Source: Rhizobium acidisoli
GTDB lineage: Bacteria; Pseudomonadota; Alphaproteobacteria; Rhizobiales; Rhizobiaceae
Assembly (NCBI RefSeq): GCF_002531755.2
Contig: NZ_CP034998.1
Location: 3,162,001 to 3,226,000 of the forward strand
Reading direction: 5' to 3'
DNA length: 64,000 nt
Made by a program: the position numbers and the translations under genes. Below the pieces are notes generated by a model. It searched no databases. It had not been told where the DNA came from and worked only from the letters and a program-made list of their open reading frames with translations. Shown here one piece after another: positions 1 to 64,000 of the stretch. Numbering within the stretch: position 1 is the stretch's first letter; each line of letters begins with the position of its first letter.

Positions 1-2
1 GC

Positions 3-206
3 CTCGTCGGCGCCATCGTCGGCGAGCTGCCGACAGGTGCGGTTGCCGGTATCGGCTCGAAGCTGCTGGCCGGTTCCTATTACAGCCAGACCATCGATAT
101 CTGGGCGGCTCTCGTCGCCGGGTCGCTGCTGGCGGGCATCCTGGTTGCGATCGTCGGCCTTGCGGCGAAGATCGTCGACCGTGCCATGGGCGGGAGGCCG
201 GCATGA
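3..206 (+). CDS. ABC transporter permease, C-terminal fragment (cut by window start)
   Basis: Only the last 67 residues are present; the frame is open to the window edge and ends with TGA at 204-206. The visible part runs AIVGELPTGAVAGIGSKLL, then one hydrophobic segment (WAALVAGSLLAGILVAIVGL) and a short polar tail, as in the end of a binding-protein-dependent inner-membrane permease of the NitT/TauT/SsuC type. The stop overlaps the ATG of the next permease by four bases (ATGA), so the two are translationally coupled and probably form a heterodimeric channel. The substrate cannot be read from the fragment. Confidence 0.75.
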   Translation, partial: LVGAIVGELPTGAVAGIGSKLLAGSYYSQTIDIWAALVAGSLLAGILVAIVGLAAKIVDRAMGGRPA

Positions 207-1330
207 GACATTTGACCTTCTCCTGGCAGGGCGTGACCGCCCTCCTCTTCTGCATGGCAGCGCTTGTCACCCTGCCGCTTCTGGCCGAAGGTGCGGCGCA
301 GCCCTTCACCGACGGCACGGCAAGCCTCGTCTTCACCATCGTCGTTGCGGCTGCCCTGCTGTCCTTTGCGCCGCAGCCGCCGGCCTACCGCGCCACCGTG
401 CTGTTCATCGGCGCGCATGGCGCCGCCTGGATGCTGCTTTCCGCTCTCTCCGGCAATGAGGGCATGGCTACGCGGGCGTATTTCCTGCTGCTGTTTTCCT
501 GCTGGCTGCTTGCCTGGCGATGCGTCACCGAGCTGTCGAAACTGCAGCCCGTCACTTCTTTCGGCAAATCGGCGCTCCAGCTGCTGATCCCGGCGATCTT
601 CGGCGCCTGGATCCTCATCCTCTGGGAAGCCGCGACGCGCGGCGCCGGCATTCCCTTCATCATCCTGCCGCCGCCGAGCGCCATCGGTGCCCGTATCATG
701 GCATCCCTGCCTATCCTCGGTGCCGATGTCAGGCAGACGATCTTCAAGGCGGTGCTGATCGGTTATATCGTCGGCTGCCTCAGTGGCTTTGTGGTTGCGG
801 TGCTGGCTGACCGCATCACTTTCCTGCGCCGCGGTCTCCTGCCGATCGGCAACATGGTGTCGGCCTTGCCGATCATCGGCGTCGCACCGGTGATGGTTAT
901 GTGGTTCGGCTTCGACTGGCCGTCGAAAGCCGCCGTCGTCATCATCATGACCTTCTTCCCGATGCTGGTGAATACCGTCGCCGGCCTTGCCGCCTCCGGC
1001 AGCATGGAGCGCGACCTGATGCGCACCTACGCCTCGAGCGACTGGCAGACGCTGTTCAAGCTCAAGCTTCCGGCCGCCATGCCCTTCATTTTCAACGCAC
1101 TGAAGATCAACTCGACGCTGGCGCTGATTGGTGCCATCGTTGCCGAATTCTTCGGGACGCCGATCGTCGGCATGGGTTTCCGCATCTCCACCGAGATCGG
1201 CCGTATGAATGTCGACATGGTTTGGGCGGAAATCGCTATCGCGGCGCTGGCCGGATCGATCTTTTATGGCATCATCGCCCTGACCGAACGGGCGGTGACG
1301 TTCTGGCATCCGTCTATCCGTGGTGGCTAG
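203..1330 (+). CDS. ABC transporter permease with extended N-terminal membrane region
   Basis: A 375-residue inner-membrane permease. The C-terminal two thirds (from about residue 130) is a binding-protein-dependent transport domain: the periplasm-facing PPPSAIG segment, several transmembrane helices, and an EAA-type cytoplasmic loop around residues 265-295 (SMERDLMRTYASSDWQTLFK, then KLPAAMPFIF) that docks on the ATPase. Ahead of it are four or five additional hydrophobic segments (residues 8-120) that ordinary SsuC-like permeases of about 260 residues lack. ATG overlaps the preceding permease stop. It lies 59 bases before the binding protein gene. The family covers thiamine-pyrimidine, riboflavin and sulfonate importers; the substrate here is not determined. 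The ATPase must lie upstream of the window. Confidence 0.85.
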   Translation: MRHLTFSWQGVTALLFCMAALVTLPLLAEGAAQPFTDGTASLVFTIVVAAALLSFAPQPPAYRATVLFIGAHGAAWMLLSALSGNEGMATRAYFLLLFSCWLLAWRCVTELSKLQPVTSFGKSALQLLIPAIFGAWILILWEAATRGAGIPFIILPPPSAIGARIMASLPILGADVRQTIFKAVLIGYIVGCLSGFVVAVLADRITFLRRGLLPIGNMVSALPIIGVAPVMVMWFGFDWPSKAAVVIIMTFFPMLVNTVAGLAASGSMERDLMRTYASSDWQTLFKLKLPAAMPFIFNALKINSTLALIGAIVAEFFGTPIVGMGFRISTEIGRMNVDMVWAEIAIAALAGSIFYGIIALTERAVTFWHPSIRGG

Positions 1331-1389
1331 GCGCGCACGGGCTTCGCAAATGGGGTTCGGGCATAACTTCAGAGGGTAAGGATAAGAAA

Positions 1390-2361
1390 ATGAAAAAGTT
1401 GATGGTTGCAATGATGGCGAGCGCGATGACGCTTGCCGCTGCCCAGGCGATGGCCGCCGACAAGGTGGTGCTGCAGCTGAAATGGGTCACGCAGAGCCAG
1501 TTCGGCGGTTATTACGTCGCCAAGGACAAGGGCTTCTATAAGGAAGAAGGCCTCGACGTCGATATCAAGCCGGGCGGCCCTGATATTGCCCCCGAGCAGG
1601 TGATCGCCGGCGGTGGCGCCGATGTCATCGTCGATTGGATGGGCGGCGCCCTGGTTGCCCGCGAAAAGGGCGTCCCGCTCGTCAACATCGCCCAGCCCTA
1701 CCAGAAATCGGGCCTGGAAATGATTTGCCGCAAGGACGGCCCGGTCAAGACCGAAGCCGACTTCAAGGGCCACACGCTCGGCGTCTGGTTCTTCGGCAAC
1801 GAATATCCCTTCTTCGCCTGGATGAACAAGCTGGGTCTGTCGACGGAAGGCGGCGCGAACGGCGTCACCGTGCTGAAGCAGAGCTTCGACGTGCAGCCAC
1901 TCGTCCAGAAGCAGGCCGACTGCATCTCTGTGATGACCTACAATGAATACTGGCAGGCGATCGATGCCGGCTTCAAGCCGGAGGAACTGACGGTCTTCAA
2001 CTATACCGAGATGGGCAACGACCTGTTGGAAGACGGCCTCTATGCGATGGAAGACAAGCTGAAGGACCCGGCCTTCAAGGAGAAGATGGTCAAGTTCGTC
2101 CGCGCCTCGATGAAGGGCTGGAAATATGCGACCGAAAACCCCGACGAAGCCGCCGAGATCGTGATGGACAATGGCGGTCAGGACGATAATCACCAGAAGC
2201 GGATGATGGGCGAAGTCGCCAAGCTGGTCGGTGACGGCTCAGGCAAGCTGGACGAAGCGCTCTATGCCCGCACCACAAAGGCGCTGCTCGATCAGAAGAT
2301 CATCAACAAGGAGCCCTCGGGCGCCTGGACGCACGACATTACCGACGCCGCATCCAAGTAA
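1390..2361 (+). CDS. ABC transporter substrate-binding protein, NMT1/THI5-like
   Basis: A 323-residue periplasmic binding protein. The ATG at 1390 follows GAGGGTAAGGATA and opens a Sec signal peptide (MKKLMVAMMASAMTLAAAQA, cleavage near AMA-AD). The mature protein begins with a beta strand then LKWVTQSQFGGYYVAKDKGF, the hallmark of the NMT1/THI5-like group that binds pyrimidine precursors and, in some rhizobial systems, riboflavin. Aromatic residues in FFGNEYPFFAWM could stack on a ring. The frame is open well upstream, but that part overlaps the permease gene and has no signal sequence, so the 1390 start is preferred. It is the last gene of the importer operon and is followed by a terminator. 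Ligand is inference: a thiamine-precursor- or flavin-like ring compound. Confidence 0.86.
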   Translation: MKKLMVAMMASAMTLAAAQAMAADKVVLQLKWVTQSQFGGYYVAKDKGFYKEEGLDVDIKPGGPDIAPEQVIAGGGADVIVDWMGGALVAREKGVPLVNIAQPYQKSGLEMICRKDGPVKTEADFKGHTLGVWFFGNEYPFFAWMNKLGLSTEGGANGVTVLKQSFDVQPLVQKQADCISVMTYNEYWQAIDAGFKPEELTVFNYTEMGNDLLEDGLYAMEDKLKDPAFKEKMVKFVRASMKGWKYATENPDEAAEIVMDNGGQDDNHQKRMMGEVAKLVGDGSGKLDEALYARTTKALLDQKIINKEPSGAWTHDITDAASK

Positions 2362-2383
2362 CCGCGGCAAACAATGCAAAAAC

Positions 2384-2416
2384 GAAACGCGCGGGAGATC
2401 TCCGCGCGTTTCTTTT
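2384..2416 (+). terminator. Rho-independent terminator of the ABC importer operon
   Basis: A perfect GC-rich hairpin, GAAACGCGCGG (2384-2394) with CCGCGCGTTTC (2402-2412), a seven-base loop and a TTTT run, placed 23 bases after the binding-protein stop. Confidence 0.9.
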
Positions 2417-2755
2417 ATCCGCCTGATAAAAAACGCCTTGCAACTGTCGCATTTGTCGGGCGTCAAACGTCATGGGGGAAGAAGCAGGATCAATCATCGT
2501 CATGTTCACATAACCCTACGGTGATTGATTCAGGTTTCGATGGTAATTATTATCGGCTCATGGGGAATTGTTTTCTGCCGGGCTTGCATATCGAGCAAAT
2601 CGATACCAACTAAAAGCCGATTTGCCGGCGAGGGATGAAGACGGCAATGATGTGCGGATACCCCTGAGAATGCAGGAAAGGCAGTGGCCTGGTCGCGAGC
2701 TGAGTGGCAGACGCGCGAGTTCGGCTAAGCTTGTTACAAGATTGGACGAAGACGC
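2417..2755. other. Intergenic region before the first RND system
   Basis: No open frame here has coding character. It must hold the promoter of the adaptor-pump pair. An inverted repeat, ATCAATCA (2489-2496) and TGATTGAT (2522-2529), separated by 25 bases, is visible; it could be an operator or a leader hairpin. No regulator gene lies next to it. Confidence 0.5.
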
Positions 2756-3946
2756 ATGGCACGCAAGCCGATTGAAATTCTAGGCGCCGCTACCCTTTTT
2801 GCAGCAGCTCTCGCTGCATCCACGGTATTTTCGCAGGAAAAGCCAGTCGAAAAACCGCAGCAGAATCTGCCGGCGATCGTCGTCACCAAGGCTGTGAATC
2901 GCACGCTCGTCGACCGTGTCATCGGCACGGGAACGATCAAGCCCGTCGAGGAAGTTTATATTCAACCACAGGTCGAAGGCCTGTCAATCCGCACGCTGAA
3001 AGCCGATGTCGGCGACAAGGTTCAGGCGGAAAGCACCTTGGCGACGCTCAACGACGACGCGCTGGTGCTGGAGAAGAGCCAGATGATGGCGACGAAAGCC
3101 AAGGGTGAGGCAAGCCTCGCCCAGCTGCGCGCCCAGCTCATCGAGGCGCAGGCCAATGCCGAACAGGCAAGACAGCAGCAGGCCCGCGCCCAGGAAATGG
3201 TCAAGAAGGGCACGGTTTCCACCGCCCAGGTCGAGCAGGCCGATGCGACGGCCGCCGCCGCCAATGCCCGCGTCGTCTCCGCCGAACAGGCGATCGAGGT
3301 CGCCGAGGCCGATCTCAAAGTCTTCGACAGCCAGATCGCCGATGCGGATTTGAAGCTGGCGCGCACCGATGTGAAGACGCCGGTGGCCGGCACGGTCTCG
3401 GCGAAGAACGCCAAGGTCGGCGCCATTGCCGCCGGCAACGGCGATCCGCTGTTCACCCTGATCCGCGACGGCGATGTCGAGCTTGTCGCGGAGGTCGCCG
3501 AAAGCGACATCGTCAGGGTCGCGGCCGGCCAGAAGGCGGCGATTTCGCTTTCCGGCAGCCGCGAGAAGCTTTCCGGCGCCGTGCGCTTGGTGTCGCCGAC
3601 CGTCGATGCGGTCACCCGCCTCGGCCTCGTCCATATCTCTATCGACGACGACAGCAAGGCGCGCTCCGGCATGTATGGCAGCGCCGAGATCATCGTTCGC
3701 GAGACGGAGGGCGTATCGCTTCCGCTGACCGCCGTGCTCACTGGTAACGAAGGCTCGTCGGCCCGCAAGGTCGAGGATGGCGTGGTGAAATTCGCCAAGG
3801 TCGAGACCGGCATCCAGGACGGAGCCTATGTCGAGATCGTCGATGGATTGAAGAGCGGCGACGAGGTCGTGGCCAAGGCGGGCGCTTATGTCCGTGACGG
3901 CGACCACATCACGCCGGTGCGTGAACAGCCCCCGGCTTCCAACTAA
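2756..3946 (+). CDS. RND efflux periplasmic adaptor (membrane fusion protein)
   Basis: A 396-residue adaptor that links an inner-membrane RND pump to an outer-membrane channel. An N-terminal export segment (residues 8-24, AATLFAAALAASTVFS) precedes a first lipoyl half (GLSIRTLKADVGDKV), a long alpha-helical hairpin rich in Ala, Gln and Glu (about residues 110-195, 28 AQLIEAQANAEQARQQQARA-type heptads), the second lipoyl half (DVKTPVAGTVSAKNAKVG), a beta barrel and a membrane-proximal domain. It starts with ATG after a weak ribosome site and ends 12 bases before the pump gene, so the two are an operon. No outer-membrane factor is encoded nearby; a shared TolC-like channel is expected. Confidence 0.9.
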   Translation: MARKPIEILGAATLFAAALAASTVFSQEKPVEKPQQNLPAIVVTKAVNRTLVDRVIGTGTIKPVEEVYIQPQVEGLSIRTLKADVGDKVQAESTLATLNDDALVLEKSQMMATKAKGEASLAQLRAQLIEAQANAEQARQQQARAQEMVKKGTVSTAQVEQADATAAAANARVVSAEQAIEVAEADLKVFDSQIADADLKLARTDVKTPVAGTVSAKNAKVGAIAAGNGDPLFTLIRDGDVELVAEVAESDIVRVAAGQKAAISLSGSREKLSGAVRLVSPTVDAVTRLGLVHISIDDDSKARSGMYGSAEIIVRETEGVSLPLTAVLTGNEGSSARKVEDGVVKFAKVETGIQDGAYVEIVDGLKSGDEVVAKAGAYVRDGDHITPVREQPPASN

Positions 3947-3958
3947 AGAGACCATCCG

Positions 3959-6900
3959 ATGAATTTTTCAGCCTGGTCCATTCGAAATCCGATCGCGCCG
4001 CTGCTGGCCTTCTGCCTGTTGATATTCATCGGCATGCAGTCCTTCAACAAGCTGCCGATCACGCGCTTCCCGAACATCGACGTTCCGCTTGTTTCGATCA
4101 GCGTGACGCAGAGCGGCGCGTCGCCCGCCGAACTCGAAATGCAGGTGACGAAGGAGATCGAAGACGCGATCGCCTCCATCACCGGCATCGACGAAATCCA
4201 GTCGACGGTGACCGACGGCAGCTCGCAGACCAACGTCATGTTCCGCATGGAAGTGCCGACGGAGCAGGCCGTGCAGGACGTCAAGGATGCGATCGACCGC
4301 ATTCGCAGCGATCTGCCGGCGACCGCCGAGGCACCGATCGTCACCAAGGTCGATGTCGAGGGCCAGGCGATCCAGACCTTCGCCGTGTCCTCGCCCGACA
4401 TGTCGCTGGAAGAACTCTCCTGGTTCGTCGACGATACGGTCAAGCGTGCGCTGCAGGGCCAGGCCGGCATCGGCCGCGTCGACCGTTACGGCGGCGCCGA
4501 GCGCGAAGTGCGCATCGAACTCACTCCCGGCAAGCTCGATGCCTATGGCATCACCGCGGCGAGCGTGAACGAGCAGCTGCGCGGCACAAACATCGACCTC
4601 GGCTCCGGCCGCGGCCAGGTGGCCGGCAGCGAACAGGCGATCCGCGTTCTCGGCGATGCCCGCAACGTCGCCGAGCTCGCCGACACGACGATTGCGCTGC
4701 CGAACGGCCGCTTTGTCAAGCTGTCCGATCTCGGTGTCATCAAGGACACCTATGAAGAGCCGAAATCCTTCTCGCGCTTCAATGATACGCCTGTTGTCAC
4801 CTTCGGCGTCTTTCGCTCCAAGGGCGCCAGCGAAGTCAGCGTCGCCGAAACCGTCGCACAGAGCCTCGACAAGGTCCGCAGCGAAAACCCGAACGTGAAG
4901 ATCGAACTGATCGACGATTCGGTTTATTTCACCTACGGCAACTACGAAGCCGCCATCCATACGCTGCTCGAAGGCGCGCTGCTCGCCGTCATCGTCGTCC
5001 TCCTGTTCCTGAGAAACTGGCGCGCGACGCTGATCTCGGCCATCGCCCTGCCACTGTCGGCGATCCCGACCTTCTGGGTCATGGACATGATGGGCTTCTC
5101 GCTGAACCTCGTCAGCTTCCTCGCCTTGACGCTCGCGACCGGCATCCTGGTCGACGACGCGATCGTCGAAATCGAGAACATCGCCCGCCACATCAAGATG
5201 GGCAAGACGCCCTATCGGGCGGCGATCGAGGCGGCGGATGAAATCGGCCTTGCCGTCATCGCCACCACCTTCACCATCATCGCCGTCTTCGTGCCGGTTT
5301 CCTTCATGCCGGGCATTCCCGGCCAGTATTTCATCCAGTTCGGCCTGACCGTCGCCTTCTCCGTCTTCTTCTCGCTGATGGTGGCACGCCTTATCACCCC
5401 GATGATGGCCGCCTATCTGATGCGTGCGGAAGACGGCGTCGACGATCATCACGACAATGACAGCCTGCTGATGAAGGGCTATACGCGCCTTGTCACCGGC
5501 ACGACCCGTAAGTGGTATTGGCGTTATACGACCCTGATCGTAGCCTTCATCTTCACGGTAGGTTCGGTCATCTCGTTGTTCATGTTCGTGCCCGGCAGCT
5601 TCCTGCCGACGGAAGATGCTTCGCGCATCGTTCTCTCCGTCGAACTGCCGCCGAATGCACGGCTTGACGATACCGAGAAGACGACCGATGCGATCTATGA
5701 CAGGGTCAAGGATATCAACGGCGTCGAAAGCGTCTTCGTCCTCGGCGGCGCATCGCCGAAGGGTGATCTCGAACTGCGCCGTGCGACCATCACGCTGGCG
5801 CTTGATAAGCTCGACCAATCGCTGATCAAGAAGATGGTCAATGACGGGCTCGGCGCCATCCCGGTCATCGGTCCGATGTTGCCGAAGGTGGAAGTCCACG
5901 GTCGTGAACGTCCGCAATGGGATATCGAAAAGGAAGTTTTCGCCAAGCTGCGCGACATTCCCGACGTCCATATCCTGAAACTCAATGACCGCGGTGAACG
6001 CGACCTCGCCTTCAACTTCCTCTCCAAGAACGAGAAGGACCTGAACGACGCCGTCGGCATTCTGGAATCCAAGCTCCGCGCCGATCCGCTGCTTGCCAAT
6101 GTCAGCGCCGACGGCGCCCTGCCCCGTCCGGAACTGCAGGTCTATCCACGCAAGGATGAGGCCGCACGCCTCGGCATCACGCCGCAGCAGATCTCCGAGA
6201 CGATCCGTGTCGCCACCATCGGTGATGTCGATGCGGCTCTTGCCAAGATCTCGCTCGACGATCGCCAGATCCCGATCCGGGTCCAGGCGGCGGTCGATAT
6301 GCGCCGTGATCTCTCGGCCATCCGCGCATTGAAGATCCAGACAGCCAGCGGCGGCACCGTTCCGCTCGCTAGCGTCGCCAATATCGACTATTCCGAAGGC
6401 GTAAGTTCGATCAAGCGCAACAACCGCTACCGCGTCGTGGCGATCGGCTCCGACCTGCCGCAGGGCGTAGCGCTCGACACGGCTTCGGCCCGCTTCCGCG
6501 AGATCGTCAAGGCGGCCAATATCCCGGCCACGGTGCATCTTGCCGAAAGCGGCGATACCAAGGTGCAGAGCGAGATGCAGCAGAGCTTCGTCAACGCCAT
6601 GTTGATGGGCCTCCTGCTGGTGCTGACAGTGCTGATCCTGCTCTTCAAGAACGTGATTCAGCCCTTCACCATCCTCTTCTCGCTGCCGCTCGCCATCGGC
6701 GGCGTCGCGGCGGCTCTGATCATCACCAGCAATCCGCTGTCGATGCCCGTGATGATCGGCATCCTGATGCTGATGGGTGTCGTCACCAAGAACGCTATCC
6801 TCCTCGTCGATTTCGCGATCGAGATGCGCCACCAGGGCATGGCTCGCGTCGAAGCCATGGTCGAAGCCGGCCGCAAGCGCGCCCGGCCGATCATCATGAC

Positions 6901-7288
6901 CTCGATCGCCATGTCGGCGGGCATGCTGCCTTCCGCGCTGGGCGTCGGTGAAGGCGGTTCGTTCCGCGCGCCGATGGCGATCGCCGTGATCGGCGGCATC
7001 ATCGTCTCGACGGTGCTCTCGCTCGTCGTCGTGCCGTCCTTCTTCCTGATCATGGACGATCTGTCCCGCCTGCTCGGCTGGATGTTCGGCCGCCTGGTCG
7101 GCAGGAAGGACGAGGAGGAACTGCCGCTGTCGCGCGAGGATCTCACCCGCGTCACCCGCGAGAACCGCGACGATATCGACTCGTTGGAGGAGCGGCTGAC
7201 CGCGATCGAAAAGCCGGAAAGCAAGCGCAAGAACGCCAATGGCAAAGACACCAACGTGCTGCGGCTGCCGCCTTTCGCAGCAGAATAA
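3959..7288 (+). CDS. RND efflux pump, inner-membrane subunit
   Basis: A 1109-residue proton-driven pump of the AcrB/AcrD/AcrF family, a little longer than the usual 1030-1050. It opens with the classic FSAWSIRNPIAPLLAF helix and carries two repeats of six helices with large periplasmic loops. The proton-relay pair is present in TM4 (GILVDDAIVEIENI) and the TM10 lysine in GVVTKNAILLVDFA. The extra length is a charged cytoplasmic tail after the last helix (RKDEEELPLSREDLTR onwards). It sits 12 bases after the adaptor, with GAGACC ahead of the ATG, and is closed by a terminator. Sequence alone does not tell the substrates; it is not a heavy-metal (CusA) type because it lacks the Met-rich signature. 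Confidence 0.92.
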   Translation: MNFSAWSIRNPIAPLLAFCLLIFIGMQSFNKLPITRFPNIDVPLVSISVTQSGASPAELEMQVTKEIEDAIASITGIDEIQSTVTDGSSQTNVMFRMEVPTEQAVQDVKDAIDRIRSDLPATAEAPIVTKVDVEGQAIQTFAVSSPDMSLEELSWFVDDTVKRALQGQAGIGRVDRYGGAEREVRIELTPGKLDAYGITAASVNEQLRGTNIDLGSGRGQVAGSEQAIRVLGDARNVAELADTTIALPNGRFVKLSDLGVIKDTYEEPKSFSRFNDTPVVTFGVFRSKGASEVSVAETVAQSLDKVRSENPNVKIELIDDSVYFTYGNYEAAIHTLLEGALLAVIVVLLFLRNWRATLISAIALPLSAIPTFWVMDMMGFSLNLVSFLALTLATGILVDDAIVEIENIARHIKMGKTPYRAAIEAADEIGLAVIATTFTIIAVFVPVSFMPGIPGQYFIQFGLTVAFSVFFSLMVARLITPMMAAYLMRAEDGVDDHHDNDSLLMKGYTRLVTGTTRKWYWRYTTLIVAFIFTVGSVISLFMFVPGSFLPTEDASRIVLSVELPPNARLDDTEKTTDAIYDRVKDINGVESVFVLGGASPKGDLELRRATITLALDKLDQSLIKKMVNDGLGAIPVIGPMLPKVEVHGRERPQWDIEKEVFAKLRDIPDVHILKLNDRGERDLAFNFLSKNEKDLNDAVGILESKLRADPLLANVSADGALPRPELQVYPRKDEAARLGITPQQISETIRVATIGDVDAALAKISLDDRQIPIRVQAAVDMRRDLSAIRALKIQTASGGTVPLASVANIDYSEGVSSIKRNNRYRVVAIGSDLPQGVALDTASARFREIVKAANIPATVHLAESGDTKVQSEMQQSFVNAMLMGLLLVLTVLILLFKNVIQPFTILFSLPLAIGGVAAALIITSNPLSMPVMIGILMLMGVVTKNAILLVDFAIEMRHQGMARVEAMVEAGRKRARPIIMTSIAMSAGMLPSALGVGEGGSFRAPMAIAVIGGIIVSTVLSLVVVPSFFLIMDDLSRLLGWMFGRLVGRKDEEELPLSREDLTRVTRENRDDIDSLEERLTAIEKPESKRKNANGKDTNVLRLPPFAAE

Positions 7289-7305
7289 GCAGAACGCAGA
7301 ACATG

Positions 7306-7341
7306 AACGGGCCGGGAGCGATCTCCCGGCCCGTTTCATTT
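7306..7341 (+). terminator. Terminator between the RND pump and ureG
   Basis: A stem of about 13 pairs (AACGGGCCGGGAG at 7306-7318 with CTCCCGGCCCGTT at 7323-7335), four-base loop, then TTCATTTT. It lies between convergent transcripts (pump on plus, ureG on minus) and may act in both directions, although the T-run favours the plus strand. Confidence 0.85.
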
Positions 7342-7393
7342 TGCCGTTCTCGCCGCTATCCGCAGCGTCGGTCTGCAGCGGCAAGTCTGCCCG

Positions 7394-8005
7394 TCAGAGC
7401 CCGCCCAGCTCCCTGAGAAAGCTGACAATCGAGCTGACGCCGTCGCCGCGCTTCATGTCGGAGAAGACGAAGGGGCGGCTTGCGCGCATGCGCGTCGCAT
7501 CCCGGTCCATCACCTCGAGATCGGCGCCCACATAGGGCGCCAGATCCTTCTTGTTGATGACGAGAAGATCCGAGCGGGTGATGCCGGGCCCGCCCTTGCG
7601 AGGGATTTCCTCGCCCTGGCAGACGGAGATGACATAGATGGTGATATCGGCAAGATCGGGCGAAAAGGTCGCTGCCAGATTGTCGCCGCCGGACTCGATG
7701 AAGACCACGTCGAGATCGGGAATCCGCTGGTTGAGGCCGGCAATCGCCTGAAGATTGATCGTTGCATCCTCGCGAATGGCGGTGTGCGGACAGCCGCCAG
7801 TTTCGACACCGACGATCCGGTCCGAAGGCAATGCCTGCATGCGCACCAGCGCCTCGGCATCCTCGGTCGTGTAGATGTCATTGGTAACGACAGCGACGGA
7901 ATAGTTGTCGCGCATCGCCTTGCAGAGCTTTTCGGTCAGCGCCGTCTTGCCCGAGCCGACCGGCCCGCCGATGCCGACGCGCAGAGGTCCGTTTCTAGAT
8001 TTCAT
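7394..8005 (-). CDS. ureG: Urease accessory GTPase UreG
   Basis: A 203-residue cytoplasmic GTPase that powers nickel insertion into apo-urease together with UreD, UreF and UreE. Seen directly: P-loop GPVGSGKT near residue 14, the Ni/Zn-binding CPH in [14 protein letters not shown], the [11 protein letters not shown] switch segment, and the guanine-specificity NKKD. Length matches the family. The start ATG has GGAGTAAGG just upstream. It is the last gene of the urt-ure block, 88 bases after ureF, and faces the RND pump across a terminator. Confidence 0.98.
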
Positions 8006-8093
8006 ATGCCTTACTCCAATCGAACCCGATGATAGCGACGCCGAGGGCGCACGCCACCGTCAAATGACGCAGATGGTCGGATAATTTACGCCA

Positions 8094-8765
8094 TCACGAA
8101 CGGAACAGCCGCGTCGCCTGCGTCTCATGCCGCAGGCCGGCAATATCGGCCTGCACCGTCGCCGAGCCGAGATCGTCGAGCGTCGAGGCCGCTGCCCGCC
8201 GCGCGACCTCCGTGATGCACTCTTCGAGACCGGCAAGCACGGCAACACCGTCCCTCTGGCCGGTCACGCCGAGGCGGATGCCTGAGGAAACCGCCTGCGA
8301 GGCATAGGCATGCAGGAAGACGGCGAGCGCCTTCTCAGGCCCGATGCCGTGCGCGCCAGTGACCGCCCCGACCGCGACGGGATAGGCCGCCTTGTCAGGC
8401 AGTCTTTCGAACACGCCATCAGGCCAGGCGCGTGCCGCCGTCAGGAAGGCGTCGCCGAGCAGCATGGTTTCCTGATGGCGCTCGCGCGATCCGGCAAGCG
8501 CCTCCGCAAGCGCGGCAATCTCGACAAGGCGTGCGGGCTCTGCCTGCCACCTGTGGCTTTCGGCCAAAAGCACCGCATCGTTCCAAACCGAACCATAGCC
8601 GATCAGCGTGCCGATCCAAGCCGCCAGCGAGACGGCATCGGTGACCAGCCCGTCCGCCACCGCCCGCTCCAGCCCGCCCGAATAGGCAAAGCTGCCGACC
8701 GGAAAGGCCGGCGAGAGCCATGCCGTCAGACGCAGCAATGCCTGCAGCTCACGATCTCCCGTCAT
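8094..8765 (-). CDS. ureF: Urease accessory protein UreF
   Basis: A 223-residue, mainly helical protein that bridges UreD and UreG in the urease activation complex and gates GTP hydrolysis. Family marks seen: the N-terminal [20 protein letters not shown] (with the [12 protein letters not shown] core), the central [14 protein letters not shown] and the C-terminal region ending TQATRLFRS. Start ATG is preceded by GAGG at a good distance and lies six bases after the ureE stop, so ureE-ureF are co-transcribed. Nothing is missing compared with other rhizobial UreF proteins. Confidence 0.97.
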
Positions 8766-8771
8766 CGAGCC

Positions 8772-9353
8772 TCAGTCGTGCTTATGGTCGTGATGATGTC
8801 CGTGGTCATGGTCATGGTCGTGATCACATCCCGGCCCATGCACATGGTCGTGGCCGTGATCATGTTTGTGCTCATGCCCGTGGTCATGCGCCGCATGACC
8901 CTGATCGTGCGAATGCGCGCCATGGGAATGATAGGCGCCGCGCGCCGGCTGGAAGGGTTCGTCGATGTCGAGGACGGTGGCGCCGAGCCCCTGCAGCATG
9001 CTGCGAATGACGTGGTCGCGCAGGATGACGATACGGTCTTCCTCGATCTGGGCCGCGAGATGGCGGTTGCCGAGATGCCAGGCAAGCTCGACCAGATGCG
9101 TGCGGTCATGGCCGCGAATTTCAAACAGTTTCTCATCGGCCGCGAGAATCTCGATCAGTTCGCCGTCGTCGCGCACCAGCAGGTCGCCATTGGCAAAAAG
9201 CACCGGGTCCTTGAGATCGAGCATGACCATCTCGCCATTTTCCAGATGCAGCAGCTTGCGGCGCAGATGGCGCAGATCGTGCGGCAGCTTGACCTGGGCG
9301 GTCGGATGGGAGGACGGGGTTCCGGCGGGAAGATAGGAGGTAACGCGCTGCAT
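8772..9353 (-). CDS. ureE: Urease nickel metallochaperone UreE with long histidine-rich tail
   Basis: A 193-residue nickel chaperone. Residues 1-70 form the peptide-binding domain ([16 protein letters not shown], then [14 protein letters not shown]); residues 75-140 form the metal-binding domain with [18 protein letters not shown] and [16 protein letters not shown], whose His residue is the conserved dimer-interface ligand. From about residue 142 to the end the protein is almost only His, Asp and Gly: I count 23 histidines in about 52 residues, plus one Cys in the tail. Such tails in Klebsiella UreE store several Ni ions. It follows a GGDEF gene and precedes ureF by six bases. Confidence 0.97.
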
Positions 9354-9437
9354 GATATGTCCGTTTTGCTGAGGCGACCATGCAAAATAGCCTTTCCCGA
9401 TGCAAGCACCAATGGCCTTTGTGCTCGCTTCGGGCTT

Positions 9438-10301
9438 TTATATTCCGTAAGCCTGCATCACGTTGTCGCTCTCAACTCCCCTGCCCCTGGCCTCGAGGCC
9501 ATTATCGGCGAGCCCGTGCCAGGCATGATGCAGGCCTTCCCGCTCATGTACGACCCGATTGCGCCCGAGCGCCTTGGCGAGATAAAGCGCCCGGTCTGCC
9601 GACGCATAGACCGCCTGCTTGTTGCGCCCGGCGGCGAGATCGGCGACACCGCCGGAAACGGTGATGCGGATATCATGCCCCTCGGCTGCGATGGCGCCGC
9701 CTGCGATCCGGGCCCGGACACCTTCGATGCGTTCCATCCGCGCCTCCAGCGGCTCGCCGGAGATGATGACGCCGAACTCCTCCCCGCCCAGCCTTGCGAC
9801 GACGGACATTTCATCGAAGGCGGATATGAGCATGGCCGAGACCGCGGTGATGACGGCATCGCCGCAGCCATGGCCGAAGCGATCGTTGATCGCCTTGAAG
9901 CGGTCGACATCGAAAATAACAAGCGAGGCGTCGCCTTCGGTGTTTTCGAGCGCCTCTGTAAAAGCGCGGCGGTTCAACAGTCCGGAAAGCGTGTCCGTTC
10001 GGCTGAGCTTTTCGAACTCCGCCCGCGACAGCGTCAGTTCGTGCAGGGCAAAACCAGCGGCCAGCGACAGCATGCCGGAAACCGTGCCGCCGACGAGCCA
10101 GGAAAAAATGACGCCGAAGCCGATCGCGTGCGAGAGCGTCACCGGCAGCAGCCCGAGAAAACCGAGCGGCGGTATTGTCACCGCCATGATGACGCCGGAG
10201 AGAAGAACCGTCAAAAAGCTCATCTTCAATGCAAAGACATAGACGTTCCCACGATATTGGAAATTGCCGAAATCGGCCTGCAGCGACATCCAGTTTCTCA
10301 T
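9438..10301 (-). CDS. Membrane-bound diguanylate cyclase (GGDEF)
   Basis: A 287-residue protein with three hydrophobic segments in the first 90 residues (ALKMSFLTVLLSGVIMAVTI, FLGLLPVTLSHAIGFGVIF and WLVGGTVSGMLSLAAGFAL) and a GGDEF domain in residues 115-275. The active-site loop reads RLGGEEF and the metal-binding FDVDRFKAINDRFGHGCGD is intact, so it should make cyclic di-GMP. There is no RxxD inhibitory site ahead of the loop that I can recognise. I chose the ATG at 10301 because AGGAAGG lies nine bases upstream; an in-frame GTG at 10331 would add ten residues. It lies inside the urease block, on the same strand, between a DUF2459 gene and ureE, with 330 bases of non-coding sequence upstream that could hold its own promoter. 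Confidence 0.88.
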   Translation of the reverse strand: MRNWMSLQADFGNFQYRGNVYVFALKMSFLTVLLSGVIMAVTIPPLGFLGLLPVTLSHAIGFGVIFSWLVGGTVSGMLSLAAGFALHELTLSRAEFEKLSRTDTLSGLLNRRAFTEALENTEGDASLVIFDVDRFKAINDRFGHGCGDAVITAVSAMLISAFDEMSVVARLGGEEFGVIISGEPLEARMERIEGVRARIAGGAIAAEGHDIRITVSGGVADLAAGRNKQAVYASADRALYLAKALGRNRVVHEREGLHHAWHGLADNGLEARGRGVESDNVMQAYGI

Positions 10302-10631
10302 GAGAATCGACCTTCCTGCCCGGCGTTTCACGGCATTGATAGGAGCCCAATTGCTGCGGGTGTCTTAATCGACTCGTTAAAATTCGAGCGGTTTTGGAGC
10401 TTTCGGTGGACAGATTTTTTCTAGCAGGAGATGCAGCCTTCCAATCCCTGAATCGGACAGTGCGGTGAGACAGTTAGACGATTGATTTAAAACAGCTTTA
10501 TAAGCCTGGACGACGGCACTGTTCCAGAATGGTCTAGCTGAGAAAAATACCGGCTTTTCCACCGATTTTTACAACCGAACGGAGAGCATGATACACAATT
10601 CACTTTAACAGCGGATCGCCCAGCGACTGCT
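10302..10631. other. Non-coding gap inside the urease block
   Basis: 330 bases, clearly richer in A+T than the flanking genes, without a believable reading frame. It separates the ureC side from GGDEF-ureEFG and is the likely place of a second promoter. I could not identify a clear sigma-54 (-24/-12) element here. Confidence 0.5.
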
Positions 10632-11303
10632 TCAATTGTAGACACCGAGAGACAATCGCAATGATTGTGGAAGCGGGTTCCATAAGCCGGTCTGAAGCCC
10701 CGCCGAGCGGAGCGCGGCAGCCGTCCAGGTGTTGCAGCCGAAGAGGGCGTTGAAATATCCCTTAGCCTCGAAGAACCGGTCGATCTCGCCGTAACCCGCA
10801 TCCGGGATTGGCGCCACCACGCTCGCGTCGCGAACGAAGCTGTCCGAGATGAAATCGCGCAGCCGCGCCATTTGATCGTCGCCGATATCGAACGCCGCAA
10901 CGGCGGGCTGCGGCTCGGTAATGTGACCGGCAAGGTCGACATGCAGCACCGAACGGTCGATCGTCAGCGCCCGCAGCACGGGCAGTGGCTTCAGCTCCGA
11001 CCAGCTCGGGGTTTCCAGATAGAAGGCGCGGCCGCCCCAGCCGATGATGAGCCATTCCGCATCCGGATGGCCGAGCGGAAAACCGGTCTCGGCGAGAAAG
11101 GAAAAGGCAGCCCGCGTCTCCTCGTCGAGCGGAATAGCAATATCGGTATGGATCGGTCCGGACAGCAGCAAAATCCGATGCGTCGCCGCCGCAGACCACG
11201 CCTCGACGGGGGCAATCAGCGGCCGGGGAATGAAGGTTCCGCAGGCCGCCAGAAACACGAGCAGGAATACGGCCCGCAACAGCCAGCGGATGCCTGTTTT
11301 CAT
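10632..11303 (-). CDS. DUF2459 / urease-region conserved protein (TIGR02117 type)
   Basis: A 223-residue exported protein of unknown function that belongs to the family named for its occurrence in urease gene regions. The N-terminus is a signal peptide ending in a possible lipobox (VFLLVFLAAC-G), so it may be a lipoprotein. Family marks: the IHTDIAIPL strand, AEWLIIGWGGRAFYLETP, VLRALTIDRSVLHVD, and near the C-terminus GCNTWTAAALRSAGL, which contains a conserved Cys-Asn-Thr-Trp. The fold may be related to NlpC/P60-like enzymes (H ... C pairing), but that is inference. I chose the ATG at 11303 (AAGGA eight bases upstream) rather than the ATG at 11321. It follows ureC by 31 bases. Confidence 0.82.
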   Translation of the reverse strand: MKTGIRWLLRAVFLLVFLAACGTFIPRPLIAPVEAWSAAATHRILLLSGPIHTDIAIPLDEETRAAFSFLAETGFPLGHPDAEWLIIGWGGRAFYLETPSWSELKPLPVLRALTIDRSVLHVDLAGHITEPQPAVAAFDIGDDQMARLRDFISDSFVRDASVVAPIPDAGYGEIDRFFEAKGYFNALFGCNTWTAAALRSAGLQTGLWNPLPQSLRLSLGVYN

Positions 11304-11334
11304 CAGAGCAGTCCTTCGCATCGGAGACGTGCGC

Positions 11335-13047
<1,713 letters not shown>

Positions 13048-13050
13048 CCG

Positions 13051-13689
13051 TCAGGCTCCGTGGGAGGAAGAGACTAGTGAGTTTCCGCCAAGCCGCGTGA
13101 GGCGGCCGGCGGCAATATAATGATCGACGAGCTGTCGTTCGGCCGCAAACGGGTGCCATTCCCAGCCGACGTGGCCGAAGCCGGCCAGCATCACCTCGGC
13201 CCCGGCATGTTTGTTCAGCACCTCGGCAATGACGATCAAGCCGCTGCTCGGCACGACATAGGGTGCCGGCGCAAAGGCCGATAGCGCGGCATCGACGGCG
13301 TCATGGACCGACTTGCCGATGACGATATGTCTCTTGCCCGTCGCCGCGCAGAAGGCAGTGAATTCATCGGTATAATCGTCGCAGAAATCGTCGAGTTCCG
13401 GATGCGAGACGGCAAGCGGCGCCCGCATCGCGGCGAATTTTTCCGGGTCGCGCACGCTCCAGATTTCGTGAGCCGAAACGACGCCGGGATGGGCACGCCA
13501 TTGCGGCGAACCAAGCATCGCCTTTGCCGGCCGGCCGGTATTGCAGACCGCAACGGCATCCGTCCTGCCGCCGCCGGCCCCATAGGAACGGCAATCGTTG
13601 AAGCGGATGACGAAATCAGCGGCATCGATCACGCCAGCTTCCGCCTCTGCGACCTCGCCATTGCCGACGATTGCGATTTTCCTGATCAC
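13051..13689 (-). CDS. Sialyltransferase-fold (GT29-like) protein in the urease operon
   Basis: A 212-residue protein found in rhizobial urease operons and sometimes labelled urease operon accessory protein. Its sequence shows the layout of family GT29 sialyltransferases: an L-type motif (IAIVGNGEVAEAEAGVIDAA then DFVIRFND and GGRTDAVAVCNTG), an S-type motif (YVVPSSGLIVIAEVLNKHAG followed by MLAGFGH), and a VS-type H-x4-E motif (HPFAAE near residue 180). There is no signal peptide or membrane anchor, so it would act in the cytoplasm. It starts with GTG at 13689, one base after the preceding stop, and ends three bases before ureC, so it is tightly coupled. No role in urease maturation is established; it may modify a small molecule or be a binding protein built on the same fold. 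Confidence 0.75.
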   Translation of the reverse strand: MIRKIAIVGNGEVAEAEAGVIDAADFVIRFNDCRSYGAGGGRTDAVAVCNTGRPAKAMLGSPQWRAHPGVVSAHEIWSVRDPEKFAAMRAPLAVSHPELDDFCDDYTDEFTAFCAATGKRHIVIGKSVHDAVDAALSAFAPAPYVVPSSGLIVIAEVLNKHAGAEVMLAGFGHVGWEWHPFAAERQLVDHYIAAGRLTRLGGNSLVSSSHGA

Positions 13690-13690
13690 C

Positions 13691-14098
13691 TTAATTGCTC
13701 ATCGTGTCTTCGAGCTCTTTCAGCTCTTCCGTGCGTTTGTCGGTGATGTTGGCGAGGCAGCCGGCGACCAGCATCGGCTCCATCGTGCCGCCGCGGGCCT
13801 GAAAGCCGAAGGCATCGCACTCGGCATCGCGATAATCGATCCAGGCGCGCTGCGCCTTGACCAGCGCCTGCTCCGCGCCCTTCATGTCGCCGTCGAGATC
13901 CTTGTCGACCGCCGCCAGAGCGGCGCGGGTCTTCTTGTATTGCACATTCAGAGCCTTGTCGGCGGTGTCGTGGCGCGCCGCCTCGCAAGAGGTCATGTCC
14001 GATTGTGTCTTGGGGTTCTGGCAATCGACATCCTGAGCGGAAGCGCTACCCGCCGAAAGCAGCATCGCCGCCCCGATGAGGCAGATGTTCAAACGCAT
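13691..14098 (-). CDS. LprI/DUF1311 family periplasmic protein
   Basis: A 135-residue exported protein. Signal peptide MRLNICLIGAAMLLSAGSAS-AQ, then a DUF1311 (lysozyme inhibitor LprI N-terminal) domain: CQNPKTQSDMTSCEAARHDT near the N-terminus, a helical stretch LNVQYKKTRAALAAVDKD, the family core LVKAQRAWIDYRDAECDAFG, and a last Cys in VAGCLANITDKRTEEL. Four cysteines suggest two disulfides. Members elsewhere inhibit lysozyme or have no known role. It sits between ureB and the sialyltransferase-like gene with 12-base and 1-base gaps, so it is made with urease. Confidence 0.85.
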   Translation of the reverse strand: MRLNICLIGAAMLLSAGSASAQDVDCQNPKTQSDMTSCEAARHDTADKALNVQYKKTRAALAAVDKDLDGDMKGAEQALVKAQRAWIDYRDAECDAFGFQARGGTMEPMLVAGCLANITDKRTEELKELEDTMSN

Positions 14099-14110
14099 GC
14101 GTCCCTCCCG

Positions 14111-14416
14111 TTAAAGCTTGCCCATCACCAGCTGACGGAAGCCATAAACTTCGCGCTTGCCGGAAAGGGGGATCAGCGTCACCGAACGCGTCTGTCCCGG
14201 CTCGAAGCGTACCGCCGTTCCCGCCGGGATATCGAGCCGCTTGCCATGCGCCGCCGCGCGGTCGAAGGAAAGCCCGGCATTGGTCTCGGCGAAATGATAG
14301 TGGCTGCCGACCTGCACCGGCCGATCACCGGTATTGGAAACCTCCAGCGTCACGGTCGGCGCGCCGGCATTCAGTTCGATGTCGCCGCTTGCGGCAATGA
14401 TCTCGCCCGGAATCAT
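14111..14416 (-). CDS. ureB: Urease beta subunit UreB
   Basis: A 101-residue structural subunit of the UreABC trimer. Seen: the start [18 protein letters not shown], the strand [26 protein letters not shown], and the core [19 protein letters not shown] ending in [12 protein letters not shown], all standard. A ribosome site AAGGAG is nine bases before ATG. In this operon ureA, ureB and ureC are not contiguous: a small Cys-rich gene lies between ureA and ureB, and two genes lie between ureB and ureC. Confidence 0.98.
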
Positions 14417-14425
14417 CTTATCTCC

Positions 14426-14677
14426 TTAAGCCGCCTTGGGCGCGCAGCCCTCGGCCTTCAGCACACGTTTCGTCGATGCCGGATTTTTGGCAAGCATCGC
14501 TGCCGGCCGGATGGGTCTCGGGACGAGATTGCCGCCGCAATTCGGGCAGACGCCCTTCAGCACTTCGTCGACGCAGTCGGCACAGAAGGTGCATTCATAG
14601 GTGCATATCCGTGCCTCCGCGCTTTCCGGCGGCAAATCCTTGTCGCAGCATTCGCAGTTGGGCCTGAGCTCGAGCAT
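14426..14677 (-). CDS. DUF1272 small zinc-ribbon protein
   Basis: An 83-residue protein with nine or more cysteines in pairs: CECCDKD near residue 9, CTYECTFCADC around residues 27-37 and VCPNCGG around 47, followed by RPIRPAAML and a basic tail. This is a DUF1272 zinc-ribbon-like layout. The ATG at 14677 is the natural start because the protein begins MLELRPNCECC, as do its relatives; the upstream part of the frame overlaps ureA and is not supported. It lies ten bases from both ureA and ureB. A metal-handling role beside a nickel enzyme is attractive but is only inference. Confidence 0.85.
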   Translation of the reverse strand: MLELRPNCECCDKDLPPESAEARICTYECTFCADCVDEVLKGVCPNCGGNLVPRPIRPAAMLAKNPASTKRVLKAEGCAPKAA

Positions 14678-14687
14678 ATCGGTCTCC

Positions 14688-14990
14688 CTACCGGATCGGT
14701 TCGTGCACGGTGACGAGTTTGGTTCCATCCGGAAACGTCGCCTCGACCTGCACGTCATGGATCATCTCGGCAATCCCCTCCATCACCTGATCGCGGCCGA
14801 TCACATGGGCGCCGGCCTCCATCAACTCGGCGACCGGGCGGCCGTCGCGGGCGCCTTCGACGACGAAGTCGCTGATCAGCGCGATCGCTTCCGGGTAGTT
14901 CAGCTTGACACCGCGCTCCAGCCGCCGCCGGGCCACCATCGCCGCCATGGATATCAGCAGCTTGTCTTTTTCTCTCGGAGTGAGGTTCAT
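14688..14990 (-). CDS. ureA: Urease gamma subunit UreA
   Basis: A 100-residue subunit of urease. Start [20 protein letters not shown], middle [20 protein letters not shown] and [13 protein letters not shown], and end [20 protein letters not shown] match UreA throughout. The gamma and beta subunits are separate polypeptides here, as in most Gram-negative bacteria. It lies 20 bases after ureD. Confidence 0.98.
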
Positions 14991-15010
14991 CTTCTACCTG
15001 CTTATTGAGT

Positions 15011-15832
15011 TCATAGATTCCAGACTTTCGGCACGGGCGCACCATTGCGCAAGGCGGAAATGACCGGGATCAGGATTTTTCTCAGCGAAAAGCCGTCGGC
15101 TGCCGCAAGGCGGACGACGAGCTTGCCGTCCCAGGCGCTCTCACCGCCCATCGCGCCTTCGACGAGCAGCCGCACCTTGCCGAGATAGGCTTCCGAAAGC
15201 GGCCCGGCATAAAGCAGCGTCGCAAAAGCCACCTGCCCGCCGAGCACCGCCTGGCGCGCTGCCAGCGCCGCCACCCCTTCCGAAAGCCTCAGTTCTTCCG
15301 CATGGATCAGCCGACCTGAGCGGCGGATGCGCCAGCGGTCGCGGAAAAGCCCGGTCATCACCGTCTCGCCCATCGCCTTGCGGCCAAGCAGTATGGCTTC
15401 GACGGCCAGAAATTCGGCGCTCTCGTCGAGATCGACATCCAGGCGGCGAAAAAGTGCGGAACGATCGAAGAGGATCGTTTCCTGCGGCAGCCAGTCGACG
15501 CGGGCTTGGGTTCCGACCTTGATGCTGGTCGTCACCTCGGCCGTGCCGGCAGAGGCCTTATAGATCTTCTCGCAGGCCTGGGTGGTGACGTCGATGCGCG
15601 TGCCCGCTCCGGCCTCAATGCTCCAATCTATCCGATCGCCGCCGGTCAGTCCACCAGCGGTGTTGATGATGACGGCTTCCATCGAGGCATCGAATGTATC
15701 CGGCAGGCGGATCTTCGCCGCGCCCTCCTGGTAGAGCTCGCGCAGACGCGTGCGACCGTCGAACAGCTTTGCCGCCAGATGCCCGCGTCCTTCCGCTCTT
15801 TGCGGTCGCGTGCCTGCCGCCGCAATCATCAT
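15011..15832 (-). CDS. ureD: Urease accessory protein UreD
   Basis: A 273-residue scaffold that binds apo-urease and UreF and carries the channel through which nickel reaches the active site. Visible family core: [74 protein letters not shown] and the [14 protein letters not shown] strand. I chose the ATG at 15832, which has GAAAGGGACG just upstream and gives the standard [15 protein letters not shown] start; the frame is open 47 codons further but that part has no family similarity that I recognise. It starts the ure part of the block, about 150 bases after urtE. Confidence 0.95.
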
Positions 15833-15980
15833 AACGTCCCTTTCGGTCGCGCCACCGGTTCGCCTGATCGCGCGGGTTACGGAAAGCAAGCAATTCCCGT
15901 GCCGTCCAAGGATACGCGCAACGGGCCTGGCAGATTTGAAAGGCGCTGCGTCACCTGCCGAAAAATGCAGCATTTGCCGA

Positions 15981-16676
15981 TCAGACGGTCAGATGGCGGC
16001 GGGCCTCCGGCGTATCCAGCGTTTCGGCAAGACCCTGATGGACGATCTCGCCGCGATCCATGATGTAGACGTAGTCGGCAAGCTCCCGGCAGAAGTCGAG
16101 ATATTGTTCGACCAGCAGGATCGCCATGCCGGTGAAATCGCGGAGATAACGGATCGCCCGGCCGATATCCTTGATGATCGACGGCTGAATGCCCTCGGTC
16201 GGCTCGTCGAGCACGAGAATCCGAGGCCGCGTCACCATGGCGCGACCGATGGCAAGCTGCTGCTGCTGGCCGCCGGAAAGATCGCCGCCGCGGCGCGACA
16301 GCATCGACTTCAGCACCGGGAAGAGACTGAAGATGTCGTCGGGGATATTCCGGTCGCGACGGCCGAGTGGGGCAAAGCCGGTTTCGAGATTTTCCTTGAC
16401 CGTCAGCAGCGGGAAAATTTCCCGCCCCTGCGGCACATAGCCGATGCCCTGCTTGGCGCGGGCAAAGGGCGGCAGGCCGTTCAGCCGGGTATCGTTGAAG
16501 GTGACGGTGCCGGCCGACAGCGGATGCTGGCCGGTCACGGCACGCAGAAGCGAACTCTTGCCGACGCCGTTGCGCCCCAGCACGCAGGTGATCTTGCCCA
16601 TCTCCGCCTTGACGGAGACGCCGCGCAGCGCCTGCGCTGCGCCATAGTGCAGATTTGCGTTTTCGACTGTCAGCAT
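15981..16676 (-). CDS. urtE: Urea ABC transporter ATP-binding protein UrtE
   Basis: A 231-residue cytoplasmic ATPase of the urea importer, LivF-like. Seen: Walker [12 protein letters not shown]-loop YVPQGREIF, signature [14 protein letters not shown], Walker [17 protein letters not shown] and the switch histidine region [14 protein letters not shown] (the usual H position is read as Q in LivF-type proteins). [14 protein letters not shown] is typical for UrtE. I prefer the ATG at 16676 ([12 protein letters not shown]); an ATG four codons earlier has its purine run directly against it. Confidence 0.96.
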
Positions 16677-16694
16677 CCGTTCACCCATTCCCCA

Positions 16695-17213
16695 TCAGTT
16701 CATCAGCGTACGCCTCAGCATCTGCAGGGCGTACTCCTGTTCCTTCGTTTTCTCGCCGCCGGCAACGGCCACGTCCTCGGCAATGCCGATCAATTGCTGA
16801 CGCTCTTGCATGTCGAGCGCCTTCATCCAGAGGTCTCGGAACCGGCGGATCGGGTCTTCGGGACTGGTGACGTTCTTGGACGCCCAATCGGCGAAAACCA
16901 GTACCTCTTCCATATCGCCCGGCCGGATGATGCCTTTCATGCGGCTGCGGACGACATCCTTCGCAGCGTCGAGATACATCGGCTTTTCCTTGGCGAGGCA
17001 GAAGAAGAAAGCCACTGCCGCAATCGCCGGATCGGCGATCGAGGCCAGCGGCGCTGCCTCCGCCTGCTTGCGCAACTTTCCGCGCTTATAGGCGCCCCGC
17101 ATCCGCTCGACGGAATCGATGATCTCGTTTCCCGCCTCACGCACCATCTTAAAACGCCAATACCAGATGACCGCGCCGCTGATCGCCGCGACCAGAATAC
17201 CGAGAAAAGCCAT
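16695..17213 (-). CDS. Membrane-anchored protein of unknown function between urtD and urtE
   Basis: A 172-residue protein I do not recognise. One transmembrane helix at the N-terminus (AFLGILVAAISGAVIWYWRF) is followed by a basic, helical, cytoplasmic domain with KRGKLRKQAEA, a mildly hydrophobic helix (PAIAAVAFFFCLA), and a second half rich in charged helices that is weakly reminiscent of TerB/DnaJ-associated helical bundles. No catalytic motif is visible. The ATG at 17213 has GGGG about nine bases upstream; a TTG five codons earlier is possible. Because it lies between the two ATPase genes on the same strand, it is made with the urea transporter. Confidence 0.72.
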   Translation of the reverse strand: MAFLGILVAAISGAVIWYWRFKMVREAGNEIIDSVERMRGAYKRGKLRKQAEAAPLASIADPAIAAVAFFFCLAKEKPMYLDAAKDVVRSRMKGIIRPGDMEEVLVFADWASKNVTSPEDPIRRFRDLWMKALDMQERQQLIGIAEDVAVAGGEKTKEQEYALQMLRRTLMN

Positions 17214-17289
17214 GATGAAACCCCACAAGAAAACCCGCCCGTTTTAGAGCGTTTTCCTTTGTCAGGTTCAAGCCTCTAAGTTGCATGAA

Positions 17290-18045
17290 TCACCGGCCCA
17301 GATAGTTCTCGATCACCTTCGGATCCGAGCTGACGAAATCGATCGATCCCTCAGCCAGCACCGAGCCTTCCGCAAGGCATGTCACCTTGACGCCGAGGTC
17401 GCGGATGAAGCCCATGTCGTGTTCGACGACAACCACCGACCGGGTCCTTGCGATATCCTTGAGCAGGATCGCGGTCTCAGCCGTTTCGGCATCCGTCATG
17501 CCGGCCACCGGTTCGTCGACCAGCAGCAGCTTCGGCTCCTGCGCCAGCAGCATGCCGATCTCCAGCCACTGCTTCTGCCCATGCGAGAGGTTGGCGGCGA
17601 ATTCGTCGCGCCGATGCGTCAGCCGCACCGTTTCGAGGATTTCTTCGATGCGTGCCTTGTCCTCGCCCGAAAGCCGATAGAACAGCGTGGAGAACACGCC
17701 GCGGCGGCGGTTCAGCGCCAGTTCCAGGTTGTCCCACACCGTGTGGCTTTCGAAGACCGTCGGCTTCTGGAATTTGCGGCCGATGCCGAGCTCCGCAATA
17801 TCGGCCTCGTCCTTCTTGGTAAGGTCGATCGTGCCGTTGAAGAACACTTCGCCTTCATCGGGCCTGGTCTTGCCGGTGATGATATCCATCATCGTCGTCT
17901 TGCCCGCCCCGTTCGGGCCGATGATGGCCCGCAGTTCGCCGGGCTCGATGACGATCGACAGCGAATTCAGCGCCTTGAAACCGTCGAAGGAAACCGAAAC
18001 GCCGTTGAGATAAAGCACGCTGGTGGGTTTGACGTCGGGGATCAT
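17290..18045 (-). CDS. urtD: Urea ABC transporter ATP-binding protein UrtD
   Basis: A 251-residue LivG-like ATPase of the urea importer. Walker A IIGPNGAGKTT, then the long insertion typical for UrtD (DIAELGIGRKFQKPTVFESH), the signature LSHGQKQWLEIGMLLA, Walker B KLLLVDEPVAGMTDAE and the switch VVVVEHDMGFIRD are all present. The ATG at 18045 has GGAG eight bases upstream; a GTG at 18054 would overlap the urtC stop (GTGA) and add three residues, so either start is possible. Confidence 0.95.
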   Translation of the reverse strand: MIPDVKPTSVLYLNGVSVSFDGFKALNSLSIVIEPGELRAIIGPNGAGKTTMMDIITGKTRPDEGEVFFNGTIDLTKKDEADIAELGIGRKFQKPTVFESHTVWDNLELALNRRRGVFSTLFYRLSGEDKARIEEILETVRLTHRRDEFAANLSHGQKQWLEIGMLLAQEPKLLLVDEPVAGMTDAETAETAILLKDIARTRSVVVVEHDMGFIRDLGVKVTCLAEGSVLAEGSIDFVSSDPKVIENYLGR

Positions 18046-18050
18046 ACTGC

Positions 18051-19214
18051 TCACTCCGCGGCCTGAATTTTCGGTTCGATGACGTCTTCCTGCGCCACGG
18101 GTGGGGCAGCCTTGGAGACGGCTTTCCGCCTGCCGACATATTGGGCGATCGTGCCAACGACACCTTTCGGCAGAAACAGCGTGACGGCGACGAAGAGACC
18201 GCCGAGCGCAAACAGCCAGAACTCCGGGAAGAGGCCGGTGAAGATCGTCTTGCCGCCATTGACCAGGATCGCACCGATGATCGGCCCGATCAGCGTCGCC
18301 CGTCCGCCGACCGCCGTCCAGATGACCACTTCGATCGAGTTGGCAGGGGCGAATTCGCCGGGATTGATGATGCCGACCTGCGGCACATAGAGCGCGCCCG
18401 CAATGCCCGCCATCATCGCCGAGACGACGAAGGTGAAGAGCTTGAAGTGTTCGACGCGATAGCCGAGGAAGCGCGTGCGGCTTTCGGCATCGCGCACGCC
18501 GACCAGCACCTTGCCGAACTTCGAGCGCACGATGGCCGAGGCAAGCAGCAGCGACAGCGCCAGCAAGACCGCGGTTGCCGCAAAGAGGGCTGCACGCGTG
18601 CCGTCGGCCTGGACGTTGAAGCCGATAATATCCTTGAAATCGGTGAGGCCGTTATTGCCGCCGAAGCCCATGTCGTTGCGGAAAAAAGCCAGCAGCAGCG
18701 CGTAGGTCATCGCCTGGGTGATGATCGAGAGATAGACGCCGTTGACGCGCGAGCGGAAGGCGAACCAGCCGAAAACAAAGGCGAGCAGGCCGGGCACGAC
18801 GAGTACCATCAGTGCCGCAAACCAGAAATGGTTGAAGCCGTACCAGAACCAGGGCAGATCCTTCCAGTTCAGGAACACCATGAAATCGGGCAGGATCGGG
18901 TCGCCGTAGCTGCCGCGGGTGCCGATCTGGCGCATCAGATACATGCCCATCGCATAACCGCCGAGCGCAAAGAAGGCGCCGTGGCCGAGCGAGAGAATGC
19001 CGCAGAAGCCCCAGACGAGATCGAGCGTCAGCGCCAGCAGCGCATAGGTCAGATACTTGCCGAACAGCGACATGATATAGGTCGGCACATGCAGCGGATT
19101 GGTCGGCCCGGTCATCAGGTTCAGGACCGGCACGAGAACGGCGACCAGTAGCAGCAGCGCGATGGCAATGACGATCTTGCGATCGAGTGACCGGAGAAGG
19201 AAGGCCGTTATCAT
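18051..19214 (-). CDS. urtC: Urea ABC transporter permease UrtC
   Basis: A 387-residue LivM-like inner-membrane permease with about ten hydrophobic helices, beginning MITAFLLRSLDRKIVIAIAL. Family marks: LVWGFCGILSLGHGAFFALG, MGMYLMRQIGTRGSYGDPIL, NGLTDFKDIIGFNVQADGT, RDAESRTRFLGYRVEHFKLF and TAVGGRATLIGPIIGAILVN. The polar C-terminus is about 40 residues long. Its ATG overlaps the urtB stop (ATGA), so the two channel halves are translated together. Frame continues upstream inside urtB only as an overlap. Confidence 0.96.
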   Translation of the reverse strand: MITAFLLRSLDRKIVIAIALLLLVAVLVPVLNLMTGPTNPLHVPTYIMSLFGKYLTYALLALTLDLVWGFCGILSLGHGAFFALGGYAMGMYLMRQIGTRGSYGDPILPDFMVFLNWKDLPWFWYGFNHFWFAALMVLVVPGLLAFVFGWFAFRSRVNGVYLSIITQAMTYALLLAFFRNDMGFGGNNGLTDFKDIIGFNVQADGTRAALFAATAVLLALSLLLASAIVRSKFGKVLVGVRDAESRTRFLGYRVEHFKLFTFVVSAMMAGIAGALYVPQVGIINPGEFAPANSIEVVIWTAVGGRATLIGPIIGAILVNGGKTIFTGLFPEFWLFALGGLFVAVTLFLPKGVVGTIAQYVGRRKAVSKAAPPVAQEDVIEPKIQAAE

Positions 19215-20863
19215 GCTTCCACCGCCCTTCCTTTGAGTGCGAAGAGCCCGCGCGGACGCTTCTGGATGAAGAGAATGATGAGGACGAGCACCAGGATCTT
19301 GCCGAGCACGGCGCCGGCGAAGGGCTCGAGGAACTTGTTGACGACGCCGAGCGAAAGGGCGCCGACCAGCGTGCCCCAGAGATTGCCGACACCGCCGAAG
19401 ACGACGACCATGAAGCTGTCGATGATGTAGGATTGGCCGAGATTCGGCGAGACGTTGTCGATCTGGCTGAGCGCCACGCCGGCAATACCGGCAATGCCCG
19501 AACCGAGCGCGAAGGTGAAGGCATCGACCCAGCCGGTGCGGATGCCCATCGAGGACGCCATGCGGCGGTTCTGCGTGACGGCGCGCATCTGCAGGCCGAA
19601 GGCCGACCGCTTGAGCAGCAGGAGCAGCGTCACGAAGACGACCATCGAAAAGACGATGATCCACAGTCGGTTCCAGGTGATCGAGAGCCCGCCGAGATCG
19701 AAGACGCCGGACATCCAGCTTGGATTGCGGACCTCGCGGTTGGTCGGGCCGAAGATGCTGCGCACGGCCTGCTGCAGGATCAGCGACACGCCCCAGGTGG
19801 CGAGCAGCGTTTCCAGCGGGCGGCCGTAGAGATAGCGAATGACGGCGCGCTCGATCACCAGGCCGACGAAACCGGTAAAGACGAAGGCGGCAGGCACGGC
19901 AAAGGCAAGCGAATAGTCCGCCACGCCGGGGAAGGCCGAGGTGATGTATTCCTGCACGACATAGGTCGTATAGGCCCCGATCATCACCATTTCGCCATGC
20001 GCCATGTTGATGACGCCCATAACGCCGAAGGTGATGGCAAGGCCGATCGCGGCAAGCAGCAGCACCGAGCCGAGCGACAAGCCGTACCAGACGTTCTGGG
20101 CGACATCCCAAAGCGCCAAGCTGCGATTGATGGTGCTGATATCGGCCTGGATCGCAGGCTTCAGATCGTCAGGCGCGGTTTCGAGCGTGGTCGTGAGGAT
20201 GGTCAGCGCATCGCGATTGCCGCGAGCCGCGATCGTATCGATCGCAGCCTTCTTGTCTTCGACGCTCGCATCCGTCTTCAGCAGCAGCACTGCACGCGCC
20301 GCTTCCATCGTATTCTTGATCTCGGCGTCCTTTTCGGCCGCAAGCGCCGCGTTCAGCAGGTCGAGGTTGGCGGGATCGGCGTCTTTCAGCAGACCCTGTG
20401 CCGCGGCGAGCCGCGCCGAGCGGTCTGGGCTCATCAGCGTCAGCTGGCTGGTGGCGGCGCTGATCACACCGCGAAGTGCGTTGTTGATCTTGACCTTGGT
20501 CATCATGTCAGGGTCGACATCGGCGGCGGCTTCGCCGGTGATTGGATCGGAATAGGTCGGTTCGTCATCGGTGCCGCCCTGGAGGAGCACCGGGCCGCCG
20601 TCGGAATTGACGTAGAGCAGGCCGTCGCTCAACTGCTGCAGGATCTGGTTGACATGCGGGTCCTTGGAGGCGACCAGCGTCTTGATGGCCGCTTCGCGCT
20701 CCGGGAAGTCGCCGATGCCGAGCGCATCGATGAGCACGTGGATATCGTCCTCGGCCCAAACTTCGCTCGATGCTGCCAGGCCCGGAAATGCGAGGCCGGA
20801 AAGTGTCGGGCCCGAGAATGTCAGGCAGACAGTGATGAGGAAAATCTTTATGGCGCGATACAT
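19211..20863 (-). CDS. urtB: Urea ABC transporter permease UrtB with periplasmic N-terminal domain
   Basis: A 550-residue permease. After a signal-like segment (residues 3-30) comes a helical region of roughly 230 residues outside the membrane (FPEREAAIKTLVASKDPHVN, ASVEDKKAAIDTIAARGN) that looks like HEAT-type repeats; the LivH-like channel follows from about residue 255 with GLSLGSVLLLAAIGLAITFG, GVINMAHGEMVMIGAYTTY and FGGVGNLWGTLVGALSLG. The long N-terminal domain is normal for UrtB but its job is unknown. I took the ATG at 20863 as start; upstream codons lack a signal peptide. Confidence 0.95.
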   Translation of the reverse strand: MYRAIKIFLITVCLTFSGPTLSGLAFPGLAASSEVWAEDDIHVLIDALGIGDFPEREAAIKTLVASKDPHVNQILQQLSDGLLYVNSDGGPVLLQGGTDDEPTYSDPITGEAAADVDPDMMTKVKINNALRGVISAATSQLTLMSPDRSARLAAAQGLLKDADPANLDLLNAALAAEKDAEIKNTMEAARAVLLLKTDASVEDKKAAIDTIAARGNRDALTILTTTLETAPDDLKPAIQADISTINRSLALWDVAQNVWYGLSLGSVLLLAAIGLAITFGVMGVINMAHGEMVMIGAYTTYVVQEYITSAFPGVADYSLAFAVPAAFVFTGFVGLVIERAVIRYLYGRPLETLLATWGVSLILQQAVRSIFGPTNREVRNPSWMSGVFDLGGLSITWNRLWIIVFSMVVFVTLLLLLKRSAFGLQMRAVTQNRRMASSMGIRTGWVDAFTFALGSGIAGIAGVALSQIDNVSPNLGQSYIIDSFMVVVFGGVGNLWGTLVGALSLGVVNKFLEPFAGAVLGKILVLVLIILFIQKRPRGLFALKGRAVEA

Positions 20864-20979
20864 CGGCTTTCTCGCCCTTGAGTGTGTTGGCCTCGCGGCG
20901 CAATCGCTGGGACGGAGCTTCCGCCCGGGTGTCAAACCCGGACGGAAGTCTTCAGGCAATCATCTGATCGGGGTCGTAC

Positions 20980-22272
20980 TCAGGAGCCCTTGCCGCCGCA
21001 CTTGCCGGTGGCAACGTTGAAGTTGCCGCAGGACATCGGCTTGCGCCAATCGGAGATCAGGTCCTTGGAGTCGGGCAGGTAATCCGACCATTCGTCGCCG
21101 ACGACGGCGGGCGTCTGCTGGACGATTTCGAACTGGCCGTTGGCCTGGATTTCACCGATCAGCACCGGCTTGGTGATGTGGTGGTTCGGCATGACGGTCG
21201 CATAACCGCCGGAGAGGTTCGGAACGCTGACGCCGATGATGGAGTCGAGAACCTTGTCGGTATCGGTCGTGCCGGCAGCCTGGACGGCCTTAACCCATGC
21301 GTTGAAGCCGATATAGGCAGCTTCCATCGGGTCGTTCGTCACGCGCTTGTCGTTCTTGGTATAAGCGTGCCAGTCCTTGATGAACTTCTTGTTGGCCGGG
21401 CTTTCCACAGACTCGAAATAGTTCCAGGCAGCGAGATGGCCGACAAGCGGCTTGGTGTCGAGGCCGGCAAGTTCTTCTTCGCCGACCGAGAAGGCGACGA
21501 CGGGAATGTCGGTTGCCTTGATGCCCTTGTTGCCCAATTCCTTGTAGAACGGAACGTTGGCGTCGCCGTTGATCGTCGAGACGACGGCGGTCTTCTTGCC
21601 GGCCGAACCGAATTCCTTGATCTTGGAAACTTCGGTCTGCCAGTCGGAGAAGCCGAACGGCGTATAGTTGGTCATGATGTCTTCTTTCGGAATACCCTTC
21701 GAAATTAGGTACGCCTCGAGAATCTTGTTTGTGGTGCGCGGATAGACGTAGTCGGTGCCTTCAAGAACGAAGCGCTTGACGCCTTCTTTTTCCATCAGGT
21801 AGTCGACGGCCGGAATGGCCTGCTGGTTCGGAGCAGCACCGGTATAGAAGATGTTGCGCGAGGATTCTTCGCCTTCATACTGCACGGGGTAGAAGAGCAG
21901 CGAATTCAACTCTTCGAACACCGGCAGAACGGACTTGCGCGACGAGGACGTCCAGCAACCGAAGACGGCGGCAACCTTGTCCTTCTGGATCAGCTCGCGG
22001 GCCTTTTCGGCAAACAGCGGCCAGTCGGAAGCCGGATCGACGACGACGGCCTCGAGCTTCTTGCCGAGAAGGCCGCCCTTTTTGTTCTGCTCGTCGATGA
22101 GCATCAACATGGCGTCTTTCAGCGTGGTTTCGGAAATCGCCATCGTGCCGGAAAGCGAATGCAATACGCCGACCTTGATCGTGTCGTCGGCGGCGAGCGC
22201 GCCCTGGAAGGCGGCCGATGCCGCCATGACGGCACCGAGCGCAGCGCCGGTGATCGTGGATCTGAGATTCAT
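20980..22272 (-). CDS. urtA: Urea ABC transporter substrate-binding protein UrtA
   Basis: A 430-residue periplasmic urea-binding protein, LivJ/AmiC-like. Signal peptide MNLRSTITGAALGAVMAASA ending at LA-AD, then IKVGVLHSLSGTMAISETTL, VVVDPASDWPLFAEKARELI, AAVFGCWTSSSRKSVLPVFE and LLFYPVQYEGEESSRNIFYT, all diagnostic of UrtA. The ATG at 22272 has GAGGGG about nine bases upstream. It is the first gene of the urt-ure block; gene order urtABCD-(x)-urtE then ure shows import and hydrolysis of urea are co-organised. No convincing sigma-54 promoter was seen in the 189 bases upstream, although nitrogen control is expected. Confidence 0.97.
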   Translation of the reverse strand: MNLRSTITGAALGAVMAASAAFQGALAADDTIKVGVLHSLSGTMAISETTLKDAMLMLIDEQNKKGGLLGKKLEAVVVDPASDWPLFAEKARELIQKDKVAAVFGCWTSSSRKSVLPVFEELNSLLFYPVQYEGEESSRNIFYTGAAPNQQAIPAVDYLMEKEGVKRFVLEGTDYVYPRTTNKILEAYLISKGIPKEDIMTNYTPFGFSDWQTEVSKIKEFGSAGKKTAVVSTINGDANVPFYKELGNKGIKATDIPVVAFSVGEEELAGLDTKPLVGHLAAWNYFESVESPANKKFIKDWHAYTKNDKRVTNDPMEAAYIGFNAWVKAVQAAGTTDTDKVLDSIIGVSVPNLSGGYATVMPNHHITKPVLIGEIQANGQFEIVQQTPAVVGDEWSDYLPDSKDLISDWRKPMSCGNFNVATGKCGGKGS

Positions 22273-22416
22273 TTGGTTGAGCCCCTCTTCTTGTTCCGCA
22301 ACAGGCCGGAAACGGAATTTAACTGTTGCCGAGGGGACTATCGGGTGCTGCATCGCAAAATCACATACGCAAAATGACGTAGGTGCAGGGGGCAAACGAA
22401 CAGGCCGGACAGCGAA

Positions 22417-22442
22417 GGGCATCCCCGCAATTGGGAATGCCC
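22417..22442 (-). terminator. Possible weak terminator after the PAP2 gene
   Basis: A ten-pair hairpin (one G-U on the minus-strand RNA) between GGGCATTCCC and GGGGATGCCC with a six-base loop, 20 bases after the phosphatase stop and upstream of urtA. The following bases are TTCGCTG, not a real T-run, so it may instead shape the urtA leader. Confidence 0.4.
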
Positions 22443-22461
22443 TCTTGGTTCGGAAAGAAAA

Positions 22462-24366
22462 CTATCCTTCGATCGTCAGGGTGACGGAGGTCGGGCCGTA
22501 AGAGAGGCTCCCCTTGTGGCCGGAGATGGTGAGCTTGCCGAAGGTGCCGGAAAGGGTGCCTGCCTTCAGGATCTCGATCTTCGTTCCGGCCGCCGGGACA
22601 AAACCATCGGCAAGCGTCACGTCGAGATCGCCGGCCAGCGCTGCTTTGCCCTCGACAACAAGCGTGCCGACGCCGTTCGCACCGAGCGCCAGTTTCGCCG
22701 TCGCATTGGCGGATTGCTGATAGTCGCCGCCGACCGTCAGCGGCTTGTCGGCCGCCACAACGAGCGAACCGCCATCGACCGTCAGTCCCCCGCTGCCGAA
22801 AGCCGAGGACGATCCGGCCACCAGCGTGCCCTCTTCGAGCACGGTGCCGCCGGCATAGCTGTTGGCGCCCGATAGTCCGAGGATGCCGCTGCCGCGCTTC
22901 ACCAGCTTGCCCTTGCCGCCGATGTCGTTGCGCCAGCTGTCGATCGCATCGAAGCCGCCCTTTGCCGCATCCATCGTCACCGTCACATCCTGGTCGAAGG
23001 CGCCGTATCCGTCGGCGGCGGCAAACAGGTTGAGGCGGCCATAACCTTCCGCGTCGTCGAGGAGCGGATAGCCGGACGCGATCTCGGTCGTCTTCAGCAC
23101 CTCACGGCGCTGCTCGCCGTCGAGATAGGGCAGACGCGTTTCGAGAAGCGCTTCGGCGCCCTGCGGCACGCGGGCCGGCTGATCGGTCGGATGGATCGTC
23201 GGCAGGCCGTAGCTCAGGCGCTGCAGCACGTAGGCGCGATTGGCGTCATGATTGGCAAAACGGTCCGCGGCGATCGGCGCCGCATGCGCGGCGACTTCGA
23301 GCGCGCCCGTATCGGCAACGCCGGATTTGGCGATCAGCCAGGACTGTGCCTGGGCGTAAGCATCGCTCTTCAGCCCGGCATTGTCGGCCTTGTTCAGATT
23401 GTAGACGACCGTCGCGGTACCGAGCATGCGGCCGCCCATCACGTCGAGCGGGGAATGCATGCCGGCAAGGATGCGGTCCTCACCCAGCTCGCTGGCGCGC
23501 GTGATCATTTCCTGGAAGCGCTGCGGCACGAGATAGGCCATGGCGAGCGCATCCCGCCAGGCTTCCGCCGTATGTCCGCTCGGGAAGCCGCCGTCCTCGA
23601 CCGGCTTGCCGCTCTTGGCGGACTCGAGCGTCGGGACGACCGAGACGTCCTGGCTCCAGCGGTAGGGACGGCCATATTTGAAATAGCGCTTGGCGGGCTC
23701 CGTCGAGCCATCACCGCTGGCGGCGTTGATGAAGTCGATTGCAAGGCCCATGTCCGGATTGGCATCGGTCTTGTTTTCGGTGTCGGGCTTGCTGCCGGCG
23801 CCGCGATTGTTGCCCTTGTCGTCATATTTGACCGTCGTCGCATCGGCGGCCACCTCGGTGATCGTGGTGGTCTGCTTGGAGCCGGCCTTCCACGCATCGG
23901 TCAGAGGACCGAGGCCGTCGACGATGCTGGTATTCTTGCCGCGCCGGTCGTCCAGGTAGGCGGCCACGGCCTGCTCGGCCGTCCGCGCCTTGGTCACCTT
24001 GACGGCATAGGCGATGTTCGCATCATGGACGGCCTGGTTGACGATCTGGCCGTCGGTCTTGCTGGCGGGAATGCCATCCCAATCCGTCTTGGCGACCGCC
24101 GGGCAATTGTCTTTGGCCGGCGCTTCGACGCCCGCATCGACGAATGGCGTGCGCGGGGTCCAGACTTCGAGGAAACCGGAGAGAAGATGAACGGCGGCAT
24201 TGGTGTCCACCGTCGAGAAGCAGGCGTCACCGCGCTTGTTGGTGTTTCCCGTCTCGGCATAAGGCGCTTTCGCCGCCGTGGCCTGCTCGGCGACGGCAAG
24301 CGACGGCACGATCGAAACGAGGCAGACGAGGGCGGTGCTCAGGCGGAAAAAGCTTGAAACAGACAT
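22462..24366 (-). CDS. Secreted PAP2/class A-type acid phosphatase with autotransporter-associated repeat
   Basis: A 634-residue exported protein. Signal peptide SFFRLSTALVCLVSIVPSLAVA. Residues about 60-360 are a PAP2/vanadium-haloperoxidase-type phosphatase: a KYGRPYRW segment (K-x6-RP-like), GGFPSGHTAEAWRDA (PSGH motif), and EDRILAGMHSPLDVMGGRML (R-x5-H-x3-D). After a linker comes an autotransporter-associated beta-strand repeat near residue 500 (GSGILGLSGANSYAGGTVLE) and a beta-helix-like tail of Gly-, Ala- and Val-rich strands ending LSYGPTSVTLTIEG. No outer-membrane beta-barrel follows, so it is not a classical autotransporter. The frame stays open far upstream across the divergent gene's leader, but the ATG at 24366 begins the signal peptide. 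Confidence 0.85.
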   Translation of the reverse strand: MSVSSFFRLSTALVCLVSIVPSLAVAEQATAAKAPYAETGNTNKRGDACFSTVDTNAAVHLLSGFLEVWTPRTPFVDAGVEAPAKDNCPAVAKTDWDGIPASKTDGQIVNQAVHDANIAYAVKVTKARTAEQAVAAYLDDRRGKNTSIVDGLGPLTDAWKAGSKQTTTITEVAADATTVKYDDKGNNRGAGSKPDTENKTDANPDMGLAIDFINAASGDGSTEPAKRYFKYGRPYRWSQDVSVVPTLESAKSGKPVEDGGFPSGHTAEAWRDALAMAYLVPQRFQEMITRASELGEDRILAGMHSPLDVMGGRMLGTATVVYNLNKADNAGLKSDAYAQAQSWLIAKSGVADTGALEVAAHAAPIAADRFANHDANRAYVLQRLSYGLPTIHPTDQPARVPQGAEALLETRLPYLDGEQRREVLKTTEIASGYPLLDDAEGYGRLNLFAAADGYGAFDQDVTVTMDAAKGGFDAIDSWRNDIGGKGKLVKRGSGILGLSGANSYAGGTVLEEGTLVAGSSSAFGSGGLTVDGGSLVVAADKPLTVGGDYQQSANATAKLALGANGVGTLVVEGKAALAGDLDVTLADGFVPAAGTKIEILKAGTLSGTFGKLTISGHKGSLSYGPTSVTLTIEG

Positions 24367-24543
24367 AGGTGATACCTGAAATGGTTGAAGGAACGGCGGG
24401 AGAGTTAGAGGCCTAGTGTGACAGACCGGCTTCAAAAATATGGCGGTTCCGTGAATCTGCCAGTGCTCCGCCCTTGCCTTTCTCACCCATCCCGCCAAAA
24501 CTGTTTCGAGACGATAGGCCAACCGGAATGCCGGAAGGAAGAC

Positions 24544-27500
24544 ATGGCAGCGCGCCAACGCATCATTCCGGTAAGACGCGAATATAATCGCTGGGTCGCC
24601 AACCAGACGCTGGAAGATTACGCGCTGCGCTTCACCGCAAAGAGCGCCCGCCATTTCTCCTCCCAGCGCATCGCCCAGACGGCGATCGGCGCGATCTCCT
24701 TCCTGGCGCTGGAAGCGATCGGCGGCGCCATCACCCTTTCCTACGGCACCACCAACGCCTTCTATGCCACTATCGTCGCTTCGATCGCCATGCTGGCGAT
24801 CGGCCTGCCGATCAGTCGCTACGCCATCCGCCACGGCGTCGACATCGATCTTCTGACCCGCGGCGCCGGCTTCGGCTATATCGGCTCGACCATCACCTCG
24901 CTGATCTATGCGAGCTTCACCTTCATGCTGTTTGCGATCGAGGCGTCGATCATGTCCGGGGCGCTGGAACTCACCCTCGGCATCCCCCTCTGGATCGGCT
25001 ACATCCTCAGCGCCGTCATGGTGATCCCGCTGGTGACGCACGGCGTGCGGCTGATCAGCAAGTTCCAGCTGATGACACAGCCCTTCTGGATCGTGCTGAA
25101 CATCCTGCCCTTCATCTTCATCGCTTTCATGGACTGGGAGAAATTCGATCTCTGGCGCGCCTTTGCCGGCATCCGCCATGCCTCAGGGCCGCCCGGCACC
25201 GTCGCCGATTTCAATCTGGTGGAGTTCGGCGCCGCCTCCGCCGTCATCCTGGCGCTGATGTCGCAGATCGGCGAACAGGCCGACTTCCTGCGCTTCCTGC
25301 CGCCGGAGCCGCGGCGCAAGTGGCGCCATCGCCTCGCTGTCTTTCTCGCCGGCCCCGGCTGGGTCGTCATCGGCGCGCCGAAGCTGCTTGCGGGATCGTT
25401 CCTGGTCGTGTTGACCCTGGCCTCGGGCGTGCCGGTCGATCGCGCCGCCGACCCGGCGCAGATGTATCTGACCGCTTTCGGTTACATGGTCCCCTGGCAG
25501 AATGCCGCGCTGTTGCTAATGGCAGCCTTCGTCGTCGTCTCGCAGCTGAAGATCAACGTGATGAATGCCTATGCCGGCTCACTCGCCTGGTCGAACTTTT
25601 TCTCGCGGCTGACCCACAGCCACCCCGGCCGCGTCATCTGGCTGGTCTTCAACGTCGCCATCGCCCTGCTTTTGATGGAACTCGGCATCTACCGGCTGCT
25701 GGAGGAGACGCTCGGCATCTTCTCGATCATCGCCATGGCCTGGCTTTGCACAATCTCCGCCGATCTCTGCATCAACAAGCCGCTTGGCCTTGCGCCGCCC
25801 GGCATCGAGTTCAAACGCGCCCATCTCTACGACATCAACCCGGTCGGGCTCGGCGCCATGACGCTGTCGGCGACGGTATCGCTGATTGCCCATTTCGGCG
25901 CCTTCGGCGCGACGGCCGCCTCGCTCGCTCCCTATATCACCCTCGTCATCGCGCTCATCGCCTCGCCCGCGCTTGCCTGGGCGACGAAAGGCAGGTTCTA
26001 CCTCGCCCGCAAGCCGCGCCACAGCTGGAAGAACCTGACAAGCATCACCTGCTCCGTCTGCGAGCATCCCTTCGAGCCGGAGGACATGGCCTGGTGCCCG
26101 GCCTATGCCGCGCCGATCTGTTCGCTCTGCTGCTCGCTCGACAGCCGCTGCCACGACATGTGCAAGCCGGCCGCCCGTCTCAACGCCCAGGTCGGCACCG
26201 TCGCCAAGGCGCTGCTGCCGGAGACTGTGCTTGGCAAGCTGACGACGCGCCTCGGCCGCTACGGCATAGCCGTCGTGCTGGCCTTGACCGCCATCGGCGC
26301 GATCCTGGCGATGATCGCCCATCAGGTCGCCGCCGGCTCGCCTGAGACGGCCGAGGTCGTCAACCGCACCATCCTCATCGTCTTCTTCGTCTTCTCGGTG
26401 ATTTCAGGTGTCGTCTGCTGGTTCTATGTGCTCGCCCATGACAGCCGCGTCGTCGCCGAGGAGGAATCCTCGCGCCAGAACACGCTGCTGCTCAAAGAGA
26501 TCGCCGCCCACAAGAAGACCGATACCGCCTTGCAGAGCGCCAAGGAAACGGCCGAGGCTGCCAACCGCGCCAAGAGCCGCTATGTCGTGGGCTTGAGCCA
26601 CGAACTGCGCACGCCGCTGAACGCTGTGCTCGGCTATGCCCAGATCCTCGAGCGCGACGAAACCATCCCGGCGCCGCGCCAATCCTCGATCAAGGTTATC
26701 CGTCGCAGTGCCGAGCACCTCTCCGGCCTGATCGACGGCCTGCTCGATATCTCCAAGATCGAGGCCGGCCGCCTGCAGGTCTATTCCAATGAGATCAACA
26801 TCCAGGATTTCCTCGATCAGATCGTCGACATGTTCCGCCCGCAGGCGCAGGCAAAAGGGCTTGCCTTCACCCACGAGCGCGCGCCGGCCTTGCCGCAATT
26901 TGTCCGCACCGATGAAAAACGGCTGCGCCAGATCCTCGTCAACCTGCTCTCCAATGCCATCAAATTCACCGACGAGGGCAGCGTCACCTTCGATGTCGCC
27001 TATCGCAGCCAGGTTGCGACCTTCACCGTCACCGATACCGGCCGCGGCATCACGGAAAAGGATCTGACGCGCATCTACGAACCCTTCCAGCGCGGCGAGG
27101 CCGAAAGCGTGCGGCCGATGCCGGGCCTCGGCCTCGGCCTCACCATCACCCGGCTTCTGACCAACACGCTCGGCGGCGAGATTGCGGTTTCAAGCGTCAA
27201 GGACGAGGGCTCGACGTTCCGCGTCCGCCTCATGCTATCGGCGGTCATGCGCGCCGTGGCCGCGGCGCCACAAGAAAAGCGCATCGCCGGATATGACGGC
27301 CCGCGCCGCACGGTGGTTGTCGTCGACGATAACGAAGATCATCGCGAGATGATGCGCGAAATCCTGGCGCCTCTCGATTTCATCGTTCTGACGGCGGCAG
27401 GCGGCGCCGAATGCCTGACGCTGATCGAGGGCATCATGCCTGATCTTTTCCTCGTCGATATCCTGATGCCCGGCATGAACGGCTGGCAGCTCGTCTCGCG

Positions 27501-27933
27501 TCTGCGCGAGGCCGGCCAGACGGCGCCGATGCTGATGCTTTCGGCCAATATCGGCGACGCGGCCGTTCTCAGCGACAGCGACGACAGCCACAATGATGCG
27601 ATCGGCAAGCCGGTCGACATCCGCCAGCTGCGCGACAAGCTGGCTTTGCATCTTGGCCTGACATGGCTCTACGCCGACGCTGCTGCAGCAGCCCTTCCTG
27701 TGAAGACCGAAGCGCCGATGCTGAGCCCGGGTGCCGCCCATGTGCAGGAATTGCTGCGGCTCGGCGAAATCGGCTATATCAGAGGCATCGAGGCCAAGCT
27801 TTCGGACCTTGCCAAGGTGGAAGCAAATCAGCCATTCACCGACAAACTCTACGCCTATGTCGCCGTCTTCGATCTCGCCGGCTTCATGACCTTCCTGCAC
27901 GACTTCGACGAAAAGGTGGAATCCATTGGCTGA
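24544..27933 (+). CDS. NCS1 permease-histidine kinase-receiver fusion sensor
   Basis: A 1129-residue hybrid sensor. Residues 1-480 form a 12-helix NCS1-type permease (VANQTLEDYALRFTAKSAR, LALEAIGGAITLSYG, MSQIGEQADFLRFLPP, VVSQLKINVMNAYAGSLAWS). Residues 503-540 carry eight cysteines in the pattern CxxC-x11-C-x7-CxxCC-x5-C-x3-C. Two more membrane helices follow (about 577-600, 612-635), then a coiled coil, a HisKA domain (SHELRTPLNAVLGY, phospho-His 686), an HATPase domain (NLLSNAIKF, DTGRGI, GLGLGLTI) and a receiver (VVVDDNEDHREMM, Asp 972, Lys in GKPVD) plus a helical C-terminal tail. ATG at 24544 has AAGGAAG upstream. The stop overlaps the next response regulator by eight bases. Ligand unknown: family members carry cytosine, uracil, allantoin, hydantoin or thiamine. 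Confidence 0.9.
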   Translation: MAARQRIIPVRREYNRWVANQTLEDYALRFTAKSARHFSSQRIAQTAIGAISFLALEAIGGAITLSYGTTNAFYATIVASIAMLAIGLPISRYAIRHGVDIDLLTRGAGFGYIGSTITSLIYASFTFMLFAIEASIMSGALELTLGIPLWIGYILSAVMVIPLVTHGVRLISKFQLMTQPFWIVLNILPFIFIAFMDWEKFDLWRAFAGIRHASGPPGTVADFNLVEFGAASAVILALMSQIGEQADFLRFLPPEPRRKWRHRLAVFLAGPGWVVIGAPKLLAGSFLVVLTLASGVPVDRAADPAQMYLTAFGYMVPWQNAALLLMAAFVVVSQLKINVMNAYAGSLAWSNFFSRLTHSHPGRVIWLVFNVAIALLLMELGIYRLLEETLGIFSIIAMAWLCTISADLCINKPLGLAPPGIEFKRAHLYDINPVGLGAMTLSATVSLIAHFGAFGATAASLAPYITLVIALIASPALAWATKGRFYLARKPRHSWKNLTSITCSVCEHPFEPEDMAWCPAYAAPICSLCCSLDSRCHDMCKPAARLNAQVGTVAKALLPETVLGKLTTRLGRYGIAVVLALTAIGAILAMIAHQVAAGSPETAEVVNRTILIVFFVFSVISGVVCWFYVLAHDSRVVAEEESSRQNTLLLKEIAAHKKTDTALQSAKETAEAANRAKSRYVVGLSHELRTPLNAVLGYAQILERDETIPAPRQSSIKVIRRSAEHLSGLIDGLLDISKIEAGRLQVYSNEINIQDFLDQIVDMFRPQAQAKGLAFTHERAPALPQFVRTDEKRLRQILVNLLSNAIKFTDEGSVTFDVAYRSQVATFTVTDTGRGITEKDLTRIYEPFQRGEAESVRPMPGLGLGLTITRLLTNTLGGEIAVSSVKDEGSTFRVRLMLSAVMRAVAAAPQEKRIAGYDGPRRTVVVVDDNEDHREMMREILAPLDFIVLTAAGGAECLTLIEGIMPDLFLVDILMPGMNGWQLVSRLREAGQTAPMLMLSANIGDAAVLSDSDDSHNDAIGKPVDIRQLRDKLALHLGLTWLYADAAAAALPVKTEAPMLSPGAAHVQELLRLGEIGYIRGIEAKLSDLAKVEANQPFTDKLYAYVAVFDLAGFMTFLHDFDEKVESIG

Positions 27934-28843
27934 GCCGGCCCTGCCCCGCGACATCGTTCTGCTCGTCGACGACTCGCCCGAAGCGCTCGGCTTCCTGACC
28001 GACGCGCTCGAACAATCCGGCTTCTCCGTGCTGATCGCCACATCGGGCGCGGCAGCCCTTGGCATCGTCGAGCGCATCACACCTGATCTCATCCTGCTCG
28101 ACGCCGTCATGCCCGCCATGGATGGCTTCGAGACCTGCCGCAAGCTGAAGGCAAATGCGGCGGTGGCGCAGGTGCCCGTCATCTTCATGACCGGCCTGAC
28201 CGAGACCGAGCATGTCGTGCACGCGCTGGAATCCGGCGGCGTCGACTATCTCGCCAAGCCGATCAATATCGACGAGCTGCGCGCCCGCATCCGTGTCCAT
28301 CTGCGCAATGCCCGCTCGGCGCAAAGCGCCCGCGTGGCGCTCGACGCGGCCGGCCGCCATCTGCTGGCGGTCAAGGGCGACGGCGCAATCCATTGGTCGA
28401 CGCCGCAGGCAACACGGCTGGTCAATGCCGCCATGGGCAGCGACGAGGGCATGGAAATCGTCGTCCGCCATATCGCCGGCTGGATGCGCGAGCGTGCAGC
28501 CGCCGTGCGCGACGGCATCATCTCCATCGCCCATGCCGGCCAGGCGGCACTGCAGCTTGCTTTTCTCGGCGCGATCGGCCCGGATGAATATCTCTTCCGC
28601 CTGACCGCCGCCAATCAGCGCAGCGACGACGAGATGCTGCGCCAGCGCTTCTCGCTCACCCAGCGCGAATCCGAAGTGCTGCTCTGGATCGCCAAGGGCA
28701 AGGCCAACCGCGACATCGGCGAAATATTGGGACTGTCGGCGCGCACGGTGAACAAGCACCTCGAACAGATCTACGTGAAGCTCGGCGTCGAGAACCGGGC
28801 ATCGGCCGCCGTCAAGGCCACGCATGTACTGCACGAGATGTGA
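27926..28843 (+). CDS. LuxR-type response regulator paired with the NCS1-kinase
   Basis: A 305-residue regulator. Receiver domain in residues 9-125 with IVLLVDDSPEALGFL, the phospho-acceptor in LILLDAVMPAMDGF, MTGLTETE and the conserved lysine in YLAKPINID. A middle region of about 100 residues without known motif (AGRHLLAVKGDGAIHW, then MGSDEGMEIVVRHIAG) leads to a LuxR/GerE helix-turn-helix (LTQRESEVLLWIAKGKANRD, LSARTVNKHLEQIY). The start is TTG at 27926, with AAGGTGG six bases upstream, and it overlaps the kinase gene by eight bases, so expression is coupled. It should be the DNA-binding output of the sensor. Confidence 0.92.
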   Translation: MAEPALPRDIVLLVDDSPEALGFLTDALEQSGFSVLIATSGAAALGIVERITPDLILLDAVMPAMDGFETCRKLKANAAVAQVPVIFMTGLTETEHVVHALESGGVDYLAKPINIDELRARIRVHLRNARSAQSARVALDAAGRHLLAVKGDGAIHWSTPQATRLVNAAMGSDEGMEIVVRHIAGWMRERAAAVRDGIISIAHAGQAALQLAFLGAIGPDEYLFRLTAANQRSDDEMLRQRFSLTQRESEVLLWIAKGKANRDIGEILGLSARTVNKHLEQIYVKLGVENRASAAVKATHVLHEM

Positions 28844-28965
28844 GGGATATTGGGCGGCATCGCCACCGGGATTGCCGAGGACCTTCGTGAGGGCCGGCAA
28901 TTGACGGAAATCGTCGGCGCCAGATAAGCGGCACGGAGACGGACGGAAATTCAGTTCCCCACAGA

Positions 28966-28995
28966 ACGAAAGAAGCCCGGCCAAAACCGGGCTTC
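28966..28995 (-). terminator. Terminator after braC
   Basis: Nine-pair hairpin GAAGCCCGG / CCGGGCTTC (28972-28980 and 28987-28995), followed on the minus strand by TTTCGTT, 34 bases after the braC stop. It also separates braC from the convergent response-regulator gene. Confidence 0.8.
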
Positions 28996-29028
28996 CATCA
29001 GATCATGGTACCAATAAGCAAGCTAAGC

Positions 29029-30153
29029 TTACTTAGTCTCCTGCGGCACGTAGGTGTACTTGCCGTCTGCGCCCTTCTTCCATTCGTACATGATGTAACC
29101 AGGAATCTTCGGGTCACCCTTTTCGTCGAACGAAATGTCGCCGAGAACCGTCGTGAACGGGCCCTTTTCCTTCATGGCCGTGGCGACGGCTTCAGGATCG
29201 ACCGAACCGGCAGCCTTGGCGGCACCGGCGATCGCCTGCATCGCAGCGTAGGAATAAAGCGTGTAGGCTTCCGGGTTGAAACCGGCAGCCTTGAACTTTT
29301 CGACGAGTTCCTTGTTGGCCGGGTTCAGTGTCGGATCAGGACCGAAGGTGTTCAGGGTGCCGGCAACGGCGTCGCCAGCGATCGAGGCCAGTTCGTTCGA
29401 AACGATACCATCGCCCGAAACCAGCGTTGCCTTCAGGCCCTGATCGGCGGCCTGACGGATGATGAGACCGGCTTCGGTGTGCAGACCGCCCCAATAGATG
29501 ATCGAGACGCCGGCTTCCTTCATCTTGGCGATGAGGGCCGAGAAGTCCTTGTCGCCGACGTTGATGCCTTCGTACATGACTTCCGTCAGGCCGGCAGCAT
29601 TCATCGCCTTCTTGGTTTCGTCGGCAAGACCCTGACCGTAAGGTGTCTTGTCGTGAACGACGGCGATCTTGGCGTCCTTGAAGTGATCGGCAAGATACTT
29701 GCCGGCGATGGCGCCCTGCTGGTCGTCACGGCCGCAGGTACGGAACGTGTTCCAGAGACCGCGTTCCGTAAACTTCGGGTTCGTAGCAGCCGGAGTGATT
29801 TCGAGGATGCCGTTTTCGGCATAGACTTCCGAAGCCGGGATCGAAACGCCCGAGTTGAAGTGGCCGATGACGAACTTGACGCCGTCGGCAACGAATTTAT
29901 TGGCGACCGAAATGCCCTGCTTCGGGTCGGAGACGTCGTCGCCGAGCTCGAGCTTGATCTGCTCGCCATTGATGCCGCCAGCCGCGTTGATATCGGCGGC
30001 CGCCTGCTCGGCGCCCTTCTGGAGCTGAGCGCCGAACGCAGCGTTCGGGCCGGTCAGCGGACCAGCGACAGCGATGAGAACGTCGGCCCATGCGTTGCCG
30101 CTGAAGGCGACCATCGCCGTCAGAGCCACCGCCGACAGAAGAGACTTCTTCAT
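29029..30153 (-). CDS. braC: Branched-chain amino acid ABC transporter substrate-binding protein BraC
   Basis: A 374-residue periplasmic binding protein (LivJ/BraC). Signal peptide [20 protein letters not shown] ending at WA-DV, then [58 protein letters not shown], the ligand-binding [15 protein letters not shown] and the Cys in [11 protein letters not shown]. In R. leguminosarum the bra operon order is braD-E-F-G with braC last, and that is what is seen here, which supports the name. Binds leucine, isoleucine, valine and probably other amino acids. It is preceded by a small membrane-protein gene and has about 120 bases of its own leader. Confidence 0.95.
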
Positions 30154-30273
30154 ATTGTTACTCCCAATTTTTGGGCGGGTTCCGGTCCAAGGCCCAGCGC
30201 ACTACCCACCATTGACTGCGCCAGGAAAGCTGTTCCACTCTGAAGGCAATTCATGCCTAGTTTCAACGGACTG

Positions 30274-30627
30274 TCAATGTTTGTCCTTCCACGAAAACGC
30301 GGAAGTTTTTTCGTACAGCCAGTAATAGTTGTTGACCATCTGATTGGTGCGGCGAAAGCGGAAGCCGGCGGTCGAGAAGACCAGCAGCGTCACGAAATCG
30401 ATGCCGTAGAAGAGAGCGCTGAGCATCGGCCCATCGAACAGGGCGTGATGCAGGAACTGCATCGCCCAGGCGAGCAGGAAAGTGTAGACAACTGTCAGCG
30501 GATAGTCGCTCCAGCCTTCGGCAACCGCCTTGCCGGCGCGCCAGGCCGTCCAGAAGCCGATCAGCACGACGATCGCGCGGATGATCAAGCGGGCACCGGT
30601 ATCGCTTTCGAAGAAAAGTCCCTGCAT
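30274..30627 (-). CDS. Small membrane protein of the bra operon (DUF6867 type)
   Basis: A 117-residue protein with three or four hydrophobic segments (LIIRAIVVLIGFWTAWRAG, VYTFLLAWAMQFLHHALF, YGIDFVTLLVFSTAGFRF) and an aromatic, charged tail NNYYWLYEKTSAFSWKDKH. No catalytic motif. It resembles a family of uncharacterised proteins kept in liv/bra operons of alphaproteobacteria, which I recall as DUF6867; the label should be checked. It lies 19 bases after braG and 120 bases before braC on the same strand, suggesting an accessory role in amino acid transport. Confidence 0.75.
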   Translation of the reverse strand: MQGLFFESDTGARLIIRAIVVLIGFWTAWRAGKAVAEGWSDYPLTVVYTFLLAWAMQFLHHALFDGPMLSALFYGIDFVTLLVFSTAGFRFRRTNQMVNNYYWLYEKTSAFSWKDKH

Positions 30628-30646
30628 GTTAAACTCTCCCTTCGAG

Positions 30647-31390
30647 CTAGTGTCTTCCGCCTTCGAGATAGGCGGCGCGGACCTCAGGATTGGCGAGCAG
30701 TTCCTTGCCGGAGCCGCTCATCGTCACCTTGCCGTTCACCATCACGTAAGCGCGGTGCGAAAGCCTCAGCGCAGCGAACGCGTTCTGCTCGACGAGGAAA
30801 ACGGTGAGGCCTTCCTGTTCGTTGAGCTTGCGGATCGCCTCGAAGATGCCCTTGACGATCAGGGGCGCAAGGCCGAGCGAGGGTTCGTCGAGCAACAGTA
30901 GCTTCGGCCGCGCCATCAGCGCACGGCCGATCGACAGCATCTGCTGCTCGCCGCCCGAAAGCGTGCCGCCGCGCTGGGCGTGGCGTTCCTTGAGGCGCGG
31001 GAAGAGCGTGAAGATCTTCTCAACGTCTTCAGCGAAGTATTTGAGATTGTCGAGGCCGGCGCCCATCTGGAGATTTTCCAGAACCGTCATGCGCGGGAAG
31101 ATGCGGCGTCCCTCAGGCGACTGCGCTATGCGCAGACGGGCGATTTCGTGGGTCGGCATGCGGGTGATGTCGCGGCCCTCGAAGACGACCGAGCCGGTCC
31201 GGGCCTGCGGGCTGCCGCAGATCGTCATCATCAGCGTCGACTTGCCGGCGCCGTTGGCGCCGATCAGGCTGACGATCTCGCCCTTGTTGACGTGGACATC
31301 GATGCCGGCCAGCGCACGAATATTGCCATAATAGGTTTCGACGCCCTTCACCTGAAGGAGCGCTTGATCCGTCATTACTTCATCGCCCAT
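30647..31390 (-). CDS. braG: Branched-chain amino acid ABC transporter ATPase BraG (LivF)
   Basis: A 247-residue ATPase. Walker A LIGANGAGKST, Q-loop IAQSPEGRRIFPRMTV, signature LSGGEQQMLSIGRALM, Walker B KLLLLDEPSLGLAPLIV and LVEQNAFAALRLS are LivF features. GAAGGAGG lies nine bases before the ATG at 31390, and that ATG overlaps the braF stop in TGATG, giving coupled translation. An ATG five codons inside has a weaker site. Confidence 0.96.
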   Translation of the reverse strand: MGDEVMTDQALLQVKGVETYYGNIRALAGIDVHVNKGEIVSLIGANGAGKSTLMMTICGSPQARTGSVVFEGRDITRMPTHEIARLRIAQSPEGRRIFPRMTVLENLQMGAGLDNLKYFAEDVEKIFTLFPRLKERHAQRGGTLSGGEQQMLSIGRALMARPKLLLLDEPSLGLAPLIVKGIFEAIRKLNEQEGLTVFLVEQNAFAALRLSHRAYVMVNGKVTMSGSGKELLANPEVRAAYLEGGRH

Positions 31391-32265
31391 CAGTTTGCGC
31401 CTCCTTCGAGCTGCTCGACGGTTGCGATCACCTCTTCCACTTCCTCATCCTCGACACCGAGATAGGCCGCGATGACCTTCGGATCGTTCTTCACGTGATC
31501 CGGCGTGCCATCGGAAATCTTCTGGCCGTATTCGAGCACGACGACGTGGTCGGAGATTTCCATGACCACCGACATGTCATGCTCGATAAGCAGGATAGAT
31601 GTTCCGGTTTCGGCACGAATGCTCTGTAGCAGCGCATTGAGGGTCGCCGATTCCCGCGGGTTCAAGCCGGCGGCCGGTTCGTCCAGGCAAAGCAGCTCGG
31701 GGCCGGTGCACATGGCGCGGGCGATCTCGAGACGCCGCTGGGCGCCGTAGGGCAGATCGCCTGCCGGATCGTCGGCGCGGTCGATCAGATCGGCCTTTTC
31801 TAGCCAATGGCGCGCCAGCTCGATCGATGCGGCCGCCTCCCGTTTGTAGGGACCGATGCCGACGAGGCCGAGGATCGTATAACCTGACGCCTTCATCAGC
31901 TTGTTGTGCTGGGCGACGAGCAGGTTTTCGAGAACCGTCAGGCCGGAGAACAGCCGGATGTTCTGGAAGGTGCGCGCCACCTTGGCTTCTTTGGTGATGC
32001 GAAAGTCCGGCAGACGCTCGAGCAGGTACTGCTTGCCGCTTTTCTGGTTAAGCGTGATCATGCCCATCGTCGGCTTGTAGAAGCCAGTGATGCAGTTGAA
32101 GACGGTGGTCTTGCCGGCGCCGTTCGGCCCGATCAGCGCGGTGATATCGCCGCGCTTGGCTTCGAAGGAGAAGTCGTTGATGGCCATCAGGCCGCCGAAC
32201 TTCATCGACAGGTGTTCGACCTTGAGAAGCGTATCGCTGGACATGGTGTTGGTGACGAGGCTCAT
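31390..32265 (-). CDS. braF: Branched-chain amino acid ABC transporter ATPase BraF (LivG)
   Basis: A 291-residue LivG-type ATPase: LSMKFGGLMAINDFSFEAKR, Walker A LIGPNGAGKTT, KVARTFQNIRLFSGLTVLEN with the Q-loop, the LivG-specific insertion before the signature, LPYGAQRRLEIARAMCTGPE, Walker B LLCLDEPAAGLNPRES and LLIEHDMSVVMEISD. The ATG at 32265 overlaps the braE stop as TGATG and has GGAGG ten bases upstream. An acidic C-terminus (EDEEVEEVIATVEQLEGG) is slightly longer than in E. coli LivG. Confidence 0.96.
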   Translation of the reverse strand: MSLVTNTMSSDTLLKVEHLSMKFGGLMAINDFSFEAKRGDITALIGPNGAGKTTVFNCITGFYKPTMGMITLNQKSGKQYLLERLPDFRITKEAKVARTFQNIRLFSGLTVLENLLVAQHNKLMKASGYTILGLVGIGPYKREAAASIELARHWLEKADLIDRADDPAGDLPYGAQRRLEIARAMCTGPELLCLDEPAAGLNPRESATLNALLQSIRAETGTSILLIEHDMSVVMEISDHVVVLEYGQKISDGTPDHVKNDPKVIAAYLGVEDEEVEEVIATVEQLEGGAN

Positions 32266-33656
32266 CAACCATGGCCCTCCTTGATGAAGCTTCCGGAAAT
32301 TGCCTTGCGCGCCTTGAGGAAGGCGGTCGGTTCACGCGAACCGACGAAACCGCGCGGCTTGAACAGCATGACCACGACCATGGCGAGGCCGAAGATCAGC
32401 ATGCGGTACAACTCTGGCGTGAACGTCGGCCCGAAAATCACTTTCAGGAAGTCCATTTCGCGCAGCAGCTCGGTTCCGCCGACCATGACGATTGCGGCGA
32501 TCGCAATCCCGGTTAGAGAACCCATGCCGCCGAGGACGACGATGGCGAGGATCACAGCCGATTCCAAGAAGACGAAAGATTCCGGCGAAACGAAACCCTG
32601 ACGGGCAGCAAAAAAGGAGCCGGCGAAACCGGCAAACATCGCTCCCGTCGCAAAGGCCGTGAGCTTGGTCGTCACCGTATTGATGCCGAGCGAGCGGCAG
32701 GCGATCTCGTCTTCGCGCAGCGCTTCCCAGGCGCGCCCGATCGGCATGCGGCGCAGCTGGATGGTCACGTAGGCGGTCAGCATGCAGAGCGCCAGAATGA
32801 GGTAAAAAAGGAAGATCTTGTAGTAAGCCGAGGACATCGACAGGTGAAAGAGCTTGGCGAAGCCGCCGGCCGTCGCGTCGAAGGGAATGCCGAAAAGCGT
32901 CACCTTGGGAATGCTCGAGATACCGAAAGTCCCCTTGGTGACATCCGTCCAGTTGATGAGCACAAGGCGGATGATTTCGCCGAATGCGAGCGTCACGATG
33001 GCAAGGTAGTCGCCGCGCAGGCGCAGCACCGGAAAGCCGAGAATAACGCCCCAAAGTGCGGCGAAAATGCCGGAGAGCGGGAGGAGAACCCAGAAGGACA
33101 GGCCGAAATGGCTCGAAAGCAGCGCATAGGAATAGGCGCCGACTGCATAGAAAGCGACATAACCGAGATCGAGAAGACCGGCGAGGCCGACGACGATGTT
33201 CAGCCCCCAGGCAAGCATCACATAGATCAAGATCTGGATGCCGAAATTGTCGACATATGTCAGCGACCCCTGCGGACCTTTGATCGCCACCACCACCATG
33301 GGATAAAGCAGCAGCGCGATCAGCGCGATCTTTAGGAAATGCCGGTGGAAGAAGCTCTTCTCGGTTGAGATGGCGAGTTCGCCCTGTCTCGCCTTTGCCA
33401 GCTTGCGGCTGTCGAGATGTGGCCGCAGGAAAACCACCGTGGCGAAGCGGCCGATCGCGGCGACAGCGACGAAGACCGCAAGCAGCCCCCAGCGCTGGAC
33501 GATGATCAACTCGTTATTGATGTTCTGGTCGGTCTTGAGGCCGACATAGAGAACGAACATGCCGAACGACAGGACGGCGGCGAAAAGGGCTTCGGTAAGG
33601 CCTTTACGGACAAGTCCGGTATCGGGCTTGCCTGCAGAATTTTCAATGTTTGCCAT
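32265..33656 (-). CDS. braE: Branched-chain amino acid ABC transporter permease BraE (LivM)
   Basis: A 463-residue inner-membrane permease of the LivM type. The N-terminal 110 residues contain two extra helices; the core carries [60 protein letters not shown], the EAA-like loop [20 protein letters not shown] and [19 protein letters not shown] segments ([20 protein letters not shown]). It begins five bases after the braD stop and overlaps braF by one base. Confidence 0.96.
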
Positions 33657-33660
33657 GACG

Positions 33661-34563
33661 TTATACCTTCTCGACTTCCGGCCGTCCGAGGATACCCGTC
33701 GGCTTGAAGATCAGCACGAAAGCGAGGATGGCGAAGGTCGCGACATCCTTGTACGCGATGGTGAAATAGGCCGACCACAGCGATTCGATCAGGCCGATCA
33801 TCAATCCACCAAGAACCGCGCCCGGCAATGAGCCGATGCCGCCGAGAACGGCTGCCGTAAATGCCTTGACACCCGGCGTGAAGCCGTCGGCGAACGAAGC
33901 AACGCCATAATACATCAGATACATCGTGCCGGCGACGGCAGCCAGCGCCGCACCCATGACGAAGGTGATGGAAATCGTCTGGTCGACATTGACGCCGAGC
34001 AGCGCCGCCATCTTGCGGTCCTGCTCCGTGGCGCGCTGGGCGCGGCCAAGTGCTGTACGATTGACGATATACCAAAAGACGGCGAGCAGCACGACCGTAA
34101 TCAGGATGATGACGATCTGTTTCAGCGACACCGAGATGTTGCCGAACTGATAGACTGAGCTGATCATCGGCGGGATCGGCTTGTTGCGCGGACCCTGCGT
34201 CACCTGGATGAAATTGGACAGCACGATCGACATGCCGATCGCGGTGATCAGCGGCGCGAGGCGGAAAGAACCGCGCAGCGGGCGGTATGCGATGCGCTCG
34301 ATCGTCCAATTCCACAAACTCGTCATCAGCATCGCTACGACAAGCATCGCCAGCAGCAGAACTGCCACGGGGAGACCTGCGAAGATGGATGTGAGGACGA
34401 GAAAGACGATAAGAGCGGCGAAACCACCGAGCATGAAGATATCGCCATGGGCGAAATTGATCATGCCGATAATGCCGTAAACCATCGTATAGCCAATAGC
34501 CACAAGGCCATAGATGGATCCGAGCGTCAGCCCGTTGAAGAGCTGCTGGACGAAATACTCCAT
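33661..34563 (-). CDS. braD: Branched-chain amino acid ABC transporter permease BraD (LivH)
   Basis: A 300-residue LivH-type permease: [59 protein letters not shown] (EAA loop) and [20 protein letters not shown]. The ATG at 34563 has AGGGGAAAA nine bases upstream; codons further upstream are open but add no known domain. It is the first gene of the bra operon; the promoter must lie in the 540-base gap upstream, which contains an inverted repeat at 34696-34715. Confidence 0.96.
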
Positions 34564-35100
34564 ATGTCGTTTTCCCCTGGATGCGAACCGCACGGGCTGC
34601 ATCTCTTTTTGGTTCTTTGGTTCCCCGTTTCAGAGAACCTCATAGGCCGAATGCATACCGGTTTCGGTGGAAATGTGAAGACAAAAAGGATTTACTCCGA
34701 CAAATTCTTGTCGGAACAGGCCTAAGTGGCGCATTTTGAACCAAAATCCACAGAAAATCGGCAAAGAAAGGCCTATTTTTGATCAGAAACTGCCACTGAG
34801 TTAACGGTTCGGAGATTTGGTCGGCGATTTCCTTTGCCCGCTTGGCGCGTAAGCTATTCCATAGAATTGGAAGATGGCGCAAATTCACACCCTAACCCCA
34901 CCAATTTTGCGAATACCATTTCAGATCAGGATGCCCCTTCTTCGTCTGACAAGGCTGAAAACTTATGGTAGCTTCATGACACTGCGTTAGGGGATGCAGA
35001 GCGCGATGGGAAACACCATATCGAGGATCTGGTGACAGGGATGGTTTGCGGACGAGCGACAGTGGGGCGCTCGGCCCGCGTGGCGAACGGCAAAAGGACA
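34564..35100. other. Divergent intergenic region between braD and pssB
   Basis: About 540 bases without a supportable gene, A+T-rich in the half nearer braD. It should hold both the bra promoter (minus) and the pssB promoter (plus). Besides the inverted repeat annotated separately, a seven-base AGGCCTA occurs twice (near 34718 and 34769). Confidence 0.55.
34696..34715. repeat. Perfect inverted repeat upstream of braD
   Basis: TCCGACAA (34696-34703) and TTGTCGGA (34708-34715) with a four-base spacer, about 133 bases before the braD start. The spacing fits either a dimeric repressor operator or a leader hairpin; no T-run follows on either strand. Confidence 0.6.
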
Positions 35101-35898
35101 ATGCTGAGGACATTTGAAAGGGCGGCCCTCGAAGCCGGCAAGGCCATTATTACGGTCCTGCGCGAAGGCTTCCCCGTCGCCATGAAAGCGGATGCAAGTC
35201 CGGTCACGGTCGCCGACGAGGAGGCAGAACGCATCATCCTCGCGCATCTCGCCAGAGATTATCCTGAAATACCGGTCGTGGCGGAGGAATCGGTAGCCGC
35301 CGGAAAAGTGCCCGACATCGCCGGCCGCGGCTTCTTCCTGGTCGATCCTCTCGACGGCACGCGCGAATTCGTCGACGGACGGCAGGAATTCACCGTCAAC
35401 ATCGCTTATATAGAGAACGGCGCCCCGCTGGCCGGCATCGTCTACGCCCCGGCACTCGGTCTTGCCTTCTTGGGCGAACGCGGCCACGCCGAAAGGCTCG
35501 TGGTCACCGACGATTTCACCGTCGGTGCACGCAGTGCAATTACCGTGCGCGAACAGCCGGACGACAGGCTGGCGCTCGCCAGCCTCCGTCACAACAGCCC
35601 CGAGACTGGAAGCTTCCTCGCCCACCACGCAATCTCCAAATGCACCAATATCGGCTCCTCGCTGAAATTCTGCCTGCTGGCCGAAGGCAAGGCCGACGTC
35701 TATCCGCGCTTCACCCGCACGATGGAATGGGACACGGCGGCGGGCGATGCGGTGCTGCGCGCCGCCGGCGGCTCGACGGTGACGCTCGACGGAGCGCCGC
35801 TGACCTATGGCAAGACGGGTGCTGCAGCCGATTTCGACTTCGCCAATCCGAACTTCATCTCCTGGGGCGGCACGAAACGCGTGCTTGAACCGGCGTAG
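35101..35898 (+). CDS. pssB: Inositol monophosphatase-family protein PssB (CysQ-like)
   Basis: A 265-residue Mg-dependent phosphatase. Metal and phosphate motifs are all present: EES (PVVAEESVAAG), VDPLDGTREFVDG, and WDTAAGDAVLRAAGG. The family includes 3'(2'),5'-bisphosphate nucleotidase CysQ and inositol monophosphatase. In R. leguminosarum pssB is exactly such a gene, lies just upstream of pssA and influences exopolysaccharide production; the same arrangement here is the reason for the name. ATG at 35101 begins the conserved protein (MLRTFERAALEAGKAII); AAAGGAC is close to it. An in-frame GTG at 35032 would add 23 residues without family similarity. Confidence 0.85.
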   Translation: MLRTFERAALEAGKAIITVLREGFPVAMKADASPVTVADEEAERIILAHLARDYPEIPVVAEESVAAGKVPDIAGRGFFLVDPLDGTREFVDGRQEFTVNIAYIENGAPLAGIVYAPALGLAFLGERGHAERLVVTDDFTVGARSAITVREQPDDRLALASLRHNSPETGSFLAHHAISKCTNIGSSLKFCLLAEGKADVYPRFTRTMEWDTAAGDAVLRAAGGSTVTLDGAPLTYGKTGAAADFDFANPNFISWGGTKRVLEPA

Positions 35899-36429
35899 CC
35901 CATCCCCTGCATCCCCGAACTCGCCGCTATCCACGCGACCGGGCCTCGGCGGCCGGTCTAAGAGTGATTCGCAAACGGCCGGTGATTCTCGGTTTGAACC
36001 CCGTTTTTCCGTTTTCCCGCGCCGGATCGTTACCCGTCTCGCCTTGATTTTGTCATATTGTGACACAGTTTGGGAACGATCGAGCGTCCCAGCCAGAAAA
36101 ATTTCATGCCGGAACTCGTTAACAATACCGCCGGACGAGGGTCGGTCGCGTGCCGAAACAACACGTCCGACCACCCCCGGAAGCCCTCGCCAAAGGCCTA
36201 AAAACCTTGACGAAATTCCAATTATTAACGAAATATCATGAGGTTGCCTCAACTTAACGCAGATGCGAAAGATTTATTGCGATGCGATATTTCTCTGGAC
36301 ACCATTACACAATTGTCGCATTTTTCCGTTTTAGTAGGGTTACCAAGACCTGAGTGCAGCCCTGGTGACAGGGTAAACCATTGATCGCCTATTGCCGCCG
36401 CACCCCTCGAAGACAACAGAGTACGATCC
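35899..36429. other. pssB-pssA intergenic region with regulatory signals
   Basis: 531 bases, no gene. It becomes A+T-rich towards pssA. A symmetric TGTCA-N5-TGACA lies at 36051-36065 and an ACACAATTGT palindrome near 36300. R. leguminosarum pssA is known for a long, complex control region (RosR/MucR-type and others); which site here binds what is not shown by the sequence. Confidence 0.6.
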
Positions 36430-37155
36430 TTGAGCATCACGGAACTAAACAACAGCATTTCGACTGAGTCCTTTAGGCCGAGCCGCCGCCAGCAGCCGAG
36501 CCTGAAGATCCAGACCCCCGTTATCCATAGCGACGCGTCCCAGGCGTCGTGGGTGGATCTTACCCTGAAGCGGGCGTTCGACATCGTTTCGTCGTTGAGC
36601 GCCCTCCTCGTCCTTGCGCCTTTCCTTCTGTTCGTCGCATTGCTGATCAAGCTCGACAGCCCGGGACCGGTGCTCTTCAAGCAGACCCGCTGGGGCAAGA
36701 ACTGCAAGACCATCAAGGTCTACAAGTTCCGCTCGATGCGCACGGATCTCTGCGATGTCTCGGGTGTTGCCCAGACGGTGAAGAACGACCCGCGCATCAC
36801 CCGCGTCGGTGCCATCCTGCGCCGCACTAATGTCGATGAGCTGCCGCAGCTGCTGAACGTGCTTATGGGCCACATGTCCGTCGTCGGTCCGCGCTGCCAT
36901 GCAATCGGCATGCGCGCCGGCGGCATGCTCTACGAAGAGCTTGTCCCGGAATACCATCAGCGCCACGCCATGCGCCCCGGCATGACGGGCCTTGCCCAGA
37001 TGCGCGGCCTGCGCGGCCCGACCGATCGTCCGGCCAAGGCACGTGCCCGCATTGTGAGCGATCTCTACTACGTCGGAAATTTTTCGATCGGGATGGATAT
37101 CCGCATCATTGCCGGCACCGTCGTGTCCGAGCTGACCCGCGGAAAAGGCTTCTAA
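36430..37155 (+). CDS. pssA: Exopolysaccharide initiating sugar-phosphate transferase PssA
   Basis: A 241-residue membrane enzyme that transfers the first sugar phosphate (glucose in R. leguminosarum) to undecaprenyl phosphate to start each acidic exopolysaccharide repeat. One membrane helix (FDIVSSLSALLVLAPFLLFV) is followed by the bacterial sugar transferase domain: DSPGPVLFKQTRWGKN, KVYKFRSMRTD, RRTNVDELPQLLNVLMGHMS, VVGPRCHA, RPGMTGLAQMRGLRGPTD and a C-terminal DLYYVGNFSIGMDI. The start appears to be TTG at 36430; no ATG occurs before the domain. It stands alone, with pssB upstream, as in R. leguminosarum where it is unlinked from the main pss cluster. Confidence 0.87.
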   Translation: MSITELNNSISTESFRPSRRQQPSLKIQTPVIHSDASQASWVDLTLKRAFDIVSSLSALLVLAPFLLFVALLIKLDSPGPVLFKQTRWGKNCKTIKVYKFRSMRTDLCDVSGVAQTVKNDPRITRVGAILRRTNVDELPQLLNVLMGHMSVVGPRCHAIGMRAGGMLYEELVPEYHQRHAMRPGMTGLAQMRGLRGPTDRPAKARARIVSDLYYVGNFSIGMDIRIIAGTVVSELTRGKGF

Positions 37156-38204
37156 GCTTTTGAGAAAGGTGCCGGCAGCTTAAGAGCAGCCGGTACCCGA
37201 CCGCTCCGGTGACCGCCTCCTGCGGCTGACCGAATCGAGCTTGCGCATCGCACACTTCAAATAACCCAAACCCATATGCGACAAGAATTCGAGAGTGATC
37301 GCGATCTCGTCGCTGCTTTGCCGGCGACCAGCGCAGGCATCCGATTTCGCGCCAGGCGCACCATCGCCTGCGCCCGTGCGGGCGTGAAACATCCGTCCGA
37401 AAGCGAAGATGTATTGTTTCAGGTCAGCGTCGTGCGGGCGCGAAGGCGAAAATATTCTTCGAGGCGTACATCTGAAAAAGCGGGTTGAAGGTGCTTTTTT
37501 TGCGCCGCCCGCCTCGCTGAAGATCGGCCTCGATCGTCCGCCTTCTTGCGCTCACATCTACCTCAAGACAAGAAAATCGCCGGACCGGTAAAAAAACCGA
37601 TTAGGCTTTCCGGCCAGTCAGCTGGTTTTCCGTGAGAGCCGTGCCAAAACCTCCTGGGAAAGCTCAGAGCAGATAAAAACCGAAGCCCGCAAGCCTCGCG
37701 ATCTTGCCGAGCCGCTCCTTGCCGCCGTTCGGCGAGATCCCATCGCGACCTGACTGCGAAGGCAAAAAACCCAGTATGCTCAATGCAATCACCGCGCGCA
37801 TGCTCATCTACTTTTCATCTTCATACCACGTAGGGCCCGCTTCAGCCTGACCTCGTTGTCGGTAGTAAGAGGCCCTGCCGGGGCATCGGCAGACACGGCT
37901 TGTGCCCCGCATCCCGAGCTCACAGGCATCAAAAGCGCGCGCTGGATTGAACCAGCGGGACGATGTCTCACGCTCATCCCTATGCCCGGTACGGCAAAAC
38001 TTATCGCGAGAAATCAATCATATTTATTCGGCAAGCCTCCATTCAGGCCGCCCCAAGTTGACGGGGCGGCAGATGGCCATCCCATATCGCCAGGGGCCTC
38101 GGGGCATCTAAATTTGTTATCAAAGTCTTACGATGAGCTTAGGCAATTTTTAAATGTGGCAGGCTAGAGTGACGTCCGTGGTCTTGCGTTGTGTAGAGAG
38201 TCCA
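37156..38204. other. About 1 kb with no supportable gene
   Basis: Between pssA and sciP several short frames exist, but none has a ribosome site, a known domain or the codon use of neighbouring genes. Hairpins: GGTGCCGGC / GCCGGTACC just after pssA (one G-U pair, no T-run, so at most a weak terminator), and GCCGCCCC / GGGGCGGC at 38047-38070. The last 100 bases hold the sciP promoter. A small RNA or a decayed gene is possible; nothing decides it. Confidence 0.5.
38139..38153 (+). promoter_or_regulatory. Candidate CtrA box upstream of sciP
   Basis: TTAG-N7-TTAA, one mismatch from the TTAA-N7-TTAA consensus, 51 bases before the sciP ATG. A GAGTC (GANTC) methylation site lies at 38198-38202. 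CtrA activates sciP in Caulobacter, which makes the site plausible, but one-mismatch matches also occur by chance. Confidence 0.5.
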
Positions 38205-38480
38205 ATGACCGAAATGATACGTCCCCGAGTAAAATATGTCATCGGCCCCGATGGCAGCCCCCTGACGATCGCGGATCTTCCGCCGCCCAATACGCGGCGC
38301 TGGGTGATCCGTCGGAAGGCAGAGGTTGTCGCGGCTGTTCGCGGTGGCCTGTTGAGCTTGGAAGAGGCTTGCGAGCGTTATACGCTCACCGTCGAAGAGT
38401 TTCTCTCCTGGCAATCGTCGATCAACAGCCACGGTCTCGCCGGCCTGCGCACCACGCGCATCCAGCAATACCGCCACTGA
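38205..38480 (+). CDS. sciP: CtrA inhibitor SciP (DUF1153)
   Basis: A 91-residue helix-turn-helix protein that binds CtrA and blocks its activation of target genes after cell division. The protein starts MTEMIRPRVKYVIGPDGSPL, followed by LPPPNTRRWVIRRKAEVVAA and the helical ERYTLTVEEFLSWQSSIN, matching the DUF1153/SciP family in length and motif. ATG at 38205 has AGAG upstream; the frame is open 17 codons more but without similarity. It lies about 2 kb from ctrA on the same strand and converges with the PqiA-like gene (20-base gap). Confidence 0.92.
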   Translation: MTEMIRPRVKYVIGPDGSPLTIADLPPPNTRRWVIRRKAEVVAAVRGGLLSLEEACERYTLTVEEFLSWQSSINSHGLAGLRTTRIQQYRH

Positions 38481-38500
38481 TCGCACGCCATCATCGAGAT

Positions 38501-38968
38501 TTATTTCGGGCCGGACGCATCTCCCATCAGGGAATGAAGAAGGCCCGAAATCATTGACGAGGCCGCGTAGCACCAAAGGCCCGGCTGCGTGAAGGCATCC
38601 GCCAACCCCGTTGTCTTCGCCGCCGCAATGACGATCGCGACCAGCAGCACGTCCATCATTGACCACTTGGACAGATGCGGCACGACGCGACGATAAAACA
38701 GGCTGCCGGCCCCGCCGCCGGCACCTGCTGCTTCCGCGGAGATCCCGATCATCTTCAAAAGCGGAAGCACGATCGAGACCAATGCGACGATCGCCGCCAG
38801 CAGCCCATCCCCGCCCTGCCAGAGCGAGACGACGATTTCGATGAGCGACGGGGTCCGATCGAAGAAATACAGCGTCTCGAAACGGACCAGCGGCAGGATG
38901 AGGCCGAGCGCCAGGAGGAATGGCGCGGCGACGAGCAGGACGGGGCGGATCATCGAAAGCGCCCTCAT
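38501..38968 (-). CDS. PqiA-like membrane protein
   Basis: A 155-residue protein with four hydrophobic segments: SMIRPVLLVAAPFLLALGL, LAAIVALVSIVLPLLKMIG, WSMMDVLLVAIVIAAAKT and a short C-terminal one. The pattern LVRFETLYFFDRTPSLIEIV and YRRVVPHLSKWSMMDVLLV resembles the paraquat-inducible protein A domain, in which KWSMxDV is a recurrent motif. It is shorter than E. coli PqiA because only one domain is present and the zinc-ribbon is missing. ATG at 38968 and 38953 are both acceptable starts (each has GAGG about nine bases upstream). Confidence 0.75.
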   Translation of the reverse strand: MRALSMIRPVLLVAAPFLLALGLILPLVRFETLYFFDRTPSLIEIVVSLWQGGDGLLAAIVALVSIVLPLLKMIGISAEAAGAGGGAGSLFYRRVVPHLSKWSMMDVLLVAIVIAAAKTTGLADAFTQPGLWCYAASSMISGLLHSLMGDASGPK

Positions 38969-39108
38969 AGGCACGAACCTCGCGCCGACCCGACATTTTT
39001 CATGAACACTCCGTCTCCTCCAGCAATCGCCTTGCCGGCTTGGCATGATCGCGTCGCCGTGTCACCGTCGCCGACGACAATATCCCCATCCCTCAGCGAG
39101 GAAAGATA

Positions 39109-39387
39109 ATGGACATTCGAAACGAGGAAGGCGCTTCCGGCGGCCGTTATGCGACCGGGGTCGAAGGGCACGAAGCCGAGATGACCTATTCACGCACATC
39201 GGCGAAACTCGTCATCGTCGATCACACCGCCGTTCCCGATGCGCTGCGCGGCAAGGGCGTCGGCCAGGCATTGGCGCTGCACGCAGTGGAGGCGGCCCGG
39301 ACCGGCGGCTGGAAGATCATCCCGCTCTGCCCATTCTTCAAGGCACAGGCGCAACGCCATCCGGAATGGCACGATGTCGTGAACTGA
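39109..39387 (+). CDS. Small GNAT-type N-acetyltransferase (YjdJ/CG-type)
   Basis: A 92-residue protein with the minimal acetyl-CoA-binding half of a GNAT fold: GHEAEMTYSRTSAKLVIVDH, the pyrophosphate loop ALRGKGVGQALALHAVEAAR (R-x-x-G-x-G/A), and IIPLCPFFKAQAQRHPEWHD with the Cys and C-terminal PEW that typify this small subfamily. Start ATG has GAGGAAAG upstream. Substrate unknown. It is divergent from the PqiA-like gene and convergent with fliJ, with a hairpin between. Confidence 0.85.
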   Translation: MDIRNEEGASGGRYATGVEGHEAEMTYSRTSAKLVIVDHTAVPDALRGKGVGQALALHAVEAARTGGWKIIPLCPFFKAQAQRHPEWHDVVN

Positions 39388-39453
39388 TCTTTGCTGCCCA
39401 AACGGCTGCGATTTCCGAGTGGGTGATGGAGTGTAAAACGGCGAAACACCAAA

Positions 39454-39492
39454 AGCCATGTATGACGGACAGCGCGCCCGTCATACATGGCT
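39454..39492 (-). terminator. Terminator hairpin downstream of fliJ
   Basis: A perfect 15-pair stem, AGCCATGTATGACGG (39454-39468) with CCGTCATACATGGCT (39478-39492), nine-base loop. On the minus strand it is followed by TTTGGTGTTT, on the plus strand by TCTCAG, so it mainly serves fliJ but can also block read-through from the acetyltransferase gene. Confidence 0.75.
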
Positions 39493-39537
39493 TCTCAGTG
39501 GCGATCCCAGGGCGCCGAAGCCGGCGCCCGCCGTTTT

Positions 39538-39888
39538 TTACGCCCTTGCGCGGGCGCTGGTGTCACGTTCTTCCAGCGCCGTCGCCCTTGCATATTCCGC
39601 CTGCATCTCCTCGAGCGCCATTTCCAGCGACTCTTCCTGCATCTTCAGTTCCTTGATCGAAACCTGCAGGTTGTCGGCCCGCTGACGCGCGGCCTTGGCG
39701 AAGGTCGGATACGCAAAGTGATTCGGATCTGAGATTCCGGACTTCTTTTCCTCGACGACGATCTGGCTCTCCAGATCCTTCGTCATCCGTTCGAATTCGG
39801 ACATCATCATCTGCAACTGCTGCAATTGACGTCGTTTTTCGTTCACCTGAAACTCTTTCAGGCGAACGAGACTCTCTCGCGACTTCAT
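39538..39888 (-). CDS. fliJ: Flagellar export chaperone FliJ
   Basis: A 116-residue, almost entirely coiled-coil protein: MKSRESLVRLKEFQVNEKRR, MMSEFERMTKDLESQIVVEE, ADNLQVSIKELKMQEESLEM and a C-terminal Ala/Arg-rich tail. This is the FliJ layout (soluble chaperone and stalk of the FliI ATPase in flagellar type III export). The ATG at 39888 has GGAG eight bases upstream; ATG at 39894 is too close to it. In Rhizobiales fliJ is often found beside ctrA, away from the main flagellar genes, as here. Coiled-coil proteins look alike, so the name rests partly on position. Confidence 0.82.
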   Translation of the reverse strand: MKSRESLVRLKEFQVNEKRRQLQQLQMMMSEFERMTKDLESQIVVEEKKSGISDPNHFAYPTFAKAARQRADNLQVSIKELKMQEESLEMALEEMQAEYARATALEERDTSARARA

Positions 39889-40093
39889 ACGCATTACTCC
39901 CGTGATGCGAGACCCCGGCTCAACTTGAAACCGCCCTGCGCGCCGCTTTGACACGGTTTGCTAAAAAATTTCCTGCGATATTAACAAATACCTACCGCTG
40001 GTAACCTTTCGTTTACGGGCATCGTTAATGATAGGCCCGATGATTTAAGGGTCGGTAAATGCCGCGGCATTAAGTTCGAACCTTTTCATTGGC

Positions 40094-40157
40094 GAGTCGG
40101 ATGAATCACTTAGCGCATTTTCCTAATGTTGAAGATGAAGAGCGCCATTTGAGATTC
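40094..40157. promoter_or_regulatory. Cluster of three GANTC methylation sites upstream of ctrA
   Basis: GAGTC at 40094-40098, GAATC at 40103-40107 and GATTC at 40153-40157. In Caulobacter the methylation state of one GANTC in the ctrA P1 promoter times its firing; here three sites sit 167-230 bases ahead of the start codon. Confidence 0.6.
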
Positions 40158-40219
40158 CTATTGGAAAACAGAGAAATGGAAAAAATATTTAATAAATTCG
40201 ATACTCCTTGCCAGAGTGA

Positions 40220-40236
40220 ATTAGAATTTGTTAACC
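40220..40236 (+). promoter_or_regulatory. Candidate CtrA box upstream of ctrA
   Basis: ATTA-GAATTTG-TTAACC: the downstream half (TTAACC) is perfect, the upstream half has mismatches. It lies about 90 bases before the ctrA start, a suitable place for autoregulation. Confidence 0.4.
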
Positions 40237-40323
40237 ATTTCGTGGCAGCTTCCAAATCACGTAGCGTGTTCGGTATCGTGTAGGGGGCCAGACCACCTTT
40301 CGGCGGCGGTAAAGGGGATAATT

Positions 40324-41025
40324 ATGCGGGTACTACTCATCGAGGATGATAGCGCGACGGCGCAGAGCATCGAGTTGATGCTGAAATCAGAAAGTTTTAA
40401 TGTTTATACCACCGATCTCGGTGAAGAAGGCGTCGATCTGGGCAAGCTGTATGATTATGATATCATCCTGCTCGATCTGAACCTGCCCGACATGTCCGGA
40501 TATGAAGTGCTTCGCACGCTCCGGCTGTCCAAGGTCAAGACACCGATCCTCATTCTGTCGGGCATGGCCGGCATCGAAGACAAGGTTCGCGGCCTCGGCT
40601 TCGGCGCCGACGACTACATGACCAAGCCGTTCCACAAGGACGAGCTCGTCGCCCGTATCCACGCCATCGTCCGCCGCTCCAAGGGCCACGCCCAGTCGGT
40701 CATCATGACTGGCGAACTGATCGTCAACCTCGACGCCAAGACGGTCGAAGTCGGTGGCCAGCGCGTCCACCTGACGGGCAAGGAATACCAGATGCTGGAG
40801 CTGCTTTCGCTCCGCAAGGGCACCACCCTCACCAAGGAAATGTTCCTGAACCACCTTTACGGCGGCATGGACGAGCCGGAACTGAAGATCATCGACGTCT
40901 TCATCTGCAAGCTCCGCAAGAAGCTCGCCAACGCTGCCGGCGGCGCCAACTACATCGAGACCGTCTGGGGCCGCGGCTACGTTCTGCGCGAGCCGGATGG
41001 CGCCGAATACGCCGAAACCGCCTGA
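40324..41025 (+). CDS. ctrA: Cell-cycle master response regulator CtrA
   Basis: A 233-residue OmpR-family regulator. Receiver: [20 protein letters not shown], phospho-acceptor Asp 51 in [40 protein letters not shown] and the lysine in [17 protein letters not shown]-binding domain: [40 protein letters not shown] and VWGRGYVL. The sequence is that of alphaproteobacterial CtrA almost residue for residue. ATG at 40324 has AAGGGGATA upstream. It is followed by a terminator, with chpT nearby on the other strand. Confidence 0.98.
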
Positions 41026-41051
41026 TATTTCCGATTCCCCTTGTCGGATAA

Positions 41052-41083
41052 CGAAGATCCCGCCCTTCCGGCGGGATTTTTCG
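41052..41083 (+). terminator. ctrA terminator
   Basis: ATCCCGCC / GGCGGGAT stem with five-base loop and TTTTTCG tail, 30 bases after the ctrA stop. Confidence 0.88.
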
Positions 41084-41232
41084 TTTCTGCCTGGCAGTGA
41101 GAAGACGCGTTAATAAAAGGATCTGGTTGGACAAGCGGTCGAACCTTCTCCGTTTCAATCAAGAAAACGGAGTACCCGGCGGCCGAACGTGCTTGCGCGT
41201 TCGGCGAGGCTGCATGGGAGGGAGGCCTGCTG

Positions 41233-41595
41233 TCAGGCAGCGATCGCGCGGTTTCCGAAGACGGCGGTCAGGATCTTGCGGTCGAACGGCTTCAGCAGGA
41301 AGTCGGTGGCGCCGGCCCGTTTGCCCGCCATCAGCTTCTTCAGATCCGCCTCGACGACGCAGTAATAGATCTTGACCTCTTTGCCACCATCCATGGCGCG
41401 GATAGCGGCGATGAGATCGAGGGCCCCTTCCATGCCGGAATCGACGATCAGATATTCCGGCAGCTCCGTCTGGCAGCGCTGCAGCGCCTCGCCGGCGTTG
41501 GAGGCCTCGCTGACGAGAAAATCGAGTTCGGAGAGAATGCGCTTGCCGACCTTGCGGACGATATCCGAATTATCGGTGATCATGAACCTTTGCAT
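41233..41595 (-). CDS. Stand-alone receiver protein with altered active site
   Basis: A 120-residue CheY-like domain without output domain. The phospho-acceptor Asp 52 (YLIVDSGMEG) and the lysine (DFLLKPFD) are kept. By my alignment the acidic pair reads D8-N9 (FMITDNSD) instead of two acids, and the switch Thr/Ser position is Val (YYCVVEADL), so signalling may differ from CheY. It is the gene after chpT on the same strand (121 bases on) and close to ctrA, so a place in the CckA-ChpT-CtrA/CpdR phosphorelay is likely; it does not look like CpdR itself. Start ATG has GGAG five bases upstream. Confidence 0.82.
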   Translation of the reverse strand: MQRFMITDNSDIVRKVGKRILSELDFLVSEASNAGEALQRCQTELPEYLIVDSGMEGALDLIAAIRAMDGGKEVKIYYCVVEADLKKLMAGKRAGATDFLLKPFDRKILTAVFGNRAIAA

Positions 41596-41715
41596 GGGCG
41601 CTCCTTTGCCCCTCGCATTCGTCGCAGCAAGAGGCCTCTTACAACCCTGGAGGATAGGTCCATCAGGCTAACGAATCGTTACCGGACGGGCTAAGACACC
41701 CGTCCAATCTCGAAA

Positions 41716-42366
41716 TCAGGCCGCCGCCGCGGCCACTGCCGTGAACACCAGTTCTTCGGCGCTAGCGCTGTGATCAAGCGTCATTCCGCACTCCTGCGCC
41801 AGAAGCACAGTGTAATAGGGCTGGATCGAATGCGCGTCGATCGCTTCCTCGATCGTGCCGGTCGAGATCTCGACGAATTTCGGCGGCAGGCGCATCAGCT
41901 TGCCTTTGGCCGTGAGCTTGAACCTGGCATCGAACTCGGGATTCTCAAGCGTTACCTCGAGCACGCCGCCGCGCGGAATTGCCGAATAGGCAACGAGAAA
42001 CAGGTTGAGCAGCAGCTTGACGCGATTCTTGGCGACGATAGCGCGCGGCCCGTTCCAGATCACCTCGGTCTTTTTCTCGGCGACGGCGAAATCCTTGGCT
42101 GCACGCTCGGCCTCGCCGGTATCGATCGAAGCGCCGACAGACCCCGATGCCCCGAAGGCGAGGCGTGCGAATTTCAGGCGGACCGAAGCGTTGAGCGCGC
42201 TGGTGCGGATCAGGTCCATCGCATCGGCGTCGGCACCACCCTCATCCAGGAGTTCCAGCCCATTATTGATCGCACCCACCGGTGAGATGACATCGTGGCA
42301 AACGCGGCTGCAAAGAAGCGCGGCCAGATCCGGGCCGGCCAAGGTGAGATTAAGGTTCTTGGACAT
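41716..42366 (-). CDS. chpT: Histidine phosphotransferase ChpT
   Basis: A 216-residue phosphotransferase that passes phosphate from CckA to CtrA and CpdR. The DHp-like helix carries LLCSRVCHDVISPVGAINNG with the phospho-His, then LELLDEGGADADAMDLI, RLKFARLAFGASGS and a degenerate ATPase-like domain (VKLLLNLFLVAYSAIPRGG). These are ChpT family marks. ATG at 42366 (MSKNLNLTLAGPDLAALL) has AGGAG six bases upstream; an adjacent ATG at 42369 is possible. Divergent from eipA with a candidate CtrA box between. Confidence 0.94.
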   Translation of the reverse strand: MSKNLNLTLAGPDLAALLCSRVCHDVISPVGAINNGLELLDEGGADADAMDLIRTSALNASVRLKFARLAFGASGSVGASIDTGEAERAAKDFAVAEKKTEVIWNGPRAIVAKNRVKLLLNLFLVAYSAIPRGGVLEVTLENPEFDARFKLTAKGKLMRLPPKFVEISTGTIEEAIDAHSIQPYYTVLLAQECGMTLDHSASAEELVFTAVAAAAA

Positions 42367-42470
42367 CATCGTCTCCTGAGGGGCGGCAATTTCATCGCGC
42401 CCGCGAATATGCTTCATCAAAATTGCGCGAAGTTTGCGATCGTATTCGGTGCCATAATGACACCATATTT

Positions 42471-42487
42471 GGTAAACCGATTGTTAA
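42471..42487 (-). promoter_or_regulatory. Candidate CtrA box between chpT and eipA
   Basis: On the minus strand TTAA-CAATCGG-TTTACC, one mismatch from TTAA-N7-TTAACC. It lies 74 bases before eipA and about 105 before chpT. In Brucella eipA is a direct CtrA target, which supports it. Confidence 0.6.
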
Positions 42488-42560
42488 GATCATCGGCGCA
42501 AAATGCACCAATCGCCGCGAGCGGTTGCCCGCTCCAGCCAAACGACGAACGGATGACACC

Positions 42561-43148
42561 ATGCGCCCTCGATTTCCGCACCGATTGATCGGCTTCTGCA
42601 GGTTGCTTTCGGCCCTCGTCTTTTCCTCGCTGATGGTCGCCGCACCTGCCTCCGCCCAGGATAACGGCCAGTACACGATGCAGGAAATCGTCGATGCCGG
42701 CCACTCCTTCTTCGGCTCCGCCAGCGGCGGGCTTGCCAAAGTCGTCGAGAGTGCCTTCCAGAAATACGGCCTGCCGAATGGCTACATTCTCGGACAGGAA
42801 GGCGGCGGCGCCTTCATCGCCGGCCTTACCTACGGCGAAGGCCAGCTGAACACCAAGAACGCCGGCGAACATAATCTCTACTGGCAGGGTCCCTCGCTCG
42901 GCCTCGATTACGGTGGCCAAGGCTCACGCGTGATGATGCTGGTCTACGACCTGCCCTCGGTCAACGGCATCTATGCCCGCTTCGGCGGCGTCAGCGGCTC
43001 GGCCTATGTGATCGCCGGCTTCGGCATGACCCTGCTCAAGAACAACGACGTGCTGGTCGTGCCGATCCGCACCGGCGTCGGCGCCCGCCTTGGTGTCAAT
43101 GTCGGCTATCTCAAGATCACCCAGGCGCCGACCTGGAACCCCTTCTAA
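42561..43148 (+). CDS. eipA: Envelope integrity protein EipA (DUF1134)
   Basis: A 195-residue periplasmic protein. Signal peptide RLLSALVFSSLMVAAPASA-QD; mature part YTMQEIVDAGHSFFGSASGG, KYGLPNGYILGQEGGGAFIA, HNLYWQGPSLGLDYGGQGSR, YARFGGVSGSAYVIAGFGMT and a Trp-containing end. This is the DUF1134 family, whose Brucella member EipA is needed for envelope integrity and is transcribed under CtrA. The ATG at 42561 begins the signal peptide; upstream codons in frame lie in the promoter. Confidence 0.92.
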   Translation: MRPRFPHRLIGFCRLLSALVFSSLMVAAPASAQDNGQYTMQEIVDAGHSFFGSASGGLAKVVESAFQKYGLPNGYILGQEGGGAFIAGLTYGEGQLNTKNAGEHNLYWQGPSLGLDYGGQGSRVMMLVYDLPSVNGIYARFGGVSGSAYVIAGFGMTLLKNNDVLVVPIRTGVGARLGVNVGYLKITQAPTWNPF

Positions 43149-43265
43149 GGCGGCAAAGCCGCTGGAAAGCGCCGCCGTCCGCATCGGCGGCCTTGCCCAT
43201 ATGCGTCATGCGTGCTTAATCATCGCGGCTGACCTCTTATCAACCTTCGAATCGATGGCCGCGCC

Positions 43266-44426
43266 GTGATCGAATACGCTCTATTGTTCGGATTGGGCTT
43301 CCTGACCGCGGCCTTCCTCGTCTTTCTGGTCTCGCCCGCCGTTCACCGCCGTATCGTCTGGTATACCGAGAACCGCCTGAAGGCGACCATGCCGCTCAGC
43401 CCGCAGGAGGTTCGCGCCCAAAAGGATATGGTGCGCGCGCTCTATGCCGCCGAAAACGCCCGGACCACCCAGGACCTGCTGCGTGAGCGCGAGAAATCCC
43501 TATCGCTCCAGCTTCGCCACGACGCGCTCGCCGTCGATGCCGGCAGGCTTGCCGCCGAGATCGGCGAATTGCAGGCCCAGATCGGCGAGATGCATGTCGA
43601 GGCTGCCGAGCAGCGCTCGCGTCTGCGCAAGGATGAGAATTATATCAGTCAGCTGAAGACCAATCTGCATATTGCCGAACAGTCCGCGGCCAACAAGGAG
43701 AGCGAACTGGCGACGATGCGGACGCGGCTGAGCAAGCTCGGTGAACAGACCGATGGGCTGAGGATCGATCTGGCCGCACGCGAAACCGAGGCGGAGAGCC
43801 TGAAATTCCGCGCCAACGCGTTGCGCGACGAACGAGACACGTTGCGCCAGGACGTCAACCTGCTGCAGAAGCGCGCCAAGGATGCCGAACAGAAACTGAC
43901 GCAGCAGCAGCACATGGTGATCCGCCTGGAGGACAAGGCCGCGCGCGACAGCGCTTCCGCCGCCGAAAAGGAAGCCCTGGTCGCTCGCCGCCAGCAGGAG
44001 ATCGCCAAGGTGAAGGATCAGTTGAAGGCCGCCAATGCCGAGATCCGCAAGGTCAACCGCGTGCTGCGCGACGCCGGCCTTGCCGGGACGGTTGCGGAGT
44101 CGCCGGCGGAACAGACGGCCGAAGATACGACAACATCCATGCCGGACACCGCTGTTGTCACGTCTGAGATCGGCGAGGATGTCCGCAAGCGCAGCGCCGC
44201 CCTTGCCGAGCGCCTGCAGAAGGCAAAGACGGTGACCGGACGCGATGGGGAGATCCGTGAGGAAATCGCCTCGATCGCCGCCAACATGGTGGCGCTGACC
44301 GCCCTCAACGAGGGCCCCTCCTCGCCGATCCGCACTCTTTTGCCGAATGCGACAGAAAAGACCCCGAGTGATCGCGTCAGTCTTGCCGACCGGGCGGCCG
44401 CCATCATCGCCGATCCCCAGCGCTAA
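43266..44426 (+). CDS. Membrane-anchored coiled-coil protein of unknown function
   Basis: A 386-residue protein not known to me by name. One N-terminal membrane helix (YALLFGLGFLTAAFLVFLV) then VHRRIVWYTENRLKATMPLS, PQEVRAQKDMVRALYAAENA and a continuous coiled coil from about residue 65 to 270 (heptads such as ARETEAESLKFRANALRDER). The last 110 residues are less ordered and end with a short conserved-looking helix SLADRAAAIIADPQR. It starts at GTG 43266. It stands alone, 117 bases after eipA on the same strand. Its build suggests an envelope or septal scaffold, but that is inference. Confidence 0.8.
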   Translation: MIEYALLFGLGFLTAAFLVFLVSPAVHRRIVWYTENRLKATMPLSPQEVRAQKDMVRALYAAENARTTQDLLREREKSLSLQLRHDALAVDAGRLAAEIGELQAQIGEMHVEAAEQRSRLRKDENYISQLKTNLHIAEQSAANKESELATMRTRLSKLGEQTDGLRIDLAARETEAESLKFRANALRDERDTLRQDVNLLQKRAKDAEQKLTQQQHMVIRLEDKAARDSASAAEKEALVARRQQEIAKVKDQLKAANAEIRKVNRVLRDAGLAGTVAESPAEQTAEDTTTSMPDTAVVTSEIGEDVRKRSAALAERLQKAKTVTGRDGEIREEIASIAANMVALTALNEGPSSPIRTLLPNATEKTPSDRVSLADRAAAIIADPQR

Positions 44427-44531
44427 TACATGCCGCTCGGCGGTGTGCAGCGGCTCCGGGATAACGACATGCAAAGGACGAAAGCGCGGCGCATGATGCA
44501 GATTCGATGCAACGCGCTATAAAGTCGTAAG

Positions 44532-45356
44532 TTAGATCCGGTCCATCGCCGACGCCATCGAAAACAAAGCGATGCCTGTTGCCGTCGCGGCGTTGAGACT
44601 GTCGAGATCCTCCGACTGCGGGATGCGCGCGCTCTGGAAGCGTGCCAGCAGTGCCTCCGGCAACCCCTCCCCTTCCGTGCCGATGACCAGCGCCATGCGT
44701 GCCGAGGCGGGAATGGCGCGGATATCGGTCTTGCCGTGCGGCGAAAGCGTCCAGATGGCAAAGCCGCGTTCGGCAAGCGAAAGCAGCACATCCATCGCCT
44801 CGCCGCCGCGCCGGTGCGGAACGCTCAGCACCGAACCGACCGAGACACGCAGCGCCTTGCGGTAGAGCGGATCACAGCAGGTTTCGTCGAGCAGCACCGC
44901 ATCCGCCCTGAAGGCGGCTGCATTGCGGAACATCGAACCGGCATTGTCATGATTGGAAATGCCGCAGCCGACGAGCACCAGCGCCCGTTCCGGTAGCGCC
45001 TCGAGAAGAGCCGCCTCTCCGCGATCTTCCCGCCGGCCGAGCGCCAGAACGCCGCGATGCAGATGGAATCCGACGACGCCGTCAAGCACGTCGGCCTCGG
45101 CGACATAGACCGGCACATCGGCCGGCAGCCGCTCGAGGATCGGCAGCACGCCGTCGACGCGGTTGCGCAGCAGCAGGATCTTCTCGGCGAAAAAGCCGCG
45201 GTCTTGCGCATGCGCCTCGGCGAGCATGCGCAGCACGACGGTGCCTTCGGCGATGAAACGGTTTTCCCGGCCCGTCAGATCGCGCTCGCGAATATTGCGG
45301 AATTCGGCGATGCGCGGATCGTCGGCGCTGTCGATGGCGATCGGGACGGCGGCCAT
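44532..45356 (-). CDS. TrmH/SpoU-family RNA 2'-O-methyltransferase
   Basis: A 274-residue SPOUT methyltransferase. N-terminal substrate-binding part: IAEFRNIRERDLTGRENRFI, VVLRMLAEAHAQDRGFFAEK. Knot domain motifs: LVLVGCGISNHDNAGSMFRN (motif 1), LVIGTEGEGLPEALLA (motif 2) and LDSLNAATATGIALFS (motif 3). It probably methylates a ribose of rRNA or tRNA; the exact site is not visible. It starts seven bases after the stop of a small membrane-protein gene, so the two form an operon. Confidence 0.93.
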   Translation of the reverse strand: MAAVPIAIDSADDPRIAEFRNIRERDLTGRENRFIAEGTVVLRMLAEAHAQDRGFFAEKILLLRNRVDGVLPILERLPADVPVYVAEADVLDGVVGFHLHRGVLALGRREDRGEAALLEALPERALVLVGCGISNHDNAGSMFRNAAAFRADAVLLDETCCDPLYRKALRVSVGSVLSVPHRRGGEAMDVLLSLAERGFAIWTLSPHGKTDIRAIPASARMALVIGTEGEGLPEALLARFQSARIPQSEDLDSLNAATATGIALFSMASAMDRI

Positions 45357-45363
45357 GCCGGCC

Positions 45364-45750
45364 TCAATTGCCCGCGACGCTGACGTCGGCGACGGTGCGG
45401 CCGGTCCTCAGGTCGAAGACCAGCGCCTTGCTCTTGCCCTCAGCCGTTTCGCCGTAAAACAGGATCTGCCCCGCCGAAAACGAGGTGGACTGCACCTTGA
45501 AGCCGAGCGGCAAGGAAACCGTCGCCGCAAGCGGCGCATCCGAGGGCACGCCGGCGGCGGAAACGGTCGCCGCCGTCTCCTTGGCTTCGCTGTGCATCGT
45601 CTTATAGACAACCGCGCCGAAGACCGCCATAAGGCTCACGAACATGATGGCGCCGGAAACGATCTGCAGGCGGACCATCTTGCGCCGGACACTTTCCATC
45701 GCCGGATCAAGGGGCTTCTCTTCCTGGTCGTCTGGCTCGATAGCTGTCAT
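45364..45750 (-). CDS. Small single-pass membrane protein (DUF6476-like)
   Basis: A 128-residue protein: acidic N-terminus (EPDDQEEKPLDPAMESVRRK), one membrane helix (VSGAIMFVSLMAVFGAVVYK), then a periplasmic beta-rich domain (ATVSLPLGFKVQSTSFSAGQ, ALVFDLRTGRTVADVSVAG). I believe it is the DUF6476 family, common in Rhizobiales next to rluD, but that label is from memory. ATG at 45750 is 43 bases from the divergent rluD start. Confidence 0.78.
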   Translation of the reverse strand: MTAIEPDDQEEKPLDPAMESVRRKMVRLQIVSGAIMFVSLMAVFGAVVYKTMHSEAKETAATVSAAGVPSDAPLAATVSLPLGFKVQSTSFSAGQILFYGETAEGKSKALVFDLRTGRTVADVSVAGN

Positions 45751-45793
45751 CTGTGCGTCCCGTTCTAAAAAAATACGTCGGAGAAGAAGCGTC

Positions 45794-46819
45794 TTGAGCG
45801 ACCCCTTTAAACAAGCAGCCGGCAATAGAAAAGTCCTGACCGCCGATGAAACTGCCGAAGGCCGGCTCGACGCGTGGCTGACGGCGCAGGTCGGGGAGGA
45901 ATTTTCGCGCAGCCGCATCAAGGCGCTGATCAAGGACGGCCAGGTTTCTCTGCGCGGCGAACCCGTCACCGATCCGCAGCGCAAGGTGCGCAACGGCGAT
46001 AGTTTCGAGATCACCCTGCCCGAGCCGGAAGACCCGACGCCGCAGGGCGAGGATATCCCGCTTGCTATCCTCCATGAGGATGAAGACCTCATCGTCATCT
46101 CCAAGCCTTCCGGTCTCGTCGTCCATCCCGGCTCCGGCAACTGGACGGGGACGCTGGTCAACGCGCTGATCCATCACTGCGGCGATACGCTCTCCGGCAT
46201 CGGCGGCGTGCGCCGCCCGGGCATCGTCCACCGGCTCGACAAGGACACGACAGGGGTCATGGTCGTCGCCAAGAACGACATTGCCCATCGCCACCTCTCG
46301 CTCCAGTTTGCCGATCATGGCCGCACCATGCCGCTGGAGCGGGCCTACCAGGCTGTCGTCTGGGGCCGCCCCCGCTCGCTGACAGGCACGGTCGACGCGC
46401 CGCTCGGCCGCGCCACCGGCGATCGCACGCGCCGCGCCGTCAAGCGGCCCGACAGTCATGACGCCGACGAGGCGATCACGCATTACGAGGTGATCGAGCG
46501 CTTCCAGGAGAACCCGGACGCGACCGCACTTGCTTCGCTGGTCGAGTGCCACCTCGAAACCGGCCGTACCCACCAGATCCGTGTGCATATGGCCCATATC
46601 GGCCATCCGCTGCTCGGCGACACGGTTTATGGCGCCGGCTTCAAGACCAAGGCCAACCGCCTACCCGAGGAAGTCCGCAAGGTCGTCAACGGTTTCAACC
46701 GCCAGGCGCTGCATGCTTTCATGCTGCAGTTCGAGCATCCCCGCACCGGCGAAATCATGCATTTCGAAGTGCCGCTGCCGGATGATATGGTGGAGCTGGT
46801 CGAGGCGTTGCGGGGATAG
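45794..46819 (+). CDS. RluD-family 23S rRNA/tRNA pseudouridine synthase
   Basis: A 341-residue enzyme. S4-like RNA-binding domain at residues 15-80 (AEGRLDAWLTAQVGEEFSRS, IKDGQVSLRGEPV), then the catalytic domain with DLIVISKPSGLVVHPGSGNW and the active-site aspartate in RPGIVHRLDKDTTGVMVVAK, LVECHLETGRTHQIRVHMAH and HPLLGDTVYG. These are RluA/RluC/RluD features; the length and S4 domain fit RluD (23S rRNA 1911/1915/1917). I chose TTG at 45794 with GGAGAAG nine bases upstream; no ATG precedes the domain sensibly. Confidence 0.92.
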   Translation: MSDPFKQAAGNRKVLTADETAEGRLDAWLTAQVGEEFSRSRIKALIKDGQVSLRGEPVTDPQRKVRNGDSFEITLPEPEDPTPQGEDIPLAILHEDEDLIVISKPSGLVVHPGSGNWTGTLVNALIHHCGDTLSGIGGVRRPGIVHRLDKDTTGVMVVAKNDIAHRHLSLQFADHGRTMPLERAYQAVVWGRPRSLTGTVDAPLGRATGDRTRRAVKRPDSHDADEAITHYEVIERFQENPDATALASLVECHLETGRTHQIRVHMAHIGHPLLGDTVYGAGFKTKANRLPEEVRKVVNGFNRQALHAFMLQFEHPRTGEIMHFEVPLPDDMVELVEALRG

Positions 46820-47001
46820 AGGCGTCCTCTCCGACCCCTCTCACAGCTGCGTGAGCGGCACCTTGAACCGCTGTTTCGCCACACTTATCTGTATATTGAC
46901 TTAGTGCGGGCTCGCAGTAGAGCCGCACGTCCCGGTTTGCCATTTTTAACGCGAGGACGCGTTTCCAACGGGAACCGGAATTCACTTGAGGAGGGTGCAC
47001 T

Positions 47002-47910
47002 ATGGCCCGAAATACCTTGCCGTCCATTACCGCCGGCGAAGCCGGTCTCAATCGTTACCTCGACGAAATCCGCAAGTTTCCGATGCTTGAGCCGCAGCAG
47101 GAATACATGCTCGCCAAGCGTTATGCCGAGCATGGTGATCGCGACGCCGCCCATAAGCTCGTCACCAGCCATCTTCGCCTCGTCGCAAAGATCGCGATGG
47201 GTTATCGCGGCTATGGCCTGCCGATCGGCGAAGTCGTCTCCGAGGGCAATGTCGGCCTGATGCAGGCCGTCAAGAAGTTCGATGCCGAGCGCGGCTTCCG
47301 CCTTGCTACCTACGCCATGTGGTGGATCAAGGCCTCGATCCAGGAATATATTCTGCGTTCGTGGTCGCTCGTGAAGATGGGCACGACCGCCAACCAGAAG
47401 CGCCTATTCTTCAACCTGCGCCGGCTGAAAGGCCGCATCCAGGCGATCGATGACGGCGACCTGAAGCCGGAGCACGTCTCCGAAATCGCCACCAAGCTGA
47501 AGGTCTCGGAGGAGGAGGTCATTTCGATGAACCGCCGCCTGTCCGGCGACGCCTCGCTGAACGCGCCGATCAAGGCGGCCGAAGGCGACAGCGGCCAATG
47601 GCAGGATTGGCTGGTGGACGACCATGACAGCCAGGAAGACGTGCTGATCGAACAGGACGAGCTCGACACCCGCCGGCGCATGCTGGCGAAAGCGATGAGC
47701 GTGCTGAACGAGCGCGAGCGCCGCATCTTCGAGGCTCGCCGCCTCGCCGAGGATCCGGTGACTCTGGAAGACCTGTCGACAGAATTCGACATCAGCCGCG
47801 AACGCGTCCGTCAGATCGAGGTCCGCGCTTTCGAGAAGGTGCAGGACGCTGTCCGCAAGGAAGCCCAGGAACGCGCCAAGGCCGTCCGGGTCGTCGAAGC
47901 CACGGCCTGA
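47002..47910 (+). CDS. rpoH: Heat-shock sigma factor RpoH
   Basis: A 302-residue sigma-32-type factor. Region 2: LVTSHLRLVAKIAMGYRGYG, LPIGEVVSEGNVGLMQAVKK, FDAERGFRLATYAMWWIKAS. The RpoH box appears as NQKRLFFNLRRLKG near residue 132. Region 4: LNERERRIFEARRLAEDPVT, LEDLSTEFDISRERVRQIEV. Rhizobia carry two rpoH genes; this one has the length and sequence feel of RpoH1, which I cannot prove here. GAGGAGGG lies close to the ATG. A strong terminator follows. Confidence 0.96.
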   Translation: MARNTLPSITAGEAGLNRYLDEIRKFPMLEPQQEYMLAKRYAEHGDRDAAHKLVTSHLRLVAKIAMGYRGYGLPIGEVVSEGNVGLMQAVKKFDAERGFRLATYAMWWIKASIQEYILRSWSLVKMGTTANQKRLFFNLRRLKGRIQAIDDGDLKPEHVSEIATKLKVSEEEVISMNRRLSGDASLNAPIKAAEGDSGQWQDWLVDDHDSQEDVLIEQDELDTRRRMLAKAMSVLNERERRIFEARRLAEDPVTLEDLSTEFDISRERVRQIEVRAFEKVQDAVRKEAQERAKAVRVVEATA

Positions 47911-47934
47911 TAGGGCTGAACTTAAGAAAATTGG

Positions 47935-47970
47935 AACGCCACCTCCTTACGCAGGAGGTGGCGTTTTTTT
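47935..47970 (+). terminator. rpoH terminator
   Basis: A 13-pair stem AACGCCACCTCCT / AGGAGGTGGCGTT with a five-base loop and seven Ts (47935-47970). Confidence 0.95.
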
Positions 47971-47980
47971 GTTAGAAAGC

Positions 47981-48125
47981 TGCCCCTCACCCTAACCCTC
48001 TCCCCGTAAAAACGGGGCGAGGGGACGTGCCCTGCGAGAGGTCAGAGAGGAACGGAGAGGCTACGGCGATCCCCCTTCGCCCCGTTTACGGGGAGAAGGT
48101 GCCGGCAGGCGGATGAGGGGCGTGA
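47981..48125. repeat. RIME-type rhizobial intergenic mosaic element
   Basis: Starts GCCCCTCACCCTAACCCTCT and contains two palindromic arms, CCCTCTCCCCGT / ACGGGGCGAGGG (47996-48023, one mismatch) and CCCCGTTTACGGGG within a longer arm (48074-48098), and ends GCCGGCAGGCGGATGAGGGG. This combination is known from Rhizobium as RIME. It lies between rpoH and a convergent gene. Confidence 0.8.
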
Positions 48126-48189
48126 GCGGCAGAGCGGCGAATGCGCTGAGCGCAAGCGAAGGGCAAGGAACTCCCTTGCCATGACCGCC

Positions 48190-50709
48190 TCACTGGCTCG
48201 TCGAGACGTCCCCGAGCGCGGTCCATTCCTTGATGGCGGTATTGAAGGCATCCGTTCCCGTATTGCCCTTTTCCATCGTCAGCAGCGCGCGGCGGCCGTT
48301 GCGGTAGGTGACGGGGATATCGATCCAGCTGCGGGTCGACATCAGGTCGAGATTGGCCTTGCGCGCATCGGGATAGTCGTTGAGCGCGATCATGTGGAAA
48401 TCGTCGGTGATCTTGGCCGGAACCGCGATCAGCGCGTCACCGCGGTCCTGCTCGGTGCGCTTCATCGAAATGCGCTGGACGCTGTCGATGCTGCCGCCTT
48501 CGAAATTCGGCGGCAGCGAGAAGACGATCTCGACGAGATGGCTTGCCGGCAGCGACGGATCGGAATTGCGTTTGAAGGTGACGAGAGCCGAGAGATTGCG
48601 CTCCGGCACGGTGACGTTGCCCTGCACCGTCGCCTCCTGCCGGCCGTCCTGGCCTGCCTCGTGCTGCACGCTCCAGACCACCGATCCTTCGATCGCCGTC
48701 GGCGAGCTTTGACCGATGCGCTCCTCATAGAGGAACATCTTTTGCGACGAGCCGACGAGAGCGGTTTGCTGCGGCGATGCTGCCGGGCCGTTCGGCGTCG
48801 GCGTTTCGGCCGGTGCGACATCGCCCTGCGCGGTCGCCGCCGGCGGCGTGTCCGCTGCCGCGACATTCTGCTCGGCGACCGATTTTCCTTCCGCGGTCGG
48901 CGTTCCCGGCACTGTCGCCGGTCCGCTGTCGACCTCGGTCCCATCGGTCAGCAGCCGCTGGGTGAATTTCGAATTGGCCGCGGCGCCGTCATTGTTCATT
49001 GACGCCACCTGCGGGTTCTGGTTCGGCTGAGCTGGCGCCGCTGGCGTATTCTGCGCTCCCGGTGTGGTCGGCTGGGCCGGCGGCGTCGCAGCGTTCGGCT
49101 CGGCCGGCGTTGCGGAGCCGGCAGGCGGTGTCGCCGCCTCGTTCCGGGTCGCCTGCGACGGTGCCGAACTGACGAGCCCGTCGACCATCGCCACCAGCGC
49201 CTCTCTGTTCATCCAGCCGGCATAAGCGCCGCCGCCGATCAAGAGAAGCGCGAAGATGAGGGTGATCACGGTGCCGATGCCGAAGCGGCGACGCTTCGGC
49301 TCCATCCGGAAACTCTTGCCCTGCAGCTTGGAAGCGACCATCTGGTCGATATCCATCGCCGGATTGGTGTCATCGTCATCGGCCGCGACCGAGCCGCGGC
49401 GGTCGTAGCCGCGCAGCGCCTTCGCCTCGCGCCAATCCTCGCTCGGCGCGCTGCCGGCGGCGGCCGGCTTGCCGTTGTGCACTTCCGCGAAGATATCGAC
49501 ATCATCGAAATGCGAGGCGACCGGCGCCGCCTTCTTGCTGCTGTCTGCCTCGATCGGCGGCAGATCGTCGAAGACTGCGGTCTCCCAAGAGAAACTTTCC
49601 TTGGCCGCCGGCATGACGGCCGCAGGTGCGACTTTTTCGAGGCTCGATATCACCTCCTCGAAGGCGCGCGCCGAGGTATCCGGGGTGATCGGCGCCGTCT
49701 GCGAATACTGCCGAAGTTCCTCTTCCGCCCATTCGGTCTCCGCATCCTTCGGCGCCGGAGCCGGCGTCTCAGCGGCGGGCTCGGTCCAGACGGGATCGAA
49801 ATGGGCAGCCGCGTCAGCTTGCAGCGGCTCCTCACGGCTGTGCTCGACGAATTCCTGCGGACGAGCGAAATCGGCGACCGGCTCCACCAGCCGGTTGGAT
49901 GCATGCTCTATGCCACGTGTGATCGGCTCAAGCGGCGCGACGGGTTCGTAAACCTCTGCTGCCTCCGGCTCCGCGCTTTCCACCGCCGCCGGCTCGGGCG
50001 CGGTCTCTTCCGCGGGATGCTGCTCGTCAGCATGATATTCGTCTGCTTCTTCGCTGCGATGACCGGCAGGCGCCTCCCAGCGCTCATCATCTGCAGGCCA
50101 AGCCTCGGCAGTGACGTCGCGTCGTTCGCCGGAATGCCATTCCTCGGCCGGCCCTTCCTCTTCATGCGACGGATGCCAGTATGTTTCGGCAGGAGCCGGT
50201 GTCTCTGCCTGCGCGGGAGCAGTAGCCTCGGCCGCAATGGACGTGGGAAGGCTCTGTGCTTCCTCGGAGAGAGGTTCCTCGTCCGCGAGCTCTTCCTGGG
50301 GCTCCTGCGGCGCGGCAGCTTCTACGTGACCCGGCTCGGCGGCGGGCTCAACCGCCTGCGGTTCCGCAGAGGCTTCGTAGGCCGGCTCCTCGACGGTCGT
50401 CTCCGGTGCAGGCGCCGGTTCGCCTTCGTCGTGGACCGTCTGTTCTTCAGCGAATTCCGGCGCGACGGCGGCGGCAACCGGCTCGTCGAGCGGCAGCGCC
50501 TCGGCGTGTTCGCCTTCCACTTCGCGGATGGCGGCCTCGAGCTTTTCGAGCTGGCGTTGCAGCATGGCTTCCGGCGGACGCGGCTTCATGTTCTCGAGCT
50601 GCCGCTGCACTGCGCCGCGGGCACGTTCGTAGACCTTCACCCGCATCTCTGGGGTATTTTCAGCCAGGCCGTCGACGGCCCGCCGAATAACTGCAATAAA
50701 ATCCGCCAT
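48190..50709 (-). CDS. Large acidic single-pass envelope protein of unknown function
   Basis: An 839-residue protein. Residues 1-70: conserved-looking helical start (ADFIAVIRRAVDGLAENTPE, VYERARGAVQRQLENMKPRP). Residues 75-400: low-complexity, rich in Glu, Ala and Pro, probably disordered. Near residues 490-512 one membrane helix (FGIGTVITLIFALLLIGGGA) preceded by a basic stretch KRRRFGIG, so the N-terminus is cytoplasmic. Then a Pro/Thr/Ala linker and a compact periplasmic domain at 660-839 (MFLYEERIGQSSPTAIEGSV, LPASHLVEIVFSLPPNFEGG, SWIDIPVTYRNGRRALLTME). The domain order resembles tip/scaffold proteins of the envelope, but no named family is recognised. purA is 60 bases upstream on the same strand. 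Confidence 0.85.
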   Translation of the reverse strand: MADFIAVIRRAVDGLAENTPEMRVKVYERARGAVQRQLENMKPRPPEAMLQRQLEKLEAAIREVEGEHAEALPLDEPVAAAVAPEFAEEQTVHDEGEPAPAPETTVEEPAYEASAEPQAVEPAAEPGHVEAAAPQEPQEELADEEPLSEEAQSLPTSIAAEATAPAQAETPAPAETYWHPSHEEEGPAEEWHSGERRDVTAEAWPADDERWEAPAGHRSEEADEYHADEQHPAEETAPEPAAVESAEPEAAEVYEPVAPLEPITRGIEHASNRLVEPVADFARPQEFVEHSREEPLQADAAAHFDPVWTEPAAETPAPAPKDAETEWAEEELRQYSQTAPITPDTSARAFEEVISSLEKVAPAAVMPAAKESFSWETAVFDDLPPIEADSSKKAAPVASHFDDVDIFAEVHNGKPAAAGSAPSEDWREAKALRGYDRRGSVAADDDDTNPAMDIDQMVASKLQGKSFRMEPKRRRFGIGTVITLIFALLLIGGGAYAGWMNREALVAMVDGLVSSAPSQATRNEAATPPAGSATPAEPNAATPPAQPTTPGAQNTPAAPAQPNQNPQVASMNNDGAAANSKFTQRLLTDGTEVDSGPATVPGTPTAEGKSVAEQNVAAADTPPAATAQGDVAPAETPTPNGPAASPQQTALVGSSQKMFLYEERIGQSSPTAIEGSVVWSVQHEAGQDGRQEATVQGNVTVPERNLSALVTFKRNSDPSLPASHLVEIVFSLPPNFEGGSIDSVQRISMKRTEQDRGDALIAVPAKITDDFHMIALNDYPDARKANLDLMSTRSWIDIPVTYRNGRRALLTMEKGNTGTDAFNTAIKEWTALGDVSTSQ

Positions 50710-50769
50710 CAGTACTTTCTCAAGAAGTCCGGCACCCTACCGAACCATCCTCCACAGTGACCCGTGAGC

Positions 50770-52068
50770 TTAATCCTCAAACGGATCGGTCACAAGTATC
50801 GTGTCATCCCGCTCCGGGCTGGTGGAAAGCAGCGCGACAGGCGCGCCGATCAGCTCTTCGACCTGGCGAACATATTTGATCGCCTGTGCCGGCAGGTCCG
50901 CCCAACTGCGGGCGCCGACGGTCGATTCCTTCCACCCTTCCAACGTGATGTAGACCGGTTCGACCCTAGCTTGCGCTCCCTGGCTTGCGGGAAGATGATC
51001 AATCTGTTCACCGTCGAGCATGTAACCGACGCAGATCTTCAACTCCTCAAGGCCATCGAGCACATCGAGCTTGGTGAGCGCGATGCCCGTAATGCCGTTG
51101 GTGGCGATCGACTGGCGCACGAGGGCGGCATCGAACCAGCCGCAACGCCGCTTGCGCCCGGTCACCACGCCGAACTCATGGCCTTTTTCGCCAAGGAACT
51201 CACCGATCGCATCCTTCAGCTCCGTCGGGAACGGGCCTTCGCCGACGCGCGTCGTATAGGCCTTGGTGATGCCGAGGATATAGCCGAGCGAGCCCGGCCC
51301 CATGCCGGAACCGGCCGCGGCCTGTCCGGCCACGGTGTTCGACGAGGTCACGAAAGGATAGGTGCCGTGGTCGATATCGAGCAGGCTGCCCTGCGCGCCT
51401 TCGAAGAGGATGCGGGAGCCCTTGCGGCGCTCCTTGTCGAGGAAGAGCCAGACGGTATCACGGAACGGCAGCACCCGATCGGCGATCGAGGTCAGTTCGT
51501 CCATGATCGTCTGGTGGCTGACTTCGGCGACACCGAGGCCGCGGCGAAGCGCGTTGTGATGCGTCAGAATACGGTCGACCTTGCCGGCAAGGCTGTCGAG
51601 ATCGGCAAGATCCATCACCCGGATGGCGCGGCGGCCGACCTTGTCTTCATAGGCCGGGCCGATGCCGCGGCGTGTGGTGCCGATCTTGGTGCCGCTGTTC
51701 GACGCCGCATCCTCGCGCATCGCGTCGAGCTCGCGGTGCAGCGACAGGATAAGCGTCGCATTGTCGGCGATACGCAGATTGTCCGGCGTCACTGTCACGC
51801 CCTGGGCCTCCAGCCGGCCGATCTCGGCGATCAGCGCATGCGGATCGACGACGACGCCGTTGCCGATCACCGCCATTTTGCCCGGACGCACGACGCCGGA
51901 GGGCAGCAGCGACAGCTTGTAGCTGGTGCCGTCGATGACGAGCGTATGGCCGGCATTATGTCCGCCCTGATAGCGCACAACGATATCCGCGCGCTCCGAA
52001 AGCCAGTCGACAATCTTGCCCTTGCCTTCGTCACCCCATTGCGAACCGACCACGACTACGTTCGTCAT
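50770..52068 (-). CDS. purA: Adenylosuccinate synthetase PurA
   Basis: A 432-residue enzyme that joins IMP and aspartate with GTP to give adenylosuccinate, the first committed step to AMP. All landmarks are visible: [20 protein letters not shown] (P-loop), [75 protein letters not shown] and [18 protein letters not shown]. Start ATG at 52068. Confidence 0.98.
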
Positions 52069-52259
52069 CCAACTCTTCCTGTTACCGGCGGAAAACCGCG
52101 CACCTGCTCAAACCCGCGCATCTATAAAGCTTTGTTTTTGGGAAAGCGACCCTGTTGTCACAGGTGATTGGGCTTTTTACGTGACAAATCAGCAGCCGGC
52201 AGGTTATTGCCCGTCACAAAACGCCGCTTGGCGATCGCGGAAAGACGGGAAGAACGCTC

Positions 52260-53177
52260 TTGCAAGCCACGGCCTACTTCTGCCTCGTTATCGCCACCCT
52301 CTGCTGGGGCGGCAACTCCGTCGCCGGCAAGCTCGCAGTCGGGCACATCAGCCCGATGATGCTGACCTTCCTGCGCTGGTTCATCGCCGTGGCGCTGATC
52401 GCCCTGATCTCGGTGCCGCAGCTCAGGAGGGACTGGCCGGTGGTCAGGAAGAACCTGCCGCTGCTGTTTTTCTACGGCGTCATCGGCTACACGCTTTTCA
52501 ACGCCATGCTTTATTCGGCCGTGCAATATACGACGGCGATCAATGTCGCCATCGAGCAGGCCGGCATCCCGATGCTGATTTTCCTGTTGAATTTCATGTT
52601 CTTCCGCACCGGCATCTCGCTGGCGCAATGTCTCGGCTTCGGCATGACACTGATCGGTGTCGCATTGACCGCCGCTCACGGCGACCTGGCAACATTGCTG
52701 CAACTAAGCCTCAACCGCGGCGACGGGCTGATGCTGATCGCCATTGCCGCCTATTCGGTCTACACCATCTTCCTGCGCTGGAAGCCGCCCGTCGACTGGC
52801 GCACGCTGATGGCGTTCCCCGCGCTCGGCGCCATGCTGACCTCGGTGCCGCTGCTCCTTTGGGAAGCCGGCCGGGGTGCCGCGTTATGGCCGGATCAGGC
52901 CGGCTGGGTCATCACCTTCTACACGGCGACCTTCCCGTCGCTGCTGGCGCAGATCCTCTATATCAAGGGCGTCGAGGCGATCGGCGCCAATCGGGCCGGC
53001 CTGTTCATCAATCTCGTGCCGGTGTTTGGAACTTTGCTCTCCGTCGCCCTGATCGGCGAGAGGCTGCAGTCCTTTCACATGATCGCGCTGGCACTGACCT
53101 TGGGCGGCATCGCGATTGCCGAAAAAGGCCGGCCGAAAGCTTCGGCTCCGACCGTTCCCGCCTCCCCTGTAGATTAA
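52260..53177 (+). CDS. EamA-family (DMT) transporter
   Basis: A 305-residue inner-membrane protein with ten hydrophobic helices in two EamA repeats: ATLCWGGNSVAGKLAVGHIS, FFYGVIGYTLFNAMLYSAVQ, TTAINVAIEQAGIPMLIFLL, and second-half GRGAALWPDQAGWVITFYTA and GLFINLVPVFGTLLSVALIG. Such proteins export or import metabolites such as amino acids or nucleosides; the substrate is unknown. TTG at 52260 with GGGAAG nine bases upstream begins the first helix. Its stop shares bases with that of the convergent GNAT gene. Confidence 0.9.
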   Translation: MQATAYFCLVIATLCWGGNSVAGKLAVGHISPMMLTFLRWFIAVALIALISVPQLRRDWPVVRKNLPLLFFYGVIGYTLFNAMLYSAVQYTTAINVAIEQAGIPMLIFLLNFMFFRTGISLAQCLGFGMTLIGVALTAAHGDLATLLQLSLNRGDGLMLIAIAAYSVYTIFLRWKPPVDWRTLMAFPALGAMLTSVPLLLWEAGRGAALWPDQAGWVITFYTATFPSLLAQILYIKGVEAIGANRAGLFINLVPVFGTLLSVALIGERLQSFHMIALALTLGGIAIAEKGRPKASAPTVPASPVD

Positions 53178-54022
53178 CCAAGCTCCAGCGTCGTCACGCC
53201 GAAGACGTGCTTCAGCGGAGTGGCCGGCGCCGGTCCGCGATACATGCGCGTCGTCTCGAAAACCGGTCGAAGGCCGAGGCCTTCGGCAAGTGCCACCGCC
53301 TCATGGTTCTCCGTGGGGATATCGATGAAAACAGCAGCCCCCTTCGCTTCGGGGATCAATTCGGCAAGCAGTGCTGCGGCGCTGTCGGCATCGTTGGCAA
53401 AGAGCGGCCCAATCTTGTAACCCTCGTAGCAGCGGCGGATCGTGCCGTAACCGCGGAGCTTGCCGCTCTTGCGCACCACAGCCGAGCGACGGCCCTTGCG
53501 ACCGGTGCACCAGGCGGCGAGGAAGGCATCCCGCGGCTGCGGAAAGATCGCCGAATCAAAACGCTGCAGGCCTTCGAGGCGCGAATCCATGACCGGGTGC
53601 GCGGCAAGCGCCGAAACAGGCAAGGTGGTGGCGACGCCTCCGTAGCGAATGGTGGAATAGGCGGGTTCGAAGCCGGCCTTGCGGTAGTTGTCCTGCTGGG
53701 CGGCGACGCCGTCGAGGCCGATCGTGCGGTCCCCCGCGCTGGCAATGCCCGTCTCCCAGATCGCCTTTCCGTAACCCTTGCCCCGGAAATCGGGATGGAC
53801 GATGTAGAGCCCCAGGAAGGCGAAACTCTCGCCGTATTTGACGACGGAGATCGAGCCGACGGGGACTTCACCGATGGCGCCGACGAAAAATCCCGACGGA
53901 TCAGCCTCGAGGAATGCAAGCGAATCGTCGAGGCCCGGGTTCCAGCCCTCCTGACGCGCCCATTCGAGCACGAGTTCCAGTTCGCCGGGCCGCATCGAAC
54001 GAACGGCAAATTCCGAATTCAT
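53174..54022 (-). CDS. GNAT acetyltransferase with C-terminal Acetyltransf_18-type domain
   Basis: A 282-residue two-domain protein. N-terminal GNAT domain: FAVRSMRPGELELVLEWARQ, DDSLAFLEADPSGFFVGAIG and the acetyl-CoA loop HPDFRGKGYGKAIWETGI (R-G-K-G-Y-G). C-terminal domain: SAVVRKSGKLRGYGTIRRCY, KIGPLFANDADSAAALLAEL and FIDIPTENHEAVALAEGLGL, as in the Acetyltransf_18 family. The ATG at 54022 has GGGAAAG upstream. Substrate not known. Confidence 0.88.
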   Translation of the reverse strand: MNSEFAVRSMRPGELELVLEWARQEGWNPGLDDSLAFLEADPSGFFVGAIGEVPVGSISVVKYGESFAFLGLYIVHPDFRGKGYGKAIWETGIASAGDRTIGLDGVAAQQDNYRKAGFEPAYSTIRYGGVATTLPVSALAAHPVMDSRLEGLQRFDSAIFPQPRDAFLAAWCTGRKGRRSAVVRKSGKLRGYGTIRRCYEGYKIGPLFANDADSAAALLAELIPEAKGAAVFIDIPTENHEAVALAEGLGLRPVFETTRMYRGPAPATPLKHVFGVTTLELG

Positions 54023-54286
54023 GCGACTTTCCCAGATTGAATGTCCCGCAAGTCCATCCCGGCAACCGCAAAGCAATTGTCAGGTCCCCAGTTCCCCGAT
54101 TGCAGCTGCGAATGATGGAAAGTCGCGCTCATGATCTTGACCACGCGTATAATCATTTTTCGATGCAATGCAGAAAGCTTGTTTCCGCATTAGCATGAAA
54201 CAATGCCGATGCAACCTCAAGAAAATTACTTGCGCCAATTATCTCTCCACGACCGCAAAAGCCAGCCGGCGGTGCCCACCGACGGA

Positions 54287-56113
54287 TCACCGGGCCGTTC
54301 CGCCGATCACCGTCTTCTGCTTTTCGATCCCGCTCGCCATGGGTGAGAAAAGACGAGCTGTCTCGCCCGCCGGTGCGGGATAACCAAACGCGTAACCCTG
54401 CAGACCATCGCAGCCGAGTTGCGCCAGCACGACGGCATGTGCCTCGGTCTCGATGCCCTCGGCGATCACCTCGACATCAAGCGCCTTGGCGATTTCCACG
54501 ATCGAACCCACCACGCGCCGCTGCTCGGCGGAGCTGACGACTTCGGCGATGAGCTGCCGGTCGATCTTCAGCCGTTTCGGCCGCAGCTTGACGAGACCGA
54601 TGAGCGAGGCATGGCCGGATCCGAAATCATCGATCTCGATGTCGATGCCCATTTGTTTGATATCGCCGATATGGTCGAGCAGTTTTTCGTCGCTGTCGTC
54701 GAGAAAAATGGTCTCGACCAGTTCGAACACGATCACGCCGGGCGGAATGTCGAGTTTCCTCAGCTTGCCGAGCAATGTCGGATCGGCAAGCCGCGACGCC
54801 GAGATATTGACCGCAATGCGCGGAACCGCAAGTCCCTGCAACAGCCAGAACAGCCGGTCTTCAAGAACGTTTTTGAGGATCGCCGCATCGATCTCCGCCG
54901 CAAGCCCATGCTCGTCGGCGATCTTCAGGAATATTCCCGGGGCGAGCACGCCCTTCTCCGGATGTTTCCAGCGCGCCAGGGCCTCGAAGCCGATGACTTC
55001 CCGCGTCCGGGCATCGAGCTGCACCTGATAATAAGGAACGATTTCGCCGCGCTCCAGCCCGAGCTTCAGCTCTTCGGCGAGGCGACGCTTGGCGCGCAGA
55101 TCCTCCTGCAGTTGCCGGGTGAAGAATTCGACGCGGTTGCGCCCGAGCTTCTTGGCCTGGTAGAGCGCCAGATCGGATTCGGCAAGCAGGCTGCGCGCCC
55201 GCCGGTCGCCGCTCCAGGAAACGCCGATCGAGGCGCCGGATTGAAGCATCTCCTGGCCGAAGCGGATCTTCTTCCGCAGCCGGCGCTGAAGGTCGTCGGT
55301 AATGAGTTTCAATTCGGCCAGATCGCTGAAATTGACCAGCACGATGACGAATTCGTCGCCGCCGACGCGGGCGACCATGCCATTTGCGGGGATGGCGGCG
55401 GTGATGCGAAGGGCTGCCGCCCTCAGAACCGCGTCGCCTGCGGCATGACCGTGACTGTCGTTGATCTGCTTGAACTGGTCGAGGTCGAGATGCAGGACGC
55501 CAAGCGTGGTGATGCTCCTGTCGGCCGGCAGCTCGGCGAGCCGCTTGTCGAGAAGACGCCGGTTCGGCAGGCCGGTGAGATAGTCGTGATCGGCGACATG
55601 CTCGATGCGCGCATTGCTTTCCTCGAGCGCCAGCGCCCTCGCCTCGGCCACCATCTTCTGGCCGGCGAGTTCAGCGTTGAGCAGGACGTCGGCGGTCACA
55701 TCCCATTCGGCGCCGATGAAGGAGGGCAGCCCCTCCGCATCCACGTAGAAATGTGCGCGTGACCGCAGATGGCGGATTTCGCCGCTCGGCAGCACGATCC
55801 GAAATTGCGAATTATAGGCGCCCCGGGTGGCGATCGCCTGGTCGAAGTCGTATTCGGCTTGCTCGCGGTCGTCGGGATGGATCGCATTCGACCATAACCA
55901 TGCCGGCACTTCCCGGCATGTCTCGCCGGTTTCGTAGAGACGGTGCATCTGCGCATCCCACAAGATCCCGCTCGTTGCGATGCTGTGCTCCCAGACACCG
56001 ATCCGGGATGCATCGAGAGCGAGTTCGAGCCGGCGCAGAAGATCCTGAAACTCTTGTTCGGATCGTGTGGGTCTGTTTTCTGGCAACGCGGTCTCAGCCT
56101 TAGAAGCTTCCAT
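54287..56113 (-). CDS. PAS-GGDEF-EAL cyclic di-GMP protein
   Basis: A 608-residue cytoplasmic protein. PAS/PAC region at residues 25-145 (LELALDASRIGVWEHSIATS, FRIVLPSGEIRHLRSRAHFY). GGDEF domain at 170-330 with MVARVGGDEFVIVLVN and LHLDLDQFKQINDSHGHAAG. EAL domain at 345-595 with GFEALARWKHPEKGVLAPG, NISASRL, FELVETIFLDDSDE, IDDFGSGHASL, LKIDRQLI and VIAEGIETEA: every residue needed for phosphodiesterase activity appears, so both activities are possible. No membrane helices, so the PAS domain senses something in the cytoplasm. It is a single gene. Confidence 0.95.
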   Translation of the reverse strand: MEASKAETALPENRPTRSEQEFQDLLRRLELALDASRIGVWEHSIATSGILWDAQMHRLYETGETCREVPAWLWSNAIHPDDREQAEYDFDQAIATRGAYNSQFRIVLPSGEIRHLRSRAHFYVDAEGLPSFIGAEWDVTADVLLNAELAGQKMVAEARALALEESNARIEHVADHDYLTGLPNRRLLDKRLAELPADRSITTLGVLHLDLDQFKQINDSHGHAAGDAVLRAAALRITAAIPANGMVARVGGDEFVIVLVNFSDLAELKLITDDLQRRLRKKIRFGQEMLQSGASIGVSWSGDRRARSLLAESDLALYQAKKLGRNRVEFFTRQLQEDLRAKRRLAEELKLGLERGEIVPYYQVQLDARTREVIGFEALARWKHPEKGVLAPGIFLKIADEHGLAAEIDAAILKNVLEDRLFWLLQGLAVPRIAVNISASRLADPTLLGKLRKLDIPPGVIVFELVETIFLDDSDEKLLDHIGDIKQMGIDIEIDDFGSGHASLIGLVKLRPKRLKIDRQLIAEVVSSAEQRRVVGSIVEIAKALDVEVIAEGIETEAHAVVLAQLGCDGLQGYAFGYPAPAGETARLFSPMASGIEKQKTVIGGTAR

Positions 56114-56245
56114 AATTGCAATATGGTCTCAGGCCGGCATTAATGAAGCCTTGTTCCGATGATCGAACTAGTCACTAGGTGAACTGTCCGTTACGACTTT
56201 CCCCTTTTGGATCAAAGGACTTGCAGTCCGTAAACACAGTTGAGA

Positions 56246-58030
56246 TCAGTGGTTGTGGCGCGGCGGGTTTTTGGCAATCCCGCGGAATTCCGCCGCCCCT
56301 TCCAGAACCGCGCCGTCCGACAGTTGCGTGACCGAGCGGCGGTAGATCTGCTGCCACGGCGTCGCATCCGGCGGCACCGGCGGAATACCGTCGCCCTTGC
56401 GCCGTTCGATCTCGGTCTCGTCGACCAGCATGTCGCAACGGCCATGGTTGAAGTCAATGCGGATGATATCGCCGCTGCGAAGCCAGGCAAGGCCGCCGCC
56501 GGCCGCACTCTCCGGCGAGGCGTTGAGGATCGACGGGCTGTCTGCCGTGCCCGACTGGCGGCCGTCACCGATCGTCGGCAGGCTGCTGATGCCGCGCTTC
56601 AGAAGATGGTCGGGCGGCTGCATATTGACGACCTCTGCCGAACCCGGCCAGCCGAGCGGCCCGGCGCCGCGGATGACCAGAATGGTATTCTCATCGATGC
56701 CGAGGGCGGGATCGTTGATGCGCTTGTGATAATCTTCCGACCCGTCGAAGACAACCGCCTTGCCTTCGAAGACGCCCTCCCGCCCGGTCTCCTGAAGGTA
56801 GCGCCGGCGAAAATCCTCCGAGACTACGCTCATCTTCATGATGGCGAAATCGAAGAGATTGCCCTTGAGAACGAGAAAGCCCGCCCGCTCCTTCAGCGGC
56901 TCGCCGAATGGCCGGATAACTTCGCGGTCGCTGGCTTCCTTGCCCTGCAGGTTCTCGGCCATCGTCCTGCCCGTCACCGTATGACAGTCGCCATCGAGCT
57001 TTCCGGCCTGCAGCAGCTCCCACATGATCGCCGGCGTACCACCGGCGCGGTGGAAACGCTCGCCGAGATAGGCGCCGGCCGGCTGGACGTTTGCGAGCAG
57101 CGGGATATCGAAGCCGTGCACCTGCCAGTCGTCGGGATGAAGCTCGACGCCGGCATGCTTGGCCATCGCCGCCAGATGCGGCTGCGCGTTGGTCGAACCG
57201 CCGATCGCCGAATTGGTGCGGATGGCATTGAGGAAGGCCGCGCGCGTCAGGATATCCGACGGCTTCAGATCCTCGAAGACGATCTCGACGGCACGCCGCC
57301 CCGTGCGGTAGGCCATCTGGCCGCGCTCGCGGTAGGCAGCCGGAATGGCGCCGCATCCGGTCAGCGACAGACCGAGCGCCTCGGCGAGCGCATTCATCGT
57401 CGAGGCCGTGCCCATCGTATTGCAGTGGCCGACGGAGGGCGCTGAGTCGAGCGCTGCCTGCAGGAATTCCTCGCGGTCGATCTCGCCTGCCGCATATTTC
57501 CGCCGCATCCGCCAGATCACCGTGCCGGAACCCGCCAGCTCTCCCTCATGCCAGCCGTCGAGCATCGGGCCGCCGGAGAGCACGATCGCCGGAATATCGA
57601 CCGTCGACGCCGCCATGATCGCCGACGGCGTGGTCTTGTCGCAGCCGGTCGTCAGCACGACGCCGTCGAGCGGATAGCCATAGAGGATTTCAACGAGGCC
57701 GAGATAGGCAAGATTGCGGTCGAGTGCCGCCGTCGGGCGCTTGCAGTTCTCGAAGATCGGATGTGTCGGAAATTCGATCGGAATGCCGCCGGCATCGCGA
57801 ATGCCGTCGCGCACGCGCTTGGCAAGCTCGACATGCACCCTGTTGCAAGGCGTAAGATCGCTGCCGCTCTGGGCAATCCCGATGATGGGCTTGCCGGAGC
57901 GCAGCTCTTCCGGCGTGATGCCGTAATTCATGAAACGCTCGAGATAGAGCGCTGCCATGTCGATATGGTCGGGATTGTCGAACCAATCCTGCGACCGCAG
58001 GCGCCGCTTCGGAAGATGGCTGTCGGTCAC
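56246..58030 (-). CDS. xylD: D-xylonate dehydratase-like IlvD/Edd family enzyme
   Basis: A 594-residue [2Fe-2S] dehydratase. Its start KRRLRSQDWFDNPDHIDMAA and the segments RFMNYGITPEELRSGKPIIG, NCKRPTAALDRNLAYLGLVE, VLTTGCDKTTPSAIMAAST, SVGHCNTMGTASTMNALAEA, EVVNMQPPDHLLKRGISSLP and the end KNPPRHNH match, as I recall it, the D-xylonate dehydratase XylD of Caulobacter crescentus very closely. Cys in PCNR, TGCDKT and GHCNT are the cluster ligands. It should convert D-xylonate (or L-arabinonate) to the 2-keto-3-deoxy acid. Its ATG overlaps the stop of the upstream dehydrogenase gene by four bases. Confidence 0.87.
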   Translation of the reverse strand: MTDSHLPKRRLRSQDWFDNPDHIDMAALYLERFMNYGITPEELRSGKPIIGIAQSGSDLTPCNRVHVELAKRVRDGIRDAGGIPIEFPTHPIFENCKRPTAALDRNLAYLGLVEILYGYPLDGVVLTTGCDKTTPSAIMAASTVDIPAIVLSGGPMLDGWHEGELAGSGTVIWRMRRKYAAGEIDREEFLQAALDSAPSVGHCNTMGTASTMNALAEALGLSLTGCGAIPAAYRERGQMAYRTGRRAVEIVFEDLKPSDILTRAAFLNAIRTNSAIGGSTNAQPHLAAMAKHAGVELHPDDWQVHGFDIPLLANVQPAGAYLGERFHRAGGTPAIMWELLQAGKLDGDCHTVTGRTMAENLQGKEASDREVIRPFGEPLKERAGFLVLKGNLFDFAIMKMSVVSEDFRRRYLQETGREGVFEGKAVVFDGSEDYHKRINDPALGIDENTILVIRGAGPLGWPGSAEVVNMQPPDHLLKRGISSLPTIGDGRQSGTADSPSILNASPESAAGGGLAWLRSGDIIRIDFNHGRCDMLVDETEIERRKGDGIPPVPPDATPWQQIYRRSVTQLSDGAVLEGAAEFRGIAKNPPRHNH

Positions 58031-58938
58031 CTTTTGCCTCCGGGCAGGGCATTCTTCTCTTCGAGATGCAGGAGCAGGCCGCTATGATCCTTTTCACCAT
58101 TGCCATTTGCAACGAATTCGGTGAATTCGGCGTGTACCGTCGCAGTCAGGGGCAGCGTCAGCGACAGGGCGTTGGCGGTCTCCATGGCGGCGTTCAGATC
58201 CTTCAGCTGGTTGCTGGACGAACCGCCTGGGGTAAACTGCCGCTCGACCATGCGTTTGCCGTGGAGGTCAAGGATACGGCTCTCGGCAAAGCCGCCGCGA
58301 ATGGCGTCGCGGAAGGCTGCCGGCGAGCCGCCGCCGGCTGAAATCAGCATCATCGCTTCGGCGACGGCGCCGATCGTCACCGCGACGATCTGCTGGTTGG
58401 CAAGCTTGGCAAGCTGGCCCGCTCCGCTTGGGCCGACGCGGGTCACGCGCCCCATCGGCGCAAAGACATCTGCAAGCGCGTCGATCACATCCTCTTCGCC
58501 GCCCGCCATGATGGCGAGCGTACCGGCATCAGCTCCGACGACGCCGCCGGAAACCGGCGCATCGACATGAGCGATGCCGCGTTCGGCAAGCCTGGCAGCA
58601 TGGTCGCGGGCAAAATGCGGGGCGATCGAACTCATATCGATCACGGTGCCCCCCGATGTCATCGCATCGGCCGCTCCCCGGTCGAACAGCACGTCCTTCA
58701 CCGCCTCGGCATTGGTGAGCATGGTGATGACGACGTCGGCGCCCGAAACGGCATCCGCGGGTGTCTCCGCACAGATCGCGCCGTCTTGCGCCAGCGCCTC
58801 GGCCTTGCTGCGATCGCGATTCCAGACTGTGACAGCAAAGCCCGCGCCGAGCAGCCGGCGAGCCATCGGTGCGCCCATCAGCCCGGTGCCGAGAAAGGCG
58901 ATCCGCCTGCCGTCATGACCTCTGCTCGAACCTATCAT
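58027..58938 (-). CDS. NAD(P)-dependent beta-hydroxyacid dehydrogenase (HIBADH family)
   Basis: A 303-residue oxidoreductase. Rossmann motif IAFLGTGLMGAPMARRLLGA, the substrate loop VDAPVSGGVVGADAGTLAIM, NQQIVAVTIGAVAEAMML with the Lys-x4-Asn active site in AKLANQQI, and the C-terminal EKDHSGLLLHLEEKN. It belongs to the 3-hydroxyisobutyrate / tartronate semialdehyde reductase group; the exact substrate is unknown. GGGAGGA lies four bases before ATG at 58938. It is coupled to the xylD-like gene (ATGA overlap), which hints at a role in sugar-acid breakdown. Confidence 0.88.
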   Translation of the reverse strand: MIGSSRGHDGRRIAFLGTGLMGAPMARRLLGAGFAVTVWNRDRSKAEALAQDGAICAETPADAVSGADVVITMLTNAEAVKDVLFDRGAADAMTSGGTVIDMSSIAPHFARDHAARLAERGIAHVDAPVSGGVVGADAGTLAIMAGGEEDVIDALADVFAPMGRVTRVGPSGAGQLAKLANQQIVAVTIGAVAEAMMLISAGGGSPAAFRDAIRGGFAESRILDLHGKRMVERQFTPGGSSSNQLKDLNAAMETANALSLTLPLTATVHAEFTEFVANGNGEKDHSGLLLHLEEKNALPGGKR

Positions 58939-59016
58939 TCAGTCCTCCCAACTGTTGTTCGTCTTTGATAACCCCCTCACCCATCGTTGCAACCGTTTTG
59001 ATGACGCATCGGCCTG

Positions 59017-59051
59017 AAAACGATACGGGCGAGAACCGAAGTTCCCGCCCG
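59017..59051 (-). terminator. Terminator of the second RND operon
   Basis: Eleven-pair hairpin (one G-U on the minus RNA) CGGGCGGGAAC / GTTCTCGCCCG with a TTCG-type loop, followed on the minus strand by TATCGTTTT, 30 bases after the pump stop. Confidence 0.75.
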
Positions 59052-59081
59052 ATTTACTCGACAAAGGAAGGTTGAATTCCG

Positions 59082-62000
59082 TTATTCCGCCGCGAGCCGG
59101 ATGACCTCCGCTTCTTCCTCCTTGTGTTCGTCCGGCTTGTGCTGGACGAGCGGGCGGTTGCCCGTCAGCCGCCGCAGCAGCACGTAGAAGACAGGCGTCA
59201 TGAAGATGCCGAAGAAGGTCACGCCGATCATGCCCGAGAACACCGCAACACCCATCGCCGCGCGCATTTCCGCGCCGGCGCCAGTGGAGACGACGAGCGG
59301 CACGACACCCATGATGAAGGCGAGCGAAGTCATCAGGATCGGGCGAAGACGAAGGCGGCTGGCCTCGATTGCGGCCTCCCGCGGCGTCCTGCCCTCGAAC
59401 TCCAGTTCGCGGGCGAATTCCACGATCAGGATCGCGTTCTTCGCCGATAGTCCGACAAGCACCACAAGACCGATCTGGGTGAAGATATTGTTGTCTCCAC
59501 CGGTGAGCCAGACGCCTGTCAGCGCGGCCAGCACACCCATCGGCACGATCATGATGATCGCAAGCGGCAGCGTCAGGCTTTCATACTGGGCGGCCAGCAC
59601 CAGGAAGACGAGCAACAGCGCCAATGGGAAGACGACGACGCTCGAATTGCCGGCAAGGATCTGCTGATAGGTCAGATCCGTCCATTCGAAGTCGATGCCT
59701 GCAGGCAGGGTCTCGTGAAGGATTTTCTCGATCGCCGCCTGTGCCTGGCCGGACGAGAAGCCCGGTGCCGGACCGCCGTTGATATCGGCAGCGAGGAAGC
59801 CGTTGTAGCGGTTCGCACGCTCCGGGCCGGTGCTCGGCTCCACTTTCAGCAGGGCCGAAAGCGGGATCATCTGACCCGATGCCGAACGGACTTTCAGCTG
59901 GCCGATATCTTCCGGCTGAGCGCGGAATTTCGCATCGGCCTGCACGCGGACGCTGTAGGTGCGGCCGAAGGCGTTGAAGTCGTTCACATAGAGCGAACCG
60001 AGGTAGATCTGCAGCGTCTGGAAGACGTCGGTGACGGAGACCCCGAGCTGCTCGGCCTTGGCGCGGTCGAGATCGGCATAGAGCTGCGGCACGTTGATCT
60101 GAAAGCTGGAGAACAGCCCGGCAAGCTCAGGCGTCTGATAGGCCTTGGCAAGCACCGCCTTTGTCGCCTCGTCGAGCGCCTCGTTGCCCAAGCCGGCACG
60201 ATCCTCGATCTGCAGCTTGAAACCACCCGTCGTGCCGAGACCGTTGACCGGCGGCGGCGGGAACATGGCGATGAAGGCATCCTGGATGGCGCCGAACTTC
60301 TGGTTCAGCGCCATGGCGATGGCCCCGCCCGAAAGATCCGGCGTCTTGCGCTCCTCGAAGTCCTTCAGCGTCACGAAGACGATGCCGGCATTGGACGAGT
60401 TGGTGAAGCCGTTGATCGACAGTCCGGGGAAGGCGATCGCATTGGCGACGCCCGGCTGGGCGAGCGCAATGTCGGTCATGCGCTTGATCACATCTTCCGT
60501 GCGGTCGAGGCTTGCGGCATCCGGCAGCTGGGCAAAGCCGATCAGGTACTGCTTGTCCTGAGACGGCACGAAGCCGCCGGGGACCGTGCTGAACAGGCTG
60601 TAGGTCGCACCGACGAGCGCCAGATAGATCACCATGACGATGCTCTTGCGCGACAGCAATCCGCCCACGCCCTTGCCGTAGGCATTCGAGCCGGCGCCGA
60701 AGACACGGTTGAAACCGCGGAAGAACCAGCCGAAGATGGCATCCATGAACCGCGTCAGCCAGTCTTTCGGCTGATGATGACCCTTCAGCAGAAGGGCTGC
60801 GAGCGCCGGGGACAGGGTGAGCGAGTTGAAGGCCGAGATGACGGTCGAGATCGCGATCGTCAGTGCGAACTGGCGATAGAACTGACCGGACAGGCCGGAG
60901 ATGAAGGCGAGCGGCACGAAGACCGCGACGAGGACCAGCGCGATCGCGATGATCGGACCGGAGACTTCCTTCATCGCCTTGTAGGTGGCGGCCCGCGGCG
61001 ACAGCCCCTGTTCGATATTGCGCTCGACGTTTTCGACCACCACGATCGCGTCGTCGACGACGATACCGATCGCCAGCACCAGCCCGAACAGGCTAAGCGC
61101 GTTGATCGAGAAGCCGAAGACATACATCACCGCAAAGGTGCCGATGATCGAGACCGGAACCGCGATCAGCGGAATGATCGAGGCGCGCCATGTCTGCAGG
61201 AACAGGATGACGACCAGAACAACAAGCGCGATGGCTTCGAGCAGCGTGTCGATGACCTTCTCGATCGAGGCACGCACGAATTTCGTCGTATCGTAGACGA
61301 TCTCGTATTTGACCCCCTCCGGCATGGCGAGCTGCAGCTGATCCATGGTGGCGTGCACGTTGTCGGCGATTTCGATCGCATTCGAGCCGGGCGCCTGAAG
61401 CACGGCAACGGCGACGGCCGGCTTGCCGTCGAGCAGCGAGCGCAACGTATAGTCTGCGGCGCCGAGCTCGATGCGGGCAACGTCGCGAAGGCGGGTAATC
61501 TCGCCACTGGCGCCCGTCTTGACGATGATATTACCGAACTCCTCGGGCGTGCGCAGGCGGCCCTGGGCATTGACGTTGAGCTGCAGATCTACACCCGGTT
61601 GGCTCGGCGATGCACCGATGATGCCGGCCGCGGCCTGGACGTTCTGGGAACTGATGGCGTTGCTGATGTCGCTCGCGGCGAGATCATGCTCGGCCGCCTT
61701 CTGGGGGTCGATCCAGACACGCATCGAATAATCGCCGGCGCCAAAGACCTGCACCTGACCGACGCCGGCGATGCGGGCAAGCCGATCCTTGATATTCAGC
61801 GTCGCATAGTTGCGGAGATAGGTAATGTCGTGATTGTCGCCGTCGGAGACGAGGTTGACGACCATGATGAAGTTGGGCGAACTCTTGACCGTGGTGATCC
61901 CCAGCGAGCGGACTTCCGCCGGCAGCCTTGGTTCGGCCTGCGAAACGCGGTTCTGCACCAGCTGCTGCGCCTTGTCGGGGTCGGTGCCGAGCTTGAAGGT

Positions 62001-62282
62001 GACGGTCACGTTGAGCACGCCGTCCGACGTCGCCTGGCTCGACATGTAGAGCATGCCCTCGACACCGTTGATCTGCTCTTCGAGCGGTGTGGCCACCGTT
62101 TCGGCGATGACCGACGGGTTGGCGCCGGGATAGGTGGCGCGCACGACGATCGACGGCGGCACGACCTCCGGATATTCGGAAATCGGCAGCGCCCTGAGGC
62201 CGATCAGGCCGGCAACTACGATGAGGACCGAAAGAACGCCGGCGAAGACCGGCCGGTCGACAAAGAATCTGGAGATGTTCAT
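59082..62282 (-). CDS. RND multidrug pump, AcrB-type (HAE1)
   Basis: A 1066-residue pump. It begins MNISRFFVDRPVFAGVLSVL, typical of HAE1 pumps, and carries GLVLAIGIVVDDAIVVVENV (TM4 acids), VGLSAKNAILIVEFARELEF (TM10 lysine), a phenylalanine-rich porter region and the FPPPPVNGLGTTGGFKLQIE segment found in drug pumps. A short charged tail ends RLAAE. It resembles the Brucella BepG/BepE type more than the pump at 3959-7288. It follows its adaptor by 115 bases containing a short inverted repeat CCCTCCCCCGCGGGGGAGAG. Confidence 0.95.
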   Translation of the reverse strand: MNISRFFVDRPVFAGVLSVLIVVAGLIGLRALPISEYPEVVPPSIVVRATYPGANPSVIAETVATPLEEQINGVEGMLYMSSQATSDGVLNVTVTFKLGTDPDKAQQLVQNRVSQAEPRLPAEVRSLGITTVKSSPNFIMVVNLVSDGDNHDITYLRNYATLNIKDRLARIAGVGQVQVFGAGDYSMRVWIDPQKAAEHDLAASDISNAISSQNVQAAAGIIGASPSQPGVDLQLNVNAQGRLRTPEEFGNIIVKTGASGEITRLRDVARIELGAADYTLRSLLDGKPAVAVAVLQAPGSNAIEIADNVHATMDQLQLAMPEGVKYEIVYDTTKFVRASIEKVIDTLLEAIALVVLVVILFLQTWRASIIPLIAVPVSIIGTFAVMYVFGFSINALSLFGLVLAIGIVVDDAIVVVENVERNIEQGLSPRAATYKAMKEVSGPIIAIALVLVAVFVPLAFISGLSGQFYRQFALTIAISTVISAFNSLTLSPALAALLLKGHHQPKDWLTRFMDAIFGWFFRGFNRVFGAGSNAYGKGVGGLLSRKSIVMVIYLALVGATYSLFSTVPGGFVPSQDKQYLIGFAQLPDAASLDRTEDVIKRMTDIALAQPGVANAIAFPGLSINGFTNSSNAGIVFVTLKDFEERKTPDLSGGAIAMALNQKFGAIQDAFIAMFPPPPVNGLGTTGGFKLQIEDRAGLGNEALDEATKAVLAKAYQTPELAGLFSSFQINVPQLYADLDRAKAEQLGVSVTDVFQTLQIYLGSLYVNDFNAFGRTYSVRVQADAKFRAQPEDIGQLKVRSASGQMIPLSALLKVEPSTGPERANRYNGFLAADINGGPAPGFSSGQAQAAIEKILHETLPAGIDFEWTDLTYQQILAGNSSVVVFPLALLLVFLVLAAQYESLTLPLAIIMIVPMGVLAALTGVWLTGGDNNIFTQIGLVVLVGLSAKNAILIVEFARELEFEGRTPREAAIEASRLRLRPILMTSLAFIMGVVPLVVSTGAGAEMRAAMGVAVFSGMIGVTFFGIFMTPVFYVLLRRLTGNRPLVQHKPDEHKEEEAEVIRLAAE

Positions 62283-62397
62283 ATCAAAGCCCTCTCCGGG
62301 GTGAACATGGATGCAACGTCCCTCTCCGGCGGTTGGAGCCGCCGGCGGGTTATATCATTTCGGGTATTGGCCCTCCCCCGCGGGGGAGAGCGAAGAC

Positions 62398-63588
62398 TTA
62401 TTGAGCGGTCGCGACCTTCTCTTCCATCTGCGGTATGACGACCGCGCCCGGACGAATGCGCTGCAGGCCGTTGACGACGATCTTTTCGCCGGCGTTCAGG
62501 CCGCTTTCGACCACCCGCTGGCCGTCGGACAGCGTGCCGAGCTGGACTTGCCGGTAGGCAACCTTGTTTTCGGCATCGACGACGAAGACGAACTTCTTGT
62601 CCTGGTCGGTGCCGACGGCGCGGTCGCTGATGACGATCTTGTTCTCGGCCTTCGGCTGGCCCATGCGCACCCGCACGAACTGGCCGGGGATGAGACGACC
62701 GCCCGGATTGTCAAAGACGGCGCGCACGCCGATCGTGCCGCTTGCCGCATCGACCTCATTATCGATCAGCTGCAGCTTGCCTTTGATCGGCGTGCCGCTG
62801 TCGGCCAGCGTGCCGACCTCGACCGGGATCTGCTCGACCGGCGGCAGTGCGCTGTCGGTCTGCGGAAGCTCGGCAAGCGCACGTGTCACCATTTCTTCGC
62901 TGGCGTTGAAGCTCGCATAGATCGGATCGACCGACACGAGCGTCGTCAGCGCTGGCGAGGCCGAGCCGGCCGCAACCAGGTTACCGGCGGTCACCTCGAT
63001 CTTGCCGATGCGGCCGGAAACCGGCGCCCGCACCTCGGTATAGTCGAGATCGAGCTGGGCCGACTGCAATGCGGCCTGCGCCGAACGCAGCCCCGCCTGC
63101 GCCTCGGCCAGCGTGCTGTGGCGCTGATCGAGATCGCTCTGGGAGATGGTGCGGTTATCGGAAAGCCTGCGGCCGCGATCGAGCTCGGTCTGCGCCAGGC
63201 TGACTTTGGCTTCGGCCGAAGCCACCTGGCCCTCAGCCTGCGCCACGTTTGCCTGATAGGGAGCCGGGTCGACGGTGAAGAGCAGGTCGCCCTGCTTGAC
63301 CAGCGCCCCTTCGCGGAAGGCCACCGACAGGATGGCGCCGGCGACGCGGGAACGAACCTGGACACGGTCGACCGCTTCGAGACGGCCGGAGAAACTCTCC
63401 CAGGCCGTCACGTCGCGCGCCGCGACGACGGCAACCGTCACCGGCACGGCAGGCGGCTGCGCCGGAGCGGAAGCAGCCGTGGCGGTTGTGCTCATCGGCA
63501 ATTCGAAAAATAATGCGGCGCCTGAAACGGACGCAACAAGGCCCATGCCGGCGCCCAACAGGGCCCAGCGCTTACTTCTGGACGTCAT
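62398..63588 (-). CDS. RND efflux periplasmic adaptor
   Basis: A 396-residue adaptor. N-terminal membrane segment WALLGAGMGLVASVSGAAL, first lipoyl half WESFSGRLEAVDRVQVRSRV, helical hairpin QAEGQVASAEAKVSLAQTEL onwards, second lipoyl half DLDYTEVRAPVSGRIGKIEV, then beta-barrel (GTPIKGKLQLIDNEVDAASG) and the conserved RLIPGQFVRVRMG. Start ATG has AAGGAGAG upstream. With the pump downstream it forms an operon; there is no regulator next to it inside the window. Confidence 0.93.
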   Translation of the reverse strand: MTSRSKRWALLGAGMGLVASVSGAALFFELPMSTTATAASAPAQPPAVPVTVAVVAARDVTAWESFSGRLEAVDRVQVRSRVAGAILSVAFREGALVKQGDLLFTVDPAPYQANVAQAEGQVASAEAKVSLAQTELDRGRRLSDNRTISQSDLDQRHSTLAEAQAGLRSAQAALQSAQLDLDYTEVRAPVSGRIGKIEVTAGNLVAAGSASPALTTLVSVDPIYASFNASEEMVTRALAELPQTDSALPPVEQIPVEVGTLADSGTPIKGKLQLIDNEVDAASGTIGVRAVFDNPGGRLIPGQFVRVRMGQPKAENKIVISDRAVGTDQDKKFVFVVDAENKVAYRQVQLGTLSDGQRVVESGLNAGEKIVVNGLQRIRPGAVVIPQMEEKVATAQ

Positions 63589-63634
63589 CAGTACTCTCCT
63601 TGCGGCCCAAAGCCGCTGAAATATCAGATCATCT

Positions 63635-64000
63635 TCAATGCAATTGCGGTTGGACGCTCACGTCCTGAAGGAAGCTTCCGAAATGACGGCTGACGTGTTC
63701 CTGCCAGTCGGGCACTCCTTCGGATTTCCCACCATAAAGCGAGGGCCAGCCCGTCCCGGCGGGAAGGACATGCTGGCGCACACCGACACCGGCCGTTTTC
63801 AGGCGGGCACCGTAACCAAGTGTTTCGTCGTGCAGAGGATCGTCCTCCGCGGTAAAGAGCAGTGCCGGCGCGACGCCGGAAAGACGCGAACAGAGGCAAG
63901 GCGCCGCATAAGGGTGGCAGCCGCCACCGCTCAAATAATGGCTCCAGCCTTCAGTCCAGCGCTGACGCATGCCGATCGCCTCGGCCTTGCGGATCGAGGA
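63635..64000 (-). CDS. Alpha/beta hydrolase, C-terminal fragment (cut by window end)
   Basis: The last 121 residues of an esterase/lipase of the HSL-like alpha/beta hydrolase group; the frame is open to the window edge, so an ATG at 63970 is probably internal. Seen: EGWSHYLSGGGCHPYAAPCL, the acid-residue segment PALLFTAEDDPLHDETLGYG with the probable catalytic Asp, and LKTAGVGVRQHVLPAGTGWP. In relatives the last motif reads HGF with the catalytic His; here TGW stands at that place, so the enzyme may be inactive or use a different His. It ends 46 bases before the adaptor start on the same strand. Confidence 0.7.
   Translation of the reverse strand, partial: SSIRKAEAIGMRQRWTEGWSHYLSGGGCHPYAAPCLCSRLSGVAPALLFTAEDDPLHDETLGYGARLKTAGVGVRQHVLPAGTGWPSLYGGKSEGVPDWQEHVSRHFGSFLQDVSVQPQLH

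Follow-up and report, generated by a model that had tools for sequence, protein, structure and literature searches.

Kinase gene and its neighbours in the window

In the window, the whole 64,000-nucleotide stretch of Rhizobium acidisoli DNA analysed here, a single forward-strand open reading frame encodes a hybrid sensor histidine kinase, with a stretch GGAAGGAAG 5' of its ATG. With the TTG start taken here, a response regulator gene shares its first 8 bases with the 3' end of the kinase gene, and urea transport and urease genes lie on the opposite strand. We annotated the following features:

24544..27933, + strand: hybrid sensor histidine kinase gene with putative NCS1-type sensor domain, 1129 aa (open reading frame, Pfam, box motifs)
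24544..26019, + strand: NCS1-like 12-helix domain, residues 1-492
26050..26163, + strand: eight-cysteine module, residues 503-540 (alignment, two structure models)
26248..26445, + strand: two further membrane helices, residues ~569-598 and ~602-634 (AF2 model, hydropathy)
26572..27237, + strand: kinase core, HisKA and HATPase_c, His686 (Pfam, box motifs)
27313..27642, + strand: receiver domain, Asp972 (Pfam, box motifs)
27926..28843, + strand: response regulator, receiver and LuxR-type HTH, 305 aa (PF00072, PF00196)
22366..22381, no strand: palindrome TACGCAAAATGACGTA, candidate response-regulator operator (window scan, comparison of loci)
20980..22422, - strand: urtA, urea ABC transporter binding protein (TIGR03407 above cut-off, PF13433); start probably at 22272, judged from the signal peptide
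19211..20959, - strand: urtB (TIGR03409 above cut-off)
18051..19208, - strand: urtC, start approximate (TIGR03408 above cut-off)
17290..18054, - strand: urtD (TIGR03411 above cut-off)
15981..16688, - strand: urtE (TIGR03410 above cut-off)
15011..15973, - strand: ureD (PF01774)
14688..14990, - strand: ureA, urease gamma subunit (NF009712 above cut-off)
14111..14416, - strand: ureB, urease beta subunit (NF009682 above cut-off)

The product of 24544..27933 is a hybrid histidine kinase by its phospho-acceptor histidine, N and G boxes and receiver aspartate: HisKA (residues 677-742), HATPase (789-898) and receiver (924-1033) all scored above Pfam cut-offs, and we found the H-box at His686, the N-box at 800, G1 at 831, G2 at 861 and the receiver Asp972. 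The 12 + 2 membrane helices fit an AF2 model of residues 1-660 (mean pLDDT 82.1) and helix hydropathy, both of which have the two further helices run on into a signalling helix. Pfam, motifs and AF2 confirmed the layout given in a preliminary description of this DNA (12 helices, eight cysteines, two helices, kinase core with His 686, receiver with Asp 972). Defence-system models gave no match. Among the 49 kinase-bearing loci listed, a related regulator stands beside the kinase in 48, the exception being L136.

Transporter domain and cysteine module

PF02133 at its curated cut-off matched 0 of the 39 family members scanned, the window's transporter domain searched alone against Pfam returned no family, and SSF (SLC5) had no match in the Pfam search of the kinase at E-values up to 1. 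PDB sequence searches gave no match to the transporter domain at E-values up to 10 and none to the distant relative P0243 at 0.01. Because PF02133 matches no scanned member, the link to NCS1 needs profile comparison, fold or kinase-less relatives. Using hhalign, a kinases-only profile aligned to a CodB/NCS1 profile with an E-value of 1.4e-18 and probability of 99.1 (control with a UrtB-type permease: E-value 0.32), and the kinase-less relative P0242 matched PF02133 (E-value 1.1e-9). Structure matches were ranked for the transporter part only, the cysteine module being folded separately; the nearest solved structures were CodB (cytosine) and Mhp1 (hydantoin transporter), NCS1 was the closest fold among LeuT-type families, and SLC5 structures ranked far below both. 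CodB and Mhp1 are 14-15% identical to the sensor domain, and only the present protein has a kinase attached. By profile comparison and modelled fold, the sensor domain is a divergent NCS1-type transporter fold that is not directly visible to Pfam. The NCS1 similarity previously proposed for residues 1-480 is clear by profile-profile comparison and fold and absent as a direct Pfam match, and the idea of an NCS1-type, transporter-like sensor akin to CbrA-type kinases is supported.

Eleven core residues (T126, E133, Q241, E244, Q245, D247, R250, Q334, K336, N338 and N341) are invariant in every kinase row that is ungapped at the position (135 or 136 rows) as well as in 118/118 kinase-less permeases of the same subfamily. 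The two groups differ at a switch in TM1, where kinases have E57 (135/135 rows with a letter) with L, C or M at 56, whereas permeases have D56 (118/118) with F or M at 57; one of 12 tree-set permeases has Q57. In CodB, W108 and F204 stack on the base; by alignment, the W108 place is F/L129 in the kinases and the F204 place mostly I/L/V235. The stacking aromatics of CodB are not kept in the kinases, which instead have the invariant charged core residues E133, E244 and K336.

The eight cysteines (503, 506, 518, 526, 529, 530, 536 and 540; spacing C-x2-C-x11-C-x7-C-x2-CC-x5-C-x3-C) are all C in 136/136 kinase rows of a 138-row alignment, in which the two gapped rows belong to transporters lacking a kinase, the window's own gene appears twice and 80 rows are Rhizobium-type loci, and in 40/40 rows of a set kept below 85% identity. 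Since it is invariant in both, the pattern is not due to chance; the module is ordered and conserved, as had been suggested, and its cysteines are not randomly scattered among homologues. A scan of 299 genomes for the module gave 42 matches in 38 genomes, all within this kinase family. Predicted to be cytoplasmic, the module has the shape of a hairpin plus helix in two models. Folded alone, it reached a mean pLDDT of 73, and a Foldseek search with this model frequently returned RING, ZZ, PHD, FYVE and LIM fingers among its best matches, none of them significant (best E-value 0.37). The cysteine pattern is consistent with a structural double zinc site where transporter and kinase join; we infer zinc from it, and the module is most likely a RING/PHD-like double-zinc finger. 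The earlier suggestion that the cysteines sense metal or redox state is not supported.

Kinase-less relatives, gene linkage and candidate operator

The kinase-less relatives ("allantoin/cytosine permease" of Klebsiella, Acinetobacter and Streptomyces) are about 535-560 aa long, and databases name them cytosine or allantoin permeases; that of Klebsiella shares 38-48% identity with the sensor domains retrieved alongside it. They usually carry a cysteine tail, mostly with four or five of the eight cysteines, and the permeases of Arthrobacter U41 and Tsukamurella have lost most of them. A clean 4+4 split of the cysteines was too strong a description (Cys518 is C in 50/118 permeases), as was that of the eight as a kinase hallmark (a kinase-less Methylovirgula permease also has them all). 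Nine of 11 permease records adjoin urease, formamidase or aliphatic amidase genes or are divergent from the kinase itself (in Acinetobacter L225, kinase and regulator are divergent from the permease); the Streptomyces permease and one from Arthrobacter have no urea/amide neighbour within 7 kb. The tree has long outgroup branches, and two non-hybrid kinases are set outside by a fork with support 91/41.

To count linkage, we left out UrtD and UrtE markers because they match any ABC ATPase. A UrtA/FmdD-type binding protein was computed to lie within 12 kb of 44/53 kinase loci (49 genomes; about 0.5 expected), with binding-protein places counted down to an E-value of 1.6e-99; some places on other contigs were omitted (e.g. 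G365, G413, G521), which cannot lower the 44 and would make the chance figure only slightly higher. Full-length FmdA lies within 12 kb of 35/53 loci, and FmdA or the binding protein of 46/53; two more loci adjoin urease, and the 5/53 with no urea/amide gene within 12 kb include three from one genus and one at a contig end. Of a further 7 loci, 5 carry urea/amide genes in the upstream 6 kb and two (Sinorhizobium, Ensifer) have no such gene, the Sinorhizobium neighbours including a dicarboxylate symporter and a Cache-type kinase. We also considered two ligand-specific clades, one for urea and one for amides. On a tree of 69 rows, the starred branches require the urea label to change 6 times or more and the amide label 7 times or more; the receptors are thus not divided by gene context, and one receptor type probably serves both ligands.

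The palindrome lies some 94 bp before the inferred start of urtA and matches once in the window (0.03 expected). It is present in the 2.6 kb preceding the kinase in 80/80 Rhizobium-type loci, and its exact form within 450 bp upstream in 37/62 loci, being missing in 25/62, versus 6/1102 control windows; it was discovered by inspection (footprint, then scan), and the pattern was fixed afterwards. In loci not used for discovery, it was present in 6/12 (L184, L186, L219, L224, L280, L285; without it, L185, L281, L282, L283, L284, L286). For unlinked kinases (G260, G033, G051, G384), the urt/fmd stretches taken lack the exact palindrome. Upstream of urtA and the kinase, we found no sigma-54 element with up to 3 mismatches to the consensus.

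Proposed function and comparison with known systems

Urea, formamide and acetamide are small molecules with an O=C-NH2 group. With a probability of roughly 60%, we read the locus as a two-component system that senses urea and short-chain amides: an NCS1-fold transporter is reused as receptor, the regulator switches on the urt genes, and the cell could thereby use such compounds as nitrogen. From the computed architecture, conservation, fold, linkage and palindrome, we infer the ligand, signal path and DNA binding as follows. Urea or an amide would bind the central site of the sensor domain and shift its last helices and the cytoplasmic eight-cysteine module, from which the change would pass along the two extra membrane helices, then the signalling helix, and reach His686. 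Phosphate would then arrive at the neighbouring LuxR-type regulator through the fused receiver (Asp972), straight from the kinase, or by both routes. The regulator would bind TACGY-N6-RCGTA and turn on urtABCDE, and probably urease, in R. acidisoli; in relatives its targets would be amidases and amide transport of the fmd type.

That the NCS1 domain instead transports urea or amides, the kinase reading the transport cycle (flux) and not binding alone, is a good deal less probable: the polar core residues common to kinases and kinase-less permeases speak for it, as does the account of CbrA as a transceptor that has a domain for histidine transport (PMC13022988), but E57 in kinases versus D56 in permeases separates the groups, as expected if coupling differs, and Amt5 binds its ion without efficient translocation (PMC8534201). 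We find it more doubtful still that the kinase reads a cytoplasmic signal (nitrogen status, ammonium or another product, or metal/redox state at the cysteines), the transporter serving only as anchor or tuner. Sensing need not lie in the transporter domain, because the SLC5 domain of CbrA is reported as not essential for signal perception (PMC9100948), and the cysteines are predicted cytoplasmic and invariant; however, the transporter core is conserved as strictly as in kinase-less permeases, and metal/redox sensing would not predict linkage to urea/amide genes. The receptor for a nucleobase, allantoin or hydantoin put forward in the preliminary description, which would suit the NCS1 fold, its nearest solved structures and the database names of the relatives, is improbable and was set aside as leading idea on gene context and lost stacking residues, given that recurrent catabolic neighbours in the gene lists around kinases and close permeases are urea/amide and not purine genes, that the CodB W108 and F204 places have changed, and that the sole hydantoinase neighbourhood met is that of a distant relative (Rhodococcus). 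Urea is also an end product of purine breakdown, so an indirect purine link may exist.

We hold it slightly likelier than the contrary that the kinases form an undescribed, proteobacteria-wide urea/amide receptor family, that the kinase-less permeases are an unrecognised uptake class, and that one palindromic operator marks the regulon from Rhizobium to Acinetobacter. In such a family, an NCS1-type urea/amide permease would be fused to a kinase via a new, Pfam-less double-zinc coupling module; the permease class would be attached to ureases and formamidases, including in chromosomal Klebsiella. A literature search, with subscription papers mostly beyond its reach, found no paper on an NCS1-type sensor kinase, and a hybrid kinase in an R. 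tropici acid-response table (PMC5936775) was not identified with the present gene.

How a transporter fold becomes a receptor is an open question with few studied kinases, CbrA, CrbS, RpuS and Amt5 among them. If our reading is true, a further transporter family has been recruited as receptor with a different coupling module, and comparison with its close kinase-less relatives would show which changes are specific to the receptors (E57 against D56; eight cysteines against four or five). It would also mean that bacteria have a sensor dedicated to urea and short amides, predict a class of urea/amide permeases that at present carries the name cytosine or allantoin permease, and call for corrected annotations, ArcB being one example.

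The SLC5/STAC kinases CbrA, CrbS and RpuS likewise fuse a transporter-type membrane domain to a histidine kinase and control nutrient-use genes with a partner regulator, CrbS and RpuS being hybrid like the present kinase; CrbR, a LuxR-family partner, acts at an inverted repeat and RpuR at a direct repeat (PMC5715377, PMC9100948, PMC13022988). They differ in having an SLC5 instead of an NCS1-type domain, and their linked genes serve acetate, pyruvate or histidine use and not urea/amide use. At the position of their STAC domain, the AF2 model of the present kinase places the eight-cysteine module together with two extra membrane helices. Ks-Amt5 is likewise a nitrogen-compound transporter turned kinase receptor (PMC5764959, PMC8534201), but of the Amt family and with ammonium as ligand.

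Architecture and spread of the kinase

The kinase in the window belongs to a conserved receptor family and is not an isolated curiosity. The preliminary description had read the gene as an NCS1 permease fused to a cysteine cluster, a kinase and a receiver; the finding goes beyond this, since the family's ligand class can be predicted, its cysteine module is new and a candidate operator accompanies it. The architecture as described was right: the frame is open, the Pfam domains all lie above cut-offs (HisKA 677-742, HATPase_c 789-898, receiver 924-1033), the catalytic motifs are complete (His686 within SHELRTP, N-box 800, G1 831, G2 861, Asp972), and 12 + 2 membrane helices are compatible with residues 1-660 as modelled by AF2 from 40 sequences (mean pLDDT 82.1) and with the hydropathy of the modelled helices. 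By the same model and hydropathy, the eight cysteines (503, 506, 518, 526, 529, 530, 536 and 540) sit in a long, positively charged stretch past helix 12, predicted to be cytoplasmic since an even number of helices precedes it and the kinase follows two further helices. Residues 1034-1129 (window 27643-27930), past the receiver, had no Pfam match and are possibly a phosphotransfer-like or dimerisation piece.

Features of the locus (window coordinates)
24544-27933, + strand: hybrid sensor histidine kinase, 1129 residues, uninterrupted reading frame
Overlapping the kinase gene by 8 bases, given a TTG start: receiver-LuxR regulator gene
22462-24300, - strand: PAP2-type phosphatase gene with autotransporter-associated repeats, between urtA and the kinase
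22366-22381: palindrome TACGY-N6-RCGTA, upstream of urtA (0.03 expected)
Strand opposite the kinase: urtABCDE, ureD, ureA, ureB
29029-34602, - strand: branched-chain-amino-acid-type ABC transporter cluster, immediately downstream of the regulator gene

The window occupies C1:3162001-3226000 of its genome; among named relatives the nearest one found was Rhizobium (99% over 552 residues), which makes a Rhizobium chromosome the likely source. With the sensor part (residues 1-655) as query, 20 of the 289 genomes searched in the class and 39 of the 299 in the phylum gave matches; among the latter, genome G444 had a kinase-less transporter as its sole match, and G461 had one in addition to its kinase. 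Two family kinases, both adjoining formamidase genes, have no receiver (L135:6663-9347, 894 aa; L136:6499-9156, 885 aa). In databases, family members go by names such as "hybrid sensor histidine kinase", "ATP-binding protein" or ArcB, and among the names listed the sensor domain is described only by some "purine-cytosine permease" labels (JGI, a few NCBI).

In a plasmid collection, 342 Klebsiella records had a match, at least two of them chromosome-type permease copies; among the rows listed, ATP-binding protein or ArcB was a frequent annotation. The one plasmid examined (K. pneumoniae IncFIB/IncFII, L184) carries a complete amiF-urtEDCBA / kinase-regulator module. A record filed as "Acinetobacter phage MD-2021a" (L219, CAKLQH020000001.1) has ordinary bacterial genes flanking the kinase and permease, and looks mislabelled.

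Urea and amide genes around kinases and permeases

The class and phylum searches together had matched 55 distinct genomes; after excluding near-copies (G322, G380, G519, G531), a fragment (G491) and the kinase-less G444, we counted gene contexts at 53 kinase loci in 49 genomes. A UrtA/FmdD-type binding protein was encoded within 12 kb of the kinase in 44/53 loci, where copy number and genome size would predict about 0.5, a full-length FmdA formamidase in 35/53, and either of the two in 46/53; at L139 and L175 the kinase adjoins urease, bringing urea/amide linkage to 48/53. The five loci without such genes are in G260, G033 and G162 (one genus), G051, and G384, whose contig extends 366 bases beyond the sensor match on its upstream side. 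Frequently, genes for the binding protein and an ABC transporter diverge from the kinase-regulator pair, and the transport operon ends in FmdA, AmiF/AmiE or urease genes. Seven further kinase loci from annotated records had urea/amide genes within 6 kb upstream in five cases; these were absent from that interval in the Sinorhizobium and Ensifer loci, the Sinorhizobium neighbours including a dicarboxylate symporter and a Cache-type kinase.

A protein search returned many more kinase-less relatives (Acinetobacter, Moraxella, Rosenbergiella, Salinisphaera, Streptomyces). In 9 of 11 permease records examined, urea/amide genes or the kinase itself lie nearby. Urease is the neighbour in Klebsiella and A. 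ursingii, and in A. pittii ureC lies close to a truncated, plasmid-borne copy. Moraxella and Tsukamurella have fmdA, Methylovirgula a kinase-regulator pair with formamidase and aliphatic amidase, and Arthrobacter U41 an aliphatic amidase; in two Acinetobacter records the neighbour is the kinase itself, in divergent orientation. None of those neighbours was found in the other two records, a Streptomyces plasmid and a second Arthrobacter. The chromosomal Klebsiella "cytosine permease" (L182:8944-10551), of the same subfamily without a kinase and immediately behind the urease operon, is probably a urea/amide permease. Between the Methylovirgula permease and aliphatic amidase lies a short UrtA-matching stretch (L224:8848-9165; 53-61% identical across some 100 residues), which may be what is left of a urtA-type gene.

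Predicted ligand site and cysteine module

Eleven residues (T126, E133, Q241, E244, Q245, D247, R250, Q334, K336, N338, N341) were invariant in the kinases (135 or 136 rows with a letter) and in 118 permeases. In CodB, W108 and F204 stack on the base. W108 aligns here with L/F129, and F204 with position 235, which in kinases is mostly I, L or V and in permeases mostly C; N275 pairs with Q334, and G112 with E133. Urea and short amides would fit a polar pocket that lacks the stacking pair better than a flat base would. The nucleobase, allantoin or hydantoin ligand first proposed is thus probably wrong, since the CodB stacking pair is missing and the neighbours are urea/amide genes. Every kinase row with a letter at position 57 has E there (135/135); all 118 permeases have F or M at this position and D56 instead, and Q57 occurs in one of the 12 permeases chosen for the tree. 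The E57/D56 exchange is a candidate receptor-versus-transporter switch. In a 69-row tree, the 12 permeases lay on one side of a branch (support 100/98) and the hybrid kinases formed one group (99/97). Because urea context changes at least six times and amide context at least seven times on this tree, one receptor type probably serves both.

All eight cysteines were C in 136/136 kinase rows of an alignment of 138, in which two kinase-less rows were gapped, the window gene occurs twice and 80 rows are Rhizobium-type loci, and also in 40/40 rows of a set below 85% identity. When 299 genomes were searched with a model of just the cysteine module, 38 of them yielded a total of 42 matches, every one in frames of this kinase family. 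For the permeases we used 118 of 122 sequences (P0242-P0363), excluding four outside 500-600 aa. In these rows, which are at least 64% identical to the query and not independent, Cys503, Cys506 and Cys526 were retained in 118/118 and Cys529 in 117/118, position 518 was C in 50 and S in 68, position 530 was never C, and 536 and 540 were gapped. The kinase-less Methylovirgula permease has all eight, and most are missing from the Arthrobacter U41 and Tsukamurella permeases. In these alignments, then, the module is strict where a kinase follows and relaxed in most members without one; this relaxation and the frequent loss of 530, 536 and 540 suggest two metal sites, 503/506/526/529 and 518/530/536/540. 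Folded alone, residues 488-558 gave a hairpin and a helix (mean pLDDT 73), for which many top Foldseek matches were RING, ZZ, PHD, FYVE and LIM fingers; no match reached significance, the best having an E of 0.37.

Candidate operator and comparison with known kinases

We derived the palindrome from a footprint of Rhizobium upstream regions and fixed the pattern after most loci had been seen. Across 55 loci, the 450 bp preceding the kinase held 38 copies, spread over 35 loci (1.54 per kb), compared with 11 copies at other positions (0.0116 per kb). Of these 11, at least five precede a urtA, fmdA or amidase gene (L009, L171, L172, L176, L224). With seven more loci, exact palindromes were found in 37/62 against 6/1102 control windows, and in 42/62 against 23/1102 allowing one mismatch; 12 fresh loci unused in finding the pattern had it exactly in six. 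In all 80 Rhizobium-type loci it is present no more than 2.6 kb ahead of the kinase, a region where the reversed pattern was found 0 times. It lies near -100 in 42 of them, as if the PAP2 gene were absent there, and near -2200 in 36, where, as in the window, a PAP2 gene lies between the kinase and urtA (checked in a few loci). Genome-wide (7.5 Mb) the pattern occurs four times and the reversed pattern 46 times. Besides the site in the window, the other three, all exact, are at G000 C1:337800, C1:1832982 and C2:465703; one of them lies inside a cluster of flagellin-like genes, identified by eye. CrbR of the LuxR family likewise uses an inverted repeat (PMC5715377).

Our literature searches found no paper on an NCS1-type sensor kinase. 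The kinase would work like the SLC5/STAC kinases CbrA, CrbS and RpuS (PMC13022988, PMC5715377, PMC9100948) and the Amt-type ammonium kinase (PMC5764959, PMC8534201). It differs from both in its transporter family, coupling module and target set, and belongs to neither.
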